64,000 bases of DNA, taken from positions 62,001-126,000 of the forward strand of contig JAGKQI010000004.1 in NCBI GenBank assembly GCA_018806915.1, read 5' to 3'. Positions 1-64,000 of this stretch are shown here, one piece after another. The notes under the pieces are model-generated. The model was not told the origin of the DNA and searched no databases. It was given only the letters and a program-made list of their open reading frames with translations. Origin of the DNA: Phytophthora colocasiae. Lineage: Eukaryota; Oomycota; Peronosporomycetes; Peronosporales; Peronosporaceae. The stretch's first letter is position 1. Each line of letters starts with the position of its first letter. Made by a program: the position numbers and the translations under genes.

Positions 1-2805
1 GGAGTAGGCGCACGTCTAGTATCGCCCTTGGTCTCTGTCACCGAGGTCGCTTGAATCACGTGGGTGGCCGTAGCAGCAGTAGCGCCGCCATTCCTCTCAG
101 GCTTCACTCGCTTCGTCCCCGTGCTTCGTGCAGGGGTGCCTTGCTGGAAGGTTGCAACCTCTCGAGATTCCGTCTTGAGAGCCGGTGAATGTGACATGGG
201 TTCAACCCCAACCCTTCTTGCGTCACTTCTGATTTCTGACCCTGATACTGGATACATAGTTGCAACTTCAGGGTCACGTGTTTGTAACGTTTGGTTTGAA
301 GTTGCTGAATCAGGGTGGCCGACCCTTCGCGCTTCTTGAACTTGGGATAATGTTGCTCGAAGGTTTCTCAACTGACCGGCTTGGAACCGTTGCATGTTCT
401 GAGAACTTTCTTTCTCCCTGTCGCGCTCGGCTTCCATGACTTTCATTCGCTGTTGTAAGGCTTCCATTTGAGAAATCCAGTCCCGTTTCATCTCGTCAGT
501 CGCACGCGCACGTTCGGCTTCAATCTCAGCCTCTCTTTGTCGCCAGCGTTCAGCAAACACTGATTCCAGCCGTTGATTTTCAGAGTTCTGGAGCTCCGTT
601 TTCAGAGTTTCCAACTCTGCCGCGCTGCGATTCCTGAGCTTGCTTTCAGATACCAGACTTCTGCGTTCTTCAGCATCGTCGGCGCGTCTCTCAGCCTCCC
701 GCCTCGCGTTCTCCGACTTCAACAAGCGCTCGGTGAGCGTCTGAATTTCGCGTCTTGCCTCCAAGTCACGTTGCTCTCGACGACGATCGCGTTCCATGGT
801 CTCCAAGCGTTCTCGGGCCAGAACTCCATCTGCGCCTGCTCCATCCGGCTTTGCCACTCCTGCTGTTGCCTCATGACGTTCAACTCGATCTGGGCAGGCC
901 TGATCTCTGAGAGCTTCGAGCTTCAGACTTCGTACGACCCGACTGCAATGGAACTCAAGCGTCAGGACGGTGGTCTCGAAGGTCTCCACTCTTCACACTT
1001 TGGCGGTGGCTCTGGTGACTCTCGCTTCGGGTGGAGGCAGATACAGGCGGAATCTCCGGAGACAATTGTTTGAATTCCCGTGAAGAACTTCTGACAGACA
1101 CCTGGTTTCCAGACTCCGCGCCCGGCACCTCTGGTCTCTCTTCCAGCATGTCGACATCCTCGGACTCTGGTTTCACTGGTAACAGCGTTCGCGTCACTTG
1201 GATCCCCATGCCTTCAGAGACTGTTCCTCCTACATCAACACCTTGAGCGATTAACGCCAGACTTCCTGTGGGCGGCGGCATATGTGATGCCGCCCCTCGA
1301 CTCATGGACATCAAGGACGAGTCCGTAGAGCTTCCTCGTGAAGTCTGGAAACCCGACGACTGGTCGTCTGAGGTCCCAATGACACTGGGAATTGGCACGT
1401 CCGACATCTGAGTCTGAGAGATGCTGTGATCTTCGGACATTGGATTTTCAGACTCCGGTCGCGTGTTATCAGAGCGACTCTCGTACTGCGGCAATGAAGA
1501 CAGCGATGGCGTCGATAAAGCTGACGGTGTCGACGGGATTTGTGGGCGCGGCGGTCTCTGCTGTAAGCGCTTGGACTGCGGCGGCGCGTCACTGCTGGAA
1601 CCATCAGAGCTGTGCGTCACTCGGAGTCCGGTTACCCGGAGTCGCATGATCAACCGTTGTCCTTGTAGGTCAGCATTTTCGTCAGGTAATACACCGTTTG
1701 CTTCGTTCTTGCCAGCTGTGTCTTCTTGCTTCATGCTTTCTGGGAGTCGGCAAACTTGTAACCTGGCGGTCACTGTGGCCCACTCAACCAATTCTACTGC
1801 GAGTCGACTCTGAAGTTCGGACGCCACACTGCGCACTTGAGACCCAACGACGGCTGACGCCTGCGTCTGGGGCCAGGTTGGGAGGAGATTCTGGAATTCG
1901 AAACCTGCCTCGTACAACATTGTCTGAAGAACAGCCACACACCCCGGTGCTGTCAACGTGCTCATCGGAATCTCAACGTAAGACAGGTCTTGGATCCAAC
2001 CAAAACTATGACGCCTCGCGTGAAACTCTGAGATCCACATATCCTCGGGGAAAACGGAGGAACATCGCCATTTGATGTAATCGCCAGTCGCTGCAGCAGC
2101 CTTCTGGAAAGCATCAGCACTAGGCTTCATCGTCGGCCACATATACTCGACGCTTGGCGGGACGACCTTGCCTGTGTCCATATCTCTCCAACGGCGGAAC
2201 TCACGGCGCACATACCTCAGAGCTCGTTCCCCGTCAAGCGAATCAGCCCTCCCAGACTCGTCAGACGGTGTCTTCAGAGACTCTTCAGACTTGATCGCCA
2301 TGTCATCAGACATTGGTGCGTCTTCAGACTTTGGGGACCGTGGAACATGTTCTTCAGAGAGTCCGGGTTCTGGTTTCACTTCATCCACGGACTGGCCGGA
2401 AGTTGCCGAATCTGAACACAGATCGATCACTTCCGGGGACTCCAACCATATCGGCGCCTCCACTCAGACGCCTCATCACCACCCCTCGCGGGCAGTGGTC
2501 GCCTCGTCACCAGAAGCTTCGACTTCTGACGAGCCTTCAGAATCTTGTTCACCAGGGACAGCAGGTGTCTCTTGAGCTTCTGGTTCCTCAGCAGGCTGGT
2601 CTTCGACCGCCGGTTCTGGGACGCTCACATTCTCAGCTGCCTTCTTCTCTCGCGCAGCTCTCCTCTTCTCGCGGGCCGCCTTCTGGATAGCATCCAAGTC
2701 TGGTTGCTCTTCAGGCGACAAACCTTGTAGACGCTTGGATTGGCGTGTCGGAATGCTCCGACCACGACCACGGCGTCCTCCTCTCGTAGATCCTGGCGTA
2801 GCCAT
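1..2805 (-). pseudogene. Gag-like protein of Gypsy element G1 (5' part, broken, runs off the left edge)
   Basis: Structural protein of an LTR retrotransposon. The chosen ATG is at 2805, 76 nt after the primer-binding site. The first 110 residues are basic (GGRRGRGRSIPTRQSKRLQG), then Ala/Glu-rich. A second block from 2463 is Ser/Glu/Asp-rich with an ordered central region, and from about 797 down to base 1 the frame codes an Arg/Glu coiled coil (ERDRREQRDLEARREIQTL). The frame is interrupted by three in-frame stops at 2464-2478 and shifts near 955, so this copy is dead. No zinc knuckle is reached before the window ends. Assignment as gag rests on its position behind LTR and PBS and on composition; pol would lie to the left. 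Confidence 0.7.
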
Positions 2806-2880
2806 CTTGAATATAGACGCTTGACAGGAAACTTTCTCTTCTTGTACTCTCAAATCCGGTGATATCACGATTCCAAATAT

Positions 2881-2896
2881 CCGGGCACGCGCACCA
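2881..2896 (-). other. Primer-binding site of element G1
   Basis: On the minus strand the LTR end GCGACA is followed by AC and then TGGTGCGCGTGCCCGG. A TGG start directly behind an LTR is the hallmark of a tRNA 3'-CCA primer site. The same 16 bases form the PBS of the Chronos-type element A at 11937. Confidence 0.75.
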
Positions 2897-2898
2897 GT

Positions 2899-4589
2899 TG
2901 TCGCGAAGTCGGTGAAACTTTGGTCGCGGAGCAGGGGGCGTATAGTGAACCCTAGTTATACGACTACTGAAAAAGGGTTTTCAGAGCCGTACAACGGTAG
3001 GTTGGCGTGTGGTACCTTGCGGTATCCTCGTGGGTTCGTTGTCTTCGGAAATATGACCCTCGCCGGAGTCTGAGAATGTGTTGTGAAGAGAGGTTGGGGT
3101 TCCCTTGGAGTCTGGTGTCGGTATTCAGGAAATCCTTCCAGGAGCGTTCGGGAGTCGGAATCTCTGGAAGCCAAAGTGTTTTCCAGGAAGTCGGCGGTCG
3201 AAAAGCGGTTAATATACCAGAGAGAGTCTGAATTCGGTGTCTGAATATCACAAATCCAGAACCGAGATACCTGACTTTCAGAGATAAACAACCAATATAC
3301 AGAGTTCGAAAATATACAAATATATACAGCCGTTCTTATTCTTTATAGGCCCTTGAACGGTGAGCTAACACTCCCAGGTCAACTAGGGACTTTACTACCC
3401 AGACACCTGGTCTGTCTGGTATCCCTTTACGTTCGCGCACCACCCTCTAATATAGAGGGAAGATATAAACCAATACAATCAGCTATATATAACAGTCTAC
3501 CTTGCACTCTGAAAACGACTGTCTAGTTTCCAGAGCCTGTCTAAACGATCAATATGAAATGGGCTACCGCTAGAGACAAAACAAACGACCCAACTAGGAT
3601 ATGGAATAGGCGGGTCCTTTCAGGTCTCTACGTTACCTGATCTCCACCTAAGGGGATTGAATTTGGTGGAGATCACGACGACGTACGTGATGACGCAGTG
3701 GCTTGGATACCTCTCAAGCGGACTTGTGCAGTAGCAAGCAAATTGAACTCTGTTTATCGTTTATCTTCCTCATAACTATCATATATCTCTGGTAATTCTC
3801 TCCTTCTTGTCGTCTTTTGCGTCCTTTATGCAGTCAGTCTTCATATCTCAGGTACTCTTGGTCTTTGTATACATCTGGTACTTTGTCTTTATCTCAGTAT
3901 GCAGTCTGTGCAGCCGATCTCGATGGGTTGACAGGTAGATACGTCATTACGGGGGATGTGCAGGTCAGTAATCACTTGAATGCGTGACTTGAACTTGGGT
4001 TCACTTGGTTTCAGTATGGTCTTGAATCTTCGGTGGTTTCAGGGTCTGGTATCCTGGTTTTCAGAGTCCGATATCACTTGGTTTTTCAGAGTCTTGGTCA
4101 CTCAGAGTTAGAGATACCAGAGTCTTGAATACGAAACCAGAGTACGGAGCACTAATGCTTCAACATACATGAAGATCTTGAGGGTTGCGCGGGTGCGCGG
4201 CGTCCGGCGCGCGATACTTGGTCTCTGCGGGTATATATTGTGAATCCTTGAACCATCCATCGTCGCGCTGGACGGTAACGGAATGAGGTCTCTCAGAGAT
4301 ACGTTCTTCTGAGAGACTTTCCGCCAGAACTTAGGCATTCATCGTCGGGGAAAGTCCGGTGACCAGACAGAGTGTAGTTGACCTTCAGAGTTGTGCACAC
4401 TCTGAAGTACACTTCTGGTCCTTTGGGCCCCTTTACAGTCAGGCGAAGGTTTATCCACATTCTTCCACAGATGTCGCACGGGTGCGGCCGCGTCCCAAAG
4501 TCCCTTTCGCTTATAACCCATAGTATAACCAATCACATCGTAACGTAATATCCACCTGTCGCTCGAAAATCGGAATTAACATCATGTCA
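2899..4589 (-). repeat. 5' LTR of element G1 (about 1.69 kb)
   Basis: Read on the minus strand this block begins TGACATGATG and ends CTTCGCGACA, directly before the PBS. Its right 1 kb (3584-4589) recurs at 8294-9300, both copies ending at the same CATCATGTCA, which fixes the right border. CAGAG/TCAGA motifs are very frequent here and in the adjacent gag. An alternative is that the LTR is only 2899-3583 and 3584-4589 is another repeat; the shared outer border and common motif style favour one long LTR. Confidence 0.65.
3639..3674. promoter_or_regulatory. Perfect 10-bp stem-loop in the G1 LTR
   Basis: GATCTCCACC and GGTGGAGATC form a perfect inverted repeat with a 16-nt loop. The same hairpin is kept at 8349-8384 in the second LTR copy, while bases just outside it differ. 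Its role (RNA structure, termination, dimerisation) is unknown. Confidence 0.55.
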
Positions 4590-5425
4590 ATACTCGCGCT
4601 TTGTCACGATTAAGATGCTGACTAGCAAGTGGTGAACAAACATATCGAAGAATATATTATCTGGGCGGAAAGGCAAGCAGGAAGAGATCGTGGTGGAGGT
4701 CAGCAGAGTTCATTCAAGGTCAAGAAGTTGCTGACAGATAAAGGTGGTGAATTCATGAATGCGGAGATCGATAGCTGGTACGCTGCTCATGGGATTGAGC
4801 ATGTGAAGGTCGGACTAAAGAGATCGCAGCTGAACCTGTGTGAGCGGACGCACCACTCTCTCGTCGGTATGATGAAAGCCATGATGGTGCAAGCTGGTTT
4901 TCCGAGGAACTTGTGGCCTGAAGCATTGCGGAACGCAGCGTACATTAAGAACCGGGTCTTGAACAAGGGAGCTAATGGCATACCTTACGAGTTGATGTTC
5001 GGGATGAAGCCGGATCTTCACCACGCAAGTTTGGTGCGCTGGCATACGTGCACATACCGGTAACGCAGGGGAAACGTAAGCATCACGACAATGCTAAGCT
5101 GGGATTTGTTGTCGGCTACGCGGAGGACGTCGTGGGATGCAAGGTATACTTTCCTGATGAACGAACGGTCAAGTTCGCGGCAGATTTGAGAGTATCTGAA
5201 GACACTGTGTATCGTGATCGCCACGACGTGGATGTGGAGGACAGTGACCTAAAGTCATTACACTTCGAGCAAGCTATCTTGCTTGCTGAGAATGAAACTG
5301 TGAATGTCAGCGATCATTTAAGCAGCGTCGAACCTACCGAAACTTTTGGCGAGCCCATGAGTGAACACTCTATGGAGCTCGAGGGGGGCGACGAAGTGAG
5401 TTCGTGGATGGAGCAGAATACGTAG
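4590..5425 (+). pseudogene. Ty1/copia integrase, C-terminal two thirds (element part 1)
   Basis: Integrase of a Ty1/copia retrotransposon. The sequence enters inside the catalytic core: LLTDKGGEFMNAEIDSWY carries the second catalytic Asp, and LNLCERTHHSLVGMMKAMM the catalytic Glu region, followed by the usual WPEALRNAAYIKNRV and the C-terminal GYAEDVVGCKVYFPDERTV block. The zinc finger and first Asp are missing because the left end is cut at the junction with the G1 LTR. A frameshift near 5045 separates the core from the C-terminal domain. The family identity is clear; the copy is not functional. Confidence 0.85.
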
Positions 5426-6019
5426 AGGACGATACTGACCGAGAACTACATCGTCACGTACGCTTTGCACAGCAACCGCCGACCCAGGAATTTGATGTCA
5501 ACACGGAACCTAGCAAGGTGACAAATTCACAGAACGTGAAGCTAGTGATGTGGTGGAAACTAGTGACGTAGCTAGTGGCGTTGCTGAAACTAATGTGGAT
5601 GGCTGTACAGCTGAAGAAGCTAGTGCAGATCCAGTGGAGGTGAACTTGCCTGTGCCTACTGAACCAATTGAGGCACCAAGTGAGCTGGAAGATGCTGAGT
5701 GCTCATCGACTGCTGCAAGTGATAGATCCGATGGTGAAGAATATGCCATGGAAGGAATCGATGATGATCAAGTCACAGTGGCGAGTGCATTCAGAACCAG
5801 CAAACAGCAGTACTGAATCGGTGAATGGGGAAAGCGTGCAGCCGGAAGTAGTTGACGCTAGCACACTAATGCCACCGAGACAGACTGGAAAACGCACTTA
5901 CCGCAGTGAGACTTCTTCCAGAAGCGGAAAGGGTGGAGCATGATGCAGCCAAACCAGATGCAAAACGAACTCCGGACGGGACTTCGCGAAGCAAGTGAGC
6001 GTCGTAGGCCTAAGTATAT
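5426..6019 (+). pseudogene. Copia polyprotein linker between integrase and reverse transcriptase
   Basis: Acidic, Ser/Thr/Glu-rich low-complexity coding sequence (for example AEEASADPVEVNLPVPTEPI near 5600) that changes frame at least twice before the RT domain. Such a linker is normal in copia pols. No catalytic domain is visible. Confidence 0.6.
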
Positions 6020-7231
6020 TTGGATGATTTCGTGGTGAACGTGATGCAAGCCACATCTCGCATACTGGATGAGCGTGGACAACCGATACGTGCGAACAGT
6101 ATCAAGATGCCCCGGAACCATAGGGAGGCGATGCGCTCGAGGTTTGCAAACTACTGGAAAGAAGCAGAGCTGCTGGAAATGGCGGCACTGAGGGAGAAAG
6201 GGGTCATTGAGGAAATCCCACGTGACCAAGTACCTGCTGATGCTAAGCCGATAGGGTTTATGCGTTGAAGTCAGATCACCAGGGATACGTCATCCGGTTT
6301 AAGACACGTGTGGTTGCTCTGGGAAATCACCAGAGACCTGGAATCGACTTTGTTTTGACTTTTGCACCGGTGGCCCGTTTGTCATCTTTGCGAATGCTGA
6401 TAGCGCTTGCAGCCGTTCTGAACCTGGACCTATATGGTGGTGATGTGAATACGGCATATTTGAACGCATTGCTAGGTATCAGGCAGTACTTACGGTCCAT
6501 TGATGGCTACCCGTGTGAAATTGACGGATACATGTACGTCGTGATGAAAGCTTTGTACGGGCTGAGGCAGTCAGGAAGAGAGTGGAATACCGAGTTAAAT
6601 CGGTGGCTGTCGAGCGCGGCTATCAACGCTCACTGACTGAGCCTTGTCTATACTATCGCTTTGATGGAGACGTGATCATGATGGTGCTCATTTACGGAGA
6701 TGACATTCTCGTGGCGACCAACAGTGAGGCAAGCAAGTGCAACTTGTTTGAAGATATTGATAAGGCCTACGGTATCAAGGACCAGGGGTTACTGACGCAG
6801 TACCTGGGAATTGAGGTCATGCAGTCAAGCGAGTGCATCACTGTGAGTCAGAGCAAGTATGCTCGTGAGATTCTGGAGACTTTCGGATACGAGCATGCTC
6901 ATGCAGTGGGGAACCCCATGGAGACCAATGCAAGACTGGCACCACTTGAAGAGTCGGATACCAGCTTTCCTTATCGAAAGGCAATTGGAATGCTCCTGTA
7001 CCTAGCTACTGGAACTCGTCCTGATCTGGCATTCGTTGTTGGGCAGCTCAGCAGATTTGTAGCCAAGCCGTCGGCCAAGCATGTGGGCACTTTGAAACGT
7101 GTGCTGCGGTATCTGGCAGGTACAATTGAGTATGGCATAACTTACAACCGGAATACGAAAGCACCGCGGGAGGTTGTGCTGGAAGGTTACTGTGATAGTG
7201 ACTGGGCAAATGATCCAGAGTCACGTAAGAG
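6020..7231 (+). pseudogene. Ty1/copia reverse transcriptase and start of RNase H, cut by element X
   Basis: Copies element RNA into DNA. Recognisable RT blocks are RSRFANYWKEAELLEM (6140), FKTRVVALGNHQRPGIDF (6300), the metal-binding NLDLYGGDVNTAYLNALLG (6420), YGLRQSGREWN (6560) and the catalytic LIYGDDILVATN (6690), then YKARE-type RT end and the RNase H start GYCDSDWANDPESRKSV (7180). Stops and frameshifts occur near 6270 and 6630. At 7232 the frame runs straight into a Chronos-type LTR. The missing RNase H continuation is found inverted at 27487-27706 and then at 29033-29214. Confidence 0.9.
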
Positions 7232-8293
7232 TGTGGTGGAGCGGATCTGCCAGAATCTCGTTAAGGCAGGTCTCGATCGCCACTTGCGCCCAGAAACCGA
7301 CTAACGGAGGGGGTCCCCCGATGATCCATGATCTAGCTGTGTGTAGTTTCACCTTGTGTACCCGTCGGTAGGCGGGTTACGCTCTTCCAGGTGACTTCTG
7401 AAGATGTCTTGAAGGTCGGAAGAAGGTCTTGTGGGACGCAGGGGTTTGAGGTAGCGTGGAAGTTCTTCACTCTACCTCGGGGTACTTGATCCCGGTCGTA
7501 GGCGAGTTCTCGAGCCTTGATCCGGGTGCCTGGTCCTTGATCCAGGTCTTCCAATAGTCCAAAATTCGGAATCTGGTCCCTTCCTTTCCGTTGCGCTTCC
7601 GATAGCGGAGGTCTTGAGGGGGCGAGATTCGACGGGATCGTTAGGCCAAACAACCAATTCCTTCCGATCTGATGCATGCACTTAAAGGATAGGTCACTAG
7701 ATAGGGCAAAGCTGGCCAATATATTATCCAGTCTTAACTGCTATACTAGATCACGTATCCTTACCTTCCAGACGCTTGTAGGGCCAATGTAGTTCCCGGT
7801 TCCAGGCGTAGCGAAGGCACTTGAGTGGTTCAGGGCAAACTCGATTCTGTTCATGGTTATCCCTATGCCTACTAATCCCATCCTGATTTACTATCCTACG
7901 ATCACATGACACTGGCTACATAGCTGATCCCTAGCTTGGTTCCCCTAACCCTGATCGTGAGTCGATTTCGTACTTAATCAGGACTTGATCTCGCACTTAA
8001 TCGGGACTTGATCTCGCACTTAATCGGGACTTGATCCCGCACTTAGTCGGGGAGGTGATCGCTGTCTGATCCCGCTTGGTAGTCGTTCGGAGAATCCGGA
8101 TCAGGCCACCAGAAGGGTCTGCGTCGTGCCTGGGGCTGAACTTGGTCCGGAGCTGATCTCGTACTTAAACGGGAGAGGATCACTGCGTGATCCCGCTTCG
8201 TCGCCGCCCGAGGAATCAGGATCATGCTGTTAAAAGGCTTCAGAGCGCCGGGGTGAGCTGATCGTGCTCACTTGGGACCCCGCCATCGCCGAT
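7232..8293 (-). repeat. Truncated 3' LTR of Chronos-type element X
   Basis: Begins TGTGGTGGAGCGG, the inverse of the CCGCTCCACCACA end of the element A LTRs, and matches the R/U5-like part of A and the whole proximal part of the LTR at 46913. It contains tandem copies of a TTGATCTCGCACTTAATCGG-like unit at 7980-8045. Homology with the 46913 LTR stops at CGCCGAT (8293), where a partial G1 LTR begins, so U3 is missing. It lies inside a copia RNase H gene. Confidence 0.8.
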
Positions 8294-9300
8294 AACGACC
8301 CAACTAGGATATGGAATAGGCGGGTCCTTTCAGGTCTCTACGTTACCTGATCTCCACCTAAGGGGATTGAATTTGGTGGAGATCACGACGTACAATGATG
8401 ACGTAGTGGCTTGAATACCTCTCAAGCGGACTTGTGCAGTAGCAAGCAAATTGAACTCTGTTTATCGTTTATCTTCCTCATAACTATCATATATCTCTGG
8501 TAACTCTCTTCTTCTTGTCGTCTTTTGCGTCCTTTGAGCAGTCAGTCTTCATATCTCAGGTACACTTGGTTCTCGTATACATCTGGTACTTTGTCTTTAT
8601 CTCAGTATGCAGTCTGTGCAGCCGATCTCGATGGGTTGACAGGTAGATACGTCATTACGGGGGATGTGCAGGTCAGTAATCACTTGAATGCGTGACTTGA
8701 ACTTGGGTTCACTTGGTTTCAGTATGGTCTTGAATCTTCGGTGGTTTCAGGGTCTGGTATCCTGGTTTTCAGAGTCCGATATCACTTGGTTTTCAGAGTC
8801 TTGGTCACTCAGAGTTAGAGATACCAGAGTCTTGAATACGAAACCAGAGGACGGAGCACTAATGCTTCAACGTACATGAAGATCTTGAGGGTTGCGCGGG
8901 GTGCAAGCGGCGTCCGGCGCGCGATACTTGGTCTCTGTGGGTATATATTGTGAGATCCTTGAACCATCCATCGTCGCGCTGGACGGTAACGGGATGAGGT
9001 CTCTCAGAGATACGTTCTTCTGAGAGACTTTCCGCCAGAACTTAGGCACTCATCGTCGGGGAAAGTCCGGTGACCAGACAGAGTGTAGTCGACCTTCAGA
9101 GTTGTGCACACTCTGAAGTACACTTCTGGTCCTTTGGGCCCCTTTACAGTCAGGCGAAGGTTTATCCACATTCTTCCACAGATGTCGCACGGGTGCGGCC
9201 GCGTCCCAAAGTCCCTTTCGCTTATAACCCATAGTATAACCAATCACATCGTAACGTAATATCCACCTGTCGCTCGAAAATCGGAATTAACATCATGTCA
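8294..9300 (-). repeat. Partial second copy of the G1-family LTR
   Basis: Nearly identical to 3584-4589, including the 10-bp hairpin, and sharing the outer border CATCATGTCA. About 685 bp corresponding to the PBS-proximal part is missing. It separates the truncated LTR of X from the antisense ORF of X, so it probably marks a solo-LTR insertion followed by deletion. Confidence 0.75.
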
Positions 9301-10549
9301 AACGATTCCCCCCAAGGTCTACAAGCGGCCATGACCACGTCCGCTGCAAAGGAAGTTCGGTTGAGGTTGGAGCTGACTCGGACCCAAGCGGAATTGCTCA
9401 CCGCTCGGGGCGAGGTCGCGTACCTGGAACGCGAGGCGGAGGGTCACCAGGCCGAGCTGGCCCGGGCACACCTCGCCCTGGAGGATGTGTCTGCGCCGGA
9501 TTCTCGCGTTCCTCCCTCGGACGCAGCTGCCGACGCCGCCGCTATCTCCAGTCTGAAACAAGATCTGGCAGACGCCTTGGGAAATCTGGAAATAATCCAG
9601 CACGACCGGGACCAGCTCTCTGTCAAGCACCGTGTCGCGATTGCCGAGCGAGATCAGGCTATAGTGGACCTGGATCAGGCCCGCCTTGACCGGGATCAGG
9701 TGGTGCAAGATCTCGATCAAGTCACGGTGGATCGGGATCGGATCCAGGTCGACCTGGACGCAGCCTCCCAAGATCGCCTATCGGCCCTCGCGGAACGTGA
9801 TGTGGCCCGTTCTGCCCGGGACGCGGCTACGCAGGAGCTCAACCAACTCCAACAGCAGAACGCTGAGCTCCGACAGGCTCATCAGGAGCTGGACGCCGAT
9901 TATGCAGAAGCTGAGCAACAGCTGCATCACGCCGAGGATTCTTCTGCTCGGTTGTCCTCGTGGATCGCGGATCGACGGGCGGCTCGTGCCACCAAACGAT
10001 CTCGAAGCGCCTCCGCACCCCCGCCGTTCCTCCTTCTTCACGCAAGTGTCCAGCTCAGAGTTCCTCGGTTCCCCGCGTTCCCGGCGCTGCGGTCGCCGGA
10101 GCCTCCGGATCCACCGAACCCGCCCCGCCCGCGGACCTAGCTCCCGCAGGGCCAACGGCGAGCCCTCTGGATCTGTTGGCGGATCAAGCCTCCGGGCAGA
10201 CTGGAGGGAAGGGAACCGACGAGTCGATCCCCGATCAGACCTTGGTACCGGCTGATGAACTAGGATCGGGCTCGCCCAGCGGCGATCTCCAGGGCGAAGA
10301 AGAGGACGCACCTGGTGGCGAGCTTCGGGACGAAGAGGAAGATGATTCCGACTACGATCCTGATCACCCGTTTTCATCGCCGTCCGAAGAGGACGGGAGC
10401 CCTGACCGCAGCAATGGGACAAGTCCGGAGGGGGTCGGAACATCCTAGTGAAGCGGAGGAATCCGAGGATGAGGATGCCTTACGCATGGTTCTTCAACGG
10501 TCTATTTCGTCGGCTCGAAGGGAATCCGGCCAGGTTCCGAGAGGCAGAT
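9295..10549 (+). pseudogene. Antisense coiled-coil protein of element X, N-terminal part (split by element A)
   Basis: Lies on the strand opposite to X pol, between pol and 3' LTR. Codons 1-240 form an unbroken heptad-rich coiled coil (repeats such as ERDQAIVDLDQARLDRDQVV), followed by a basic patch (RATKRSRSASAPPP) and an acidic middle (EEEDDSDYDPDHPFSS) reached by a frameshift near 10020 and a second shift near 10445. The motif EDALRMVLQRSIS near 10480 corresponds to DDALRATILRSLS in the element A copy. The ATG at 9295 lies in the last bases of the inserted G1 LTR, so the true N-terminus is lost. The gene resumes at 24340 after the 13.8-kb insertion. Confidence 0.75.
10546..10549. other. 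Target-site duplication AGAT, left copy
   Basis: AGAT directly precedes the 5' LTR start TGTGGTGAAG and is repeated at 24336-24339 directly after the 3' LTR end. It shows that element A inserted as one unit into the antisense ORF of X. Confidence 0.85.
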
Positions 10550-11935
10550 TGTGGTGAAGCGCGAATAAGAAATCCGAGAAAAGGCAACGTCAGGCCCAGA
10601 GAGAGTCGGATCAAGCGACAGGGGCCTCTGGCGAAGCAAGATGTCAGTTGATGACCCCAGATTGCGCGAACGATGGCTGACGAATGGATCCAGATCGATG
10701 TTCGTCTGGATCTCGCCAGCGACGAATGGATGGCGTCTTGGTCGAGTGAGACTAAGTGATTGGAGAACCCGCCGTGCGGTCCCGCGTGGCGGCTCAGGGT
10801 CGGAGGAGAAAAGGGCGCCTTGCCTGAGGTCGCATGAGAAGGAGATCAAGGCGGCAGAGGGTCGGGATCGGTGTGATCTATGGTGGGCCGGTGACAACAT
10901 AACCGTGAGATGCTGCCGAGGGGACCTGATGGCAGTGTTAGTCGCGTGGGGAGTGGTGATCAAGTCTGGGAAGCTCAAGACCTGGAATGTCGACGACGCA
11001 GGCACGCGAGATCAAGTATGAAGGCTGCTGATCGGGATCATTGTTCAAGACGGTGGACCAAGATCGATGACCGAGATGGTTGATCGAGATCGGCTGATCG
11101 CCAGATCGCCTGATCGCCAGATCGCCAGATCGCCAGATCGCCTGATCGCCAGATCGCCAGATCGGCTGATCGCCAGATTGGCAGATCGAGATCGCGATCA
11201 GGGGTTAGGTGAGATCAAGAAGATCGGAAGGGCAGCTGTGTAGCCGGATGTCAGGTAATCGTAGGATAGCAGATGAGGATGGGGCTAGTAGACATAGGAA
11301 TAACCATAAACAGAATCGAATTTGCTCTGGACATCACAAGTGCCTTCGTTCAAGACCGGAACTGGGAATTACATTGGCCCCCCGGCATCAAGAAGGTAAG
11401 GAGAAGGGATCTAGCATAGAGGTTAATTCTGGATAATACATTGGCCAGTTTTACCCTATCTAGTGATCTATCCTTTACGTGCAAACTACGGATCGGAAGG
11501 AATTGGCTGCTTGGCCTGACGATCCCGTCGACTCTCGACCCATCAAGACACCCGCTATAGGAAGCGGCAAGCATCGTAAAGGAAGGGATCAGATCCCCAA
11601 CATTGGACCCTTGGAAGACCTGGATCGAAGACCAGGCGACCGGATCAAGGCTCGAGAACTCGCCTGTGACCCGGATCAACCCCTCTGAGGTAGAGTGAAG
11701 TATTCCCACGCTATCTCACCACCCCTGCGTCACCCAAGACATTCTTCTCGTCCCAAGACATCTTCAGAAGTCACCTGGAAGAGCGTAACCCGCCTACCGA
11801 CGGGTACACAAGATGAACACTACACGCAGCAAGATCACGGATCATCGGGGGACCCCCTCCGTTAGTCGGTGTCTGGGCGCAAGTGGCGATCGCGATCGGC
11901 CTCAACCAGATTTTGGCCAGATCCGCTCCACCACA
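10550..11935 (+). repeat. 5' LTR of element A
   Basis: Begins TGTGGTGAAG and ends CTCCACCACA, giving matched TGTGGTG/CACCACA termini. It is a direct repeat of 22946-24335. The first 760 bp are identical by eye between the two LTRs and all differences I found lie after about 11210. The gag frame stays open for 41 codons into the LTR (from 11813). Confidence 0.92.
11083..11200 (+). repeat. GATCGCC(A/T)-type short tandem repeats in the LTR
   Basis: A run of 8-9 bp units (ATCGCCAG, ATCGCCTG) repeated about a dozen times. An identical block occurs at 23479-23598 in the 3' LTR. It is the densest cluster of GATC sites in the window. Confidence 0.85.
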
Positions 11936-14332
11936 ATGGTGCGCGTGCCCGGATCTTCTGGTGACTTCGGATATCACCGTGAGTCCCAAGAAGATGTCAA
12001 GATTAAGGAAGAACAAGGGGAAGAAGTGCCTACGAATGTTGGATCGACGGAGGCACCACTGAAAACGGAAAGATCCACAGATCAGCAGAGTTCTGGGAGG
12101 ATCTCTACTGACAGGCACGAGGCAGACCTGGATCGCAATCCAGATCTTGAAGAAAAACCTCGAATTCCTCCCAAGGCCCCTTCGAGGGCCACCGCGGATC
12201 TCGATGAAAATCGAGATCCGCACACGAGCGATAAGGAATCAGCAAAGCTGAAACCTAATCTGCTCACCAAGTCCACTGTTGCCTCAAGATCGACCAAGAA
12301 AAAGAAGATCAAGAGCACCCGGACGAAATTGAAAGCTCCAGACTCAGAGCCAGAAGATATGATCAGCCCAGGATCGACGATTACCAAGGACGCGATCGAG
12401 CAGGCCTATTACAGGAAGATGCTTAGCGAGACCTTGCTTAACGATCCCGTTCTTACGATCATACAAGTCCGCCAGATCGGTAACCTCACCGGCCCAGTGT
12501 CGAAACCCCGGACTAGGTCGGACCGCCTGAACGCGGTGAAGATTCTACTTGATCTGCTCCAAGAGGCTGGTTTAGTGGCTGGAGAGTTCGACCCAAACTC
12601 TCTATTTGACTTGGAACTGCAAGCGATTCAATCTGCGACCCATGATCTATTCGACTCCCTCAAGATCTTGGTCGGCGAGCGCCTACTGACGCCCGACCCA
12701 GGCTATCAGACTGGGTCGTCATGCTACGCGTCAGCGACCTCGGAACCAGACTCAGATAGCCTGAGAAGGCTGCAACGCATGTCGTTAGGGCCCTCCGGCG
12801 CCAAGTTCCTGAAATCGCGTGTGAAGAAACAGGATACGCGATCGGTGGCCGCAAAGCTGGAGGTCAAGATGCCCGATCAGCAAGAAAATCGCCGGATCCG
12901 GACAGACCAGACCGCGCCGACGACTAATTCCACTGGATCGAGCAACAAGTTGGACGACTACTTTCAAATGGCGATGGATCGTTTCTTAAAAGAACGGAAT
13001 CTCGCGACACCCCGATCGCCGATCAAAGGGGAGTTGGATGTTGAGATGGAGTCCGTTACGGCCTCGGATCCGGATGCATGGGAATACGATCCAGACGACA
13101 TGGGCATACCAAGTTCCGGTGGACAGACGTCGAGCCGAGCGGCGATCGCATCCGCGGCGATCGGTCAAGGAGGATCGTCGATGATCCAGCGGGTCCGGAT
13201 CTCAGCGATCTCGGATCTGAAAGATTTTGCGGGTAAAGATCTGGACGAAGATCGCGCTCGGGCCTGGATCAGTAAAGTCAAGTCAGCATTTCAGCGCGAT
13301 CAGGCTACGGAAGAAGAAAAATGCCTCACATTTGCAGATCTGATGGTGGGACCGGCAAAGAACTGGTACAGGCAGCTCAGTCGAACGACGAAAACCAAGT
13401 GGGCAGATCTGTTGGACAGTTTCCAGACCCAGTATTGTGGGTTGGGTATGTCGGTCGCGTGGCAATACTATCACGCTCGCAAGCGATCGGAAGAAACTCC
13501 CCTTGACTATCTCTACCGGCTCAACGTGGCGGCTTTACGTGCTAGACTGAAGATCAAGGATGGGAGCCCTAAGGCCCGCCGGGAACATGTAGACCACTAC
13601 ATCGAGACATTGGGAGATCCGGAGTTAGCTGATCGGCTGACCCTACTCCGGCTAAGTGACGTCGATGAACTGGAGGAGGTACTTCGTGCCCGGGAACGGG
13701 CGAAAAGCAGACAGCGTAAGTCTGCGTTCGGATCGAAGTACCGACAAAAGGCACCGGCCAGCGCCCCGGCAGCACCCACCCGAGCGGTGGTACGGGCGGT
13801 CCAAACCCAAGATCCGAGCTCGGAATCGGAAGAAATATCCGGATCGGACGGATCCGATTCTGAAGGCGATCTCCGGAGGATATATCTTGCCGCGTCGGAA
13901 GACAAGCAGATCGGCACTGGGGGCGTTCCCCACCAACAGGATCAGTCGCGATCGCAGGTGAACGCGCAAGATCGAGGCCGGATCGCGGATCGCAGGGGTA
14001 CGTCAGACCACGATCGAGGTCGCTGTTCACACTGTGGATCGCGGAAGCATACGGATCTGGACTGCTGGAGACGTCTAACCTGTGAAAAGTGCGGGAAGAG
14101 GGGTCACCCAACGGATCGCTGTCTGTATACCTGCCGTGGTTGTGGGGAGATCCATGAAGCTGGAGAATGCCCCATGGAAGAATTCTACAACCAGATCCGC
14201 AAGTGGTACGACCCGACCCGACATGCCGGATTGTTCCCCGAGAAGGTGGAAAAGATGTTAAACCAGGACGCTCGCCGGTTTGGAAACCGGTACGAGTCGA
14301 GCGTTCTGAGTACTGCATCTATGCATATGTGA
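11936..14332 (+). CDS. gag: Gag of element A
   Basis: Structural protein that packages element RNA, 798 codons from the ATG at 11936; the frame is open further up into the LTR. The first 400 residues are charged and probably disordered, with a Lys-rich patch (SRSTKKKKIKSTRTK). Residues about 420-590 form the retrotransposon gag/capsid-like domain (RARAWISKVKSAFQRDQATE and RSEETPLDYLYRLNVAAL). Near residue 697 begin three zinc knuckles: CSHCGSRKHTDLDC, CEKCGKRGHPTDRC and CRGCGEIHEAGEC. The frame is intact, unlike most of this window. The protease frame overlaps its 3' end in the -1 phase. Confidence 0.9.
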   Translation: MVRVPGSSGDFGYHRESQEDVKIKEEQGEEVPTNVGSTEAPLKTERSTDQQSSGRISTDRHEADLDRNPDLEEKPRIPPKAPSRATADLDENRDPHTSDKESAKLKPNLLTKSTVASRSTKKKKIKSTRTKLKAPDSEPEDMISPGSTITKDAIEQAYYRKMLSETLLNDPVLTIIQVRQIGNLTGPVSKPRTRSDRLNAVKILLDLLQEAGLVAGEFDPNSLFDLELQAIQSATHDLFDSLKILVGERLLTPDPGYQTGSSCYASATSEPDSDSLRRLQRMSLGPSGAKFLKSRVKKQDTRSVAAKLEVKMPDQQENRRIRTDQTAPTTNSTGSSNKLDDYFQMAMDRFLKERNLATPRSPIKGELDVEMESVTASDPDAWEYDPDDMGIPSSGGQTSSRAAIASAAIGQGGSSMIQRVRISAISDLKDFAGKDLDEDRARAWISKVKSAFQRDQATEEEKCLTFADLMVGPAKNWYRQLSRTTKTKWADLLDSFQTQYCGLGMSVAWQYYHARKRSEETPLDYLYRLNVAALRARLKIKDGSPKARREHVDHYIETLGDPELADRLTLLRLSDVDELEEVLRARERAKSRQRKSAFGSKYRQKAPASAPAAPTRAVVRAVQTQDPSSESEEISGSDGSDSEGDLRRIYLAASEDKQIGTGGVPHQQDQSRSQVNAQDRGRIADRRGTSDHDRGRCSHCGSRKHTDLDCWRRLTCEKCGKRGHPTDRCLYTCRGCGEIHEAGECPMEEFYNQIRKWYDPTRHAGLFPEKVEKMLNQDARRFGNRYESSVLSTASMHM
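11937..11954 (+). other. Primer-binding site of element A
   Basis: One base after the LTR end stands TGGTGCGCGTGCCCGGAT, the same primer site as in element G1. The likely gag start codon (ATG at 11936) overlaps its first two bases. Confidence 0.85.
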
Positions 14333-15209
14333 ACAAGAAATCGAGAGATCAAGATAGGGAGAATTCGGATCTGCGCGGTAATACATGTAAGTTGCATTCG
14401 TATACTGCTAAGATCGCGAGTCTTCCCCGGATCGATGAGTTCTCTCGATCTGGTGCGGAAGTGGCTCTGGATCTCAAGGAAGGAGAGTCCAGGGGGTATT
14501 GGAAATACCACGCACCCGGAAAATGGTTCCGCCAAGCCAAGATCTCAGGCAAGATCAATCACGAAAGAGCGATCTTGCTCCTGGACACTGGCGCCGAGGT
14601 ATCCATCTTGGATACCACCTTTGCTCGTAAGGTTGGGTGCCACTTTGACACTAGTCAGAGACAGGAGTGTGTTGGGATCGGTGACAATGTGTACACCACC
14701 GAGGGAAGAACGAGGATCAAGATCACGCTTGCGGGATACTTGGTCTACTTTTCGATATTTGGATCGGGGATCTATCCGGGCAAGATGCGATCCTGGGTAT
14801 GGATTTCATGATCCCGGCTGGAGTCCGGATGGATCTGGCGAAGGGATCGATGTGCTTACCTAATGAAGTGGGGATCCCACTTAGTGGTCGCAAGAGATTA
14901 TACGGGGAGAAGGTAAGATCGGTAAAATTGGAGGAAGATCTACATATCCCAGTTGGGGGATCTGAAGAGATCGCATCGAGAGTGAAATTATCGGCGACAG
15001 AGAAATTGTGGGTGACCAGAGGCGACCAATGGGTACCTACAGTGGTGAATGGACCCGGCCGAACTCGGTACTTAGTGATCACGAATTTGAGCGAGAAGAT
15101 TTTACGACTGGATCACAGATTACATGTTGGAATGGTACTTGATCAAGGAAAAGTTCCTCGATACCCCGGGTTTGTGTCGGTCGGATCCCGGCGTTACATG
15201 GAGTGGTAG
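14170..15209 (+). pseudogene. Protease region of element A pol
   Basis: Aspartic protease that cuts the polyprotein. The frame overlaps the end of gag in the -1 phase. The active site is LLLDTGAEVSILD (14575), with ILGMDFMIPAG-type flap sequence further on. Comparison with the element C copy shows a one-base deletion in a T run at about 14747-14752 (four Ts against five) that shifts the frame, and a Gln to TAG change at 15207 (EWQNLALEA in C). Both lesions would block pol expression. Confidence 0.85.
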
Positions 15210-15230
15210 AATCTAGCTCTAGAAGCGACT

Positions 15231-17546
15231 ATGGACGCAAGACCAGAACCTCAGGAATCCGTGGAGATCCCCTTACCGTCGGTCGAACGGCCGACCTACG
15301 TTACGCCGCGATCCATACTCCGCCGAGGTGAGGCAACCAGGACCGACCCTGATCCTGCACCAATATCGACACTGGAACCGCGATCACCAACCGATACAGC
15401 CGAAGTCAAGGTCGCATTCATCGATCCCCAACCGGATCCCAGGGATACCCCACCGATTACGATCAGTTCCGACAAGACCCCGAGTGGCGAAGCTGGGGGC
15501 GGTGAGACTGAGACGAATGAGAGCTTGCCAGATCAGGCCCCAGATCGGACAGATCGGACATGCAAAGAAGAGATCGAGGTAAAAACAGAAAAACCAGATT
15601 TTCAAATCGAGATCAAACATGAATCCGACGCCGATGCCGTCCCCAGGGTTAAAGACACCCCGATCTTGACAGCCAAGGACGATAGGCCGCGTGATCAATC
15701 AACGGATGAACCGGATCCGACATCTCCTGAAGGGATCGAGAACGCCGATCAGACCCACTTACACGAAAGTGGCGATTTTTCGACCAAAGATCTAGCCAAT
15801 AATCTCGCAGTAGTACCAGAGATCCAGATCTCCACCACCGAAGAAGTCAGGATTGAAGATCTGCAAGTAGGGAATCCGGGATCGGCTACCCCGGAGGAGA
15901 TCGAGAAACTTCGACAGATTATTTGGAAGAAGCGACATCTCCTGATCGGAAAGGGAAACGCACTTCCTCCAGCGGCCAAGGGTGTTATATGCGATATCGA
16001 CGTGGGTGATGCAAAGCCGATCGCACAACGAGTCCGAAAGGTGGCGCCACAGTTTCGCGAGAAAGTATCGGATCTTATCAAAGGACTCCTAGCTGCCAAG
16101 ATCATTCGGCCATCGACATCGCCATGGGCATCTCCGATCGTGGTGATCATCAAGAAGAACGGTGTAGACATCCGACTATGTATCGATTATCGGCTGGTGA
16201 ACGGTCTCACAAGGCTGATGATCTACCCGATGCCTCTGATCAATGACCTGTTAGAAGATCTTGACAAGGTTCTGTGGTATTGTTCATTAGACATGGCGAG
16301 TGGATTCTGGGTCGTATCAATGACCGATCGAGCTCGCGCGATCTCAGCTTTCATCACTCCATTTGGCCTTTTCGAGTGGAATCGTATGCCGTTCGGGCTG
16401 AAGAACGCTCCTCAGATCTATCAACGCCTTGTGGACAATGCCCTATATGGATTTCTGAAGATCTCCCAGTCCGGAGATGTGGAAGGCTCTGCGGATGTGT
16501 TCGAATCAGGGATCCCGGAAGATCCCGGTCGCCCGTCGGTGCTAGGTCGGAGATCATACATCGACGATATCTTGATCACGGCTGGATCATGGGATCAAAT
16601 GTGCGATCGGGTGGAAGGCCTATTGGAGGCCTGTGATAAGTGGAATCTCTCGATCAGTGTGGCAAAGAGCTTCTGGGGCATGGATAAGGTGGAATATCTC
16701 GGACATAAAGTGTCGATCGATGGATTGGAAGCAAACCCGAAATACCTGAAGTCTCTGACGGATCTACCATTCCCTGGATCACCCCGATCCATGCAATCGT
16801 TCCTTGGAAGTTTGAATTACTATAGTCGGTTCATCGAGGATTATGCGATCTATGCATCGGTCCTATATGAACTACGTGAGGTGGAGTTCGCAGAACTGAA
16901 GAAGCGACCAGATCTACGAAAGATCATGGATAGCATGGACCTGATCACTCAAGATCCCGTCGCGCTTAAGTCGGATCGGGATAGATCACTAGATATCCCG
17001 ACTCAAAGAAGCGATAGTACAACGGATCCTGACTTGGGGGCGATGTCTTCACCCTGTTCAAGCGAGATCGGAGCCAACCTGGACCTAAAGACTGGTGACG
17101 AGAGGTGGGGTAGGGCATACAGGGCGTTTACAGCCTTGAAGACCAAGATCGCGTCGACCCCGATCCTTCGCCACTTCGACACGACGAAGTTACCCGTGGT
17201 GATCGTGTACGCTAGTGACTGGGCGATTTCCGCCGCACTAATGCAGGAACACGACCAGATCTACCACCCGGTCGCGTTTGCCAGCCGAACCTTGAAGACC
17301 AACGAGCTGAATTATAATGTTGCCGAAAAGGAGGTGTTAGCTCTACTTCGGATCTTGGATCTACACTACACCTTGTTGGTGGGACGTCGGATCAAGGTCC
17401 TAACCCGACACTCGACGCTTGCCTGGCTGTTCAAGTCTGCCGGCCTCCAAGGACGTCTGGGACAATGGTCTGCTCTTCTGTCCTCGTGGACACTCGAGAT
17501 CACGAAGTGTACGAAGGGGATGAAATACTGGGGCGATCGCAGCTAA
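15231..17546 (+). pseudogene. pol: Reverse transcriptase and Ty3-type RNase H of element A
   Basis: Starts with a long acidic, Pro/Asp-rich linker (residues 1-220) after the stop at 15207, then the RT: KIIRPSTSPWASPIVVI, LCIDYRLVN, FGLFEWNRMPFGLKNAPQI and the catalytic SYIDDILIT near residue 443. After a thumb region (YLGHKVSIDG, SFLGSLNYYSRFIED) the first RNase H domain follows near residue 655 (VIVYASDWAISAAL, NYNVAEKEVLALLRIL). The frame breaks near 17520 where the element C copy reads CTKGEDEILGAIAAS. The domain order is that of Ty3/Gypsy. Confidence 0.92.
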
Positions 17547-18438
17547 CATAACGCCCCGATCGGAGATCGACGAAGCTCTGATCGCGATCGCGCCGCGAAA
17601 GGAGCCAAAACGTCGGATCCAGATGCCGATCCCCACTGTAGACCCAGATGAGGAGTTGTGGGTTATAAGTTTCGACGGATCGGCACGCGTGAAACGAGGA
17701 GGAGGTGCTTTCAGCGCGATCGTGTGGAGTTTACCAGAGTGGAAGGTGATCAAGGCTAGATCGGATTATGCTGAAAGCCTCACTGTCAATGAAGCGGAAT
17801 ACCGTGGACTCTTGCTAGGTCTTGGCATGATCGCACAGTTAGAACGCCGCCGTTTGGTCGTTTGTGGCGATTCGAATCTGGTGATCCGACAAGTCCGGGG
17901 CGAGATCGACTGCAAGGCGCCAGGATTGACGCTACTGAAACAGAAGGTGCTAGATCACTTGCGGAATTGGGGAGATCACGAGCTGGTCCATGTGAAGAGA
18001 GACTGGAATGGGAGCGCAGATAGCTTGGCGAGTGCCGCGCTGCAGCGAGGAAGCGGGATCGAAGTCCACGATGAGGCAGATCGATGCGATCTGATCACCC
18101 TGAATCGGCTCAATGAGGTGTTGATCCCTCGAGTTGAAGATCGATCTGTGCAAGTGTCGGCAGTAGCCACGCGTGCAGCCCGAGCGCGACCTAGTGTCGC
18201 TGTCCTGCGGGAGGAACTGATCCGGGAGATGCGGGTTGATCGGATCAGGCGAGCCCAGGACGAGGAGGTCAGGATCACCGGACTAAAGAAGTACCTGGCT
18301 GGGCAGATCGCGGATCTTACTCGAGCCGAATCCGGATCCTACGCCAAGATCGCCTCCGAGTACGAGGTAGATGGAACAAGATCTGTTGTTTTACTGCCCC
18401 ACCAGGGCCGAGATCAAGAGGTGATCGCGATCGCCTGA
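17547..18438 (+). pseudogene. Second (archaeal/plant-type) RNase H of element A
   Basis: A second RNase H lies between the Ty3 RNase H and integrase. The acidic residues of the fold are visible: WVISFDGSARVKRGGGAF (first Asp), SLTVNEAEYRGLLLGLGM (Glu), LVVCGDSNLVIRQVRGEI (second Asp) and KRDWNGSADSLASAAL (last Asp). Such an extra RNase H is known from plant Tat-type and oomycete Chronos/Archon elements. The C-terminal tail (EVIAIA, TGA at 18438) ends one frame away from integrase, so a frameshift separates the two. Confidence 0.9.
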
Positions 18439-19853
18439 TGAGACTTGTAGTTCCAGAAACGCTACAGCAGGATGTCCTCCACCACTATCATACGACTCTG
18501 GAAGGAGGACATCAGGGGATCGGGCGCACTTATCAGCGGATCCGAGATCATTTCCACTGGAGGGGATTATATCGGAGCGTGCAGCGATACGTAGGCGAGT
18601 GTGTAGATTGTGAGACCGGGAAGGGGAGACCCACGATCCGGGGCGAGTCGCCGGGGAATCTGCAGGCGACATACCCATTCCAGATCATAGCGATGGATCA
18701 CATACCTTCTCTGCCCAGATCCAACAAAGGCAACACCGAACTACTGATCTGGGTCGATCTGTTCACGGGATATGTGATCGCAAAGGCCAGTTCCTCCCGA
18801 TCGGCCCAGACCGTCGCGGAATCTTATGAAGAATGCGTGTTCCGCAGATTTGGTGCTAGCGAGATGATCAGGCACGATCGAGAACCGGGTTTCATGTCCG
18901 ACTTCTTCAGATCGTTCAATAAGATCCTGGGGCAGCGACAACGGGCAACGATGGCCTACCGGCCACAAGCCAATGGGACTGCAGAACGGATGGTGCAAAC
19001 GGCGACTAGGGCGATCAAGATGTATGTTCAAGATCTCGATCAGAAGGACTGGGATGAATACGCGGAGAGACTGACGTTCGCCATTAACACGGCTCACGAT
19101 CGGGTTCGGGGAGATACCCCTCATTACCTGGTACATGGATGGGATCCGAGATCGACGTTGGAGGCAACGATCCCGATCGGATCGACCAGACGCCACGATC
19201 GCGATCCAAGACGGTGGAGGTATCGGGTTCAGAGATACTACCAGCAGTCGCGAGAGCAGGTCAACGCTAGACTACGAGAGGCGATTGCAGATCGAGCCGA
19301 TCGGCACAATGAGGATGTCGATCCGCATCAGATCGAAGCTGGATCACGAGTTTGGCTATACCTAGATCGTGTGAAGGAAGGGTATGCACGTAAACTCGCT
19401 CACCTTTGGCACGGCCCGTTCCGTGTTGCAGAGAAGCTCAACGAATTCACGATCAAGCTGGAGATCGCGGGATCAGATTACCATATCTTCCCAGTGGTCC
19501 ATGTTTCTAAGCTAAAGCTGGTGCGGAATTTTCCGGATCGACCGCGGGTCGAGTTGACGGTAGATGAAGCAGATCGGCTAGATTTCGATGAGATCCTCCT
19601 TCCGGAGGACAGTTGGGTCCCAGATCTGGATGCCGACGAGTACGAGGTCGAACGGATCTCGGACATGCGAAGTGGGAAACGGACTCGCTACGGCCAGATC
19701 TATCGTGAATTCCTGGTGCACTGGGTCGGTTATGATGAACCAACTTGGGTCGACGAAGCTGATCTTAACTGTGGAGCCATACTGAGCGCGTTCCTACGTG
19801 ATCATGCTAACCGAAATCGGTTTGGCGTGATGCAGTCGCACGAAGAGGTGTAG
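18438..19853 (+). CDS. Integrase with C-terminal chromodomain of element A
   Basis: Inserts element cDNA into the genome. It has the HHCC zinc finger (HHYHTTLEGGHQG to ECVDCETG), the catalytic core with Asp near residue 86 (IIAMDHIPSLP), Asp near 146 (IRHDREPGFMSD) and Glu near 183 (PQANGTAERMVQT), a GPF/Y-like region (LWHGPFRVAEKLNEF) and a chromodomain at about 400-460 (YEVERISDMRSGKR, FLVHWVGYDEPTWVDEADL). The chromodomain is thought to steer insertion to heterochromatin. The frame is intact, but upstream lesions uncouple it from pol. Confidence 0.93.
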   Translation: MRLVVPETLQQDVLHHYHTTLEGGHQGIGRTYQRIRDHFHWRGLYRSVQRYVGECVDCETGKGRPTIRGESPGNLQATYPFQIIAMDHIPSLPRSNKGNTELLIWVDLFTGYVIAKASSSRSAQTVAESYEECVFRRFGASEMIRHDREPGFMSDFFRSFNKILGQRQRATMAYRPQANGTAERMVQTATRAIKMYVQDLDQKDWDEYAERLTFAINTAHDRVRGDTPHYLVHGWDPRSTLEATIPIGSTRRHDRDPRRWRYRVQRYYQQSREQVNARLREAIADRADRHNEDVDPHQIEAGSRVWLYLDRVKEGYARKLAHLWHGPFRVAEKLNEFTIKLEIAGSDYHIFPVVHVSKLKLVRNFPDRPRVELTVDEADRLDFDEILLPEDSWVPDLDADEYEVERISDMRSGKRTRYGQIYREFLVHWVGYDEPTWVDEADLNCGAILSAFLRDHANRNRFGVMQSHEEV

Positions 19854-20232
19854 ACGCAGAGAAGGCGACGTGACCGGGTCACAACGCCGAGATCGCGGAT
19901 GCTGATCTGGATGTCTATCTGGATCGGATGTGGAGATTTTATGTTTTTCGTGGAGATTTTATATTTTTCTTGTATATGCATGTGAAACCGGAGTGATTGG
20001 AAGGAAGATATGGAGATGAGATTTCGAGGATGCTAAGTGGGATCGAAACTGTGGAGTAAGTATGGAGAAGAACGCTGGTTTTTGAAGCTGGAAAGATTAC
20101 GTGGAATTGAAAAGAGGCTAGGCTGGAGATGGGATCGCGTGGCGAAGTATCGGATCGTGATAGAGAATATGTAAGCGTGCTGACCGACTCCAGGCTCAGC
20201 TGATCACCTCCGGACTGGTCGAGATCGCGGGA
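19854..20232. other. Spacer between convergent pol and antisense ORF of element A
   Basis: A 379-bp gap without a gene. It contains a T-rich direct repeat, GTGGAGATTTTATGTTTTTC and GTGGAGATTTTATATTTTTC, at 19930-19971. The corresponding spacer in X (25315-25400) also carries a short duplicated GGAGATTACGAGAAT on the opposite strand. A role as a two-way polyadenylation region is an inference. Confidence 0.5.
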
Positions 20233-22820
20233 TCAGGGAGTCCCAGGAGGTGTAGGTGGAGCAGGCGGGTTAAACTTGTTTTCGAGCCGTGGGATCTGCC
20301 GGGACGGGTGATCTGCCGGCCGATCGCGGTAATGGTTGCGCCAAGGGTCCTCCTGATCGCATTCTGCCAACGCAGAGATCAGATCGGTGGGCTCCGGTCG
20401 GTTCAGAGTCGGCTGGGCCAGGTTAGCCATTCGGGAGGCCCATCCGGGGTACCAGTATACCCGATCACGGATAGTAGGGAAGTGCAGGAAGTAGGGATCG
20501 AGCAGAAGATCGATGTCCGCCCACATCGCCCTCATCATGGGCAGGAATCGTCCCAACAGCAGCCGCCAACGTTCTCCGGTACGGCTACGCCGTTGCCGAC
20601 GCTCGAGGTAATACCGACGGAGATCAGGATCAGCTTCATACATCGCCTTCGTGATCTCGAGATAATGGGTCGATTCCCAGTAGGCCTGCAGGTGATCTGA
20701 CTCGAAGGCGGCGTAGGCATCCGCGATCTGCCCCAGCATGGTTCCAGCACGACGATGTAGACCGAGATCGAAGGTGAGGGGGGCCGGTCGGTTGCGGAGC
20801 ACCTCCCAAGGTCGGGTAGCAAGTAGGGCCTGCACGTTGGGCCCAGTGATCAGGCTAGCCAACCAACCGACCCCGGCTCGGGAAGGGCGATTAGCCGGTG
20901 ATCTCGCGGGGTAGAGGAATCCGGGAGGTAGCAGCAGCCTCTTGGACAATGTGGAGAGGATCATACCGACGATCGCCAAAGTTCCGACGAACATCGGATC
21001 CCACGGGAAGACATCACCAGCCGCAAACTGCCGGACGTTCGCATACCCGGGAATAGACAGGCTGATCGCGAACAGGGAGGGTGCAGCTGGGGGCGTGGCG
21101 AGCCGCCGGGAGAGCCGCCACCCGGAGATCCCCCACCGGGAGGGCTCCCGCCAGCTGGACTACCCCTCGGGGACCCCTGAGGAGAAGTGATCGGAGTCTG
21201 TGGGGAACTGCCGCCCGGAGGTGTCGGCTGCGCCGGAGGCGTCGATAGAGCAGCCCCCCCTTGATCACCGGATGCTGGAGGAGGATTTCCATGCCGGCGG
21301 TGCCACGACAGCGATCGGAGTATCGTAGCCCGAAGAGCGTCGTCGGATCCAGCGCCAGAATCCTCCGCGTCATCGTCATGCTCTGGATCGGGTTTACGTT
21401 TGGACCGATCCGAGCCACCCTTCTTCGGGGAAGGTGCTTCCACGGTCACTTGCGAGGTGGCCTGGGTGCTATCTGCTTCCTCCGCATCCGGCCCAGTCGG
21501 GATCGCGGGTTCAGGACCCAGATCGAAGGGGTCTGGGCTTTCCTCGTGCTTTTCTTCGAGCTCGGTCGCCTGGGCCTGGCCACCGGGTTGGTCTCCAGCG
21601 GGAACATCAGGTGGGGCCGCGTCGTGATCAGCCGGGGGAGGCTCCGTCCGCGAGGTCTTGTGCGGGGGCGATGTAGCAGGAGATGGGGGCGGACTGAGAG
21701 CACGTTTGACCCCCCGTTCATCTTGAGCAGCGCGGAGCCGAGACACCATTTCGGTCAGGACGTTGGTGGTCGCCATTACGTCACCTTCTGCCTGATCGTA
21801 GTTCTCCTGCAATGCCTGAAGACTCGCTTCTAACTCCTGCACTTCGGCATGGGTACCGATCAGATCATCCTCTACGACAAACAGAATATGAGTGATCATG
21901 GTCAGGTGGAGGGGGATCTAGACTATATGCGCACCTAGACGAGTGGATCGTTGTCGCTCGGCGCTGAGATCCGCCTGTGCTCTGTCGCGATCTGCGAACG
22001 CTTGGTCTCGTTCCACGAGTAGGCGATCCCGCTCCGAAGTGACTCAATTCAGTTCGGAGTTAGCGTGGGCGAGTTGATCGGTGGCTAGGTCACGTTCACC
22101 AGCGATACTGGTCAGGGAAGCGATCGCTCGGGCGGAGTCCGCCAAGGCTCGATCTCGCTCAGCCAGGGCCAATCGGGTGGGAGCCCCTGTCGAAGGCGTG
22201 GGGCTGGAATCCAGTTGGAGATGTGCAAGATCAGCCGAGATCCGGTTGTAGCTGGCCTTGGCAGTGATGGAGTCTTGCTTCGCCTCAGCCAGATCGCAAG
22301 CATGGATCCGGGCTTCCGCCTGGAGATCCTGGATCTCGTTGGTGGCTTGTTCCACCTCTTCGGTCAGACGATCCCTGTCCTCTGTAGCTCGATCTAGGTC
22401 TGCCTGGGCAGAGTTGAGACGCCGCGCGAACTCGTCGCGTTCCGATCGGAGCTGGTGAACCTGCATACGCAATCCATCGAGATCAGAGGCTTCCTCCGCG
22501 AGATCAGCGATCTCGCGCTCCAGACGCGCAATCTCGCCCTGCTGGTCTGCCCGGAACCGCTCCATGGCGTCGACATGCGCCCGAAGTTCCATGGCTTCAC
22601 GACTTAGTTGATCACGTTCGCGCACCAGGCGATCCCACCCTGGACTGCCCGGCATCGGCCCAGCCTCATCGGATGAGAGCGGGCGTGCGTGGTCTGGAGC
22701 CGGACCCGACGAACGTCGCGAGATGTCGGAATGGGGAGATGGCGGACCGTCGGGGGATCTTGGGGAATCGGGAGGTTTTGGCAAATAATCGCTCCGGGTA
22801 TAACTTCTTTGCTGGATCAT
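20233..22820 (-). pseudogene. Antisense ORF of element A: coiled coil, acidic/proline-rich middle, conserved C-terminal domain
   Basis: An approximately 860-codon frame on the strand opposite to gag-pol. The ATG at 22820 is 125 bp from the 3' LTR. Residues 60-300 form a coiled coil (ERDQLSREAMELRAHVDAME), followed by Pro/Ser-rich and acidic stretches (PDPEHDDDAEDSGAGSDDAL) and Gly/Pro repeats (GGSPPGGGSPGGGSPGG). The C-terminal 260 residues look globular and helical: SIPGYANVRQFAAGDVFPWD, ADIDLLLDPYFLHFP, RVYWYPGWASRMANLAQP. This domain is closely matched in the X copy, which argues for selection. Breaks: TGA at 22044-22046, TAG at 21918-21920 and a frameshift near 21070. I recognise no known family. 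Confidence 0.75.
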
Positions 22821-22930
22821 GGAGACTGGAAGGGATCCGTTGGTGGTAGTCGAAGTGTTGTCAGGGTGACTTGTGCCTTGGGCTGAAGATTGAGAATGAG
22901 ACCTGAAGTGGACCGAGACGGACCAACTTG

Positions 22931-22945
22931 CAGGCTGGGGGCGGA
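22931..22945 (+). other. Polypurine tract of element A
   Basis: CAGGCTGGGGGCGGA stands directly before the 3' LTR start TGTGGTG. It is purine-rich, as needed for plus-strand priming. The same tract, inverted (TCCGCCCCCAGC), borders the element C LTR at 48188. Confidence 0.8.
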
Positions 22946-24335
22946 TGTGGTGAAGCGCGAATAAGAAATCCGAGAAAAGGCAACGTCAGGCCCAGAGAGA
23001 GTCGGATCAAGCGACAGGGGCCTCTGGCGAAGCAAGATGTCAGTTGATGACCCCAGATTGCGCGAACGATGGCTGACGAATGGATCCAGATCGATGTTCG
23101 TCTGGATCTCGCCAGCGACGAATGGATGGCGTCTTGGTCGAGTGAGACTAAGTGATTGGAGAACCCGCCGTGCGGTCCCGCGTGGCGGCTCAGGGTCGGA
23201 GGAGAAAAGGGCGCCTTGCCTGAGGTCGCATGAGAAGGAGATCAAGGCGGCAGAGGGTCGGGATCGGTGTGATCTATGGTGGGCCGGTGACAACATAACC
23301 GTGAGATGCTGCCGAGGGGACCTGATGGCAGTGTTAGTCGCGTGGGGAGTGGTGATCAAGTCTGGGAAGCTCAAGACCTGGAATGTCGACGACGCAGGCA
23401 CGCGAGATCAAGTATGAAGGCTGCTGATCGGGATCATTGTTCAAGACGGTGGACCAAGATCGATGACCGAGATGGTTGATCGAGATCGGCTGATCGCCAG
23501 ATCGCCTGATCGCCAGATCGCCAGATCGCCAGATCGCCTGATCGCCAGATCGCCAGATCGGCTGATCGCCAGATTGGCAGATCGAGATCGCGATCAGGGG
23601 TTAGGTGAGATCAAGATCGAAGATCGGAAGGGCAGCTGTGTAGCCGGATGTCAGGTAATCGTAGGATAGCAGATGAGGATGGGGCTAGTAGACATAGGAA
23701 TAACCATAAACAGAATCGAATTTGCTCTGGACCTCACAAGTGCCTTCACCCAAGACTGGAACCGGGAATTACATTGGCCCACCAGCATCAAGAAGGTAAG
23801 GAGAAGAGATCTAGCATAGAGGTTAATTCTGGATAATACATTGGCCAGTTTTACTCTATCTAGTGATCTATCCTTTACGTGCGAACTACGGATCGGAAGG
23901 AATTGGCTGCTTGGCCTGACGATCTCGTCGACTCTCGACCCATCAAGACACCCGCTATAGGAAGCGGCAAGCATCGTAAAGGAAGGGATCAGATCCCCAA
24001 CATTGGACCCTTGGAAGACCTGGATCGAAGACCAGGCGACCGGATCAAGGCTCGAGAACTCGCCTGTGACCCGGATCAACCCCTCCGAGGTAGAGTGAAG
24101 TATTCCCACGCTATCTCACCACCCCTGCGTCACCCAAGACATTCTTCTCGTCCCAAGACATCTTCGGAAGTCACCCGGAAGAGCGTAACCCGCCTACCGA
24201 CGGGTACACAAGGTGAATACTACACTCAGCAAGATCACGGATCATCGGGGGACCCCCTCCGTTAGTCGGTGTCTGGGCGCAAGTGGCGATCGCGATCGGC
24301 CTCAACCAGATTTTGGCCAGATCCGCTCCACCACA
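22946..24335 (+). repeat. 3' LTR of element A
   Basis: Direct repeat of 10550-11935, TGTGGTG to CACCACA, with a 4-bp insertion near 23616 and about 18 substitutions, all in its second half. It is followed by the AGAT target duplication. It carries the same GATC-rich short repeats at 23479-23598. Confidence 0.92.
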
Positions 24336-24339
24336 AGAT
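24336..24339. other. Target-site duplication AGAT, right copy
   Basis: AGAT follows the CCACA end of the 3' LTR and matches 10546-10549. Confidence 0.85.
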
Positions 24340-25311
24340 CTTCCGGGGTCTCCGGGCGGCTCAAGCCCATCTCCAGATGGATCAAGCCCACCGTCTCCGG
24401 GATCACCTCCGGGTTCCCCGTCACCGCCGTCACCTCTTCTCGGTGGTTCTCCGCCCCTCGGGCTCCGACCCCCTCTGTTCTCGGTCGCTTCTTTCATCCC
24501 AGGCTACGATTGGCAGCGTACCTTCGCGGCCGCGGACGTCGAACCGTAAGATCCGCAGGTGATCGGGCAGTATTCGATCGTGGGCCTGATTGCCAACTCT
24601 TTGGCCAAGCGGTTGTTGATCCCCTCGGGTTGGCTGTTCCCCTCTCGGATACAGGCCGGGCTTGCACCGACCCCCGGCACCGAATATCTCAACGAGTTGA
24701 TCACGGGTGTGAACGTGCTTGATCTGATGGCCCAGGAACCGTGGAACGATTTCCCGGATCCGGGGCCCCTCACGTTCGACCTCGACCTACATGAGAGGGA
24801 GGGAACACCACTCGCAGTCGTAGCCGCCACTTATCGTGTCTTGAAAGAACGGCATCGTCAGGCGTTTTGGGAGGCTACGCACAACCTCGAGATCACTTCT
24901 GCCATGCAAGCCGCGGATCTCGAACTGCAGCGATATTACGTCGCTCGCAAGGCCAGACGGAGTCGCGCTGGGTCCGCTTGGCGTCAATTTCTCGCCTTCT
25001 TCCCCGCCATGATGCGCAATCAGTGGTTTGACCTCGACATTCTATTGGATCCATTCTTCCTTCACCTCCCCATTCCTGCGGTGAACGCTGTTTGCTGGTA
25101 TCCCGGCGTGGTTTCTCGGCGCGCCAACCAGGCGGATCCTAACGCGAATGTCCCAGAGCCAGCGAACCTGATCGAGGCTCTAGAGGAATGTGACGAGGCA
25201 GATCCGTGGCGTAACCAGTACCGGAGTAACCCAGTCGACCACCCCGCTACCAGGATTCCCCGCCTTCCTGGCAAGTTCGATCCTACTCCTGCCGGGGCCG
25301 CTTCCCCGTAA
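24340..25311 (+). pseudogene. Antisense protein of element X, C-terminal part
   Basis: Continuation of 9295-10549 after the insertion. It opens with a Pro/Ser/Gly-rich run (SPPSPGSPPGSPSPPSP), then the conserved C-terminal domain: FIPGYDWQRTFAAADVEP, WFDLDILLDPFFLHLPIP, VCWYPGVVSRRANQADPN, EECDEADPWRNQYRSNPV. A TAA at 24547-24549 stands where element A codes Trp (FPWDP); the frame otherwise stays open to the stop at 25311. The domain aligns with the element A copy along its full length without internal breaks, with only moderate amino-acid identity. Function unknown. Confidence 0.8.
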
Positions 25312-26272
25312 GCTAGGGCCGTTCTGTATATTTCACATTTCCATCCGTAATTCTCGTAATCTCCATTCGCGATTCTCGTAATCTCCATTTCCACAGTCGT
25401 TCCATCGTGCTCCATCGTTTTGAGGACATGATCCTCCTTCATCCCCATCTCGACATTCAAGATCGCCTTTCTCCAGTCGTCAAATTTCTTGCTCACATGC
25501 ATACCGACTTCCTCTGTTTATACCGGTCACCTGCATATAACGGTCAGCCAATCACAATCAAGAAAGAGAATAGTGAATTTCCTCTGCTTATAACGATCGT
25601 ACAAAACCGAATCACAACGGTACGCGTTTTTGACACTGACCAGTCATTTTTTTCAAGTGATAATTTAGAGTGGTTTAGCTCGAATGCGCGGCAAACGACG
25701 AGCGTCATTCACGACAGGAGACAAACTTGCCATGATAAATGCGGTAGGGAAGACATGAAGAACCTAAAACTGCTGTTGTGGGATGACTTCTCCAGATTGC
25801 GTGCGTGTCGGGTTGTGAATCTGAGCGAACAACGCGAGCTCATGCCCCCAGGTTCTCCGTTTTCGATGGAAGCAAGATGGATACGAGAGGCTTAAGACAG
25901 TCTCTTGGTCGAGGTGATAGTGAAAGGGTACAAGAAATGCTTTGGTGAGTTGGTTATTGAGAGCGACACGGTAGCAGCTGATCGCATTGACCTCCTATGA
26001 GTCCTTGAGCGCCAGTGTGTGCTGTATGAATCGGAGACGATATGGATACATAACAGTTTTTTTTTAAATTTTATTTTTTTTTCAACTTTAATTCTGTAGC
26101 CATCTGTACATACATGTTCATGGTGGTACGGTGTACCATGTACACGGGTGACCGTTATAAACAGAGGAAGTCGGTATACACAAATATAAAATTTTCGCCT
26201 GATCTGGATTTTACTCCACATCAGCTTCTTCGATCACGGTGAGGCAACCCTGCTGCTTCACCTGACGTCCAC
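25312..26272. other. Spacer between convergent antisense ORF and integrase of X
   Basis: No gene is recognised in this stretch. It starts with the duplicated CTCGTAATCTCCATT motif (25350-25390), then holds a TIR-bounded insertion (25501-26177) and an AT-rich stretch near 26050. A plus-strand frame at 25407-25895 is open but resembles nothing I know and crosses the insertion border. Confidence 0.6.
25501..26177. mobile_element. Small TIR element, MITE-like (677 bp)
   Basis: The left end ATACCGACTTCCTCTGTTTA and the right end, its inverse TAAACAGAGGAAGTCGGTAT, form about 31-bp terminal inverted repeats with one mismatch. Flanking TA bases would fit a TA target duplication but this is not certain. 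No transposase is visible inside. It lies in the spacer where element A has none, so it looks like an insertion. Confidence 0.65.
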
Positions 26273-27486
26273 TTACACCTCTTCGTGCGACTGCATCACG
26301 CCAAACCGGTTCCGGTTCACCTGATCTCGCAGGAACGCACTTAGTATAGCTCCACAGTTGAGATCAGCTTCATCGACCCAAGTCGGTTCGTCGTAGCCGA
26401 CCCAATGCACCAGAAATTCCCGGTAGATTCTGCCATAACGGGTCCTTTTTCCACTCCGCATATCGGAGATTCGTTCGACCTCGTACTCATCAGCCTCTAG
26501 ATCCGGGGTCCAACTATCCTCAGGCAGCAGGGTCTCGTCGAAATCCAGGCGATCGGCCTCGTCCACCGTCAGCTCGACTCGGGGCCGGTCAGGGAAATTC
26601 CGCACTAGTTTCAACTTCGAGACATGAACTGTCGGGAATATGTGGTATCCTGATCCCGCGATCTCCAGCTTGATCGTGAACTCATTAATCTTCTCCGCCA
26701 CTCGGAACGGGCCATGCCATAGGTGTGCCAGCTTGCGCGCGTAACCTTCTCTCACCCGATCCAGGTACAGCCAAACCCGGGATCCGGCTTCGATCCGGTG
26801 AGGATCAATCCCCTCATTATGCCGATCAGCTCGGCCAGCGATCGCCTCCCGCAACCGGACATTGACTTGTTCCCGTGACTGCTGATAGTACCTTTGGACC
26901 CTATATCGCCATCGACGAGGATCACAATCGTGATGTCTGGTAGACCCGACTGGGATCGTCGCCTCCAGCGTCGATCTCGGATCCCACCCGTGCACCAGAT
27001 AATGGGGGGTATCTCCCCGGATCCGGTCGTGGGCAGTGTTGATCGCGAACGTTAACCGTTCGGCGTACTCGTCCCAGTCCTTCTGATCGAGATCCTGGAC
27101 ATACATCTTGATCGCCCTCGTTGCTGTTTGTACCATTCGTTCAGCCGATCCATTGGCTTGGGGGCGATATGCCATCGTTGCTCGCTGCCGTTGTCCCAAT
27201 ATCCTGTTGAAGGATCGGAAGAAGTCGGACATGAAACCCGGCTCCCGATCGTGGCGGATGATCTCGCTGGCACCAAACCTTCGGAACACGCACTCCTCAT
27301 AAGATTCCGCGATCGTTTGGGCGGATCGAGAGCAACTGGCCTTGGCAATCACATATCCCGAGAACAGATCGACCCAGATCAGCAACTCGGTGTTGCCCTT
27401 ATCGGATCTGGGCAAGGACGGTATATGATCCATCGCTATAATCTGAAACGGGTAAGTCGCTTGCAAATTTCCTGGGGATTCGCCTT
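26273..27486 (-). pseudogene. Integrase core and chromodomain of element X, fused to copia RNase H
   Basis: Nearly identical in sequence to the element A integrase from GESPGNLQATYPF onward: Asp in IIAMDHIPSLP, Asp in IRHDREPGFMSD, Glu in PQANGSAERMVQT, and chromodomain RTRYGRIYREFLVHWVGYDE. The zinc finger is missing. Upstream the frame reads directly into copia RNase H (27487-27706), an artefact of rearrangement that gives a 463-codon chimeric frame. It is convergent with the antisense ORF at 24340-25311, which places both in one element. Confidence 0.88.
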
Positions 27487-27706
27487 GGATAGTGATGATC
27501 GCTGCTTGGTTGTCAATTCCAAGTCTCAGCTTGACACTGCGGTCCGGCAATATTTCCTGCAAAATGTTGCTTTCCGCTACAGCCTCCATTGTTGCTTCAC
27601 ACGATGCAACATATTCTGCTTCCGCCGAAGAAGCGCCACGATAGACTGTCGACGTGACATCCACGAGATTTCACCTCCAGCTAACGTAAACACGAATCCT
27701 GTTGTG
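27487..27706 (-). pseudogene. Copia RNase H fragment (element part 2, inverted)
   Basis: Minus-strand sequence TGFVFTLAGGEISWMSRRQS, then after a frameshift SSAEAEYVASCEATMEAVAE and LRLGIDNQAAI. This is the copia RNase H block that should directly follow RKSV at 7231. It is bordered by X integrase on the left and X RT on the right. Confidence 0.85.
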
Positions 27707-29032
27707 CCGCCAAGATCATTCGGCCATCGACCTCGCCATGGGCATCTCCGATTGTGGTGATCATCAAGAAGAACGGTGTAGACATCCGACTATGTATCGA
27801 TTATCGGCTGGTGAACGGTCTCACAAGGCTGATGATCTACCCGATGCCTCTGATCAATGACCTGTTAGAAGATCTTGACAAGGTTCTGTGGTATTGTTCA
27901 TTAGACATGGCGAGTGGATTCTGGGTCGTATCAATGACCGATCGAGCTCGCGCGATCTCAGCTTTCATCACTCCATTTGGCCTTTTCGAGTGGAATCGTA
28001 TGCCGTTCGGGCTGACGAACGCCCCTCAGATCTATCAACGTCTTGTGGACAACGCTCTATATGGATTTTTGAAGATCTCCCAGTCAGGGAATACGGAGGG
28101 CTCCGCAGATGTGTTTGAATCAGGGATCACGGAAGATCCAGGTCGCCCGTCGGTTCTAGGACGGAGATCATACATCGACGATATCTTGATCACGGCTGGA
28201 TCATGGGATCAAATGTGCGATCGGGTGGAAAACCTATTGGAGGCCTGTGATAAGTGGAATCTCTCGATCAGCGTGACAAAGAGCTTCTGGGGCATGGATA
28301 AGGTGGAATATCTCGGGCACAAGGTGTCGATCGATGGACTAGAGGCAAACCCGAAGGACCTGAAATCCCTGACGGATCTACCATTCCCAGGATCGCTCCG
28401 ATCTATGCAGTCCTTCTTAGGGAGCCTGAACTACTATAGTCGGTTCATCGAGGATTACGCGATCTACGCATCGGTTCTGTATGAACTACGTGAAGTGGAG
28501 TTCGCAGAACTGAGGAGGCGACCGGATTTACGGAAGATCATGGACAGAACGAACCCGATCTCCCATGATCCTACTAAGCCAGAGTCAGATCGAGATGGAC
28601 CGCGAGACATTTCGGGTGAAGGAGGCGGTAGTGCCCCGGATCCAGACTTGGGGGCGACATGTTCCTCTAGATCGAGCGAAAAATTAAGGTCGCCACGGAA
28701 CTCAAGACGAAGGATGAGAGGTGGAGTAGAGCGCATGGGGCGTTCACAGCCTTGAAAGCTAAGATCGCATCGACTCCAGTCCTTCGCCACTTCGATACGA
28801 GGAAATTACCTGTGGTGATCGTGTATGCCAGCGACTGGGCGATCTCCGCTGCGTTAACGCAAGAACATGACCAGATCTATCATCCGGTCGCGTTCGCCAG
28901 TCGAACCCTGAAAACTAACGAGTTGAACTACAACGTTGCAGAGAAAGAAGTGTTATCCCTGCTACGGATCCTGGATCTGTATTACACCATGTTGGTGGGT
29001 CGCCGGATCAAGGTCTTGACCCGGCATTCCCA
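27707..29032 (+). pseudogene. RT and RNase H of element X, inverted relative to its integrase
   Basis: Begins at AAKIIRPSTSPWASP and covers the RT (LCIDYRLVN, FEWNRMPFGLTNAPQ, SYIDDILITAG), the thumb (YLGHKVSIDGLEANPKDL) and the Ty3 RNase H (VIVYASDWAISAALTQEHDQ), ending at KVLTRHS. An insertion near 28680 shifts the frame. The orientation is plus while the integrase of X is minus, and copia fragments stand on both sides, which is explained by inversion of 27487-29032. Confidence 0.85.
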
Positions 29033-29214
29033 GTCGTCGCACACGGCACATTGAGTTGCGTTGGCACTATGTGCGGGAGCAAGTTGTGAAAGGTGTAGTG
29101 GAGATCTACAAGGTGAAAGGAACGGTTAATCCGGCAGACACGTTTACGAAGCCTCTAGACAAGTCGAAGCTCAAGGACTTACTTGTACTTGTTGGCGCTG
29201 GAGTAGCGGACTAG
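29033..29214 (+). pseudogene. Copia RNase H C-terminus (element part 3)
   Basis: SRRTRHIELRWHYVREQVV, then VKGTVNPADTFTKPLDKSKL, ending GVAD and TAG at 29212. This is the standard end of a Ty1/copia RNase H and completes the element begun at 4590. Confidence 0.88.
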
Positions 29215-29228
29215 TCAAAGCTGTACTT

Positions 29229-29239
29229 CGAGGGAGGCG
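29229..29239 (+). other. Copia polypurine tract
   Basis: CGAGGGAGGCG lies 14 bases after the pol stop and directly before the LTR start TGTTGGAATTC. Confidence 0.75.
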
Positions 29240-29455
29240 TGTTGGAATTCAGGTCCATGTACTCCAGGTTGAACTCGTTGCTGAAAACAGGAGTGCAAAT
29301 CAGACCGGTGTGCGAGAGGAGGCACGAGACAAGCGGAATACTGGGATACAAATCTGGGAGTAGTGAGAGCTCGTGCCAGGACTCTAAGCGTTTTAATTTT
29401 TTTTCCTTTTTGCGTGTAACGAGCAAGTCGTCTTCGAATCAAGAGTGATTCACTA
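29240..29455 (+). repeat. Copia 3' LTR (right border approximate)
   Basis: Starts TGTTGGAATTC after the polypurine tract and includes a T-rich stretch (TTTTAATTTTTTTTCC near 29392) of the kind seen at polyadenylation sites. The right border is inferred from where Gypsy RT homology begins. No second copy is in the window to fix it, because the left end of the element is missing. Confidence 0.6.
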
Positions 29456-30063
29456 AAGAAGACGAACCAGTCGTCAAAATGTGTCTGGCAGAACGTGTTT
29501 AAGTCCTTGAAGATGGACAGCACAAGCCGGATGGGCTGCTGGAAATCCCCATTGGCGTGACCAGGTATTCGAACAGCCCATCAGGTGTGGAGAACGCTGT
29601 GTATGGGATGGAATCCTCTCGCAGCTTCACCTGAAAAAATCCCCAAAGTAAGTCGAGTGCGGAGAGCCTGCGCCCACGGGACATTGCACGGAGAATTTCT
29701 TCCTTTCGGGGGATCGGGTTGGCCGGCACACGCACCTTTGCGTTGAGCCCACGATAATCGTGCACGATCCGCCACTCGCCGCTGGCCTTCCGCACACAGA
29801 AGGTTATGGTGAAGACGACGGTCGGATTAACTTGGCCTTAAGCATTTCTCGCGTCCACTGCAGAATCGCCTCACGCTGTTCCCTCGAAAAGGGGAACTGC
29901 TTCCGATGGACGGGCGCTGAGTCGGAGACATCGATACTCGCGCCCATGTTTCCTTGTCGTGCTGGCGGAACCGATGGTAAATCTGATCTGAACACAATAT
30001 CCCGAAACTCCGACAAGACAGGGTAAACCTCTGTGCCTTCGAGCGCCTTCCATACCATCACGG
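29456..30063 (-). pseudogene. Reverse transcriptase N-terminal half of Gypsy element F
   Basis: On the minus strand: VWKALEGTEVYPVLSEFRDI, SREQREAILQWTREMLKAKL, SGEWRIVHDYRGLNAKV, RRLSALDLLWGFFQVKLRED, TPDGLFEYLVTPMGIS and FCQTHFDDWFVF. It has several frameshifts. The catalytic YxDD is changed to HFDD followed by Trp. The upstream protease and gag of the same element lie at 37776-39685 beyond the 7.7-kb insertion. Confidence 0.85.
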
Positions 30064-30735
30064 TGCCGACACGCCGACAGACAGCTGCCGACAAAAATAG
30101 TTCAACAAAAATATAGACAATGCTTTATTCCTTAACAGCTCTGAGATTCTTGCTAAGGTATCTATAGCGGAAGAACTACATGGCGTCGCGGACATTGTCA
30201 ATACATACGACTTTTTCAGATAGGAACGCTTCAAAAAAACAAGAAGGGAAACTCCGCAGTTGTAGCTGTCGCATTGGGTGAACGCGGCGTGAGTCTTATA
30301 GCGATATTTCTTAGCAAGAAGAAGCGGCTCAATTTTGCTTTTCACCAGACGGTTGAGTTCGTCAATGCGATCGTGACTCTGTACCGGGTCAAACACTATC
30401 ACGACCCTTTCTCGACAATCAATTATAACTCCGCATCAGTGATTTTCGCCAAAATTGACAGCAAGTAACACAACAACCGGGGTGACAGCTCTTCGAGCAT
30501 AGTCAAATGCATCTTGCGATGCCAATACGTCTTCGTCGAGACCGGGTATACGGATTACATTTGAAGGTACGGCAACAGCATGGATTCGTTTTTTGTAGTG
30601 CCTGATAAGCATGACAACCCTTCTATCCAGACAGGTTTCATCGAGCAAACGTTTTCCACAAAAGTCAATAAAACTCCACTGCTCGTGAAGTACACGGAGC
30701 CGCAGGATCTCTATAGACATCTCCTCAACTGGCAA
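30058..30735 (-). pseudogene. C48 (Ulp1/SENP-like) cysteine protease domain, one nonsense codon
   Basis: SUMO-protease-type fold often carried by eukaryotic DNA transposons. The minus frame reads WSFIDFCGKRLLDETCLDRR, AVNFGENH (catalytic His), FDPVQSHDRID (catalytic Asp) and TQCDSYNCGVSLLVFLKRSY (oxyanion Gln and catalytic Cys). The two halves are in one frame, separated only by TGA at 30436-30438, where the family has Trp after His. The C-terminal codons run through the GCCGACA end repeats, and the stop at 30058 lies just outside the element. It is probably the C-terminal domain of the gene that begins at 34240. Confidence 0.85.
30064..30094. repeat. Left-end GCCGACA repeats
   Basis: Three GCCGACA copies within 31 bp (TGCCGACACGCCGACAGACA and on). 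The matching motifs at the right end are spread over 37516-37769, some inverted. They are candidates for recombinase-binding sites. Confidence 0.6.
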
Positions 30736-30880
30736 AATGAAATCAGCATCAAATTCGCAGTTCGTAAGAACTGTCGCTTAGCGGCCTGCCGGACGTTTGT
30801 GATCGTACAACCGTCATGAAACATTCAAGCAACCGTCGGAGTCATATCATATTTCGATATGAAGGCATAGAATAATTCGA

Positions 30881-31099
30881 TTGCATATACTATGCAAAAA
30901 TGTATGTCACCTAGAGCGTTTATGTTATGGGCTTTGTAGCGGGCTTGTTTGGCGTGAAGCTGCAGAGAAGGAGATGAACATACTTGAGCGTATCGACGGA
31001 AACAACAAAAAGGAGTTCTGGGGATGGGGAGGTCTTTGGGGTGGATACGGATGGGGTGGTTGCTGCGACCTTGGTGGCTGGGGAGGCTGGGGCTGGTAA
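30881..31099 (+). other. Short Gly/Trp-rich frame
   Basis: A 72-codon plus-strand frame whose last 30 codons read GWGGLWGGYGWGG-like. The nucleotide repeat (GGATGGGGAGG, GGATGGGGTGG) can account for it. It may be a decayed small secreted protein or plain low complexity. Confidence 0.3.
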
Positions 31100-31457
31100 A
31101 TGTTGTGGCGCAACTAAATGCGAAGAGTACCAGGTCGCCTTTTTGCCAATACCGAGCCTCGACTCGAGGATATGGTCAAGTGGTTCGATGCACTGTCGGC
31201 TGAAGGTGGAGATCGAGAATGTGTTCAACGGAAAGTTGTTGAGGAGTTTGAATTTGTCATTTCATAGCTCTGAAATCAGAGCTCAGTGGCTGCATTTCTC
31301 TCTCCAGTCTCCAGTTTCATTCTGGCAGAGGTACCCAGTCGTATTTCAACTTTGTTACAGTGGTTAGCTCTGGTGCTTCTAGGCGTACGTGGAACAATTG
31401 TATAAAGCTGTTGTGGAGGAAGAGATTCCGATCATCAGATACACCGCGTGATCTTTT

Positions 31458-31778
31458 GTGGATAACAACGAATGGGGGTCTTTCAAGCCTCACGTTGGTG
31501 CCCATTATACGACGCCTGAGCTTCCCTGGATTCCTCGGCCAGCAGCGAAATGGTTTGCCCACCTGTCGACCACCAAGGGCTTGGACAACTTGAATCTCGA
31601 GACTGTTCAGATGGGTACCAATGAGGAGCAGGAAGCAACGGCTACCCTAGAGGAGCTACATTACTCTGGCGGCGTGCCATGGTCACTGAGTGAAGTCATC
31701 TTGTTGGTGGTTGTAGGTCTCGTTATCCTTGGTGCTATCATGTGCGAGGCCATGCGTGAGTATCCAGGGCTCTTCTGA
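31458..31778 (+). CDS. Hypothetical protein with C-terminal membrane segment
   Basis: A 106-codon frame, possibly continuing an upstream decayed frame (LEDMVKWFDALSAEGGDREC near 31160). It has an ordered N-terminal part (PELPWIPRPAAKWFAHLSTT) and a predicted membrane helix near the end (EVILLVVVGLVILGAIM). The strand is opposite to the recombinase and protease genes. Not recognised; it may be a gene fragment carried by the element. Confidence 0.35.
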   Translation: MDNNEWGSFKPHVGAHYTTPELPWIPRPAAKWFAHLSTTKGLDNLNLETVQMGTNEEQEATATLEELHYSGGVPWSLSEVILLVVVGLVILGAIMCEAMREYPGLF

Positions 31779-31789
31779 AGAATTGCAAG

Positions 31790-33296
31790 TGCTCATTACG
31801 GTCGAGGACAGACAGGTTTGCAATCACACTAGGACGTACGTTAGGCTTGTAACATGCTTCTTTCTTTTAAAACTTGTCACGTGTTGACTCGTTTCTTGCT
31901 GCATTATTCTTTGCTTGATAAGAGGGGCTACACTTTAAGATCAACTCTGTTTAATACATTCTTCTCCACTCGAGCTTTACCAATCTGAATCCAAGCTGTC
32001 GTAGAGGTCGCTCGTGCAAAAAAACTCCCCGGCTTCAGGTCGTCCATACAGTTAGTATCCACGTTCTCCAACACGCCGTTTTTCTTTTGTGTAGGATATC
32101 GGAATTTACACACCGCACGTAGCACCGCCACTGTTCGTTGGTGCAGTGAATGTCGTGCAGTGGCCTGTCATCAAAGTTCACGAGCATCCGCTCGCCACTC
32201 ATTCACGTTCATCCACCAGAGGCAGAGCAATAGGGACGTTCCCGGCTTCCAGTGTACAAACAATAGTATGGCAGCGACAAGTAGTTGTCCGATGCCATGG
32301 TGGAGTTCTCGTACCTGTTCATCAACGTCGCCTTGTATGGAGTAGGGGACTCCCACATTTCCGAGAGCACAATAAGGTAGAACATCAAATCCGAGTCGTA
32401 GAGCAGCGTCTCGGGTTCCTCATCACCAAATCCAGCATCATCCTCCGATTCAGCAGAGTAAACGAGCGCATCAGTATCCGCATCGCTGCGGGTAAATTAC
32501 TGCAAGGATTGGAATCCGCATACGGTCGGAAGATATCACCAAAGGTAGATCGGAGCAAGTACGAAGGCTTTTGCCGTTATGTGCTAATGCGTCAGCACAG
32601 GCGTTAGATCTTTGCTTGCCGTCAGGTACAGCAGATCCAGCTTGTCGTAGAGCTAAGATCTGTCACTAGAAAACTTGCTTTTGCAGAAGTCTTCAGCCAT
32701 ACAAGGAATCGACTGGCCACGACACCACAGTTGTGGTCCCAGTTCGAGAACGTCGAGCGTTTCTCCACTGTGTCTCCACTCTCCGATACAATTCCATCAA
32801 CTGATGACACTCGCAGGTGCAAAGTGGCCCAGTCCTTCCACGAGATACGAGCGTTAACTCAGTCCGTAGACGTAGACGTCCTGGTCACTGCGTTCATAGT
32901 CAATAATTGATGCCAGGTCATTGGTTGTACTTGTTACAGAAAATGCCGCCGTCCATACACGCGGCAGTTCCTCCAGTCGAATGGCAGATCCACAAGGACT
33001 GCTAGCGCTAGTACAAACAAAACTAAAGAACTGCGAGACCCGGGCTTTCCAGCCCGCAAGCCAATGGGTTTTCCGGAGCAAAACCTTTGTGAGCATCTGA
33101 TGCTACCCACTTCAGAGCTTCATCAACGATCTTGTAGCGTTCCATTAACACATGCCAACTAGTCATAGTATCAAGTGAAGTGACATCGTATGAAACGTCA
33201 TCCACTGTGATTGCAATTTTGTCACGAGCAATAGGAGTGTCGTGCTTGTGTTTTTTTCGATTTTGTTTGGTATGCAACGAGCTTTTGCTTACACGT
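31790..33296 (-). pseudogene. Decayed coding region between HTH and protease domains
   Basis: Short minus-strand frames in changing phase with coding-like composition, the clearest being IAITVDDVSYDVTSLDTM with HVLMERYKIVDEALKWVASD near 33150. They probably belong to the middle of the HTH-protease gene. No known domain can be assigned and many frameshifts are present. Confidence 0.45.
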
Positions 33297-34240
33297 TCAA
33301 ATGACTTGTGGTGTCAGAACGACATTGATCTCATCGATAGACACCATCTTCGCGGTGGCATTAATTGTTTTTGCGGAAATGTGGGTGGGTTTTCTGCGTC
33401 TGAAACTGAGCTGACGGAGACGCGAAGCAAATTCTACAAAGGGTCCACCAGCTTTAATCGCATCTAGCACCAGCCGTAGCGAAAGAATACGAGAACGCTT
33501 TGAGCCACGAGCACAACTTGATGGATGCATGCTAGCAACGCGCTTCGGAGCCGGACTTGAAGAATGTGTGCCTTCGCCTCGTGGTGCATCACTCTCTTTT
33601 GAGTTGTTTTCAACATCACCAGGAACAGTTTTGTCCATGTCATTATTGGCCTTTCCATCATCGATATTTCCACTACCGGCACAAATTCCAACACTTTTGT
33701 CATTGCCATCATCACGACTTTCACCATCACTACCACTTCGCTCGCAACCGTTTCCACTAGCATCACAGTAAATAGATTCATCACCTGTATCGCCACCATC
33801 ACGATGCTCACCGGACCGACCCTTTGGTGCACCACCACCAGATCCTTCAGAATAGTATTTAATAAATCTGGAAACCCATGATTTCTGAGTGTACGGATTG
33901 GGAATATCACGGTTAAACTCATCAATACTTCTGCAATAAAACAGAAGATCAGCCGGCGTGCACGTTGCGTCTTCTTGAAACGATCGAAGTACTCCAGCAC
34001 TCTCTCTTTATACGGCTTCATTTTCCGCTTCGGGCCAGCACCCGATTTCCTCTTGCGATCGGATCCTTTTATTTTATCCAATTTGTCCCAATATTTTTTC
34101 TTCCAACCACGGAGCGACGATTCCTTCACCTTCATCTCATGCGCCGCCTCTGCAATCTCCCACTCAGGATGCTCCTTCCATCTACGTAGAAAGCCGAGCT
34201 TCTCACACTCTGAGCGCTGCACACACACCCGCTTTGCCAT
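33297..34240 (-). pseudogene. HTH DNA-binding protein, N-terminal part of the protease gene
   Basis: From the ATG at 34240 the protein has a helix-turn-helix-like start: RWKEHPEWEIAEAAHEMKV, ESSLRGWKKKYWDKLDKIKG, then a basic PKRKMKPYKERVLEYFDRF. After about residue 95 the frame shifts; the true continuation in the neighbouring frame reads SIDEFNRDIPNPYTQKSWVS, then a Gly/Asp/Ser-rich linker and KRSRILSLRLVLDAIKAGG. Such HTH plus linker plus C48 layouts occur in oomycete transposon proteins. The link to the protease domain at 30735 is inferred from strand and order. Confidence 0.6.
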
Positions 34241-34330
34241 TGCTCTCGTTACCTGCGACGGTGATTCCTAGAAATGAGTGGAGAGAGTAGATTGACGGAG
34301 AGCCAGACCCTTATCAGATATAGAATCAGA

Positions 34331-34507
34331 TCGCGCGAGTAAACTCTAGTCTGACACAAATGCAACATAACTCGCGCGAGTAAACTCTAGTCTGACACAT
34401 ATGCAACATAACTCGCGAGTAAACTCTAGTCTGACACAAATGCAACATAGCTCGCGCGAGTAAACTCTAGTCTGACACAAATGCAACATAACTCGCGCGA
34501 GTAAACC
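34331..34507. repeat. 41-bp tandem repeat, four and a partial copy
   Basis: The unit starts at the palindrome CTCGCGCGAG, continues TAAACTCTAGTCTGACACAA and ends ATGCAACATAA. Copies differ by one to four bases. It sits upstream of the HTH/protease gene and downstream of the recombinase gene. It could be promoter-associated binding sites; it is not a CRISPR array. Confidence 0.85.
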
Positions 34508-34647
34508 CCATGACACACCTTTGATCTGGTGAATACGCGTAGATAGATAAACGATCATTGCTCAGTGTCTATAGTGCGTATATTAATACGACTAACTACG
34601 CGTGAAGAATTCCTTAAATTTATCTGGTGCTGGGTCCTCCACTGCTC

Positions 34648-36624
34648 CTATCTTGACTCGGGAAGTATGCGCATCGATGAGATGGTTGAGTTCCCTTCTC
34701 TGTGCAGTCTTCGTAGTTGCTTCAGAACTGACGAGCCGTTCCTGCTCTTGATATTGTGAACAAGAAAGAAATCAATCAAAGCAGCTTCTGCTTCTTTCCC
34801 AACGCGAAATACTTGACTTGAGTAATTGCTTGAGGACGGGTCAAGCACGAATACTTTTGCCAGAAACAATTTCAGATAATTTGTGATCTGGTTGTATGTT
34901 GACTTCTGCTGCCGGTTTTCACACTCATCCCACATCCGAGGTGTCTTAGCATACCACTCGTACCAAACTGCGGCAGGCGACTTTGGATGTGCCTTCGATC
35001 CGCATGGTTTTTCACCTTTTGTATGGTTAAGATCGCTTGATGGTACAACATCAGAGATACGACAAGGATCTCCGGCTTCCTGTGAAGCTACGCGCTTCTC
35101 CAGAGTCTCCACGCGCTTAGATAAATCTTGGTTCAGCGCTACAAGCTCACTGATAACACAGTTCTGGTGATTAATTAGCTTTTCCTCCCGTGTAAATGTC
35201 TCCTGCTCAGTTCCTGCACATTCCAGCTCCTTTGTAGTAATGAGACACTGCAATTCCGAGCTCCACGCCAATAACTGCGTCTTTGTGATTCCAAGGGCAA
35301 CGAGACACTGCCGCATTCTACTGACATACAAACACATTGGATAGCGCTCCAAAACTTCGGGAAAATGCTGGATCATAGTAGCCGTAAGTACCTCGGCGAC
35401 TTTAACATCCAGTTTCATGTCCACCGCGGTAGATTCGAGGCTTGCGGCGAATAAAAGATTGCACAATTTGTGCATCTCGTGCTGGGTTGCACTGTCAAAA
35501 GCCGAAAATGTTGCTACAATCGGCTTTTCGTTTGACTTCCACCCGCTTAAAACTCGTGAAACCTTTTTATCTTCAGTCGCCGTATTGAATACATAAGCAA
35601 ATGCCTTGTTTGTAGCAGTCATATTCCAGGACCCTCGATCATAAATCCACTGCGCTGACAGAGAAGGATCTACATTAGCATGCTGCGCTCCACCTCGCCG
35701 AAACGAGTGAGATGATAAGTTTTCGGTAAGTTTAGCGCGCGCCTGCGATCAGAAGCTGATTTCACAATTCTATTCACGAAACCTTGCATCTTCATGCTTT
35801 CGTCCTGCTTCCGTGTTTTTTTTCTCTGGGGCACCGGTGGGTGGAATTATATCCGAGCAATTCATTAACGCTTCAGCAAGGGGAATTTCCGTGGGGGAAA
35901 ACGACACGTCATCATTGTCCAAGCTGGTCTTGGGGTGCTGAAGTAGTTGACTAGTGGGAGAGTCTTGCATTGCAAGTGCAATTCCTAGATCGTGCAACGG
36001 GCACGTAATAAAACAGTCCTTATCTGGGTACAGGGAAAGCCCTTGCTCTTCTGCAGTCTTTATCCGGATGAGACGTATGAAAACAACTCCGTCTGCAGTC
36101 ACTGAGAGGTTGGCTTTAGTTACAATCGCCAAGTCTGAGGCTCTCCCAAATGCAAACCATACAAAGTAAGCAATGCAGCATCCTGATAGTCTTTTTCACT
36201 GGAAGCATCGTAGTAAATTCCATCCACGAGAATCTTCAAGTCTTTTATCGTACACGCTGGGGCTTTCTTAGCTGGCCCTCCATCTTGCCTTCTCATGCAG
36301 TGCTTTTCTAACGTCTGAGCCATTTTTAAGAGTTTCTTTTCGATCACATGCCGGTTCTTTGGGTAAGAATCAAGCAGCCAGTTCTTGACATGACATGATA
36401 GAGTTTTTAGCCAGATATTTTCTGTCTCTCCCTTCCAAAAACGCCAGATATACAGCAGAACGGTCCATCAACTTAATGAAAACAGATCCTTCAGTATCTC
36501 CAAGTAGCACACTCGCGATAAATGCCATCGTTACACCTTCAGAAGATAGATAACGAGTAAACGTGTTGATAGCAGTCTGCTTAGCGCGTTGTGAATTAAT
36601 CGGAGCCAGATCTTGGAGACTCAT
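34648..36624 (-). pseudogene. Crypton tyrosine recombinase (YR) gene, frameshifted
   Basis: Site-specific recombinase that moves the element through circular DNA. Start at 36624 (MSLQDLAPINSQRAKQTAIN), then YLAFLEGRDRKYLAKNSIM, EKKLLKMAQTLEKHCMRRQD, and VWFAFGRASDLAIVTKANLS with the first catalytic Arg. LSSHSFRRGGAQHAN (about 35720) carries the HxxR pair, and WNMTATNKAFAYVFNTATED the region of the nucleophilic Tyr. The C-terminal part has a coiled coil (ALNQDLSKRVETLEKRVAS) and a conserved WYEWYAKTPRMWDECENRQQ block resembling the GCR1-like domain of Cryptons. Frameshifts near 36370, 36150 and 35735 break it. Catalytic residues are kept. Confidence 0.88.
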
Positions 36625-36701
36625 TCTTGTAGATGTCTTCTCTCGTTAATTGTTTAGAAGTCAAGCGCTGGAACACGACAGATATCAAATGACTCGATAT
36701 A

Positions 36702-37499
36702 CAGCGGGTCCAAAAAGTCAGCACCCCCCCCCCTCTTTGTACCCAACTTCAACAGCAACGAATTTATTCCGCACGGTTTAGTACTTCGTGTGCCCTCCCT
36801 TCTTGTCTATCACTGTTTTTAATCTCTCCGGCATTGACAAGACGCAACGTTTAACCACATCATCATCTATACTAAACCAAATCGCGCGCAGCTTAACCTT
36901 GAGATCATTTGAATTAGCCGTAACTCCCGTAGGCATCCAGACGTGAGCTGTGCCGTGTGTGCCGGCGCATTGTCATGCACGAACAGCGTATCTCCAGAGA
37001 CCCAACAAGGACATCGTAATTCGGATTTCATTGCGCAGCACACGTCCGTATTAGTCGCCTGTAACCGATTCGTCGCAGAATGCAAAGTCTCCACGCCGTC
37101 AGCTGTGATCCAGCTCCAGACCATGAGCGATTTTCATGCATAGATGCTTGCTAATTCGTCGGCTGCCAATCCCCATCTGCCATTTGCAGCACGCGGTCGC
37201 GGAGGTCTTGGGAATGCTGCTTTCTTTGGCCACGCGGCATAGGGTGGAATGTGAAATGCGACAGAGGAAATATTTGTACAGTAGCTTTATGAATGGAGAT
37301 CGATGCACGTGTTCGCTGATTGGCGGAATTTTACTGTACCAATGAAAGCTTGTAAACCGAGCCTTCAGGCTAAAGCAAGCGTTTTACTGCGCATTGACTT
37401 ATTGGAGCACAGCGGAAAGCTGCAACATGCAGCGATTGCTATGGTTGCTGTTGAAGTTGGGTACAAAGAGGGGGGGGTGCTGACTTTTTGGACCCGCTG
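36702..37499 (-). mobile_element. Tc1/mariner-type element, internally decayed (798 bp)
   Basis: Flanked by TA on both sides (36700-36701, 37500-37501). Long terminal inverted repeats of about 58 bp start CAGCGGGTCCAAAAAGTCAG and include a poly-C run. Inside, on the minus strand, are an HTH fragment (37308 down to 37099) and a DDE transposase fragment with FVHDNAPAHTAQLTSGCL. It is too short for an intact transposase, so the copy is defective. It interrupts the right part of the Crypton-like element. Confidence 0.88.
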
Positions 37500-37515
37500 T
37501 ACAACTAGACTGACA

Positions 37516-37769
37516 CCTGTCGGCAAATGATTGGATATGTGAGCTATACGCTAAATACAGCACTTTTGTATAGGTGACAAACATATTTTTGCTGCCTTGC
37601 CGACATTATCTGTCTGCCGACTGTCGGCAGCATTTAACCCTAACCCTAAATATGTTGATTGGTTAAAATGGGGTTAATCCTTATTCTTATTCGGTAAAAA
37701 TAGCAGGCAGTGGTCTGTGGTTGGGTCATTGGGGCATACCGAGTCCAAGTCGTTTTGCATCTGTCGGCA
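37516..37769. repeat. Right-end TGTCGGCA/GCCGACA repeats of the Crypton-like element
   Basis: TGTCGGCA at 37518, GCCGACA near 37597, GCCGACTGTCGGC near 37616 and the terminal TGTCGGCA at 37762-37769. They mirror the left end. The stretch also holds TTTAACCCTAACCCTAAA, a short telomere-like run. Confidence 0.55.
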
Positions 37770-37775
37770 CCGTCA

Positions 37776-38558
37776 CTATATCATCCATGCCGCAGCCGCT
37801 TTTGGGGTCAAATTAGCTTTGTCTGAAGAAGTAATCAGAAAGCAAAATTCATTGTCAGTGGCTTTCAGGAGTTTGTTCACATCACGAGGCCGGACCAAAC
37901 GCGTGCATCCCACCTCCGAATGGTATCCATGAGTAAAATAATCGCGCAGCCGTGCGTCAGCACGCTGCCTTGGAGAGCGTCGTGGGCGACTGCATCGCTG
38001 TCCACCCACACACACTGCTGGCTGGACCGTCGGCCTCGGCCGCACCTTCTTGACAGTCCAGTCAATGATCGGGTTCACCTCCGCGAGCCACGGCATGCCT
38101 AGCATCACGTCGCACGCCTCCGGGATCTCCATCACGAATGCTCCAGTAGTGTAAATTGAAAAGTCAGGTAAGATAATAGAGAAAGATGTCGCTCGACGAG
38201 GAATGACTGCTTGTTTTCCGCCACCAAGGCGAATCGTCAGCGGCCGGGCGTGCTCGATGACACGAAGTCCCGCGCGCGCGACGAATTGCGGGCATACTGC
38301 ATTACACGATGCACCGCTGTCAATAAACGCAGAGACATGTTGGTCCAATACCAACCCGGACTGCTGCAGGTGACCATGAGGGGAGGATGCCTGGCGCATC
38401 AACACCACGTCGTCGCTATCGTAGTCGACGGGTGTTTGATGTCCAGGGGCTTGACGCTGTACTGCTGCATGGTCGACGGCAGTCGCATTCTCCTCGGTGG
38501 GGCGCCAGCCCACCGATTCTCCTAGTTTTTTTACGCACCAGGGCCTTTGCTGGGGCAT
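37776..38558 (-). pseudogene. Aspartic protease region of Gypsy element F
   Basis: Retropepsin-like: VSAFIDSGASCNAV is the active site, followed by TIRLGGGKQAVIPRRATS and EACDVMLGMPWLAEVNPIID. The frame ends at the left border, next to the Crypton-like insertion, and its RT continues at 30063 and below. The gag frame precedes it, separated by a stop. Confidence 0.88.
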
Positions 38559-38559
38559 T

Positions 38560-39685
38560 CTGGCGACTTATGACCCTTGACTCCGCATCTGAAACAAGTC
38601 GGTTCGGTACTACCTCCCGAACTTGGTATCGACTTCGACAGGGGTGGTGTACCAGACTTTGCAGGCTACTTGGTACTCGTTTTCCCTTGCTGGAAACGGC
38701 TCTGCTTTGGTGCACCTGCTGCCTGGCCTTGATTAGCTCTCGGGGTCTCACGTGAATCCTCAAAGCGTTGTGCGTGAACAATAGTGTCCTTAAGCGTGCG
38801 GGGGCAATTCTGCGAGACGTAAGAATTCGTGTCCGCGCGCAGATTCTGCTGGTAGAACCAGCGCTTCACGATTTCAGGCATGTTGATGTCCGACATGGAC
38901 AACAGCTGAGTAAACTTCGTGCTGTACTCTTGCTGCGTGGTCGTGACGCGCAAATCGTGCATCATGCTCAGCATTTTGAATTCGTAATCGTTGTCACGAT
39001 AGCGCGATCGAATTTGCTGTTTGAACAGCAGCCATGTACGGGGATTTGCGCCCATCGCGTGTTTGAATTCTCGGTACCAGGCCATGACGTCGACGCCCAG
39101 AAATGGGACGACCATTTCCACGAAGCGTGAATCGTTGCTGCTCATCTCGACCGTGTATGCTGCAAAGTGCTCTTCTATGTGGAATAGCCACAGCTCCAAA
39201 TCGTCCTCAACTCGCCCGTGAAACTTTGGCGGGTTCGCTTTCTGTTTCTGGCGATTGGCCCGTGCTTGCATCTCGTACATTTCTTGCTGGAATCGAGGCT
39301 GCTGCACCATGAACGCGTGCATTTGCTGCTGGCTCGTGGCCATAGACTGCTGCTGGAGTGAGAACATTCCCACGAGGTTAGCCAGCATCTGCGCGGTATC
39401 CGTCGCCGGTGGTAGGGCAGGTGCTGGCTGCGGCGAGACATAAGGCCCTTGTCCTGCCGAAGTTGCAGGTGGCGCTGACCCAGGGCGTACCAGCGGTACA
39501 GAGGGGGCAGGCCCGGGAAACACGGGTGGTGCTGGCCCTGGTGGATGGGGTGCCGGTGTCGTGGATCCCACCTTCACGCCTGCCGAAGGAGATGGTACCT
39601 CGGTGTGTTGCTCCTCCTCGGCCATAGTTTCATACTCAGCGTAGCCCTCGGTCCTCGGTACTTGGGATGCGTCCGTGGATTCCAT
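38560..39685 (-). pseudogene. gag: Gag of Gypsy element F
   Basis: The N-terminal 130 residues are Pro/Ala-rich, then KANPPKFHGRVEDDLELWLF and a capsid-like domain (VDVMAWYREFKHAMGANP, DLRVTTTQQEYSTKFTQLLS). A stop at 38666 precedes a zinc knuckle, CFRCGVKGHKSPEC, at about 38600-38559. The start at 39685 (MESTDASQVPRTEGYAEYET) is the first ATG of the frame. The early stop separates capsid from nucleocapsid. Confidence 0.85.
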
Positions 39686-40074
39686 TCGGGGAGCTTAATA
39701 TGGTCGAAGGTTGGGTGATTCGTCTTCGGTCAGCCGAGCGGTCTTCCTTGAGCTCATCAGCGGATGGACGAATCGTTTTGTACTTAACAGAGTATGTACG
39801 GTGTTGCCTCGAACAAAGCCTTCGGCTCTAATTTCGAAATTGTCTTGCCCTTAGTGATGCTTGACCTTGAGTCTTGTCTAGCTGCTTGCTAGGAGGCAAA
39901 TTGAAGACTGAATTAAATGCAAAAGGTGAACTACGACTTCCTGCTCTGCTATCAGCTCTCTTGTACCAATGCAACGGACGCACCCACTCGCATCCATGCG
40001 ATCGAGGGCAGGCACGCGCCTCTGCTTAATCCTTGTGCCCTGAGCGCCAGCAACGGACGGTAATCTCCGTTACA
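39686..40074 (-). repeat. Leader and probable 5' LTR of element F
   Basis: No gene is seen here. On the minus strand the right border at 40074 begins TGTAACGGAGATTACCG, a typical oomycete Gypsy LTR start. The left border is unclear (a TGTACGG at 39795 is one candidate) and no convincing primer site was found. Confidence 0.45.
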
Positions 40075-40220
40075 CTTGCTGGTTGCTTGGTAAATGCAAA
40101 AGTGAGATTCAGATTAGACAATGCCCGCACACGTCCCCTTCACTACGCTACGAGCTACACCCTTGCTGCCCTCACTGATGTGGTTGCAGTTGCAACTGCA
40201 ACGACAGGACTCTACGAAAG

Positions 40221-41693
40221 ATGTCCTTGAACTGCATCTTGGGCTCTGCTTGCCGACGAACTGCAACCACGAGTTCTGGAGCTACTCGATGGGTTCGCGA
40301 GATGGAAGCTATCGGGTACATTCGCCGCTCAACCTCTCCTCATGGAGCTCTGATATTCTGCGTCCGCAAACCGGATGGCTGGCGAATTGTACGTGACTTC
40401 CGAGCGATGAACCTCAATACTGTCCGGCGTACAATGCCAATGCCAGGAAAAGAAAAAATTCTGGAAAGGATGCAGGGTGCGTACTATTACTCCTGTCTCG
40501 ACCTGCTCAGTGGATACTACCAGTTCAGGATGCGGGAAGCGGACATCCCGTACACGGCGTTCCAGGCCCCAGATGGTCTCTACGAGTATTTAGTTGTCCC
40601 AATGGGCTTGTCTAATGCTCCAGCAACTTTCAACGATGGTATTCGGAGAATTCTTAGTGATCTGGGGGAGATTTGTCAAAGTTACTTCGATGACATATAC
40701 GCATTCACGCGGAGTACTAGTCTGCAGGAGCATTTGAACGCTTTGGATCGAGTTTTTGCGCGACTGGATGAGCACAAATTCTTTGTGAAGCTCAGCAAAT
40801 GTGTGTTTTGTGCAGACTCCATTCCTTGCTTGGGTGATATTGTCGGTCGTGATGGTGTCTGGATCAGCCCCAACAAGGTGAGAGTCATTGAAGACTGGCC
40901 ACGCCCAGCTACGAGACATGATCTGCAGTCATTCCTCGGTACAGCTGCGTACGTTCAACGGTTGTGTCGCCAATTTGCTGACGATGCCGGACCTCTTATC
41001 AACTTACTGAATGCGAAGAGCAAGCAGGTGGCATGGACTCCTACTTTGACAGAACATTTTGAGCAATTAAAGGCGAAGATTGGTCAAACCCCAGTTCTTG
41101 CCATTCCTGATTTCGACAAGGACTTCTTCATGAGAATGGACGCATACGACTTTGCAGTAGGAGGAGTCATATACCAACAGGAAGTACACGATGGCGTTGA
41201 GATTGAAAGGCCCGTTGTCTTTGCCGAACGGAAGTACAAGCCAGCGGAGTTGAACTACTCCATTCGTGAAAAGGAGCTTCTAGCCATTTTGTTCGGCCTT
41301 CGGACCTGGCGAGTGTATCTCTTGGACAGTTTGTTGTGGATACCGATTAACAAGAGTTTAGAGACAGTGTTCAAGCAAAAGTCAATCACGCGTCGTATTG
41401 CTAGATGGTATGATGAACTGGCGGAATACTCGTTTCAAATTCGATACATCAAAGGAGCAGAGAACATCGTCTCTGATGGTATTTCGCGCAGGCCAGATTT
41501 CATGGCAAACGCTGAACCAGTTACACTCCTGCGATTTCAACTCGTCAGCAAGTGCGCCAGAGAGTCGATGCCTCTCTTTCGGCAACAGTGGCTGAAGCGA
41601 TTCGACGGTATGATGAAGATGACACGACCAAAGCCCTGCTGCGTCTACTGGGCCCTGGATACTCAGCTAAAGAGGGTGAATCGACTCCACTAG
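40221..41693 (+). pseudogene. RT and RNase H of Gypsy element H
   Basis: Plus-strand pol fragment. RT blocks: WRIVRDFRAMNLNTVRRTMP, YSCLDLLSGYYQFRMREADI, YEYLVVPMGLSNAPATF and the catalytic CQSYFDDIYAFTRS. Then the RNase H: FFMRMDAYDFAVGGVIYQQE and NYSIREKELLAILFGLRTWR, ending EYSFQIRYIKGAENIVSDGI. The frame is open for 490 codons although everything around it is broken; its start codon is set by a frameshift and the sequence upstream (40075-40220) is decayed coding sequence. It abuts the LTR of element F. Confidence 0.85.
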
Positions 41694-42402
41694 CAGCTCC
41701 ACGGCTATTGGAACGCTACTCATTGATCGGTGGCAAGCTCTATTACCAAGCGAGACATCATGATGCACCTCGACTCGTCTTACCACGAGTACGGGAATTG
41801 TTGGAGCATGTCTGCGAGGAGTTCCACGATAGTCCGCCATCCTGGTATCGACCGCACATGCCGCCTAATCGACGAGCACTACTACTGGCCGCGCATGTTC
41901 AGTGATATCACGAAATGTGTGAAAGGATGTGAAATTTGTGCTCGAAGCAAGGCTCGACACGAGAGACCTCCCGGACTGTTGAACAGCCACGACATTCCAA
42001 CTCAGCGATGGAGTCACATTGCGATGGACTTCATCACTGGCCTACCAACGACGCATCGAGACCACGATAGCGTTATGGTCGTGATTGATCATTTAACGAA
42101 GAGGGTCCATTTTGTAGCCGGGAAGGGCACAGATGCGGCTAATGATGTTGCAGTGCGCTTTCACAAGGAAATCTTTCGACTGCATGGTTTGCCAAATGTG
42201 TTGTTTCAGACCGCGATGCCAAGTTCACTTCAAGCTTTTGGAAGAAGTTGTGTGAGCTGTTAAGCGTGCGGCAAAAGATGACAACCGCGTTCAGGCCTCA
42301 AGGGGACGGTATTAGCGAGAGATTGAACCAGACGCTGGAGAACTACTTGAGAGCTTTTTCGAATGCAGACTCGGATGACTGGGATGACCATCTCTGCCCA
42401 TC
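41552..42402 (+). pseudogene. Integrase of Gypsy element H, truncated
   Basis: Zinc finger region (YYWPRMFSDITKCVKGCEIC), catalytic Asp in SHIAMDFITGLPTTH, second Asp in SDRDAKFTSSFWKK after a frameshift near 42208, and Glu in GDGISERLNQTLENYL. It is cut after DDWDDHLCP at about 42402, where protease-coding sequence of another Gypsy element begins. Three frames are used. Confidence 0.85.
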
Positions 42403-42810
42403 CCGCGGCAGTCATTGGAGGAGCTGATCGAGCTCGGCGCGGATGTGGAGGTGCGGCCTCTTCAAGATGACGAGAAGGTTACGGTGGCAGGAGGTGCTGT
42501 CATTGTGTGCCACGAATCGGTTAAATTGGATCTGCGTCTACAAACCGTCGCCGGCCCGGTGCATCTCGCAGATGTGGTCTGTATCGTGCTGAAGGGACAG
42601 GAGGAAGAGTTCATCCTGGGTAATGACATGCTGGTCTCACTGGGTATTGATGTGAATGCGCAACTGTCACAGCTGGCGGGAGGTCGTGTTGTCGAAGATC
42701 ACGATCCATTTGATCCCGCCGAGCCCCGAGCAATAAGCCCCGATGACGTTCGTAATCTCCTGGAAGCCGTGGTAGCTGCAGCTGGAGACAACGGCTTTCC
42801 ACCCGATTAG
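42403..42810 (+). pseudogene. Protease region of Gypsy element E
   Basis: A retropepsin-like C-terminal half: AGPVHLADVVCIVLKGQEEE, FILGNDMLVSLGIDVNAQL. The DTG/DSG active site is missing because the left end is cut. The RT frame of the same element follows. Confidence 0.7.
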
Positions 42811-42816
42811 CTGCCA

Positions 42817-44486
42817 GTGCTTCTTGACCACGTGATGGAATTCGAGGATGTGTTCCGGATTGAGCTCGGCAACGATCCACCCGCAAATGTGGAGCCGCTG
42901 CGCATTACGATTCAGGATGGAGCTCAACCGTACCGGACACGCCCTCGCCGTTATGCACCAGCACAGAGCAGTTTCCATCGAGCACACACGCAGAAGCTTT
43001 TGGACATGGGTTTTCATCCGCAGGAACCAACAGAGTCATTGGGCGTGTGCCGCAGTGCCGGTGCCAAAGGCTGGCCGTCCGTCGGAATTTCGGCTGACGA
43101 TTGACTATAGGCCAGTCAACGCAGTCACTGTCCCAATTGCTGGAACGGCTCCCGATCTAGCTGCAGCAGCTCGCTGTGTACGTAGTGTCTGTGGTTTTGC
43201 TACATTCGATATGACTAATGGCTTCACGCAGCTTCCGCTCCATCCTGACAGTTAGGAGATCATGAGTTTTGTGACGGATGATGCGGTATTTACTACCGCA
43301 AGGGGCGACAGATTCAGCTCTTTATTTCCAGAGCCAACTGCAGGTAGTGTTCCGAGAAATGCTGTACAAGAACCTACTTATCTGGATTGATGACTTACTG
43401 GTCTTTGCGTCTTCCCCGGCAGCATTTATAGATGCTTTGAGAACATTCTTTGGCCGTGTTCGAGCAGTGGGACTGAAACTCAGCGCACCCAAGAGTTGTT
43501 TGTTCAAGACGGAGACGAAGTGGTGCGGGCGATTGTTCAGTGGTGAAGGGATCAAGCATGATCCTTCACGGGTGAGTGCGTTGCAGTCACTACCTCTGCC
43601 GACTACTGCTGCCGATTTGCAGCAGTTGCTCTGCGCTGCTGGCTGGCTACGAGACTCCATTATGGACTACAGTCGCGTCATGCAGCCGCTACATATCCTC
43701 CTCGAAGCCGCTTTGAAGCAGGTCGGACGGACCAAGAGATTGGCGGTAGGGTTCACGTTGCAATGGAGCGAGGACAACATTGCTGCTTTCCACCGCGCCC
43801 GCCGACTCTATCGACGACGCAGCTTTTGCACTTTCCAGATGACTCAGCAACTGTTTGCGTTTTTAGCGACGCATCAGAGCGCGGATGGGGTCTTTTAATT
43901 TCCCTAGTTCGAACTGCTGCTGTGTAAGAGCGGCGTTTTCAACGACACTGAGCAGCGGTGGAGCGTTATTGAAAAGGAGGCATTCCCAATCATTTTCGCT
44001 GCTCGCAATCTAGGATACTTGTTGGTGCGCCGTGGTGGTTTTCGCCTTTACTGCGACCACAAGAATTTGATTTTTGTCTTCGCACCGGATAAAGATGTCA
44101 AGCGACACGTGCGTGGCAAGCTCTAGCGATGGGTACTCTCACTCACTGGTCTCAACTTTCAGGTCGAGCACATCATGGTGCAGATAATTTGTGGGCCGAC
44201 TTACTTTCGCGTTGGGGACTCCCTCCGACGGAGGTGGGGTGAGGAAGCAATGCAAATTCATCACGCGCAGTCGTGTCCGTGAACTAGCTGATGCCGCTTC
44301 TACAGACAGCGATGTGGACGTTTCGATGGCTAGACCTGATGACGACACTGCCGAAGTCAATCAGCCCACTACCATCATCTCGGAAGATGAACCTGCTGCA
44401 GTCGCTGGCGCAGACACTATTAGCAGCGATGGACCACCTCAGCGACTCCGGATGCATACGAAAGACTCTGATTTTCCTTCATTCAC
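42817..44486 (+). pseudogene. RT and RNase H of Gypsy element E, heavily broken
   Basis: The RT start reads HVMEFEDVFRIELGNDPPAN, LTIDYRPVNAVTVPIAG and FATFDMTNGFTQLPLHPDS. After a stop come LYFQSQLQVVFREMLYKNLL and IWIDDLLVFASSPAAFIDAL (catalytic IDD). The RNase H follows with GWGLLISL, EKEAFPIIFAARNLGYLLVR and CDHKNLIFVFAPDKDVKRHV in changing frames. It ends near 44486 against the antisense ORF of element B, without integrase. Confidence 0.8.
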
Positions 44487-45063
44487 GGAGCCCTTGCCGT
44501 TGCTCAGCCACCGTGCGAGGGGCAGCGCCTATGGCGTACCCGTGCAGATTTGGCTGTGCCATTAGCTGCTTCACCTTCTCGGCAGGGTCACGAGGCTCGA
44601 AGCCGTAGTCGCGCCGCGACGAGGTCCCCACGATGTTCCGAGGAACCGGTCGACGTGACCCTGGAGCGCCGCTCATAGAGGCCTCCTGCGTCTCATTCAG
44701 AGGGTTGGTCATCGCGTCTTCGACGCCCCCGAGCGGCTCATCACGAGCAGGAAGTGGCGGAGCGTTGCGCAGCGCGTTAAGCACGAGGCTCGAGGGTCTC
44801 TCAGGGAACGGATTAGGCTGATGCAGCTGCCGAGGAATCGTGTACCGACGAGGGTCGCGTGGAGAGCGTAGCTCAAACGATCGGGTCGTCCGAGGGCTCT
44901 CAGGAGCAGGAGACTCAGGGGCATCGCCCTGTTCGGATTCCTCATAGTCCACTTCAATTTCGCCGTCCTCGGCAGGAGAGCGACGTGGGTCGCGCGTCGG
45001 TGACGCTGTCTGGTACTCGCTAAACGGCGAGCCGCCGCTATCGCTTGCAGCCGAGCTGCTCAT
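44479..45063 (-). pseudogene. Antisense ORF of element B, left copy, N-terminal part
   Basis: Homologous to 56017-56610. ATG at 45063 (MSSSAASDSGGSPFSEYQTA), then TRDPRRSPAEDGEIEVDYEE, RQLHQPNPFPERPSSLVLNA, SSRRDYGFEPRDPAEKVKQL, ending GLRE at the junction with element E. It lies antisense to the 3' LTR that follows at 45362, 298 bp from its start codon. The rest of the ORF is deleted. Confidence 0.75.
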
Positions 45064-45350
45064 GAGCTTCGCTCCGTAGAGAAGGCGAGACGCCACGAAA
45101 TACTCCGCGATAGAGAGCGTGATAGGAGCCGGGGGCTCAGACGGGGAAGCGCAGAGGTGCTGAGGCGGAGACGCCAGGACACGAGGCACCTGAGAAGCGG
45201 TAGACTCGCTGGGGCAAATGGGAGAATGTGCTCGTTGCCAGTGCGCACGCGCACTCTCGTTGAGAGATTCCCTTTGCCGGAAAGTTGCCGGTGACAGGCC
45301 TTGACAAGGCAGTTATGCCGGCAGTTGTAGATGCTGCGTATCCACGGTTT

Positions 45351-45361
45351 GGTGGGGAGGG
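45351..45361 (+). other. Polypurine tract of left B copy
   Basis: GGTGGGGAGGG directly before TGTAACGGGG. It fixes the LTR as a 3' LTR in plus orientation and shows that the ORF at 44479-45063 is antisense to the element. Confidence 0.8.
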
Positions 45362-45768
45362 TGTAACGGGGTTACACAGCGCTGGACGCTATGGCTACAT
45401 TAGTGTGGTGGACACCGGCCAAAGGCACAAGTCACAGATCTGTGTATGACACATCGTATATCTCACACGTCACATATGTAGCCATTTGATGGCAGTTAGC
45501 TCAGAGCCACACACTACATTTTGATTAGAATTTAGTATGTTAGATACTAAATCCGTTACATTTAGGATTAGGGCAATAAAGTCAATAAAAATCAGTTTGC
45601 ATTTTACATAGTTAGTGTTAGTCCTTTGTTATAGGGACACTGACTCTGTGAGTCCCGTATTTAGTGGACTACTTGGTTCTTGTATAGAACCGAAGGCTAG
45701 TGCCTTGCAAGCAGGACTCTACGAGTCAACTAAACTTCCTATGTGCCGTGCACACCTACGCAGCCCCG
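45362..45768 (+). repeat. 3' LTR of element B, left copy
   Basis: Starts TGTAACGGGGTTACAC and is homologous, in inverted orientation, to 54818-55721. It ends at CTACGCAGCCCCG, just short of an expected CCCCGTTACA terminus; the right copy ends at the same base. It contains an AT-rich stretch near 45520-45600. Confidence 0.75.
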
Positions 45769-46912
45769 TGTACCCCATCTCTCGTCACCCGTCTTTAGGT
45801 CCAGGTTGGCTTCGATCTCCCTTGAACAGGGGGGAAACATCGCCCCCAAGTCAGGATCCGACGTACTATCGTTTCCTTGAGTCGAGATATCTAGTGATCC
45901 ATCCTGATCCGACTTAATCGCAACGGGACCTCGAGTGGTCGGGTCCATTCCATCCATGATCTTCCGTAGATCCGGTCGTTTCTTCAGTTCTGCGAACTCC
46001 ACTTCACGTAGTTCATACAGAACCGATGCATAGATCGCGTAATCCTCAATGAATCGACTATAGTAATTCAGGCTCCCTAAGAAGGACTGCATAGATCGGA
46101 GCGATCCTGGGAATGGTAGATCCGTCAGGGATTTCAGGTCCTTCGGGTTTGCCTCTAGTCCATCGATCGACACCTTGTGCCCGAGATATTCCACCTTATC
46201 CATGCCCCAGAAGCTCTTTGCCACACTGATCGAGAGATTTCACTTATCACAGGCCTCCAATAGGTCTTCCACCCGATCGCACATTTGATCCCATGATCCA
46301 GCCGTGATCAAGATATCATCGATGTATGATCTCCGTCCTAGCACCGACGGGCGACCGGAATCTTCCAGGATTCCTGATTCGAACACATCCGCAGAGCTTT
46401 CCGCATCTCCGGACCGGGAGATCTTCAAAAATCCATTTAGGGCATTATCTACGAGACGTTGATAGATCTGAGGGGCGTTCTTCAGCCCGAACGGCATGCG
46501 ATTCCACTCGAAGAGGCCAAATGGAGTGATGAAAGCCGAGATCGCGCGAGCTCGATCGGTCATTGATACAACCCAGAATCCACTGGCCATATCCAACGAG
46601 CAATACCACAGGACCTTGTCAAGATCTTCTAGCAGGTCGTTGATCAGGGGCATCGGGTAGATCATCAGCCGTGTGAGACCGTTCACCAGCCGATAGTCGA
46701 TACATAGCCGAATGTCTACGCCGTTCTTCTTGACGATCACCACGATCGGCAGCTAGGAGTCATTTGATGATGTCTGATACTTTCTCGCTGAACTGTGGCG
46801 CCACCTTCCGGACTCGTTGTGCAATTGGCCTTGCATCTCCAACGTCGATATCACATATGACACCCTTGGCTGCTGGAGGAAGTGCGTTCCCTTTCCCGAT
46901 CAAGATATGTCG
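45769..46912 (-). pseudogene. Chronos-type RT fragment D
   Basis: Minus-strand RT from GKGNALPPAAKGV (46890) through LCIDYRLVN, FEWNRMPFGLKNAPQI, SYIDDILITAGSWD and YLGHKVSIDGLEANPKDL to DERW, where LTR B begins. A deletion near 46745 removes the KIIRPSTSP segment and a stop lies near 46235. The right end is cut by the LTR of element C. Confidence 0.85.
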
Positions 46913-48187
46913 TGTGGTGGAGTGGATCTGCCAAAATCTCGTTAAGGCAGGTCTCGATCACCACTTGCGCCCAGACACCGACTAACGGAGGGGGTCCCCC
47001 GATGATCCGTGATCTAGCTGTGTGTAGTTTCACCTTGTGTACCCGTCGGTAGGCGGGTTACGGTGACTTCTGAGGATGTCTTGAAGGTCGGAAGAAGGTC
47101 TTGGGTGACGCAGGGGTTGAGGTGGCGTGGAGATTCTTCACTCCACCTCGGGGTACTTGATCCCGGTCGTAGGCGAGTTCTCGAGCCTTGATCCGGGTGA
47201 GGTCTTCCAATAGTCCAATGTTCGGGATTCAGTCCCTTCCTTTCCGTTGTTTTCCGCTTCCGATAGCGGGGGTCTTGAGGGGGCGAGATTCGACGGGATC
47301 GTTGGGCCAAACAACCAATTCCTTCCGATCCGATATATGCACTTACAGGATAGTTCACTAGATAGGGCAAAGCTGGCCAATATATTATCCAGACTTAACC
47401 GCTATATTAGGTCACGTATCCTTACCTTCTTGACGCTTGTAGGGCCAATGTAGTTCCCGGTTCCAGGCGTAGCGAAGGCACTTGAGTGGTTCAGGGCAAA
47501 TTCGATTCTGTTTATGGTTATTCCTATGCCTACTAATCCCATCCTGATTTACTATCCTACGATCACATGACACTGGCTACATAGCTGATCCTAGCTTGGC
47601 TCCCCTAACCCTGATCGTGAGCCGATTTCGTACTTAACCGAAGCTTGATCTCGTACTTAACCGAAGCTTGATCTCGCACTTAATCGGGACTTGATCTCGC
47701 ACTAAATCGGGACTTGATCGCTGCCTGATCCCGCTTGGTAGTCGTTCGGAGAATCCGGATCATGCCACCAGAAGGGTCTGCGTCGTGCCTGGGGCTGAGC
47801 TTGATCCGGAGCTAATCTCGTACTTAAACGGGAGAGGATCCCGCTTCGTCGCCGCCCGAGGAATCAGGATCATGCTGTTAGAAGGCTTTAGGGCGCCGGG
47901 GTGAGCCGATCGTGCTCACTTGGGACCCCGCCATCGCCGATCGCGCGAGAACACCCTTGATCTCCCCATTCTTCCTCCCGGTAGAACTTGGATCACCAAC
48001 GAACACCGCTCCACTTGACCTTCCGCAGGTGTCTCTGTTGCCTGTTCCCCGGTGGGACCCATCGTACCTTTGTCTGATTCGACTCAGATCTGGGGATCAC
48101 AGGTCCCCCCTGTCGCTTGTTCCGGCTCTCTTCGGCTTCGTGGCTGATATCGCCTCTCCGGGAAAGATCCTCGTTCGCTTCACCACA
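46913..48187 (-). repeat. 3' LTR of Chronos-type element C
   Basis: TGTGGTGGAG to GCTTCACCACA, 1275 bp, read on the minus strand as TGTGGTGAAGC to CCACCACA. The inverted polypurine tract TCCGCCCCCAGC follows at 48188. It matches the X LTR (7232-8293) over its left 1 kb but is diverged from element A in U3. It is inserted in the RT of fragment D; no target duplication can be checked because the 5' end of C is gone. Confidence 0.85.
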
Positions 48188-48290
48188 TCCGCCCCCAGCA
48201 CGTAAGTTGGGCTGCCGCAGCTCACTTCGGGCTTATTTCCACATTTGCCACCTGGGATACAAGCTGTTCGAACGCCACCACTCCTCCACG

Positions 48291-48507
48291 ATGTCCGATC
48301 CGCCTCCTTCGCCCTCTTCGACGCCGAGAACTCCTTCGAGCGAGCACTCGATCCGATCAGCTCGATCCACCGCCTCACGTTTCTCCACTCCTGGTGTAAA
48401 CCATGAGCTGGTCACCTTGCAAGCGAGGCTGGCCCATAGCCAACGGATGCGCGAGACCTTGGGTCGCGATCGGGACCACCTGGATGACACCGTTCGCCCG
48501 CGATCTT
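48291..48507 (+). pseudogene. Antisense ORF of element C, N-terminal fragment
   Basis: ATG at 48291, 103 bp from the LTR, with SSEHSIRSARSTASRFSTPG and the start of a coiled coil (VTLQARLAHSQRMRETLGRD). It is then joined abruptly to the second RNase H of C at about 48507. Position, strand and composition equal those of the antisense ORFs of A and X. It is the third example. Confidence 0.7.
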
Positions 48508-49824
48508 GCTATAGGATCGCGATTCCGCTGGGGTGAGGTCCGTGATCGGCCCGATCAGGTATTTCTTCAATCCCACAATCCAGGTTTCTTCATCCTGTGC
48601 TCGCTTGATCCGATCGATCCTCATCTCCCGGACCAACTCTTCTTGTAAGACGGTGGCATCCGACCTCATTCGAGCGGCCCGCGTAGTTACTGCGGACACT
48701 TGGACCACCAGGTCTTCAGTCTTGGGGGTCAGGATCTCGTCTAGTCGATTTAAGGTGACTCGATCCTGTTGATCTCCCTCGCTGCGAACCTCGATCCCGC
48801 CTTGACGTTGTAGAGCGGCACTTGCTAGGCTGTCTGCACTCCCGTTCCAGTCTCTCTTCACATGAACCAGCTCGTGATCGCTCCATCCCTTCAGCCGATC
48901 TAGTGTCCTCTGTTTCAATATCGTTAATCCTGGCGCCTTGCAATCGATCTCACCACGAACTTGACGGATCACAAGATTTGAGTCCCCACAGATCACCAGG
49001 AGACGACGATCCCGACCTGTGAGCATATCGAGCCCTAAGAGGAGCCCGTTGTATTCTGCCTCGTTAACTGTGAGACCTTCGGCGTAACCGGATCTAGCGT
49101 CAGTTATCTCCCAACCCGGTAGTCTCCACACAATCGCGCCGAACGCGCCCCCACCTCGTTTGATCCGGGCTGATCCGTCAAAGCTCAACACCCACAGCTC
49201 TTCATCTTGACCCACCGTGGGCACGGGGGCTTGGATCCGGCGCTTGGGTTCCTTAAGGGGTGCGATCGCGATCAGGGCGTCGTCGACCTTCGTTCTGGGC
49301 GTCATGCTGGCCGCGATCGCCCCCAGTATCTCGTCTTCCCCTTTCGTACATTTCGTGATCTCAAGCGACCATGGGGATAGGAGCGCAGACCATTGGCCTA
49401 GGCGCCCTTGGAGACCGGCTGACTTGAACAACCAGGCAAGGGTGGAATGCCGGGTCAAGACCTTGATCCGGCAACCCACCAACATGGTGTAATACAGATC
49501 CAGGATCCGTAGCAGGGATAACACTTCTTTCTCTGCAACGTTGTAGTTCAACTCGTTAGTTTTCAGGGTTCGACTGGCGAACGCGACCGGATGATAGATC
49601 TGGTCATGTTCTTGCGTTAACGCAGCGGAGATCGCCCAGTCGCTGGCATACACGATCACCACAGGTAATTTCCTCGTATCGAAGTGGCGGAGGACTGGAG
49701 TCGATGCGATCTTAGCTTTCAAGGCTGTGAACGCCCCATGCGCTCTACTCCACCTCTCATCCTCCGTCTTGAGTTCCGTGGCGACCTTAATTTCGCTCGA
49801 TCTAGAGGAACATGTCGCCCCCAA
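48508..49824 (-). pseudogene. Both RNase H domains of element C
   Basis: Open frame from 49824: ELKTEDERWSRAHGAFTALK, VIVYASDWAISAALTQEHDQ, NYNVAEKEVLSLLRILDLYY, then the linker CTKGEDEILGAIAASMTP and the second RNase H: VLSFDGSARIKRGGGAF, TVNEAEYNGLLLGLDM, LLVICGDSNLVIRQVRGEI, KRDWNGSADSLASAAL. Unlike element A this copy keeps both RNase H domains in one frame, which shows the ancestral pol arrangement. Integrase is deleted. Confidence 0.9.
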
Positions 49825-50538
49825 GTGGCACTACCGCCTCCTTCACCCGAAATGTCTCGCGGTCCATCTCGATCTGACTCTGGCTTAGTAGGATCATGGG
49901 AGATCGGGTTCGTTCTGTCCATGATCTTCCGTAAATCCGGTCGCCTCCTCAGTTCTGCGAACCCCACTACACGTAGTCCATACAGAACCGATGCGTAGAT
50001 CGCGTAATCCTCGATGAATCGACTATAGTAGTTCAGGCTCCCTAAGAAGGACTGCATAGATCGGAGCGATCCTGGGAATGGTAGATCCGTCAGGGATTTC
50101 AGGTCCTTCGGGTTTGCCTCTAGTCCATCGATCGACACCTTGTGCCCGAGATATTCCACCTTATCCATGCCCCAGAAGCTCTTTGCCACGCTGATCGAGA
50201 GATTCCACTTATCACAGGCCTCCAATAGGTCTTCTACCCGATCGCCATGATCCAGCCGTGATCAAGATATCATCGATGTATGATCTCCGTCCTAGCACCG
50301 ACGGGCGACCGGAATCTTCCGGGATTCCTGATTCGAACACATCCGCAGAGCTTTCCGCATCTCCGGACCGGGAGATCTTCAAAAATCCATATAGGGCATT
50401 GTCTACGAGACGTTGATAGATCTGAGGGGCGTTCTTCAGCCCGAACGGCACGCGATTCCACTCGAAGAGGCCAAATGGAGTGATGAAAGCCGAGATCGCG
50501 CGAGCTCGGTCAGTCATAGACACGACACTAGAATCCAC
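49719..50538 (-). pseudogene. RT palm and thumb of element C
   Basis: VVSMTDRARAISAFITPFGL, SYIDDILITAGSW, then after a 10-bp deletion near 50248 WNLSISVAKSFWGMDKVEYL and SFLGSLNYYSRFIEDYAIY. The frame changes at about 50248 and again near 49830. Confidence 0.88.
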
Positions 50539-51660
50539 TGGCCATGTCCAGCGAGCAATACCATAGCACCTTGTCGAGATCTTCTAGCAGGTCATTGATC
50601 AAGGGCATCGGGTAAATCATCAGTCTTGTGAGACTGTTCACCAGCCAATAATCGATGCACAGCCGAATGTCTACGCCATTCTTCTTGACGATCACCACAA
50701 TCGGAGATGCCCATGGCGCGGTCGATGGCCGAATGATTTTGGCGGCTAGGAGTCCTTTAATAAGGTCTGATACTTTCTCTCGAAATTGTGGCGCCACCTT
50801 TCGGACTCGTTGTGCAATTGGCCTTGCATCGCCGACATCGATGTCACATATCACACCCTTGGCCGCCGGAGGAAGCGCGTTTCCTTTCCCGATCAGAAGA
50901 TGTCGTCTTTTCCAAATGATCTGTCGAAGTTTCTCGATCTCTTTCGGGGTAGCAGACCCGGGACTTCCCACTTGTAGATCCTCGATCTTGACTTCTTCGG
51001 TGGTGAAAATCTGGATCTCTGGCACTACTGCGAGGTTATCGGCCAGATCTTCGGCCGCAAAATCACCACCTTCGTGTAAGTGGGTCTGATCGGCATTCTC
51101 AATTCCATCAGGAGATGTCGGATCGGGTTCCTTCGTTGATGGGTCCTGAAGTTTGTCGTCCTTGGCTGTTAGGATCGGGGTGTCCTCGACCGTGGAGATG
51201 GCATCCGCGTCGGACGTCGGTTTGATCTCGATTTTGAAATCCGGATTTTCTGTGTTCACTCCGGTCTTTTCTTCACATGTCCGATCTGTTCGAACTGGGG
51301 CCTGATCTGGCAAGCTCTCGTTCGTCTCACCGCCCCCAGCTTCGCCACTCGGGGTCCTGTTGGGACTGATCGTGAGCGGTGGAGTTTCCGTGGGGTCCGG
51401 TTGTGGTTCGAGAAACGCGACCTTGACTTCGGCCACATCGGTCGATCGAGTTGGTGATCGGGGTTCCGATGTCGATGTCGATGCAGGATCGAGATCGTTC
51501 TTGGTCGTCCCACCCCGGCGGAGTATGGATCGCGGTGTAGCGTAAGTTGGCCGTTCGACTGCCGGCAGCGGGGCTTCTACGGGTGTTTTAGGTATTGATC
51601 TTGCGTCTACTGTCGCTTCTAGAGCCAAGTTCTACCATTCCATGTAACGCCGCGATCCGA
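50528..51660 (-). pseudogene. Protease-RT linker and RT start of element C (second copy of a duplicated segment)
   Basis: Starts with ALEATVDARSIPKTPVEAPL, then a Pro/Glu/Asp-rich linker, IEKLRQIIWKRRHLLIGKGN, KGLLAAKIIRPSTAPWASP, and stops in MASGF where a one-base insertion creates TAG (element A reads GFWVVSMTD). It duplicates 51661-52690 but is clearly diverged from it, so the two came from different subfamilies. Confidence 0.82.
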
Positions 51661-52690
51661 CCGATACAAACCCGGGGTATCGAGGAACTTTTTCTTGATC
51701 AAGTACCATTCGTCGATATCACAAATGACGCCCTTAGCCGCCGGAGGAAGTGCGTTTCCTTTCCCGATCAGGAGATGTCGCTTCTTCCAAATAATATGCC
51801 GAAGTTTCTCGATCTCCTCCGGGGTAGCCGATCCCGGATTTCCTACTTGTAGATCTTCAATCCTGACCTCTTCAGTAGTGGAGATCTGGATCTCTGGTAC
51901 TACTGCGAGATTATCGGCTAGATCTTCGGCCGAAAAATCGCCACTTTCGTGTAAGTGGGTCTGATTGGCGTTCTCGATCCCTTCAAAAGATGTCGGATCC
52001 GGTTCATCCGTTGATTGATCACGAAGTCTATCGTCCTTGGCCGTCAGGATCGGGGCGTCCTCAACCGTGGGGCCGGCGTCAGCGTCGGATACATGTTTGA
52101 TCTCGATTTGAAAATCTGGGTTTTTCTGTTTTTACCTCGATCTCTTCTTCGCATGTCCGATCTGTTCGATCTGGGGCCTGATCTGGCAAGCTCTCATTCG
52201 TCTCAGTCTCACGATCTGTTCGATCTGGGGCCTGATCTGGCAAGCTCTCATTCGTCTCAGTCTCACGATCTGTTCGATCTGGGGCCTGATCTGGCAAGCT
52301 CTCATTCGTCTCAGTCTCACCGCCCCCAGCTTCGCCACTCGGGGTCTTGTCGGAACTGATCGTAATCGTTGGGGTGTCCATGGGATCCTGTTTGGGTTCG
52401 AGGAAAGTGACTTTGACTTCGGCTGCGTCGGTTGATGGTGATCGAGATTCCAATGTCGATATCGGTGCAGGATCAAGATCGGTCTTGGCCGTCCTACCTC
52501 GACGGAGTATAGATCGCGGCGTAGCGTAGGTCGGCCGTTCGACCGACGGCAAGGGGATCTCCACGGATTCTTGAGGTTCCGGTCTTGCGTCCACAGTCGC
52601 TTCTAGAGCTAGATTCTGCCATTCAATGTAGCGCCGGGATCCGACCGACTTGATCAAGTACCATTCCGACATGTAATCGGTGATCCAGTC
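51661..52690 (-). pseudogene. Protease-RT linker of element C (first copy of a duplicated segment)
   Basis: Runs from MSEWYLIKSVGSRRYIEWQN through the acidic linker to AAKGVICDID near 51715, then jumps back at EWYLIKKKFLDTPGLYRSD to the start of the second copy. The jump joins GATATCGAC to GAATGGTACTTGATCAAG. It contains a triplicated 54-bp unit. Confidence 0.8.
52140..52330 (-). repeat. 54-bp minisatellite, three copies, in coding phase
   Basis: The 18-residue unit ETETNESLPDQAPDRTDR occurs three times in a row; elements A and the second C copy have it once. Unit length is a multiple of three, so the frame is kept. Confidence 0.9.
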
Positions 52691-53336
52691 GTAGAATCTT
52701 CTCGCTCAGATTCGTGATCGCTAAGTACCGAGTCCGGCCTGGTCCTTCCACCGCAGTAGGTACCCATCGGTCGCCTCTGGTCACCCATAACTTCTCCGTC
52801 GCCGATAATTTTACTCTTGACGCGATCTCTTCAGATCCCCCAACTGGGATATGTAGATCTTCCTCCAATTTCACTGATCTCACCTTCTCCCCGTATAATC
52901 TTTTGCGACCACTAAGTGGTATCCCCACTTCATTAGGTAAGCACATCGATCCCTTCGCAAGATCCATCCGGACCCCAGCCGGGATCATGAAATCCATACC
53001 CAGGATCGCATCTTGTCCAGAGAGATCTCCGATCCAAATATCGAAAAAGTAGACCAAGTATCCTGCAAGCGTGATTTTGATCCTTGTTCTCCCTTCGGTA
53101 GTATACACGTTATCCCCGATCCCAACACACTCCTGCCTCTGACTAGTGTCAAAGTGGCACCCAACCTTACGAGCAAAGGCGGTATCCAAGATGGATACCT
53201 CGGCGCCGGTGTCCAGGAGCAAGATCGCTCTTTCATGATTGATCTTGCCTGAGATCTTGGCTTGACGGAACCATTTCCCTGGTGCGTGGTATTTCCAGTA
53301 CCCCCTGGATTCTCCTTCCTTGAGATCTAAGGCCAC
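52623..53336 (-). pseudogene. Protease of element C
   Basis: ILLLDTGAEVSILDTAFARK is the active site, followed by VGIGDNVYTTEGRTRIKI, IWIGDLSGQDAILGMDFMI and LYGEKVRSVKLEEDLHIPVG. The T run that is shortened in element A is intact here (YFFDIW). A 29-bp deletion near 52655 breaks the end. It serves as the reference for the lesions in A. Confidence 0.88.
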
Positions 53337-54352
53337 CTCCGCACCAAATCGAGAGAACTCATCGACCCGGGGGAGGCTCGCGATCCTAGCAGTATACGAA
53401 TCAACTTACATGTATTACCGCGTAGATCCGGACCCTCCCTATCTTGATCTCTCGATTTCTTGTTCACATATGCATAGATGCAGTACTCAGAACGTTCGGC
53501 TCGTACCGGTTTCCAAACCGGCGAGCGTCCTAGTTTAACATCTTCTCCACCTTCTCGGCGAACAACCCAGCGTGTCGAGTCGGATCGTACCACTTGCGGA
53601 TCTGGTTGTAGAATTCCTCCATGGGACATTCTCCAGCCTCATGTATCTCCCCACAACCGCGACAGGTATACAGACAGCGGTCCGTTGGGTGACCTCTTTT
53701 CCCGCACTTATCACAGGTTAGACGCCTCCAACAGTCCAGATCCGTGTGCTTCCGGGACCCGCAATGCGAACAGCGGCTCCGATCATGATCCAGCGAACTT
53801 CGTCAATCTGAGATCCGGCTCCGATCTTGCGCGTTTGCGTGAGATCGGGATTGATCCGCCTGGTGGGGAGCGCCCCCAGTACCGGTTGACTTGTCGTCTG
53901 CCGCAGCGAGATAAATTCTCCGGAGGTCGCCTTCGGAGTCTGGTTTGTCCGATCCTGAGACTTCTTCTGACTCTGAACTTGGATCATGAGCCTGAATCGT
54001 GCGCACCACAGCCCGAGCTGGTGCTGCTGGGGCGCTAGCGGGTATCTTTTGTCGATATTTCGAGCCGAATGCGGACTTACGCTGTCTACTTTTCGCTCTC
54101 TCTCGCGCGCGAAGCACTTCCTCCAGATCTTCGACATCCGTGAGCCGAAGCAAGGTCAGCCGATCGGCTAGTTCAGGATCACTCAATGTTTCGATATAAT
54201 GATCGACGTGTTCCCGACGAGCCTTGGGGCTCCCATCCTTGATCTTGAGTTTAGCCTTCAAAGCGGCTACGTTGAGCCGGTAAAGGTAATCCAGAGGGGT
54301 CTCATCGGACCGTTTGCGGGCATGGTAGTATTGCCATTGCCACGGACATTCC
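53327..54352 (-). pseudogene. Gag C-terminal half of element C
   Basis: From WQYYHARKRSDETPLDYLYR (54330) through DPELADRLTLLRLTDVEDLE, the Lys/Arg-rich RERAKSRQRKSAFGSKYRQK, to the zinc-knuckle region in other frames (about 53780-53640) and the end overlapping protease. The N-terminal half is replaced at 54352 by unrelated sequence. The -1 overlap with protease is conserved relative to A. Confidence 0.82.
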
Positions 54353-54817
54353 CAGTCTGACTGGTCTTCTCTTCGCGACACCCCTCTGCACTTCACAAGT
54401 TGCAACAGGTTCTGAGCCCACGTTCCGCAGTTCGCCGAATAGAGGCCCGTCATCGATGTCTGTCACTGGTCGACAGGACTTCTCGGACTTGGATAGTCCT
54501 CAAGCAATGCCGCCTGCCGCGAGGGCAGAGCTCGCACACCGTCGAGCTCTGGCCGGCGTGCACGGAGAGCTACGAACCGAACAACCCGGGTTTGTCACTC
54601 CCCAGCGACCACCGCACCGCACGAGCAGCGACAGGACACGATCACCCGACGCGGACTCAAGTGTGAGCCCGTCAACTCATAGCACACGAATGTCGGACGA
54701 CGAAATGATCGTAGTGCTGAAGGCGAGGCTGGACGACGCGATGGAGCTCATCGAGATCCAGCAACGCATCATCAGGAAGGAGAAGGCAGCCATCGCGGCC
54801 GAGGAAGCTCGCCTGCA
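54353..54817 (+). pseudogene. Fragment of a coiled-coil retrotransposon ORF, plus strand
   Basis: An open plus frame with VTGRQDFSDLDSPQAMPPAA, a Ser/Pro/Arg-rich stretch and a C-terminal coiled coil (ARLDDAMELIEIQQRIIRKE, EKAAIAAEEARLQR), cut by LTR B at 54818. It resembles the start of a gag or antisense ORF from yet another element. Which one cannot be decided. Confidence 0.45.
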
Positions 54818-55161
54818 GCGGGGCTGCGTAGGTGCGCACGGCACAGAGGAAGTTATGTTGACTCGTAGAGTCCTGTTTGCAAGGCACTAGCCTTCGGCTC
54901 TATACAAGAACCAAGTTGTCCACTAAATACGGGACTCACACAATCAGTGTCCCTATAATAAAGGAACTAACACTAATTATGTAAAATGCAAACTGATTTT
55001 TATTGACTTTATTGCCCTAATCCTAAATGTAACGGATTTAGTATCTAGCATACTAAATCCTACTCAAAATGCAATGTGTGGCTCTGAGCTATCTGCCAGC
55101 AACTGGCTACATATGTGACGTGTGAGAAACACTATGTGTCGTACACAGATCTGTGACTTAG

Positions 55162-55258
55162 ACGCTGAGGTGAACGACCGCCTGAAGCAGGCGATCTCGG
55201 ATCGTGCCGACAGGCAAAACGAGGCGGCGACTCAACACCCCATCGAGGCCGGATCCCA
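55162..55258 (+). pseudogene. Chronos-type integrase scrap inside LTR B
   Basis: VNDRLKQAISDRADRQNEAA and HPIEAGSQV match the element A integrase (VNARLREAIADRADRHNEDV, HQIEAGSRV). Only about 30 codons are present, and they are part of a patchwork insert. Confidence 0.75.
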
Positions 55259-55259
55259 A

Positions 55260-55409
55260 GTGTTAGACGTGCAGGAACGACAGTTGACGCCACTTCTTGC
55301 CCACGATAATGAAGAAGGTGTCACACAGGTCGAGCATCTTGGACAGATAGAAGAGGTACAGCACGTTGCCCATGACGGGGTCATCCGCCTTGAAAGCGTT
55401 GAGGAAGCC
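55260..55409 (-). pseudogene. Captured fragment of an ELO-family fatty-acid elongase
   Basis: The minus frame reads GFLNAFKADDPVMGNVLYLF, YLSKMLDLCDTFFIIVGKKW, RQLSFLHV, then TAA and His. This matches the core of GNS1/SUR4 elongases, which condense malonyl-CoA with long acyl chains in the ER membrane; the family has HVYHH at this spot, so Tyr has become a stop and the second His is lost. Only about 48 codons are present. It is a host gene piece carried inside a retrotransposon LTR. Confidence 0.8.
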
Positions 55410-55441
55410 TCATCTGTGAGGAGCATGAGGATCTGGCTGAA

Positions 55442-55711
55442 GTGACCAGTCTGAACAGTAGCACTAGCGAACGATACGAGAGCTACAAGAAGGCGGCGGC
55501 TCTGTTCCTGCAGAGAGACGTCAACAGCACGTACGAACGTGCGGATGGAGCGCTGCTCACTGATGCCCTCCAACTGCATCTCGATGCCCTTGTGCCAAAC
55601 AACATCACGGCTGCTTTCACTGAGGGCACGTTACTGTCGATCGTCATGTTCTCCGTCGCCTGGATGGTGTATACCACACCTACTGTAGCCAAGGCGCGCA
55701 GCGCCGTGTAA
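55442..55711 (+). other. Unidentified short frame in the LTR B insert
   Basis: An 89-codon frame with YERADGALLTDALQLHLDAL and a hydrophobic stretch (GTLLSIVMFSVAWMVY). It may be another captured host-gene piece. The last 15 codons are LTR sequence. Not recognised. Confidence 0.35.
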
Positions 55712-55721
55712 CCCCGTTACA

Positions 55722-55733
55722 CCCTCCCCCACC
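55722..55733 (-). other. Polypurine tract of right B copy
   Basis: The inverse of CCCTCCCCCACC, directly before the minus-strand LTR start TGTAACGGGG. It mirrors 45351-45361. Confidence 0.78.
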
Positions 55734-56016
55734 AAACCGTGGATACGGAGTATCTACAACTGCAGACATAACTGCCTTGTCAAGGCCTGTCACCGGCAAC
55801 TTTCCGATAAAAGAAATCTCTCAACGAGAGTGCGCGTGCGCGCTGGCTCAACGAGCACATTCTCCAATTCTCCCCAGCGAGCCAACCGCTCCTGAGGTGT
55901 CCCGTGTCCAGGCGTCTACGCCTCAGCGCCTCATCGCTCCCCGGACTGAGCCCTCGGCTCTTCTCACGCTCTCCGTCTCGGAGTATTTCGCGGCGTCTCG
56001 CCTTCGCTACGGAGCG

Positions 56017-57660
56017 ATGTTCAAGGCCAGCCCGTCTTCAAGTGGTAGCGGTGGCTCACCCTTCGAGTACACGACAGCGTCGCCGACGCGCGACCCACGT
56101 CGCTCTCCTACGGAGGAAGGCGAGGTCGAAGTGGACTACGAGGAATCCGAACAGGGCGATGCCCATGCGTCTCCTGCTCCTGCGAGCCCTCGGACGACTC
56201 GATCTGAGCTGCGCTCTCCACGTGATCCGCGTCGGTTCTCAATTCCTCGGCAGCTGCATCAGCCTAATCCGTTCCCTGAGAGACCCTCGAGCCTCGTGCT
56301 CAACGCGTTGCGCAACGCACCACCACTTCCTGCTCGCGATGAGCCAGAGTCGCTTAGGGGCGTCGAAGACGCGATCACCAACCCTCTGGATGAGGCGCAG
56401 GAGGCCTCTATGAGCGGTGCTCCAGAGTCACGTCGGCCGGTCCAACGGGACATCGTGGGGACTTCGTCGCGACGCGACTACGGCTTCGAGCCTCGTGACC
56501 CTGCCGAGCAGGTGAAGCAGTTGATGGCGCAGCCCAATCTGCATGGTTACGCCATAGGCGGTCCTTCCCGTACGGTGGCTGAGACTCAGCAGCGACAGGG
56601 GCTCCATGAGCGTTTCCTGACCCCGCAGGTGTGCACACTCGCCGAGTATCGGCAACGCTTAGATAAGCAACGACGACGGGAGTCTGTGCCTCAGATGAGG
56701 ACGTATCCACTCCTTCTCCAAACCGGAGAGACTACCCGGGACTACATGGTCCATGTGGCCACTTGGGCCGAGGCTTCACGGAAGCTGGCGTCGTTCGATC
56801 GGCTCATGGAGAGCTGCGCCGAGGTGGACGTCCGCCTCGCTCGAGGTCTACTCTTCCAGTACGCGAAGATACGCGTGCGGCCCGGCCGCTTTCCTCGTCA
56901 CACGACGGCAGTGGCTCCCGCCTCTCAGGCCACTATCCCTGCTTCGCAGGACGCTCCTTCAGTCTCCGAGGGAGACTCGCTGGCTGTGCCAGCCACGGAC
57001 CAGGGCCTGAGCTCGGCTGCTAGTCCGTCAGCTTCTCACACTAGTGGTGAGAAGCGGGTGTCGACCGAGTGGTCGACCTTGAGCCCTTCGGGCGCCTCCG
57101 ATCTTCGCGATCAAAAGCGTCCATGACGTCAGGGCAGTCCTGCCTCAGGGGCCCTTCAAACTCCCACGAGTTTTGGGAATGAGGATACCCACGCCACTTC
57201 ACCAGATACTGGTTTTGACTACGGTGGCGACGCCGCGCCATCAGGCGCTCCACGTGGTAATGGGGGGTCCCCTGCTCATCGAGCAACGGCGGAGGAGGCC
57301 GATTCGCTGCGGGACGCAGTACTCGACGAATGTGATGAGCGCTATTTGTCGCAGCGCGCCTGGTATCAACTCGATCACTCGATCGGTACTCTCCAGAGTC
57401 AGACTCAGTCTCTTCAGGGGAACCTGGAGAGCGTTTGGCATTCGCATGCCCGTCTCGCTCATGACACAGAGGAGATTGAAAGCCGGATGGCTTGGCTCGA
57501 AGGTCCTCAGTCCCTGACTGCTCGCCTGCACCAGCAGGAGCTTCAGCTCGCTGAGCTGCGGGGTCAGGTGACGTTGCTGCTGCAGATGACGCAGCCTGGG
57601 CACGTGTCGTCGGCGCCAGCGCCTCCGCGCTCACCCCCGCGGGGTCCCGATATGGCTTAA
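56017..57660 (+). pseudogene. Antisense ORF of element B, overlapping the 3' end of pol
   Basis: 547 codons in one frame from the ATG at 56017 (296 bp from the LTR) to the stop at 57658-57660, interrupted only by TGA at 57124-57126. Upstream of the ATG the frame stays open to 55777. N-terminal half: Arg/Pro/Glu-rich (TRDPRRSPTEEGEVEVDYEE). Middle: PAEQVKQLMAQPNLHGYAIG, RTYPLLLQTGETTRDYMVHV, RLMESCAEVDVRLARGLLFQ. After the TGA: an acidic stretch and a coiled coil, LDHSIGTLQSQTQSLQGNLE and LTARLHQQELQLAELRGQVT. It lies opposite to pol of the same element and overlaps it by 620 bp. Codons 1-195 are kept in the left B copy. Function unknown; gag-like in composition, but not in gag position. Confidence 0.72.
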
Positions 57661-58745
57661 GCAAGCCGACGTAGAACACGGGGTGTGTTCGCATCCGCTT
57701 TGGCAAGTCAAGCGTGTATGCCAGGCCCTTCTTGGCCACGACCGTAAATGGTCCAATGAAACGCGGACGCAATTTCGTCTTAAAGACGCTCGACACTGCA
57801 TGTGTAGGTAGGTTCTTAGCGTTTAATAAAACCTGGTCACCGACCTTAAATTCCCATACATTGCTTCTACCTTTTGCATCAGCTTGTTCCTTCTGAACGT
57901 CTTGGCTTTTAGCCATCGCGTCACGCACACGGCGCAATACGCTCAATCTCACCGAGAGGAAGTCATCGACTTGTTTACGCACAGCAGAAGGGCTGATATC
58001 AGCAAGCTCGGAGTCGAGCGACGGCACAACAGCCGCGAGATGAGCCATCTTGCTCAGACGGTCAACAAAGACCACCACGCCCGTGTTGCCTGCCGAGTCC
58101 TTCGGCAGGCCAAACACAAAGTCCATACTTATGGACTGCCAACACCCAGAGGGTACAGGTAAGCTCGCCAAAGGTGCAGCCGCATGCGGCGAGGGTTTAA
58201 CCCGCTGACACGTCTCGCACGTGCGCACATATGTGCTGACCCACTTGTACATCTTCGGCCACCAGTACATGGAGCTCACCGAGCCGTACGTCTTCTCGCG
58301 ACCGAGGTGGCCGCCTGTGGGTGTGTCATGGGCCTCGTAGAGGATACGGTACTTCAGATCCTCGTCGTGAGGGACCACCACCCGTGGTGGGTCATCCTGA
58401 CCCGTGCTGTAGTACAGCAGACCGCCTTCTAGGCTGTAGCGTTGGAGTCTCGCCTTTAGGCGTTGTGACAGAGTCATCTTCGAGTCTTTAAACTCATTGC
58501 TCCCGAGAGCTTGAAGCAGTGCGACACAGGAGTCATCCAGAGCGTACGCTGCTCGAACCATGTCCGTCACGGACGATGTCACCGAGGTGACATGAGATAA
58601 CTCATAGTCCGGGCGACGTGATAACGCGTCAGCGAGGACGTTCTGCCTGCCAGGCTTGTACTTCACCTCGAAGTTATACTCCGCAAAGAAGGAGAGCCAT
58701 CGGGCCATCCTCTGTGAGAGGTGAGGCGACTGCGTCGCGGTGCGT
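57041..58745 (-). pseudogene. RNase H end, integrase and chromodomain of element B, catalytic core deleted
   Basis: A single open frame, yet defective: [20 protein letters not shown] (RNase H end), the zinc finger (HDTPTGGHLGREKTYGSVSS to VRTCETCQRVKPS), the first catalytic Asp in SISMDFVFGLPKDSAGNTG, then after KMAHLAAVV it jumps in frame to ELADISPSAVRKQVDDFLSV. The second Asp and the Glu are gone. The C-terminal domain (VGDQVLLNAKNLPTH, RPRFIGPFTVVAKKGLAYTL), a long linker and the chromodomain (NQYLVKWRGYPHSQNSWEFE) follow. At 58745 the frame meets copia gag. The linker is the part overlapped by the antisense coiled coil. Confidence 0.9.
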
Positions 58746-59622
58746 AGCGACGCTCGCACCACTCAACGTTGCTGGCACCGCGACCACCTCGGCCGCGTCG
58801 TGCTCCTCGATTTTCTTCTTTCTGCTTGGTCCAGCACTTGTCGATAACGTGCCCCAATTTTCCGCAGTAGTCACACCGGCGAGTTTGACGCTCGGCGTTG
58901 AAGGCCTTCGCTGCTTCCTCGATTTTCACCGCCGCAGTCTTCTCGCCTTGTCGCTTGATATGCTCATTCGTGAGCACCTTCACTACATCTTGCGTCCGCA
59001 GCTCTGCATTGCTCATCTCCATGTTGAGTACGACGTTCTCGTAGCTCTTGGGCAGACTGCGCAGCAAGCAGATCGCCACATCCTCATCCTCCATCTTGGC
59101 GCCGATACTGCTAAGCTTCGCGCTGATGTTGAGGACTTCGTTGCAATGGTGAAGGATGTTTCCGCCTTCTGCCATCTCCATGCTGAAGAGCTGACGCTTG
59201 AGATATATGCGTCCAGCCTTCTGCGATCCACCGTAAAGGGTACGCAAGCGCGCCCACGCGACCCAGGCTTCCTCGTAGTCGTCGACAACATGATGGTAGT
59301 CCGCGTCCATGTGGAGGAGCATCAGACCGAAGGCGACGTTGCTCGACTTGACATACTCGTCCTTGGCCCTGGAGTCCGTGAACGTAGGCGTCGTCTCGCG
59401 GTTCACCACATTCCACACCGACTTGGTCAGGAACACGCCACGCATGTAACGGTTCCACGTGGCGTAGTTCTCGCCATTGAACTTGTCGATGGAGATCTTG
59501 GTATCTTGGACAGATGACATGGTACTTGGGCTCATAACCTGAAGAAGGTCGTGGTAGAGGTTGTCTTGCGAGGGGAGGACTGCCGAAGCTTGGGGCGAGG
59601 AGGCCGAGGCGAGGGAAGTCAC
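58746..59622 (-). pseudogene. gag: Ty1/copia gag
   Basis: UBN2-like copia gag: [80 protein letters not shown], and the zinc knuckle [14 protein letters not shown] followed by an RGRGG tail. The likely start is at 59622 or at the Met of MSSVQDTK (59519). The 3' end is replaced at 58745 by element B pol. The gag frame itself has no internal stop. Confidence 0.9.
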
Positions 59623-60441
59623 TTGAGGGGTAGAATGGAAATTCAGAAGTGATTGATTGATATGAGCTTACACTGTTTTCTCTACCTGGTCTGCATCCAA
59701 TCATTTGGTGCATCCAATCACCAACATTCTGTACTCGTCCAATCATCCTACTCGTCTAATCATCGGTGGCGTAAACATCTTACCGTAATCATTGCGGGAT
59801 CGTATTGGATCACCTGCAACAGACTGGACTTGGAAGAGCCTCGGGTGGCTGGACGCTTGGACGAGGAGGACGGATTAAAGAGAGAATGTGACGGGGACTG
59901 CCTGATCGCATGGAGTCGGGAGCTGGTAGAAGCGTTACCACTTCACTAAGGACGGAAGGAACCGTTCCGTCGGCAGTGACGATGGAGAGAGCGAGGTTGT
60001 CGAGGGCTTCAAGGCCCGTGGAAGCGTCGTTGATGGCTAGGAGAGAACGGAACTGCGTATAGAAGTCCACTTGGGCGGCAAAAGACTTGTCGGCGTCGCT
60101 GGACTTGGCCTTGGTGTCCAAGCGGAGACGGCCAGCGATGGCGTCCTTGTTCATTCTTGGGACTTCGGCATGGTGGCGGAGGCGACTTTGGAGACTGGAG
60201 GCGAATGCGGGACTGACGAGTGAGACGCCTGGTGCCTCTGTGATTGATGTCGCGAGACTGCGGTTGACACGCCAGTTGAGGACCAGGAAATTTAAGGAAA
60301 ATAACCGGATCTGACAGTTGAGTGATGTGGGACACGGTACACATCTAATTGAGATTGTTGACCACGGACTAGCAGGACGGAGAAGCTATATGGAACTACG
60401 AAGCACTTTGCAATTGGAGCTGGCACTCGGCTGAAGAAGTC
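59623..60441. other. Non-coding or fragmentary stretch upstream of copia gag
   Basis: 59690-59765 holds several TGATTGGA/TCCAATCA short repeats. A minus-strand frame at 59810-60154 (MNKDAIAGRLRLDTKAKSSD, FYTQFRSLLAINDASTGLEA) has coding-like GC-rich third positions but no recognised homologue; it may be a piece of a host gene or gag. A clear LTR border or primer site was not found. Confidence 0.4.
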
Positions 60442-61632
60442 ATGGAATGGTGCCTATGGATGGTACGCTCGTCTACTATGCTGATGTGGCACCTCGTTTG
60501 CTATCACTGGTTGGGACTGCTGTGGGCGCTCGGGGGTGTGCTCCTCTGGTTGATCACCAAGCCCCTTTGGAACATAGTGGCGCGGTTGGGATGGACGGCT
60601 TTCTGTTTCTCGTACAAGTGGGCCGATATCGCCAAGGAAAGCATCAAGAGCTACCGTCGGGTTGTTAGTCGGAGCGTGCTTCTTCACAACACTCCGTCCG
60701 AGCGTCGGTGGAAAATGTACGAAGCGTTATGGCTGGCACCGTTGACTATACTGGAAGTTAGAGAAGAACATCTACACGGCCTAGAACGCCTGCTGTACAA
60801 GTGGTTGGAGGCTTTCCACGTCCTGTGGTGCGTGTTCGTACCGGACGTCTTGGAATTAGGCTGCTGTTCCTCAGTGAAATACTGGAACGGTTCGCAAGTG
60901 GAGTGCCGGAGAACGGTTGACAGAGCGTGCTGTGCCGGCCGTGGTTTCTGGGCGTTTACGTCGCTAACGCTATACGCGGTATTCTACACGGTTGTGTACG
61001 TGTATGAACTGTTGGAGTGGGCCTGCTACGGAGTGTCGGGGGTCGGAGTGCTACTAACCGTCCTGAACTACGCGTTGGCGGACGGCAGCTTGGCGTCCGA
61101 GGACGGGTTCGTGTTCGACTATGGTACGGTAAGAGTGAGCGGTGCTGTCGTTGTCGTGGGTTTCGCGAGCAGGGCTCTCCGTTGTTATGAAGCGTCGTCC
61201 GGGGGTCTGACGCCTTTCGAAATGGCTGGTAACCGATACGCCCAGTGGGTCAAAGATCTGAGAGATCAAGAGCAAACGGAGCGTCTGAGAGAAGCGTTCT
61301 GGCGTCAAGACGGTTGCGTAGGACCTAGACCTCGCGTGAATCTCGGTCGGCAGTGGGAAGCCGAGAGACAGGAGCTGAAGGAGCAAGTGCAAAGGGAGCT
61401 CGCTGCTGCTGCTCGCGAGAGAGCCGCTCGACGTGGGCGTCGAGTTTCAGTCGGGGAGGATGTCACGAGTGAGAACGGTGGCCACCGTCTCGGGCACGGT
61501 CCCGACCGTTCCCCCTCTGAAACCCGATCCACGACCCGTCGCATTGTGGAAGACCATATGTATGGCGAAGAGCTGTTTGAGCCGGCCCCGGTCGCAGCCA
61601 GCACGAGGGTGAATGCGCGCCGCTATTGCTAG
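60442..61632 (+). CDS. Multi-pass membrane protein of unknown function
   Basis: An intact 396-codon frame, the longest non-retroelement frame in the window. Residues 10-55 contain one or two hydrophobic helices (LVCYHWLGLLWALGGVLLWL), residues 170-215 two more (FTSLTLYAVFYTVVYVYELL, VSGVGVLLTVLNYALA) and 230-245 a fifth (SGAVVVVGFASRAL). A Cys-rich loop lies between them (GCCSSVKYWNGSQVECRR, RACCAGRGFW). The C-terminal 130 residues are soluble and charged (WEAERQELKEQVQRELAAAA). It stands between two copia pieces on the opposite strand. It could be a host gene, a captured gene or an env-like ORF of an element; I know no homologue. Confidence 0.55.
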   Translation: MEWCLWMVRSSTMLMWHLVCYHWLGLLWALGGVLLWLITKPLWNIVARLGWTAFCFSYKWADIAKESIKSYRRVVSRSVLLHNTPSERRWKMYEALWLAPLTILEVREEHLHGLERLLYKWLEAFHVLWCVFVPDVLELGCCSSVKYWNGSQVECRRTVDRACCAGRGFWAFTSLTLYAVFYTVVYVYELLEWACYGVSGVGVLLTVLNYALADGSLASEDGFVFDYGTVRVSGAVVVVGFASRALRCYEASSGGLTPFEMAGNRYAQWVKDLRDQEQTERLREAFWRQDGCVGPRPRVNLGRQWEAERQELKEQVQRELAAAARERAARRGRRVSVGEDVTSENGGHRLGHGPDRSPSETRSTTRRIVEDHMYGEELFEPAPVAASTRVNARRYC

Positions 61633-61884
61633 GGAAACGAGGTCTGTGCGGTCAAGAAAGAGCGTGGAGCATGCGCCAGGTTGCGTGTGAGCTGATGCCA
61701 AGGACGGAAGACACGGACTAGAGCTACGCTGGGCTTAACAGCGCCCCGAGTATGCGTGAGGAAGGGGTGAGAGGTACCGTCGAGGAGATACGGACCCGGG
61801 AAGGACAAGGAAGAGGACTATGGAGGACGTGAGACGTTGGAAAACAGTGAAGGAAGGGCGTGCTGGTGGGGGTCAGTCGTGAAT

Positions 61885-62196
61885 TTACCTTGGGCACCGC
61901 AGCACAAGCCCCAAGTCAAAGGATAATCGCTTTTATTTTTCTTTACTTTTGTGGTGCGCTTTTATAGCTCTACCGTTCCGTTCTACTTGTAAACCGCAGC
62001 GTCTACCGTCCCGCCCAAGACCGACTCGCGACAGCCCTTTGCCAATGCAGTAAGCCTTACAGCCGGCTCTCGTTTCACTCACAGCAAGTTTCGCTCACCC
62101 GCTGTCCACGCTGGCCAGTAGCAGAGGCCACAAATGAAAAATTCAGTCATCATGGTCGCTCTCCGATTCCAATGTCGGTCGAGCTCCACTTCAACG
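61885..62196 (-). repeat. Copia 3' LTR (borders approximate)
   Basis: On the minus strand it starts near TTGAAGTGGAGCTCGACCG just after the pol stop and includes a TATA-like CTATAAAAGCGC (about 61958-61969) and an A-rich stretch typical of R. The stretch 61633-61884 between it and the membrane-protein ORF shows nothing I recognise. Confidence 0.5.
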
Positions 62197-62204
62197 TCGC
62201 ACCG

Positions 62205-64000
62205 TCAGTTGGCTGCGGTTTTGCGAACTTCAACAGCCTCCCTCAAAGTCGCAGCCACTTGAGAGACGTGTAGCTGTTCACGAAGACATGTGAAGGTCAC
62301 GCGTTGGAGAGGCTTCGTCAGAATATCTGCGAGCTGTTGCTGAGTCGGGCAGTAGTTGACCTTGACATCACCACGCTTGATTACGTCTCTGATGAAATGG
62401 TAACGCACATTTATGTGCTTGCTGCGCGAGCTTGTTATCTCGTTCTCCATCGACTTGATAGCCGACTGATTGTCCACTTGCAGCGTGATGGTGCGGTCCT
62501 TCGTCCACAGGCCGATTTCCACTAGAAGCTGCTTGATCCACACAGCGTCCTTGACCGCCATAGCTGCAGCGATGTACTCAGCTTCCATGGTTGATAACGC
62601 GACAGACGTTTGCTTCTTTGAAGCCCAAGCAATCACGATACCGTTGATCATGAGCACGCAGCCTGAGACCGACTTAGCATCAGTCGCATCTCCAGCCCAG
62701 TCCGCGTCGGATTAGATCGTTGCAGACCACTTGCAACCTGTCCCTTGTTTGGCCTTGAAGAAGAGGCCAAACGAAGATGTCCCACGAAGGTAACGCAGTA
62801 TGCGCTTCACGCCACGCCAGTGACTCTCACAGGGGAAAGCGACAAATCTCGCCAGGTAGTTCACAGCCGCAGTAATGTCGGGTCGTGTGCAGTTGGAAAT
62901 CCATAACAACGAACCGATGGCCCTTCTCATTAAGCTCGATTGACCACATCATCGTCAAATGCCCTCGAAGTCTCTATGGGAGTGTGAATTGGTTTAGACA
63001 TAGCCATCTCAAAGTTCACCAGTACCTCTGCGATTGTATCGCGTTGGTGTAGGAAGATGCCGCTGTCATCACGCTCGATGCAGATCCCAAGGCACTTGGT
63101 AGCGTCGCCCATGTCTTTGATGTCGAACTTCTGTCCAAGCTGATGCATAACCCAGTCACTGTCAGCATCATCCTCGCCCACGAGAACAACATCATCGATA
63201 TATAGTCCGAGCACGATCAACTTCCCGTTGCGGCGACAACTGTAGAGAAACGGGTCCAGTTTGCTGCGTGTGAAACCCAACTCCAGCAGGAACTTGTTAA
63301 TCTCCTTGTTCCACAACAGTCCACTTTGTTTCAGTCCATACAGACTTTTGACGAGAAGCCAAGCTATCTCACTCGAGTCTGGTGTGCCCTCAGGAGGGGT
63401 CATTAAGATAGGGCGATCCAAATTTGCTTTAACAGGCGTTAGGCACATCGCCCTGGCGGAGTATTCGTTGCCATTGTGCAGCCAATGTTGCGAGAAACCT
63501 CAGGCTGGTGAGCTTGAGTACCGGCGAGTACGTCTCCTCAAAATCAATACCAAATCGCTGAGAGAAGCCACGCGCCACCAGCCGAGCCTTGAACCGTTCC
63601 AGTTCACCGCGCGAGTTGAACTTAATCTTGAACACCCACTTCGATGAAATCATGTTCTCGCCTACAGGACGGCGAACCACTTCCCAAGTGCCGTTTGCCT
63701 GCAGGTCTTGACGCTCCTTCTCGATTGCGGCCTTCCATTCGGGCCACTCAGGCTGCTGCTTCGCCTCAGCGATGTTGCGAGGTGTGACCATTGCCGCCAT
63801 GGCAGATGATAGCAACAGTGTTGCCGGTTGTCCTTCGACTTCCTCTATCAGTTCCTTCGCCAGCGAGAACTCATCAGTCTTCATTATCTTGCGAGCACCA
63901 AAGACGCGACGAAGTGCAGCAGCACTGATGGGACTTCCAGCGTATTCATCTTCTCCGCTGTCTTGACCCGTCGGCATCCTTAAGTTGCGCTAGACGACGG
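62205..64000 (-). pseudogene. Ty1/copia reverse transcriptase and RNase H (runs off the right edge)
   Basis: From the right: KQQPEWPEWKAAIEKERQDL, SSKWVFKIKFNSRGELERFK, ARLVARGFSQRFGIDFEETY, SLYGLKQSGLLWNKEINKFL, the catalytic LGLYIDDVVLVGEDDADSDW, then [20 protein letters not shown] and RNase H (SDADWAGDATDAKSVSG, VALSTMEAEYIAAAMAVKDA, SKHINVRYHFIRDVIKRGDV). Lesions: a frameshift near 63440, a stop with frame change at 62930 and a nonsense codon TAA at 62712-62714 where the family has Tyr before SDADWAG. It is a different copia lineage from the one at 4590. Integrase and gag lie beyond the window. Confidence 0.92.

What the first reader, a model, noticed from the sequence alone, without database searches (positions are those of the whole stretch)
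20233..22820. A conserved antisense protein in Chronos-type Gypsy elements
Between pol and 3' LTR, on the opposite strand, element A carries a frame of about 860 codons. Elements X (9295-10549 plus 24340-25311) and C (48291-48507) carry the same gene at the same place. The C-terminal 250 residues align between A and X without internal breaks despite clear divergence (for example ADIDLLLDPYFLHFP against WFDLDILLDPFFLHLP, and YWYPGWASRMAN against CWYPGVVSRRAN). Conserved protein sequence in an antisense frame suggests a functional product, perhaps a packaging, targeting or silencing-suppressor protein. Antisense extra ORFs are known from some plant Tat-type elements; I do not know of a report for oomycete Chronos.
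Basis: partly seen in the sequence, partly recalled or inferred. Interest (0 to 1): 0.87.

Follow-up and report, generated by a model that had tools for sequence, protein, structure and literature searches.

The report
Swappable antisense gene in oomycete retrotransposons
Retrotransposons in this genome carry, on the strand opposite to their other genes, a large protein gene that natural selection has preserved and that has been exchanged between element families, so it probably does something useful for the element.

Summary
Element A is a Chronos-type Gypsy element with an antisense protein gene between pol and 3' LTR. The window copy is broken into three frames. X-type copies can hold it as one frame: 28 of the first 98 rows have at least 930 open codons. 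dN/dS is 0.19-0.32 in ten X-type pairs and 0.14-0.37 by segment in four diverged A-type pairs. Named relatives are Peronosporales proteins without known function.

New here: the gene behaves as a cassette. Of 90 integrases 97-100% identical to A's, 28 have the A-type gene and 51 the X-type, whose C-terminal domains are 52-54% identical. Synonymous distances of integrase and antisense gene are discordant. The exchanged stretch seems to run from pol's end into the LTR. Five of five read elements of another pol branch lack the gene, so it is optional.

Plant Tat/Retand elements have antisense genes; this protein family and its exchange appear new. A nuclear regulatory role is my inference.

The parts
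10550..11936 (+). 5' LTR of element A
   Evidence: blastn against the 3' LTR, 98.3% identity; ends read, AGAT on both outer flanks
15210..17546 (+). pol: reverse transcriptase and RNase H
   Evidence: Pfam RVT_1, RT_RNaseH
17524..18438 (+). second RNase H (RVT_3 type) of pol
   Evidence: Pfam PF13456
18240..19853 (+). integrase with C-terminal chromodomain
   Evidence: Pfam H2C2, rve, Chromo
20236..21096 (-). antisense gene: conserved C-terminal domain, about 260 residues
   Evidence: 209 profile matches; dN/dS
21097..21871 (-). antisense gene: end of coiled coil and Ser/Pro/Gly- and acid-rich linker (frame broken in this copy)
21872..21934 (-). candidate 63-nt intron (GT..CTGAC..AG) holding the in-frame TAG of other copies
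   Evidence: 28 distinct sequences from 57 loci; periodicity test weak, p 0.089
22044..22820 (-). antisense gene: N-terminal part, mostly coiled coil
22893..22899 (-). initiator-like site (YCAYTYY) 79 nt before the antisense ATG
   Evidence: motif definition from PMC3599244
22923..22957 (+). 35 nt shared with X-type elements across the LTR start (polypurine-tract-like)
   Evidence: 91% in L051, L053-L055; longer, 81%, in L052
22946..24335 (+). 3' LTR; first 687 nt differ from the X and C LTRs (read as U3), the rest 83-84% alike (read as R-U5)
9301..10545 (+). antisense gene of element X, first piece (residues 195-605)
   Evidence: tblastn
24344..25311 (+). antisense gene of element X, second piece with C-terminal domain
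26276..27670 (-). integrase-chromodomain of element X
   Evidence: Pfam rve, Chromo
48342..48497 (+). fragment (52 residues) of the antisense gene in element C
   Evidence: 96% identity

Best explanation
Chronos elements carry an optional antisense protein gene. Shown: a reading frame of about 860-950 codons under purifying selection on the strand opposite gag-pol, between integrase and 3' LTR; a layout of coiled coil, disordered linker and unique C-terminal domain; old divergent types; and exchange of the gene relative to pol. Inferred: it is expressed from a promoter of its own just inside the 3' LTR, with a short intron in A-type copies. Inferred further: the protein self-associates by its coiled coil, acts in the nucleus and controls the element's own U3 or the host chromatin or silencing acting on it, as HBZ does for HTLV-1 (recalled) and as is proposed for plant antisense proteins (PMC7264820, PMC11963269). 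Exchange most likely arose by template switching between co-packaged RNAs near the end of pol. Single odds: selected protein gene 0.95, exchange 0.85, nuclear regulation 0.4.
For: Selection. Constant antisense position: 79 of 90 integrases have the domain on the opposite strand within 2 kb and 0 of 90 on the same strand; 50 of 50 loci L001-L050, some of them the same place twice, have integrase on the opposite strand. Exchange: integrase dS 0.29 but domain dS about 2.5 between A and the L051 element; integrase dS 2.44 but domain dS 0.48 between the L051 element and window X. Types older than species. Coiled coil. Initiator-like site in 19 of 19 copies, followed by FPR-like sequence in 15 of 19, 1.5% in shuffles of one copy. 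Basic KR-type motif in the linker of 5 of 7 proteins.
Against: No expression data. A-type copies have an in-frame TAG in 27 of 28 distinct sequences and no A-type row has an open frame over 594 codons; the intron reading rests on splice-like signals, and its periodicity test is weak (p 0.089); 7 of 28 sequences have a segment length that is not a multiple of three. The initiator alone is common in shuffles (33% and 56%), and X-type copies lack the second motif. The gene is absent from 5 of 5 read elements of another branch. Three close A-type pairs gave noisy dN/dS, 0.09-0.87. No known fold or domain supports a regulatory role.
Confidence: 0.6

Rival explanations
1. Structural or integration role: the antisense protein joins the particle or the integration complex, for example as a tether, rather than controlling expression.
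For: Long coiled coil and large conserved domain would suit an assembly factor; the chromodomain of integrase shows that targeting matters for these elements.
Against: No profile likeness to the element's gag; a separate antisense transcript is an odd way to make a particle protein; elements without it exist.
Confidence: 0.2
2. Silencing suppressor or host-defence antagonist: the protein blocks RNA silencing or chromatin silencing of the element.
For: Deep diversification and exchange suit a host-facing gene; optional presence suits an accessory.
Against: Strong purifying selection with no test here for positive selection; antisense RNA would itself pair with the genomic RNA.
Confidence: 0.2
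3. The antisense frame matters mainly as RNA (antisense control or siRNA source), the protein being incidental.
For: Antisense transcripts of other elements act as RNA (PMC7264820, passages).
Against: Codon-position bias and dN/dS of about 0.2 along the whole frame; protein-level conservation across species.
Confidence: 0.04
4. No exchange of the gene: the two antisense types descend with their pol lineages, and pol was made alike by gene conversion.
For: A-linked integrases are on the whole closer to A (up to 99% DNA) than the three X-linked ones seen in the top 40 (96%), so there may have been few events.
Against: This is still a recombination between pol and antisense gene; window X shows the opposite pairing, far integrase with near antisense gene.
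Confidence: 0.12

Closest known systems
Antisense ORFs of plant Tat/Retand elements (Grande gene23, RIRE2, Retand, PvRetro13; TRP28 domain PF04195)
   Same: [quoted passage not shown] Smc-like (coiled-coil) matches in some; nuclear location reported for gene23 (PMC7264820, PMC11963269, passages). Tat and Chronos both hold a second, archaeal-type RNase H, acquired independently (PMC5348765).
   Different: TRP28 not found: 8 of 8 A2 members without it; not among the 25 of 61 families shown for 87 members. Coiled coil lies N-terminal to the conserved domain here. Exchange of the gene between pol lineages is not mentioned in the passages read.
brtn of Boty elements (Botrytis)
   Same: Additional antisense gene in an LTR element of a filamentous microbe (PMC7264820 reference list; PMC8365987 passages).
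HBZ/APH-2 of HTLV
   Same: Antisense protein near the 3' LTR; coiled-coil protein (HBZ is bZIP: recalled).
   Different: No bZIP match in the Pfam lists shown; promoter-like site here lies outside the LTR.
Chronos elements as first described (PMC5348765)
   Same: Second RNase H and chromodomain.
   Different: The text describes ORF1 and ORF2; 'antisense' occurs 0 times in its main text. Its figures and supplements were not seen.

Membership tests
Chronos LTR retrotransposons | second, archaeal-type RNase H next to the Gypsy RNase H | tested here: met
   RVT_3 E 1.9e-13 at 17524-18438; that it is archaeal-type by active site was not checked
Chronos LTR retrotransposons | chromodomain after integrase | tested here: met
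   Chromo E 1e-6 in A, 8.9e-7 in X
Chronos LTR retrotransposons | place in the reverse transcriptase tree | not tested
   no reference sequences fetched
Chronos LTR retrotransposons | host in Peronosporales or Pythiales | tested here: inconclusive
plant TRP28-type antisense genes | antisense gene between pol and 3' LTR | tested here: met
plant TRP28-type antisense genes | TRP28 domain PF04195 | tested here: not met
   0 of 8 members; one search shows only 25 of 61 families
plant TRP28-type antisense genes | nuclear protein from its own promoter | not testable with these tools
   promoter-like site only
HBZ-like antisense regulators | basic leucine zipper | tested here: inconclusive
   heptad periodicity; no bZIP family in the lists shown
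captured host gene | single capture, relatives among host genes outside elements | tested here: inconclusive
   many old types and linkage to integrase speak against it; surroundings of database relatives were not seen

The most novel reading that the evidence does not exclude
The antisense gene with its neighbouring U3 is a swappable control module, like an immunity or incompatibility cassette: each protein type acts only on its matching U3, and pol lineages gain, lose or exchange the module to escape self-limitation or host silencing. Chronos elements would then have a modular identity, as phages and plasmids do.
Probability: 0.18. Interest if true: 0.88.

Novelty: new variant of a known kind. 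Interest (0 to 1): 0.68.

Why it matters
It gives an identity to a large family of 'hypothetical proteins' in Phytophthora gene sets: genes of this kind of retrotransposon. It adds a further likeness between oomycete Chronos and plant Tat elements, beyond the RNase H already reported. The exchange pattern makes the open question of what such antisense genes do testable: if protein and U3 must match, it predicts which pairs act on each other.

Tried and rejected
Rejected: chance open frame (frame-specific dN/dS). Rejected: origin from the element's own gag (hhalign probability 0.2%). Disfavoured: host gene captured once. Relatives sought among IMG/VR contigs (29 pattern matches, none a relative), phages with DNA, NCBIfam, PHROGs and PADLOC and PDB sequences: nothing convincing; one search gave Beclin-1 coiled coil at E 0.018, TATA-box-binding protein at E 0.0082, which I take as chance or composition. 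A third gene type in this genome was sought with a P. infestans-type and a deep-type probe; the rows listed lie, by eye, at A-type or X-type places. Papers naming five of the database proteins: 0. The careful tree was not finished; the quick one is used. The gag comparison was not possible.

Full report
What is there. Element A runs from 10550 to 24335; its LTRs are 98.3% identical. Its pol has reverse transcriptase and RNase H, a second RNase H of the RVT_3 type, and integrase ending in a chromodomain, the marks by which Chronos was defined (PMC5348765, section 5 read, other passages). Between integrase (ends 19853) and the 3' LTR (starts 22946) lie three minus-strand frames. The stated single frame of 860 codons is not in the window copy. 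Of the 19 copies L002-L020, 17 align from an ATG; 8 of 19 keep an upstream frame of 300 codons and 13 of 19 a downstream frame of 561 (one 565) codons. In copy L004 both lie in one frame of 862 codons with a TAG between them.

Is it a protein gene. A second family, called X-type here because window element X carries it, can have the gene as one open frame. I fetched five such copies, chosen for long open frames; four show an ATG that gives 934 or 948 codons, in the fifth (L053) that start motif was not found. Of the first 98 rows, 89 have no stop in the C-terminal domain and 28 have an open frame (stop to stop) of at least 930 codons without such a stop. Nei-Gojobori dN/dS is 0.19-0.32 for the ten pairs of the five copies over the whole frame and 0.12-0.35 for the C-terminal domain. 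For the A-type, L004 against L058-L061 gives 0.14-0.22 (N part), 0.19-0.37 (middle) and 0.15-0.28 (C part); three closer copies (L019, L046, L056) give noisy values from 0.09 to 0.87. For the four X-type and four diverged A-type pairs, the other frames give 0.76-1.89, except the mirror frame -2, which is low (0.20-0.34) but holds 27-38 stops. A chance frame is ruled out.

Who else has it. The C-terminal domain finds 20 proteins with an X-type query, 4 with P0013 including itself, and 209 with the profile of eight sequences, 120 of them listed, only the 8000 best candidates being scored. Named ones are Phytophthora species (sojae, infestans, rubi, fragariae, palmivora, cinnamomi, megakarya, citrophthora, idaei, nicotianae, cactorum, capsici, lilii, pseudosyringae, boehmeriae, fragariaefolia), Nothophytophthora and Peronospora matthiolae; the rest come from unnamed sources. 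Most names are 'hypothetical' or 'uncharacterized'; P0015 and P0024 are labelled 'Autophagy-related protein 16', which I take as a coiled-coil artefact. P. infestans proteins of 940-1048 residues share the layout. I did not see the genomic surroundings of database proteins, so their link to Chronos in other species is inferred.

Layout. The N-terminal half shows heptad periodicity (best z 5.4 in A, 6.6 in P0023, 4.7 in P0013, 4.1 in P0005, 3.0 in X-type L051; integrase control at most 1.4). In P0005, stretches outside that half also reach 3.7-3.8, so there the signal is not specific. Then come a basic KR-type motif in the linker of 5 of 7 proteins, a Ser/Pro/Gly- and acid-rich stretch with a short SRS..RR-like motif in 5 of 7 (not in L051 or P0003 by the strict pattern), and the C-terminal domain. 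Positions kept in 90% or more of 87 aligned proteins include W97, W140, H144, R166, R169, R170, W177, D194, D196, D200, P201, F203, W215, W252, R253, H263 and P264. No library names the domain (one search shows 25 of 61 weakly matched families, those listed being largely coiled-coil ones).

A possible intron. The in-frame TAG of A-type copies (27 of 28 distinct sequences from 57 loci) lies in a segment with GT (28 of 28) and AG (28 of 28) at its ends and CTGAC (25 of 28) 34 nt before its end. Its length is 63 nt in 19, 60 or 66 in two, and not a multiple of three in 7 of 28. Both sides are under selection, and the X-type protein shows no counterpart of the segment, although it has extra coiled coil there. 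Loss of codon periodicity in the segment is not significant (p 0.089). An intron is the simplest reading; readthrough or two proteins are not excluded.

The start. An initiator-like site lies 79 nt before the antisense ATG in the window and is present in 19 of 19 copies L002-L020; in 15 of 19 the letters that follow allow an FPR-like sequence after 2 nt. In L008 this has one mismatch, and 1.5% of shuffles reach it. The initiator alone is common in shuffles (33%; 56%). X-type copies have an initiator at 69 nt without that second motif. In P. infestans, start sites lie 32-144 nt before the ATG (PMC3599244, passages).

The cassette. Ninety integrase copies (of 3910 first-look candidates) were scored; they are 97-100% identical to A's. 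Within 2 kb downstream, on the opposite strand, 28 have an A-type domain, 51 an X-type domain, none both and 11 neither; none has one on the same strand (98 A-type rows and 140 X-type rows were used, eight short fragment rows left out). Of the 11, six were read: L067 (A-type), L068, L072 and L074 (X-type) still hold a broken gene, and in L073 and L075 none was found in 1.66 kb; five were not read. A-type and X-type domains are 52-54% identical with saturated synonymous distance, about 2.5, whereas integrase of A and of the L051 element differ by dS 0.29 and are 93.9% identical in DNA. The reverse holds for the L051 element and window X: integrase dS 2.44, domain dS 0.48; DNA identity 79.9% and 86.8%. 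Integrase dN/dS is 0.02-0.07, so protein identity alone would mislead. The five-row integrase tree has weak inner support (0.295, 0.893); the case rests on distances. Homology of A with X-type loci ends 57-58 nt after the integrase stop in four of five loci and at the stop in L053; beyond it blastn finds about 35-63 nt around the LTR start, one 71-nt match inside the gene in L051 and two short LTR matches in L052. A's LTR matches those of X and C from position 688 on at 84% and 83%; before that only 25 nt match in C. Reading positions 1-687 as U3 is inference from homology.

Elements without it. Ten rows are at least 95% identical to window X's integrase (A's own is 93%). Three (C66, C58, C57:1342595) have an X-type domain next to them in the table. 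Of the other seven, five were read (L065, L066, L069, L070, L071): no antisense gene, longest frame 150 codons or less; in three of them the LTR-start match lies about 930-950 nt after integrase. Two were not read. Pol-side frames of three of the five are 1285-1905 codons.

Age. In the quick tree of 122 domains A-type groups with 15 P. megakarya rows (support 87), X-type with one P. citrophthora row (99), and P. sojae holds a neighbouring branch with rows of P. fragariae and P. pseudosyringae (97) (species). P. megakarya and P. fragariae have rows in several deep branches. The types thus seem older than the species.

How it may work. The constant antisense position and promoter-like site suggest separate expression. 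Coiled coil, basic motif and acid-rich linker fit a multimeric nuclear factor. Exchange of gene and U3 together may be mere linkage, since a switch near the end of pol carries everything 3' of it and U3 is copied into both LTRs; or protein and U3 may be matched. I hold nuclear regulation most likely (0.4), before a particle or integration role (0.2) and silencing suppression (0.2).

What is known. [quoted passage not shown] This family lacks the plant TRP28 domain as far as tested. I found no report for oomycetes in the searches (listings); the library lacks most subscription papers, and figures and supplements of PMC5348765 were not seen.

Noticed in passing
window 23483-23584: Array of about 12.8 copies of the 8-nt unit AGATCGCC inside the LTR of element A.
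   Followed up: no
window 25504-26174: About 670 nt between the antisense gene and integrase of element X that have no match in the X-type locus L051; probably an insertion.
   Followed up: no
window 8154-8293: The part of the X LTR next to its antisense gene matches X-type L053 (84.6%; L051 83% over 8194-8288), while the rest matches gene-less elements of its pol branch at about 91%: the LTR of X may be a mosaic.
   Followed up: partly
window 3688-4543 and 8396-9254: Long direct repeats about 4.7 kb apart, 97-99% alike, apart from the LTRs of element A.
   Followed up: no
window 6525-7301, 38669-39694, 40179-41690, 57044-58762: Pieces of other elements: Copia-type reverse transcriptase, Ty3-type capsid, Gypsy reverse transcriptase with RNase H, and an integrase zinc-finger to chromodomain frame.
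   Followed up: no
antisense proteins P0005, P0013, P0022, P0023, P0024: A short SRS..RR-like motif recurs in the linker before the C-terminal domain; it could be a modification or docking site.
   Followed up: no
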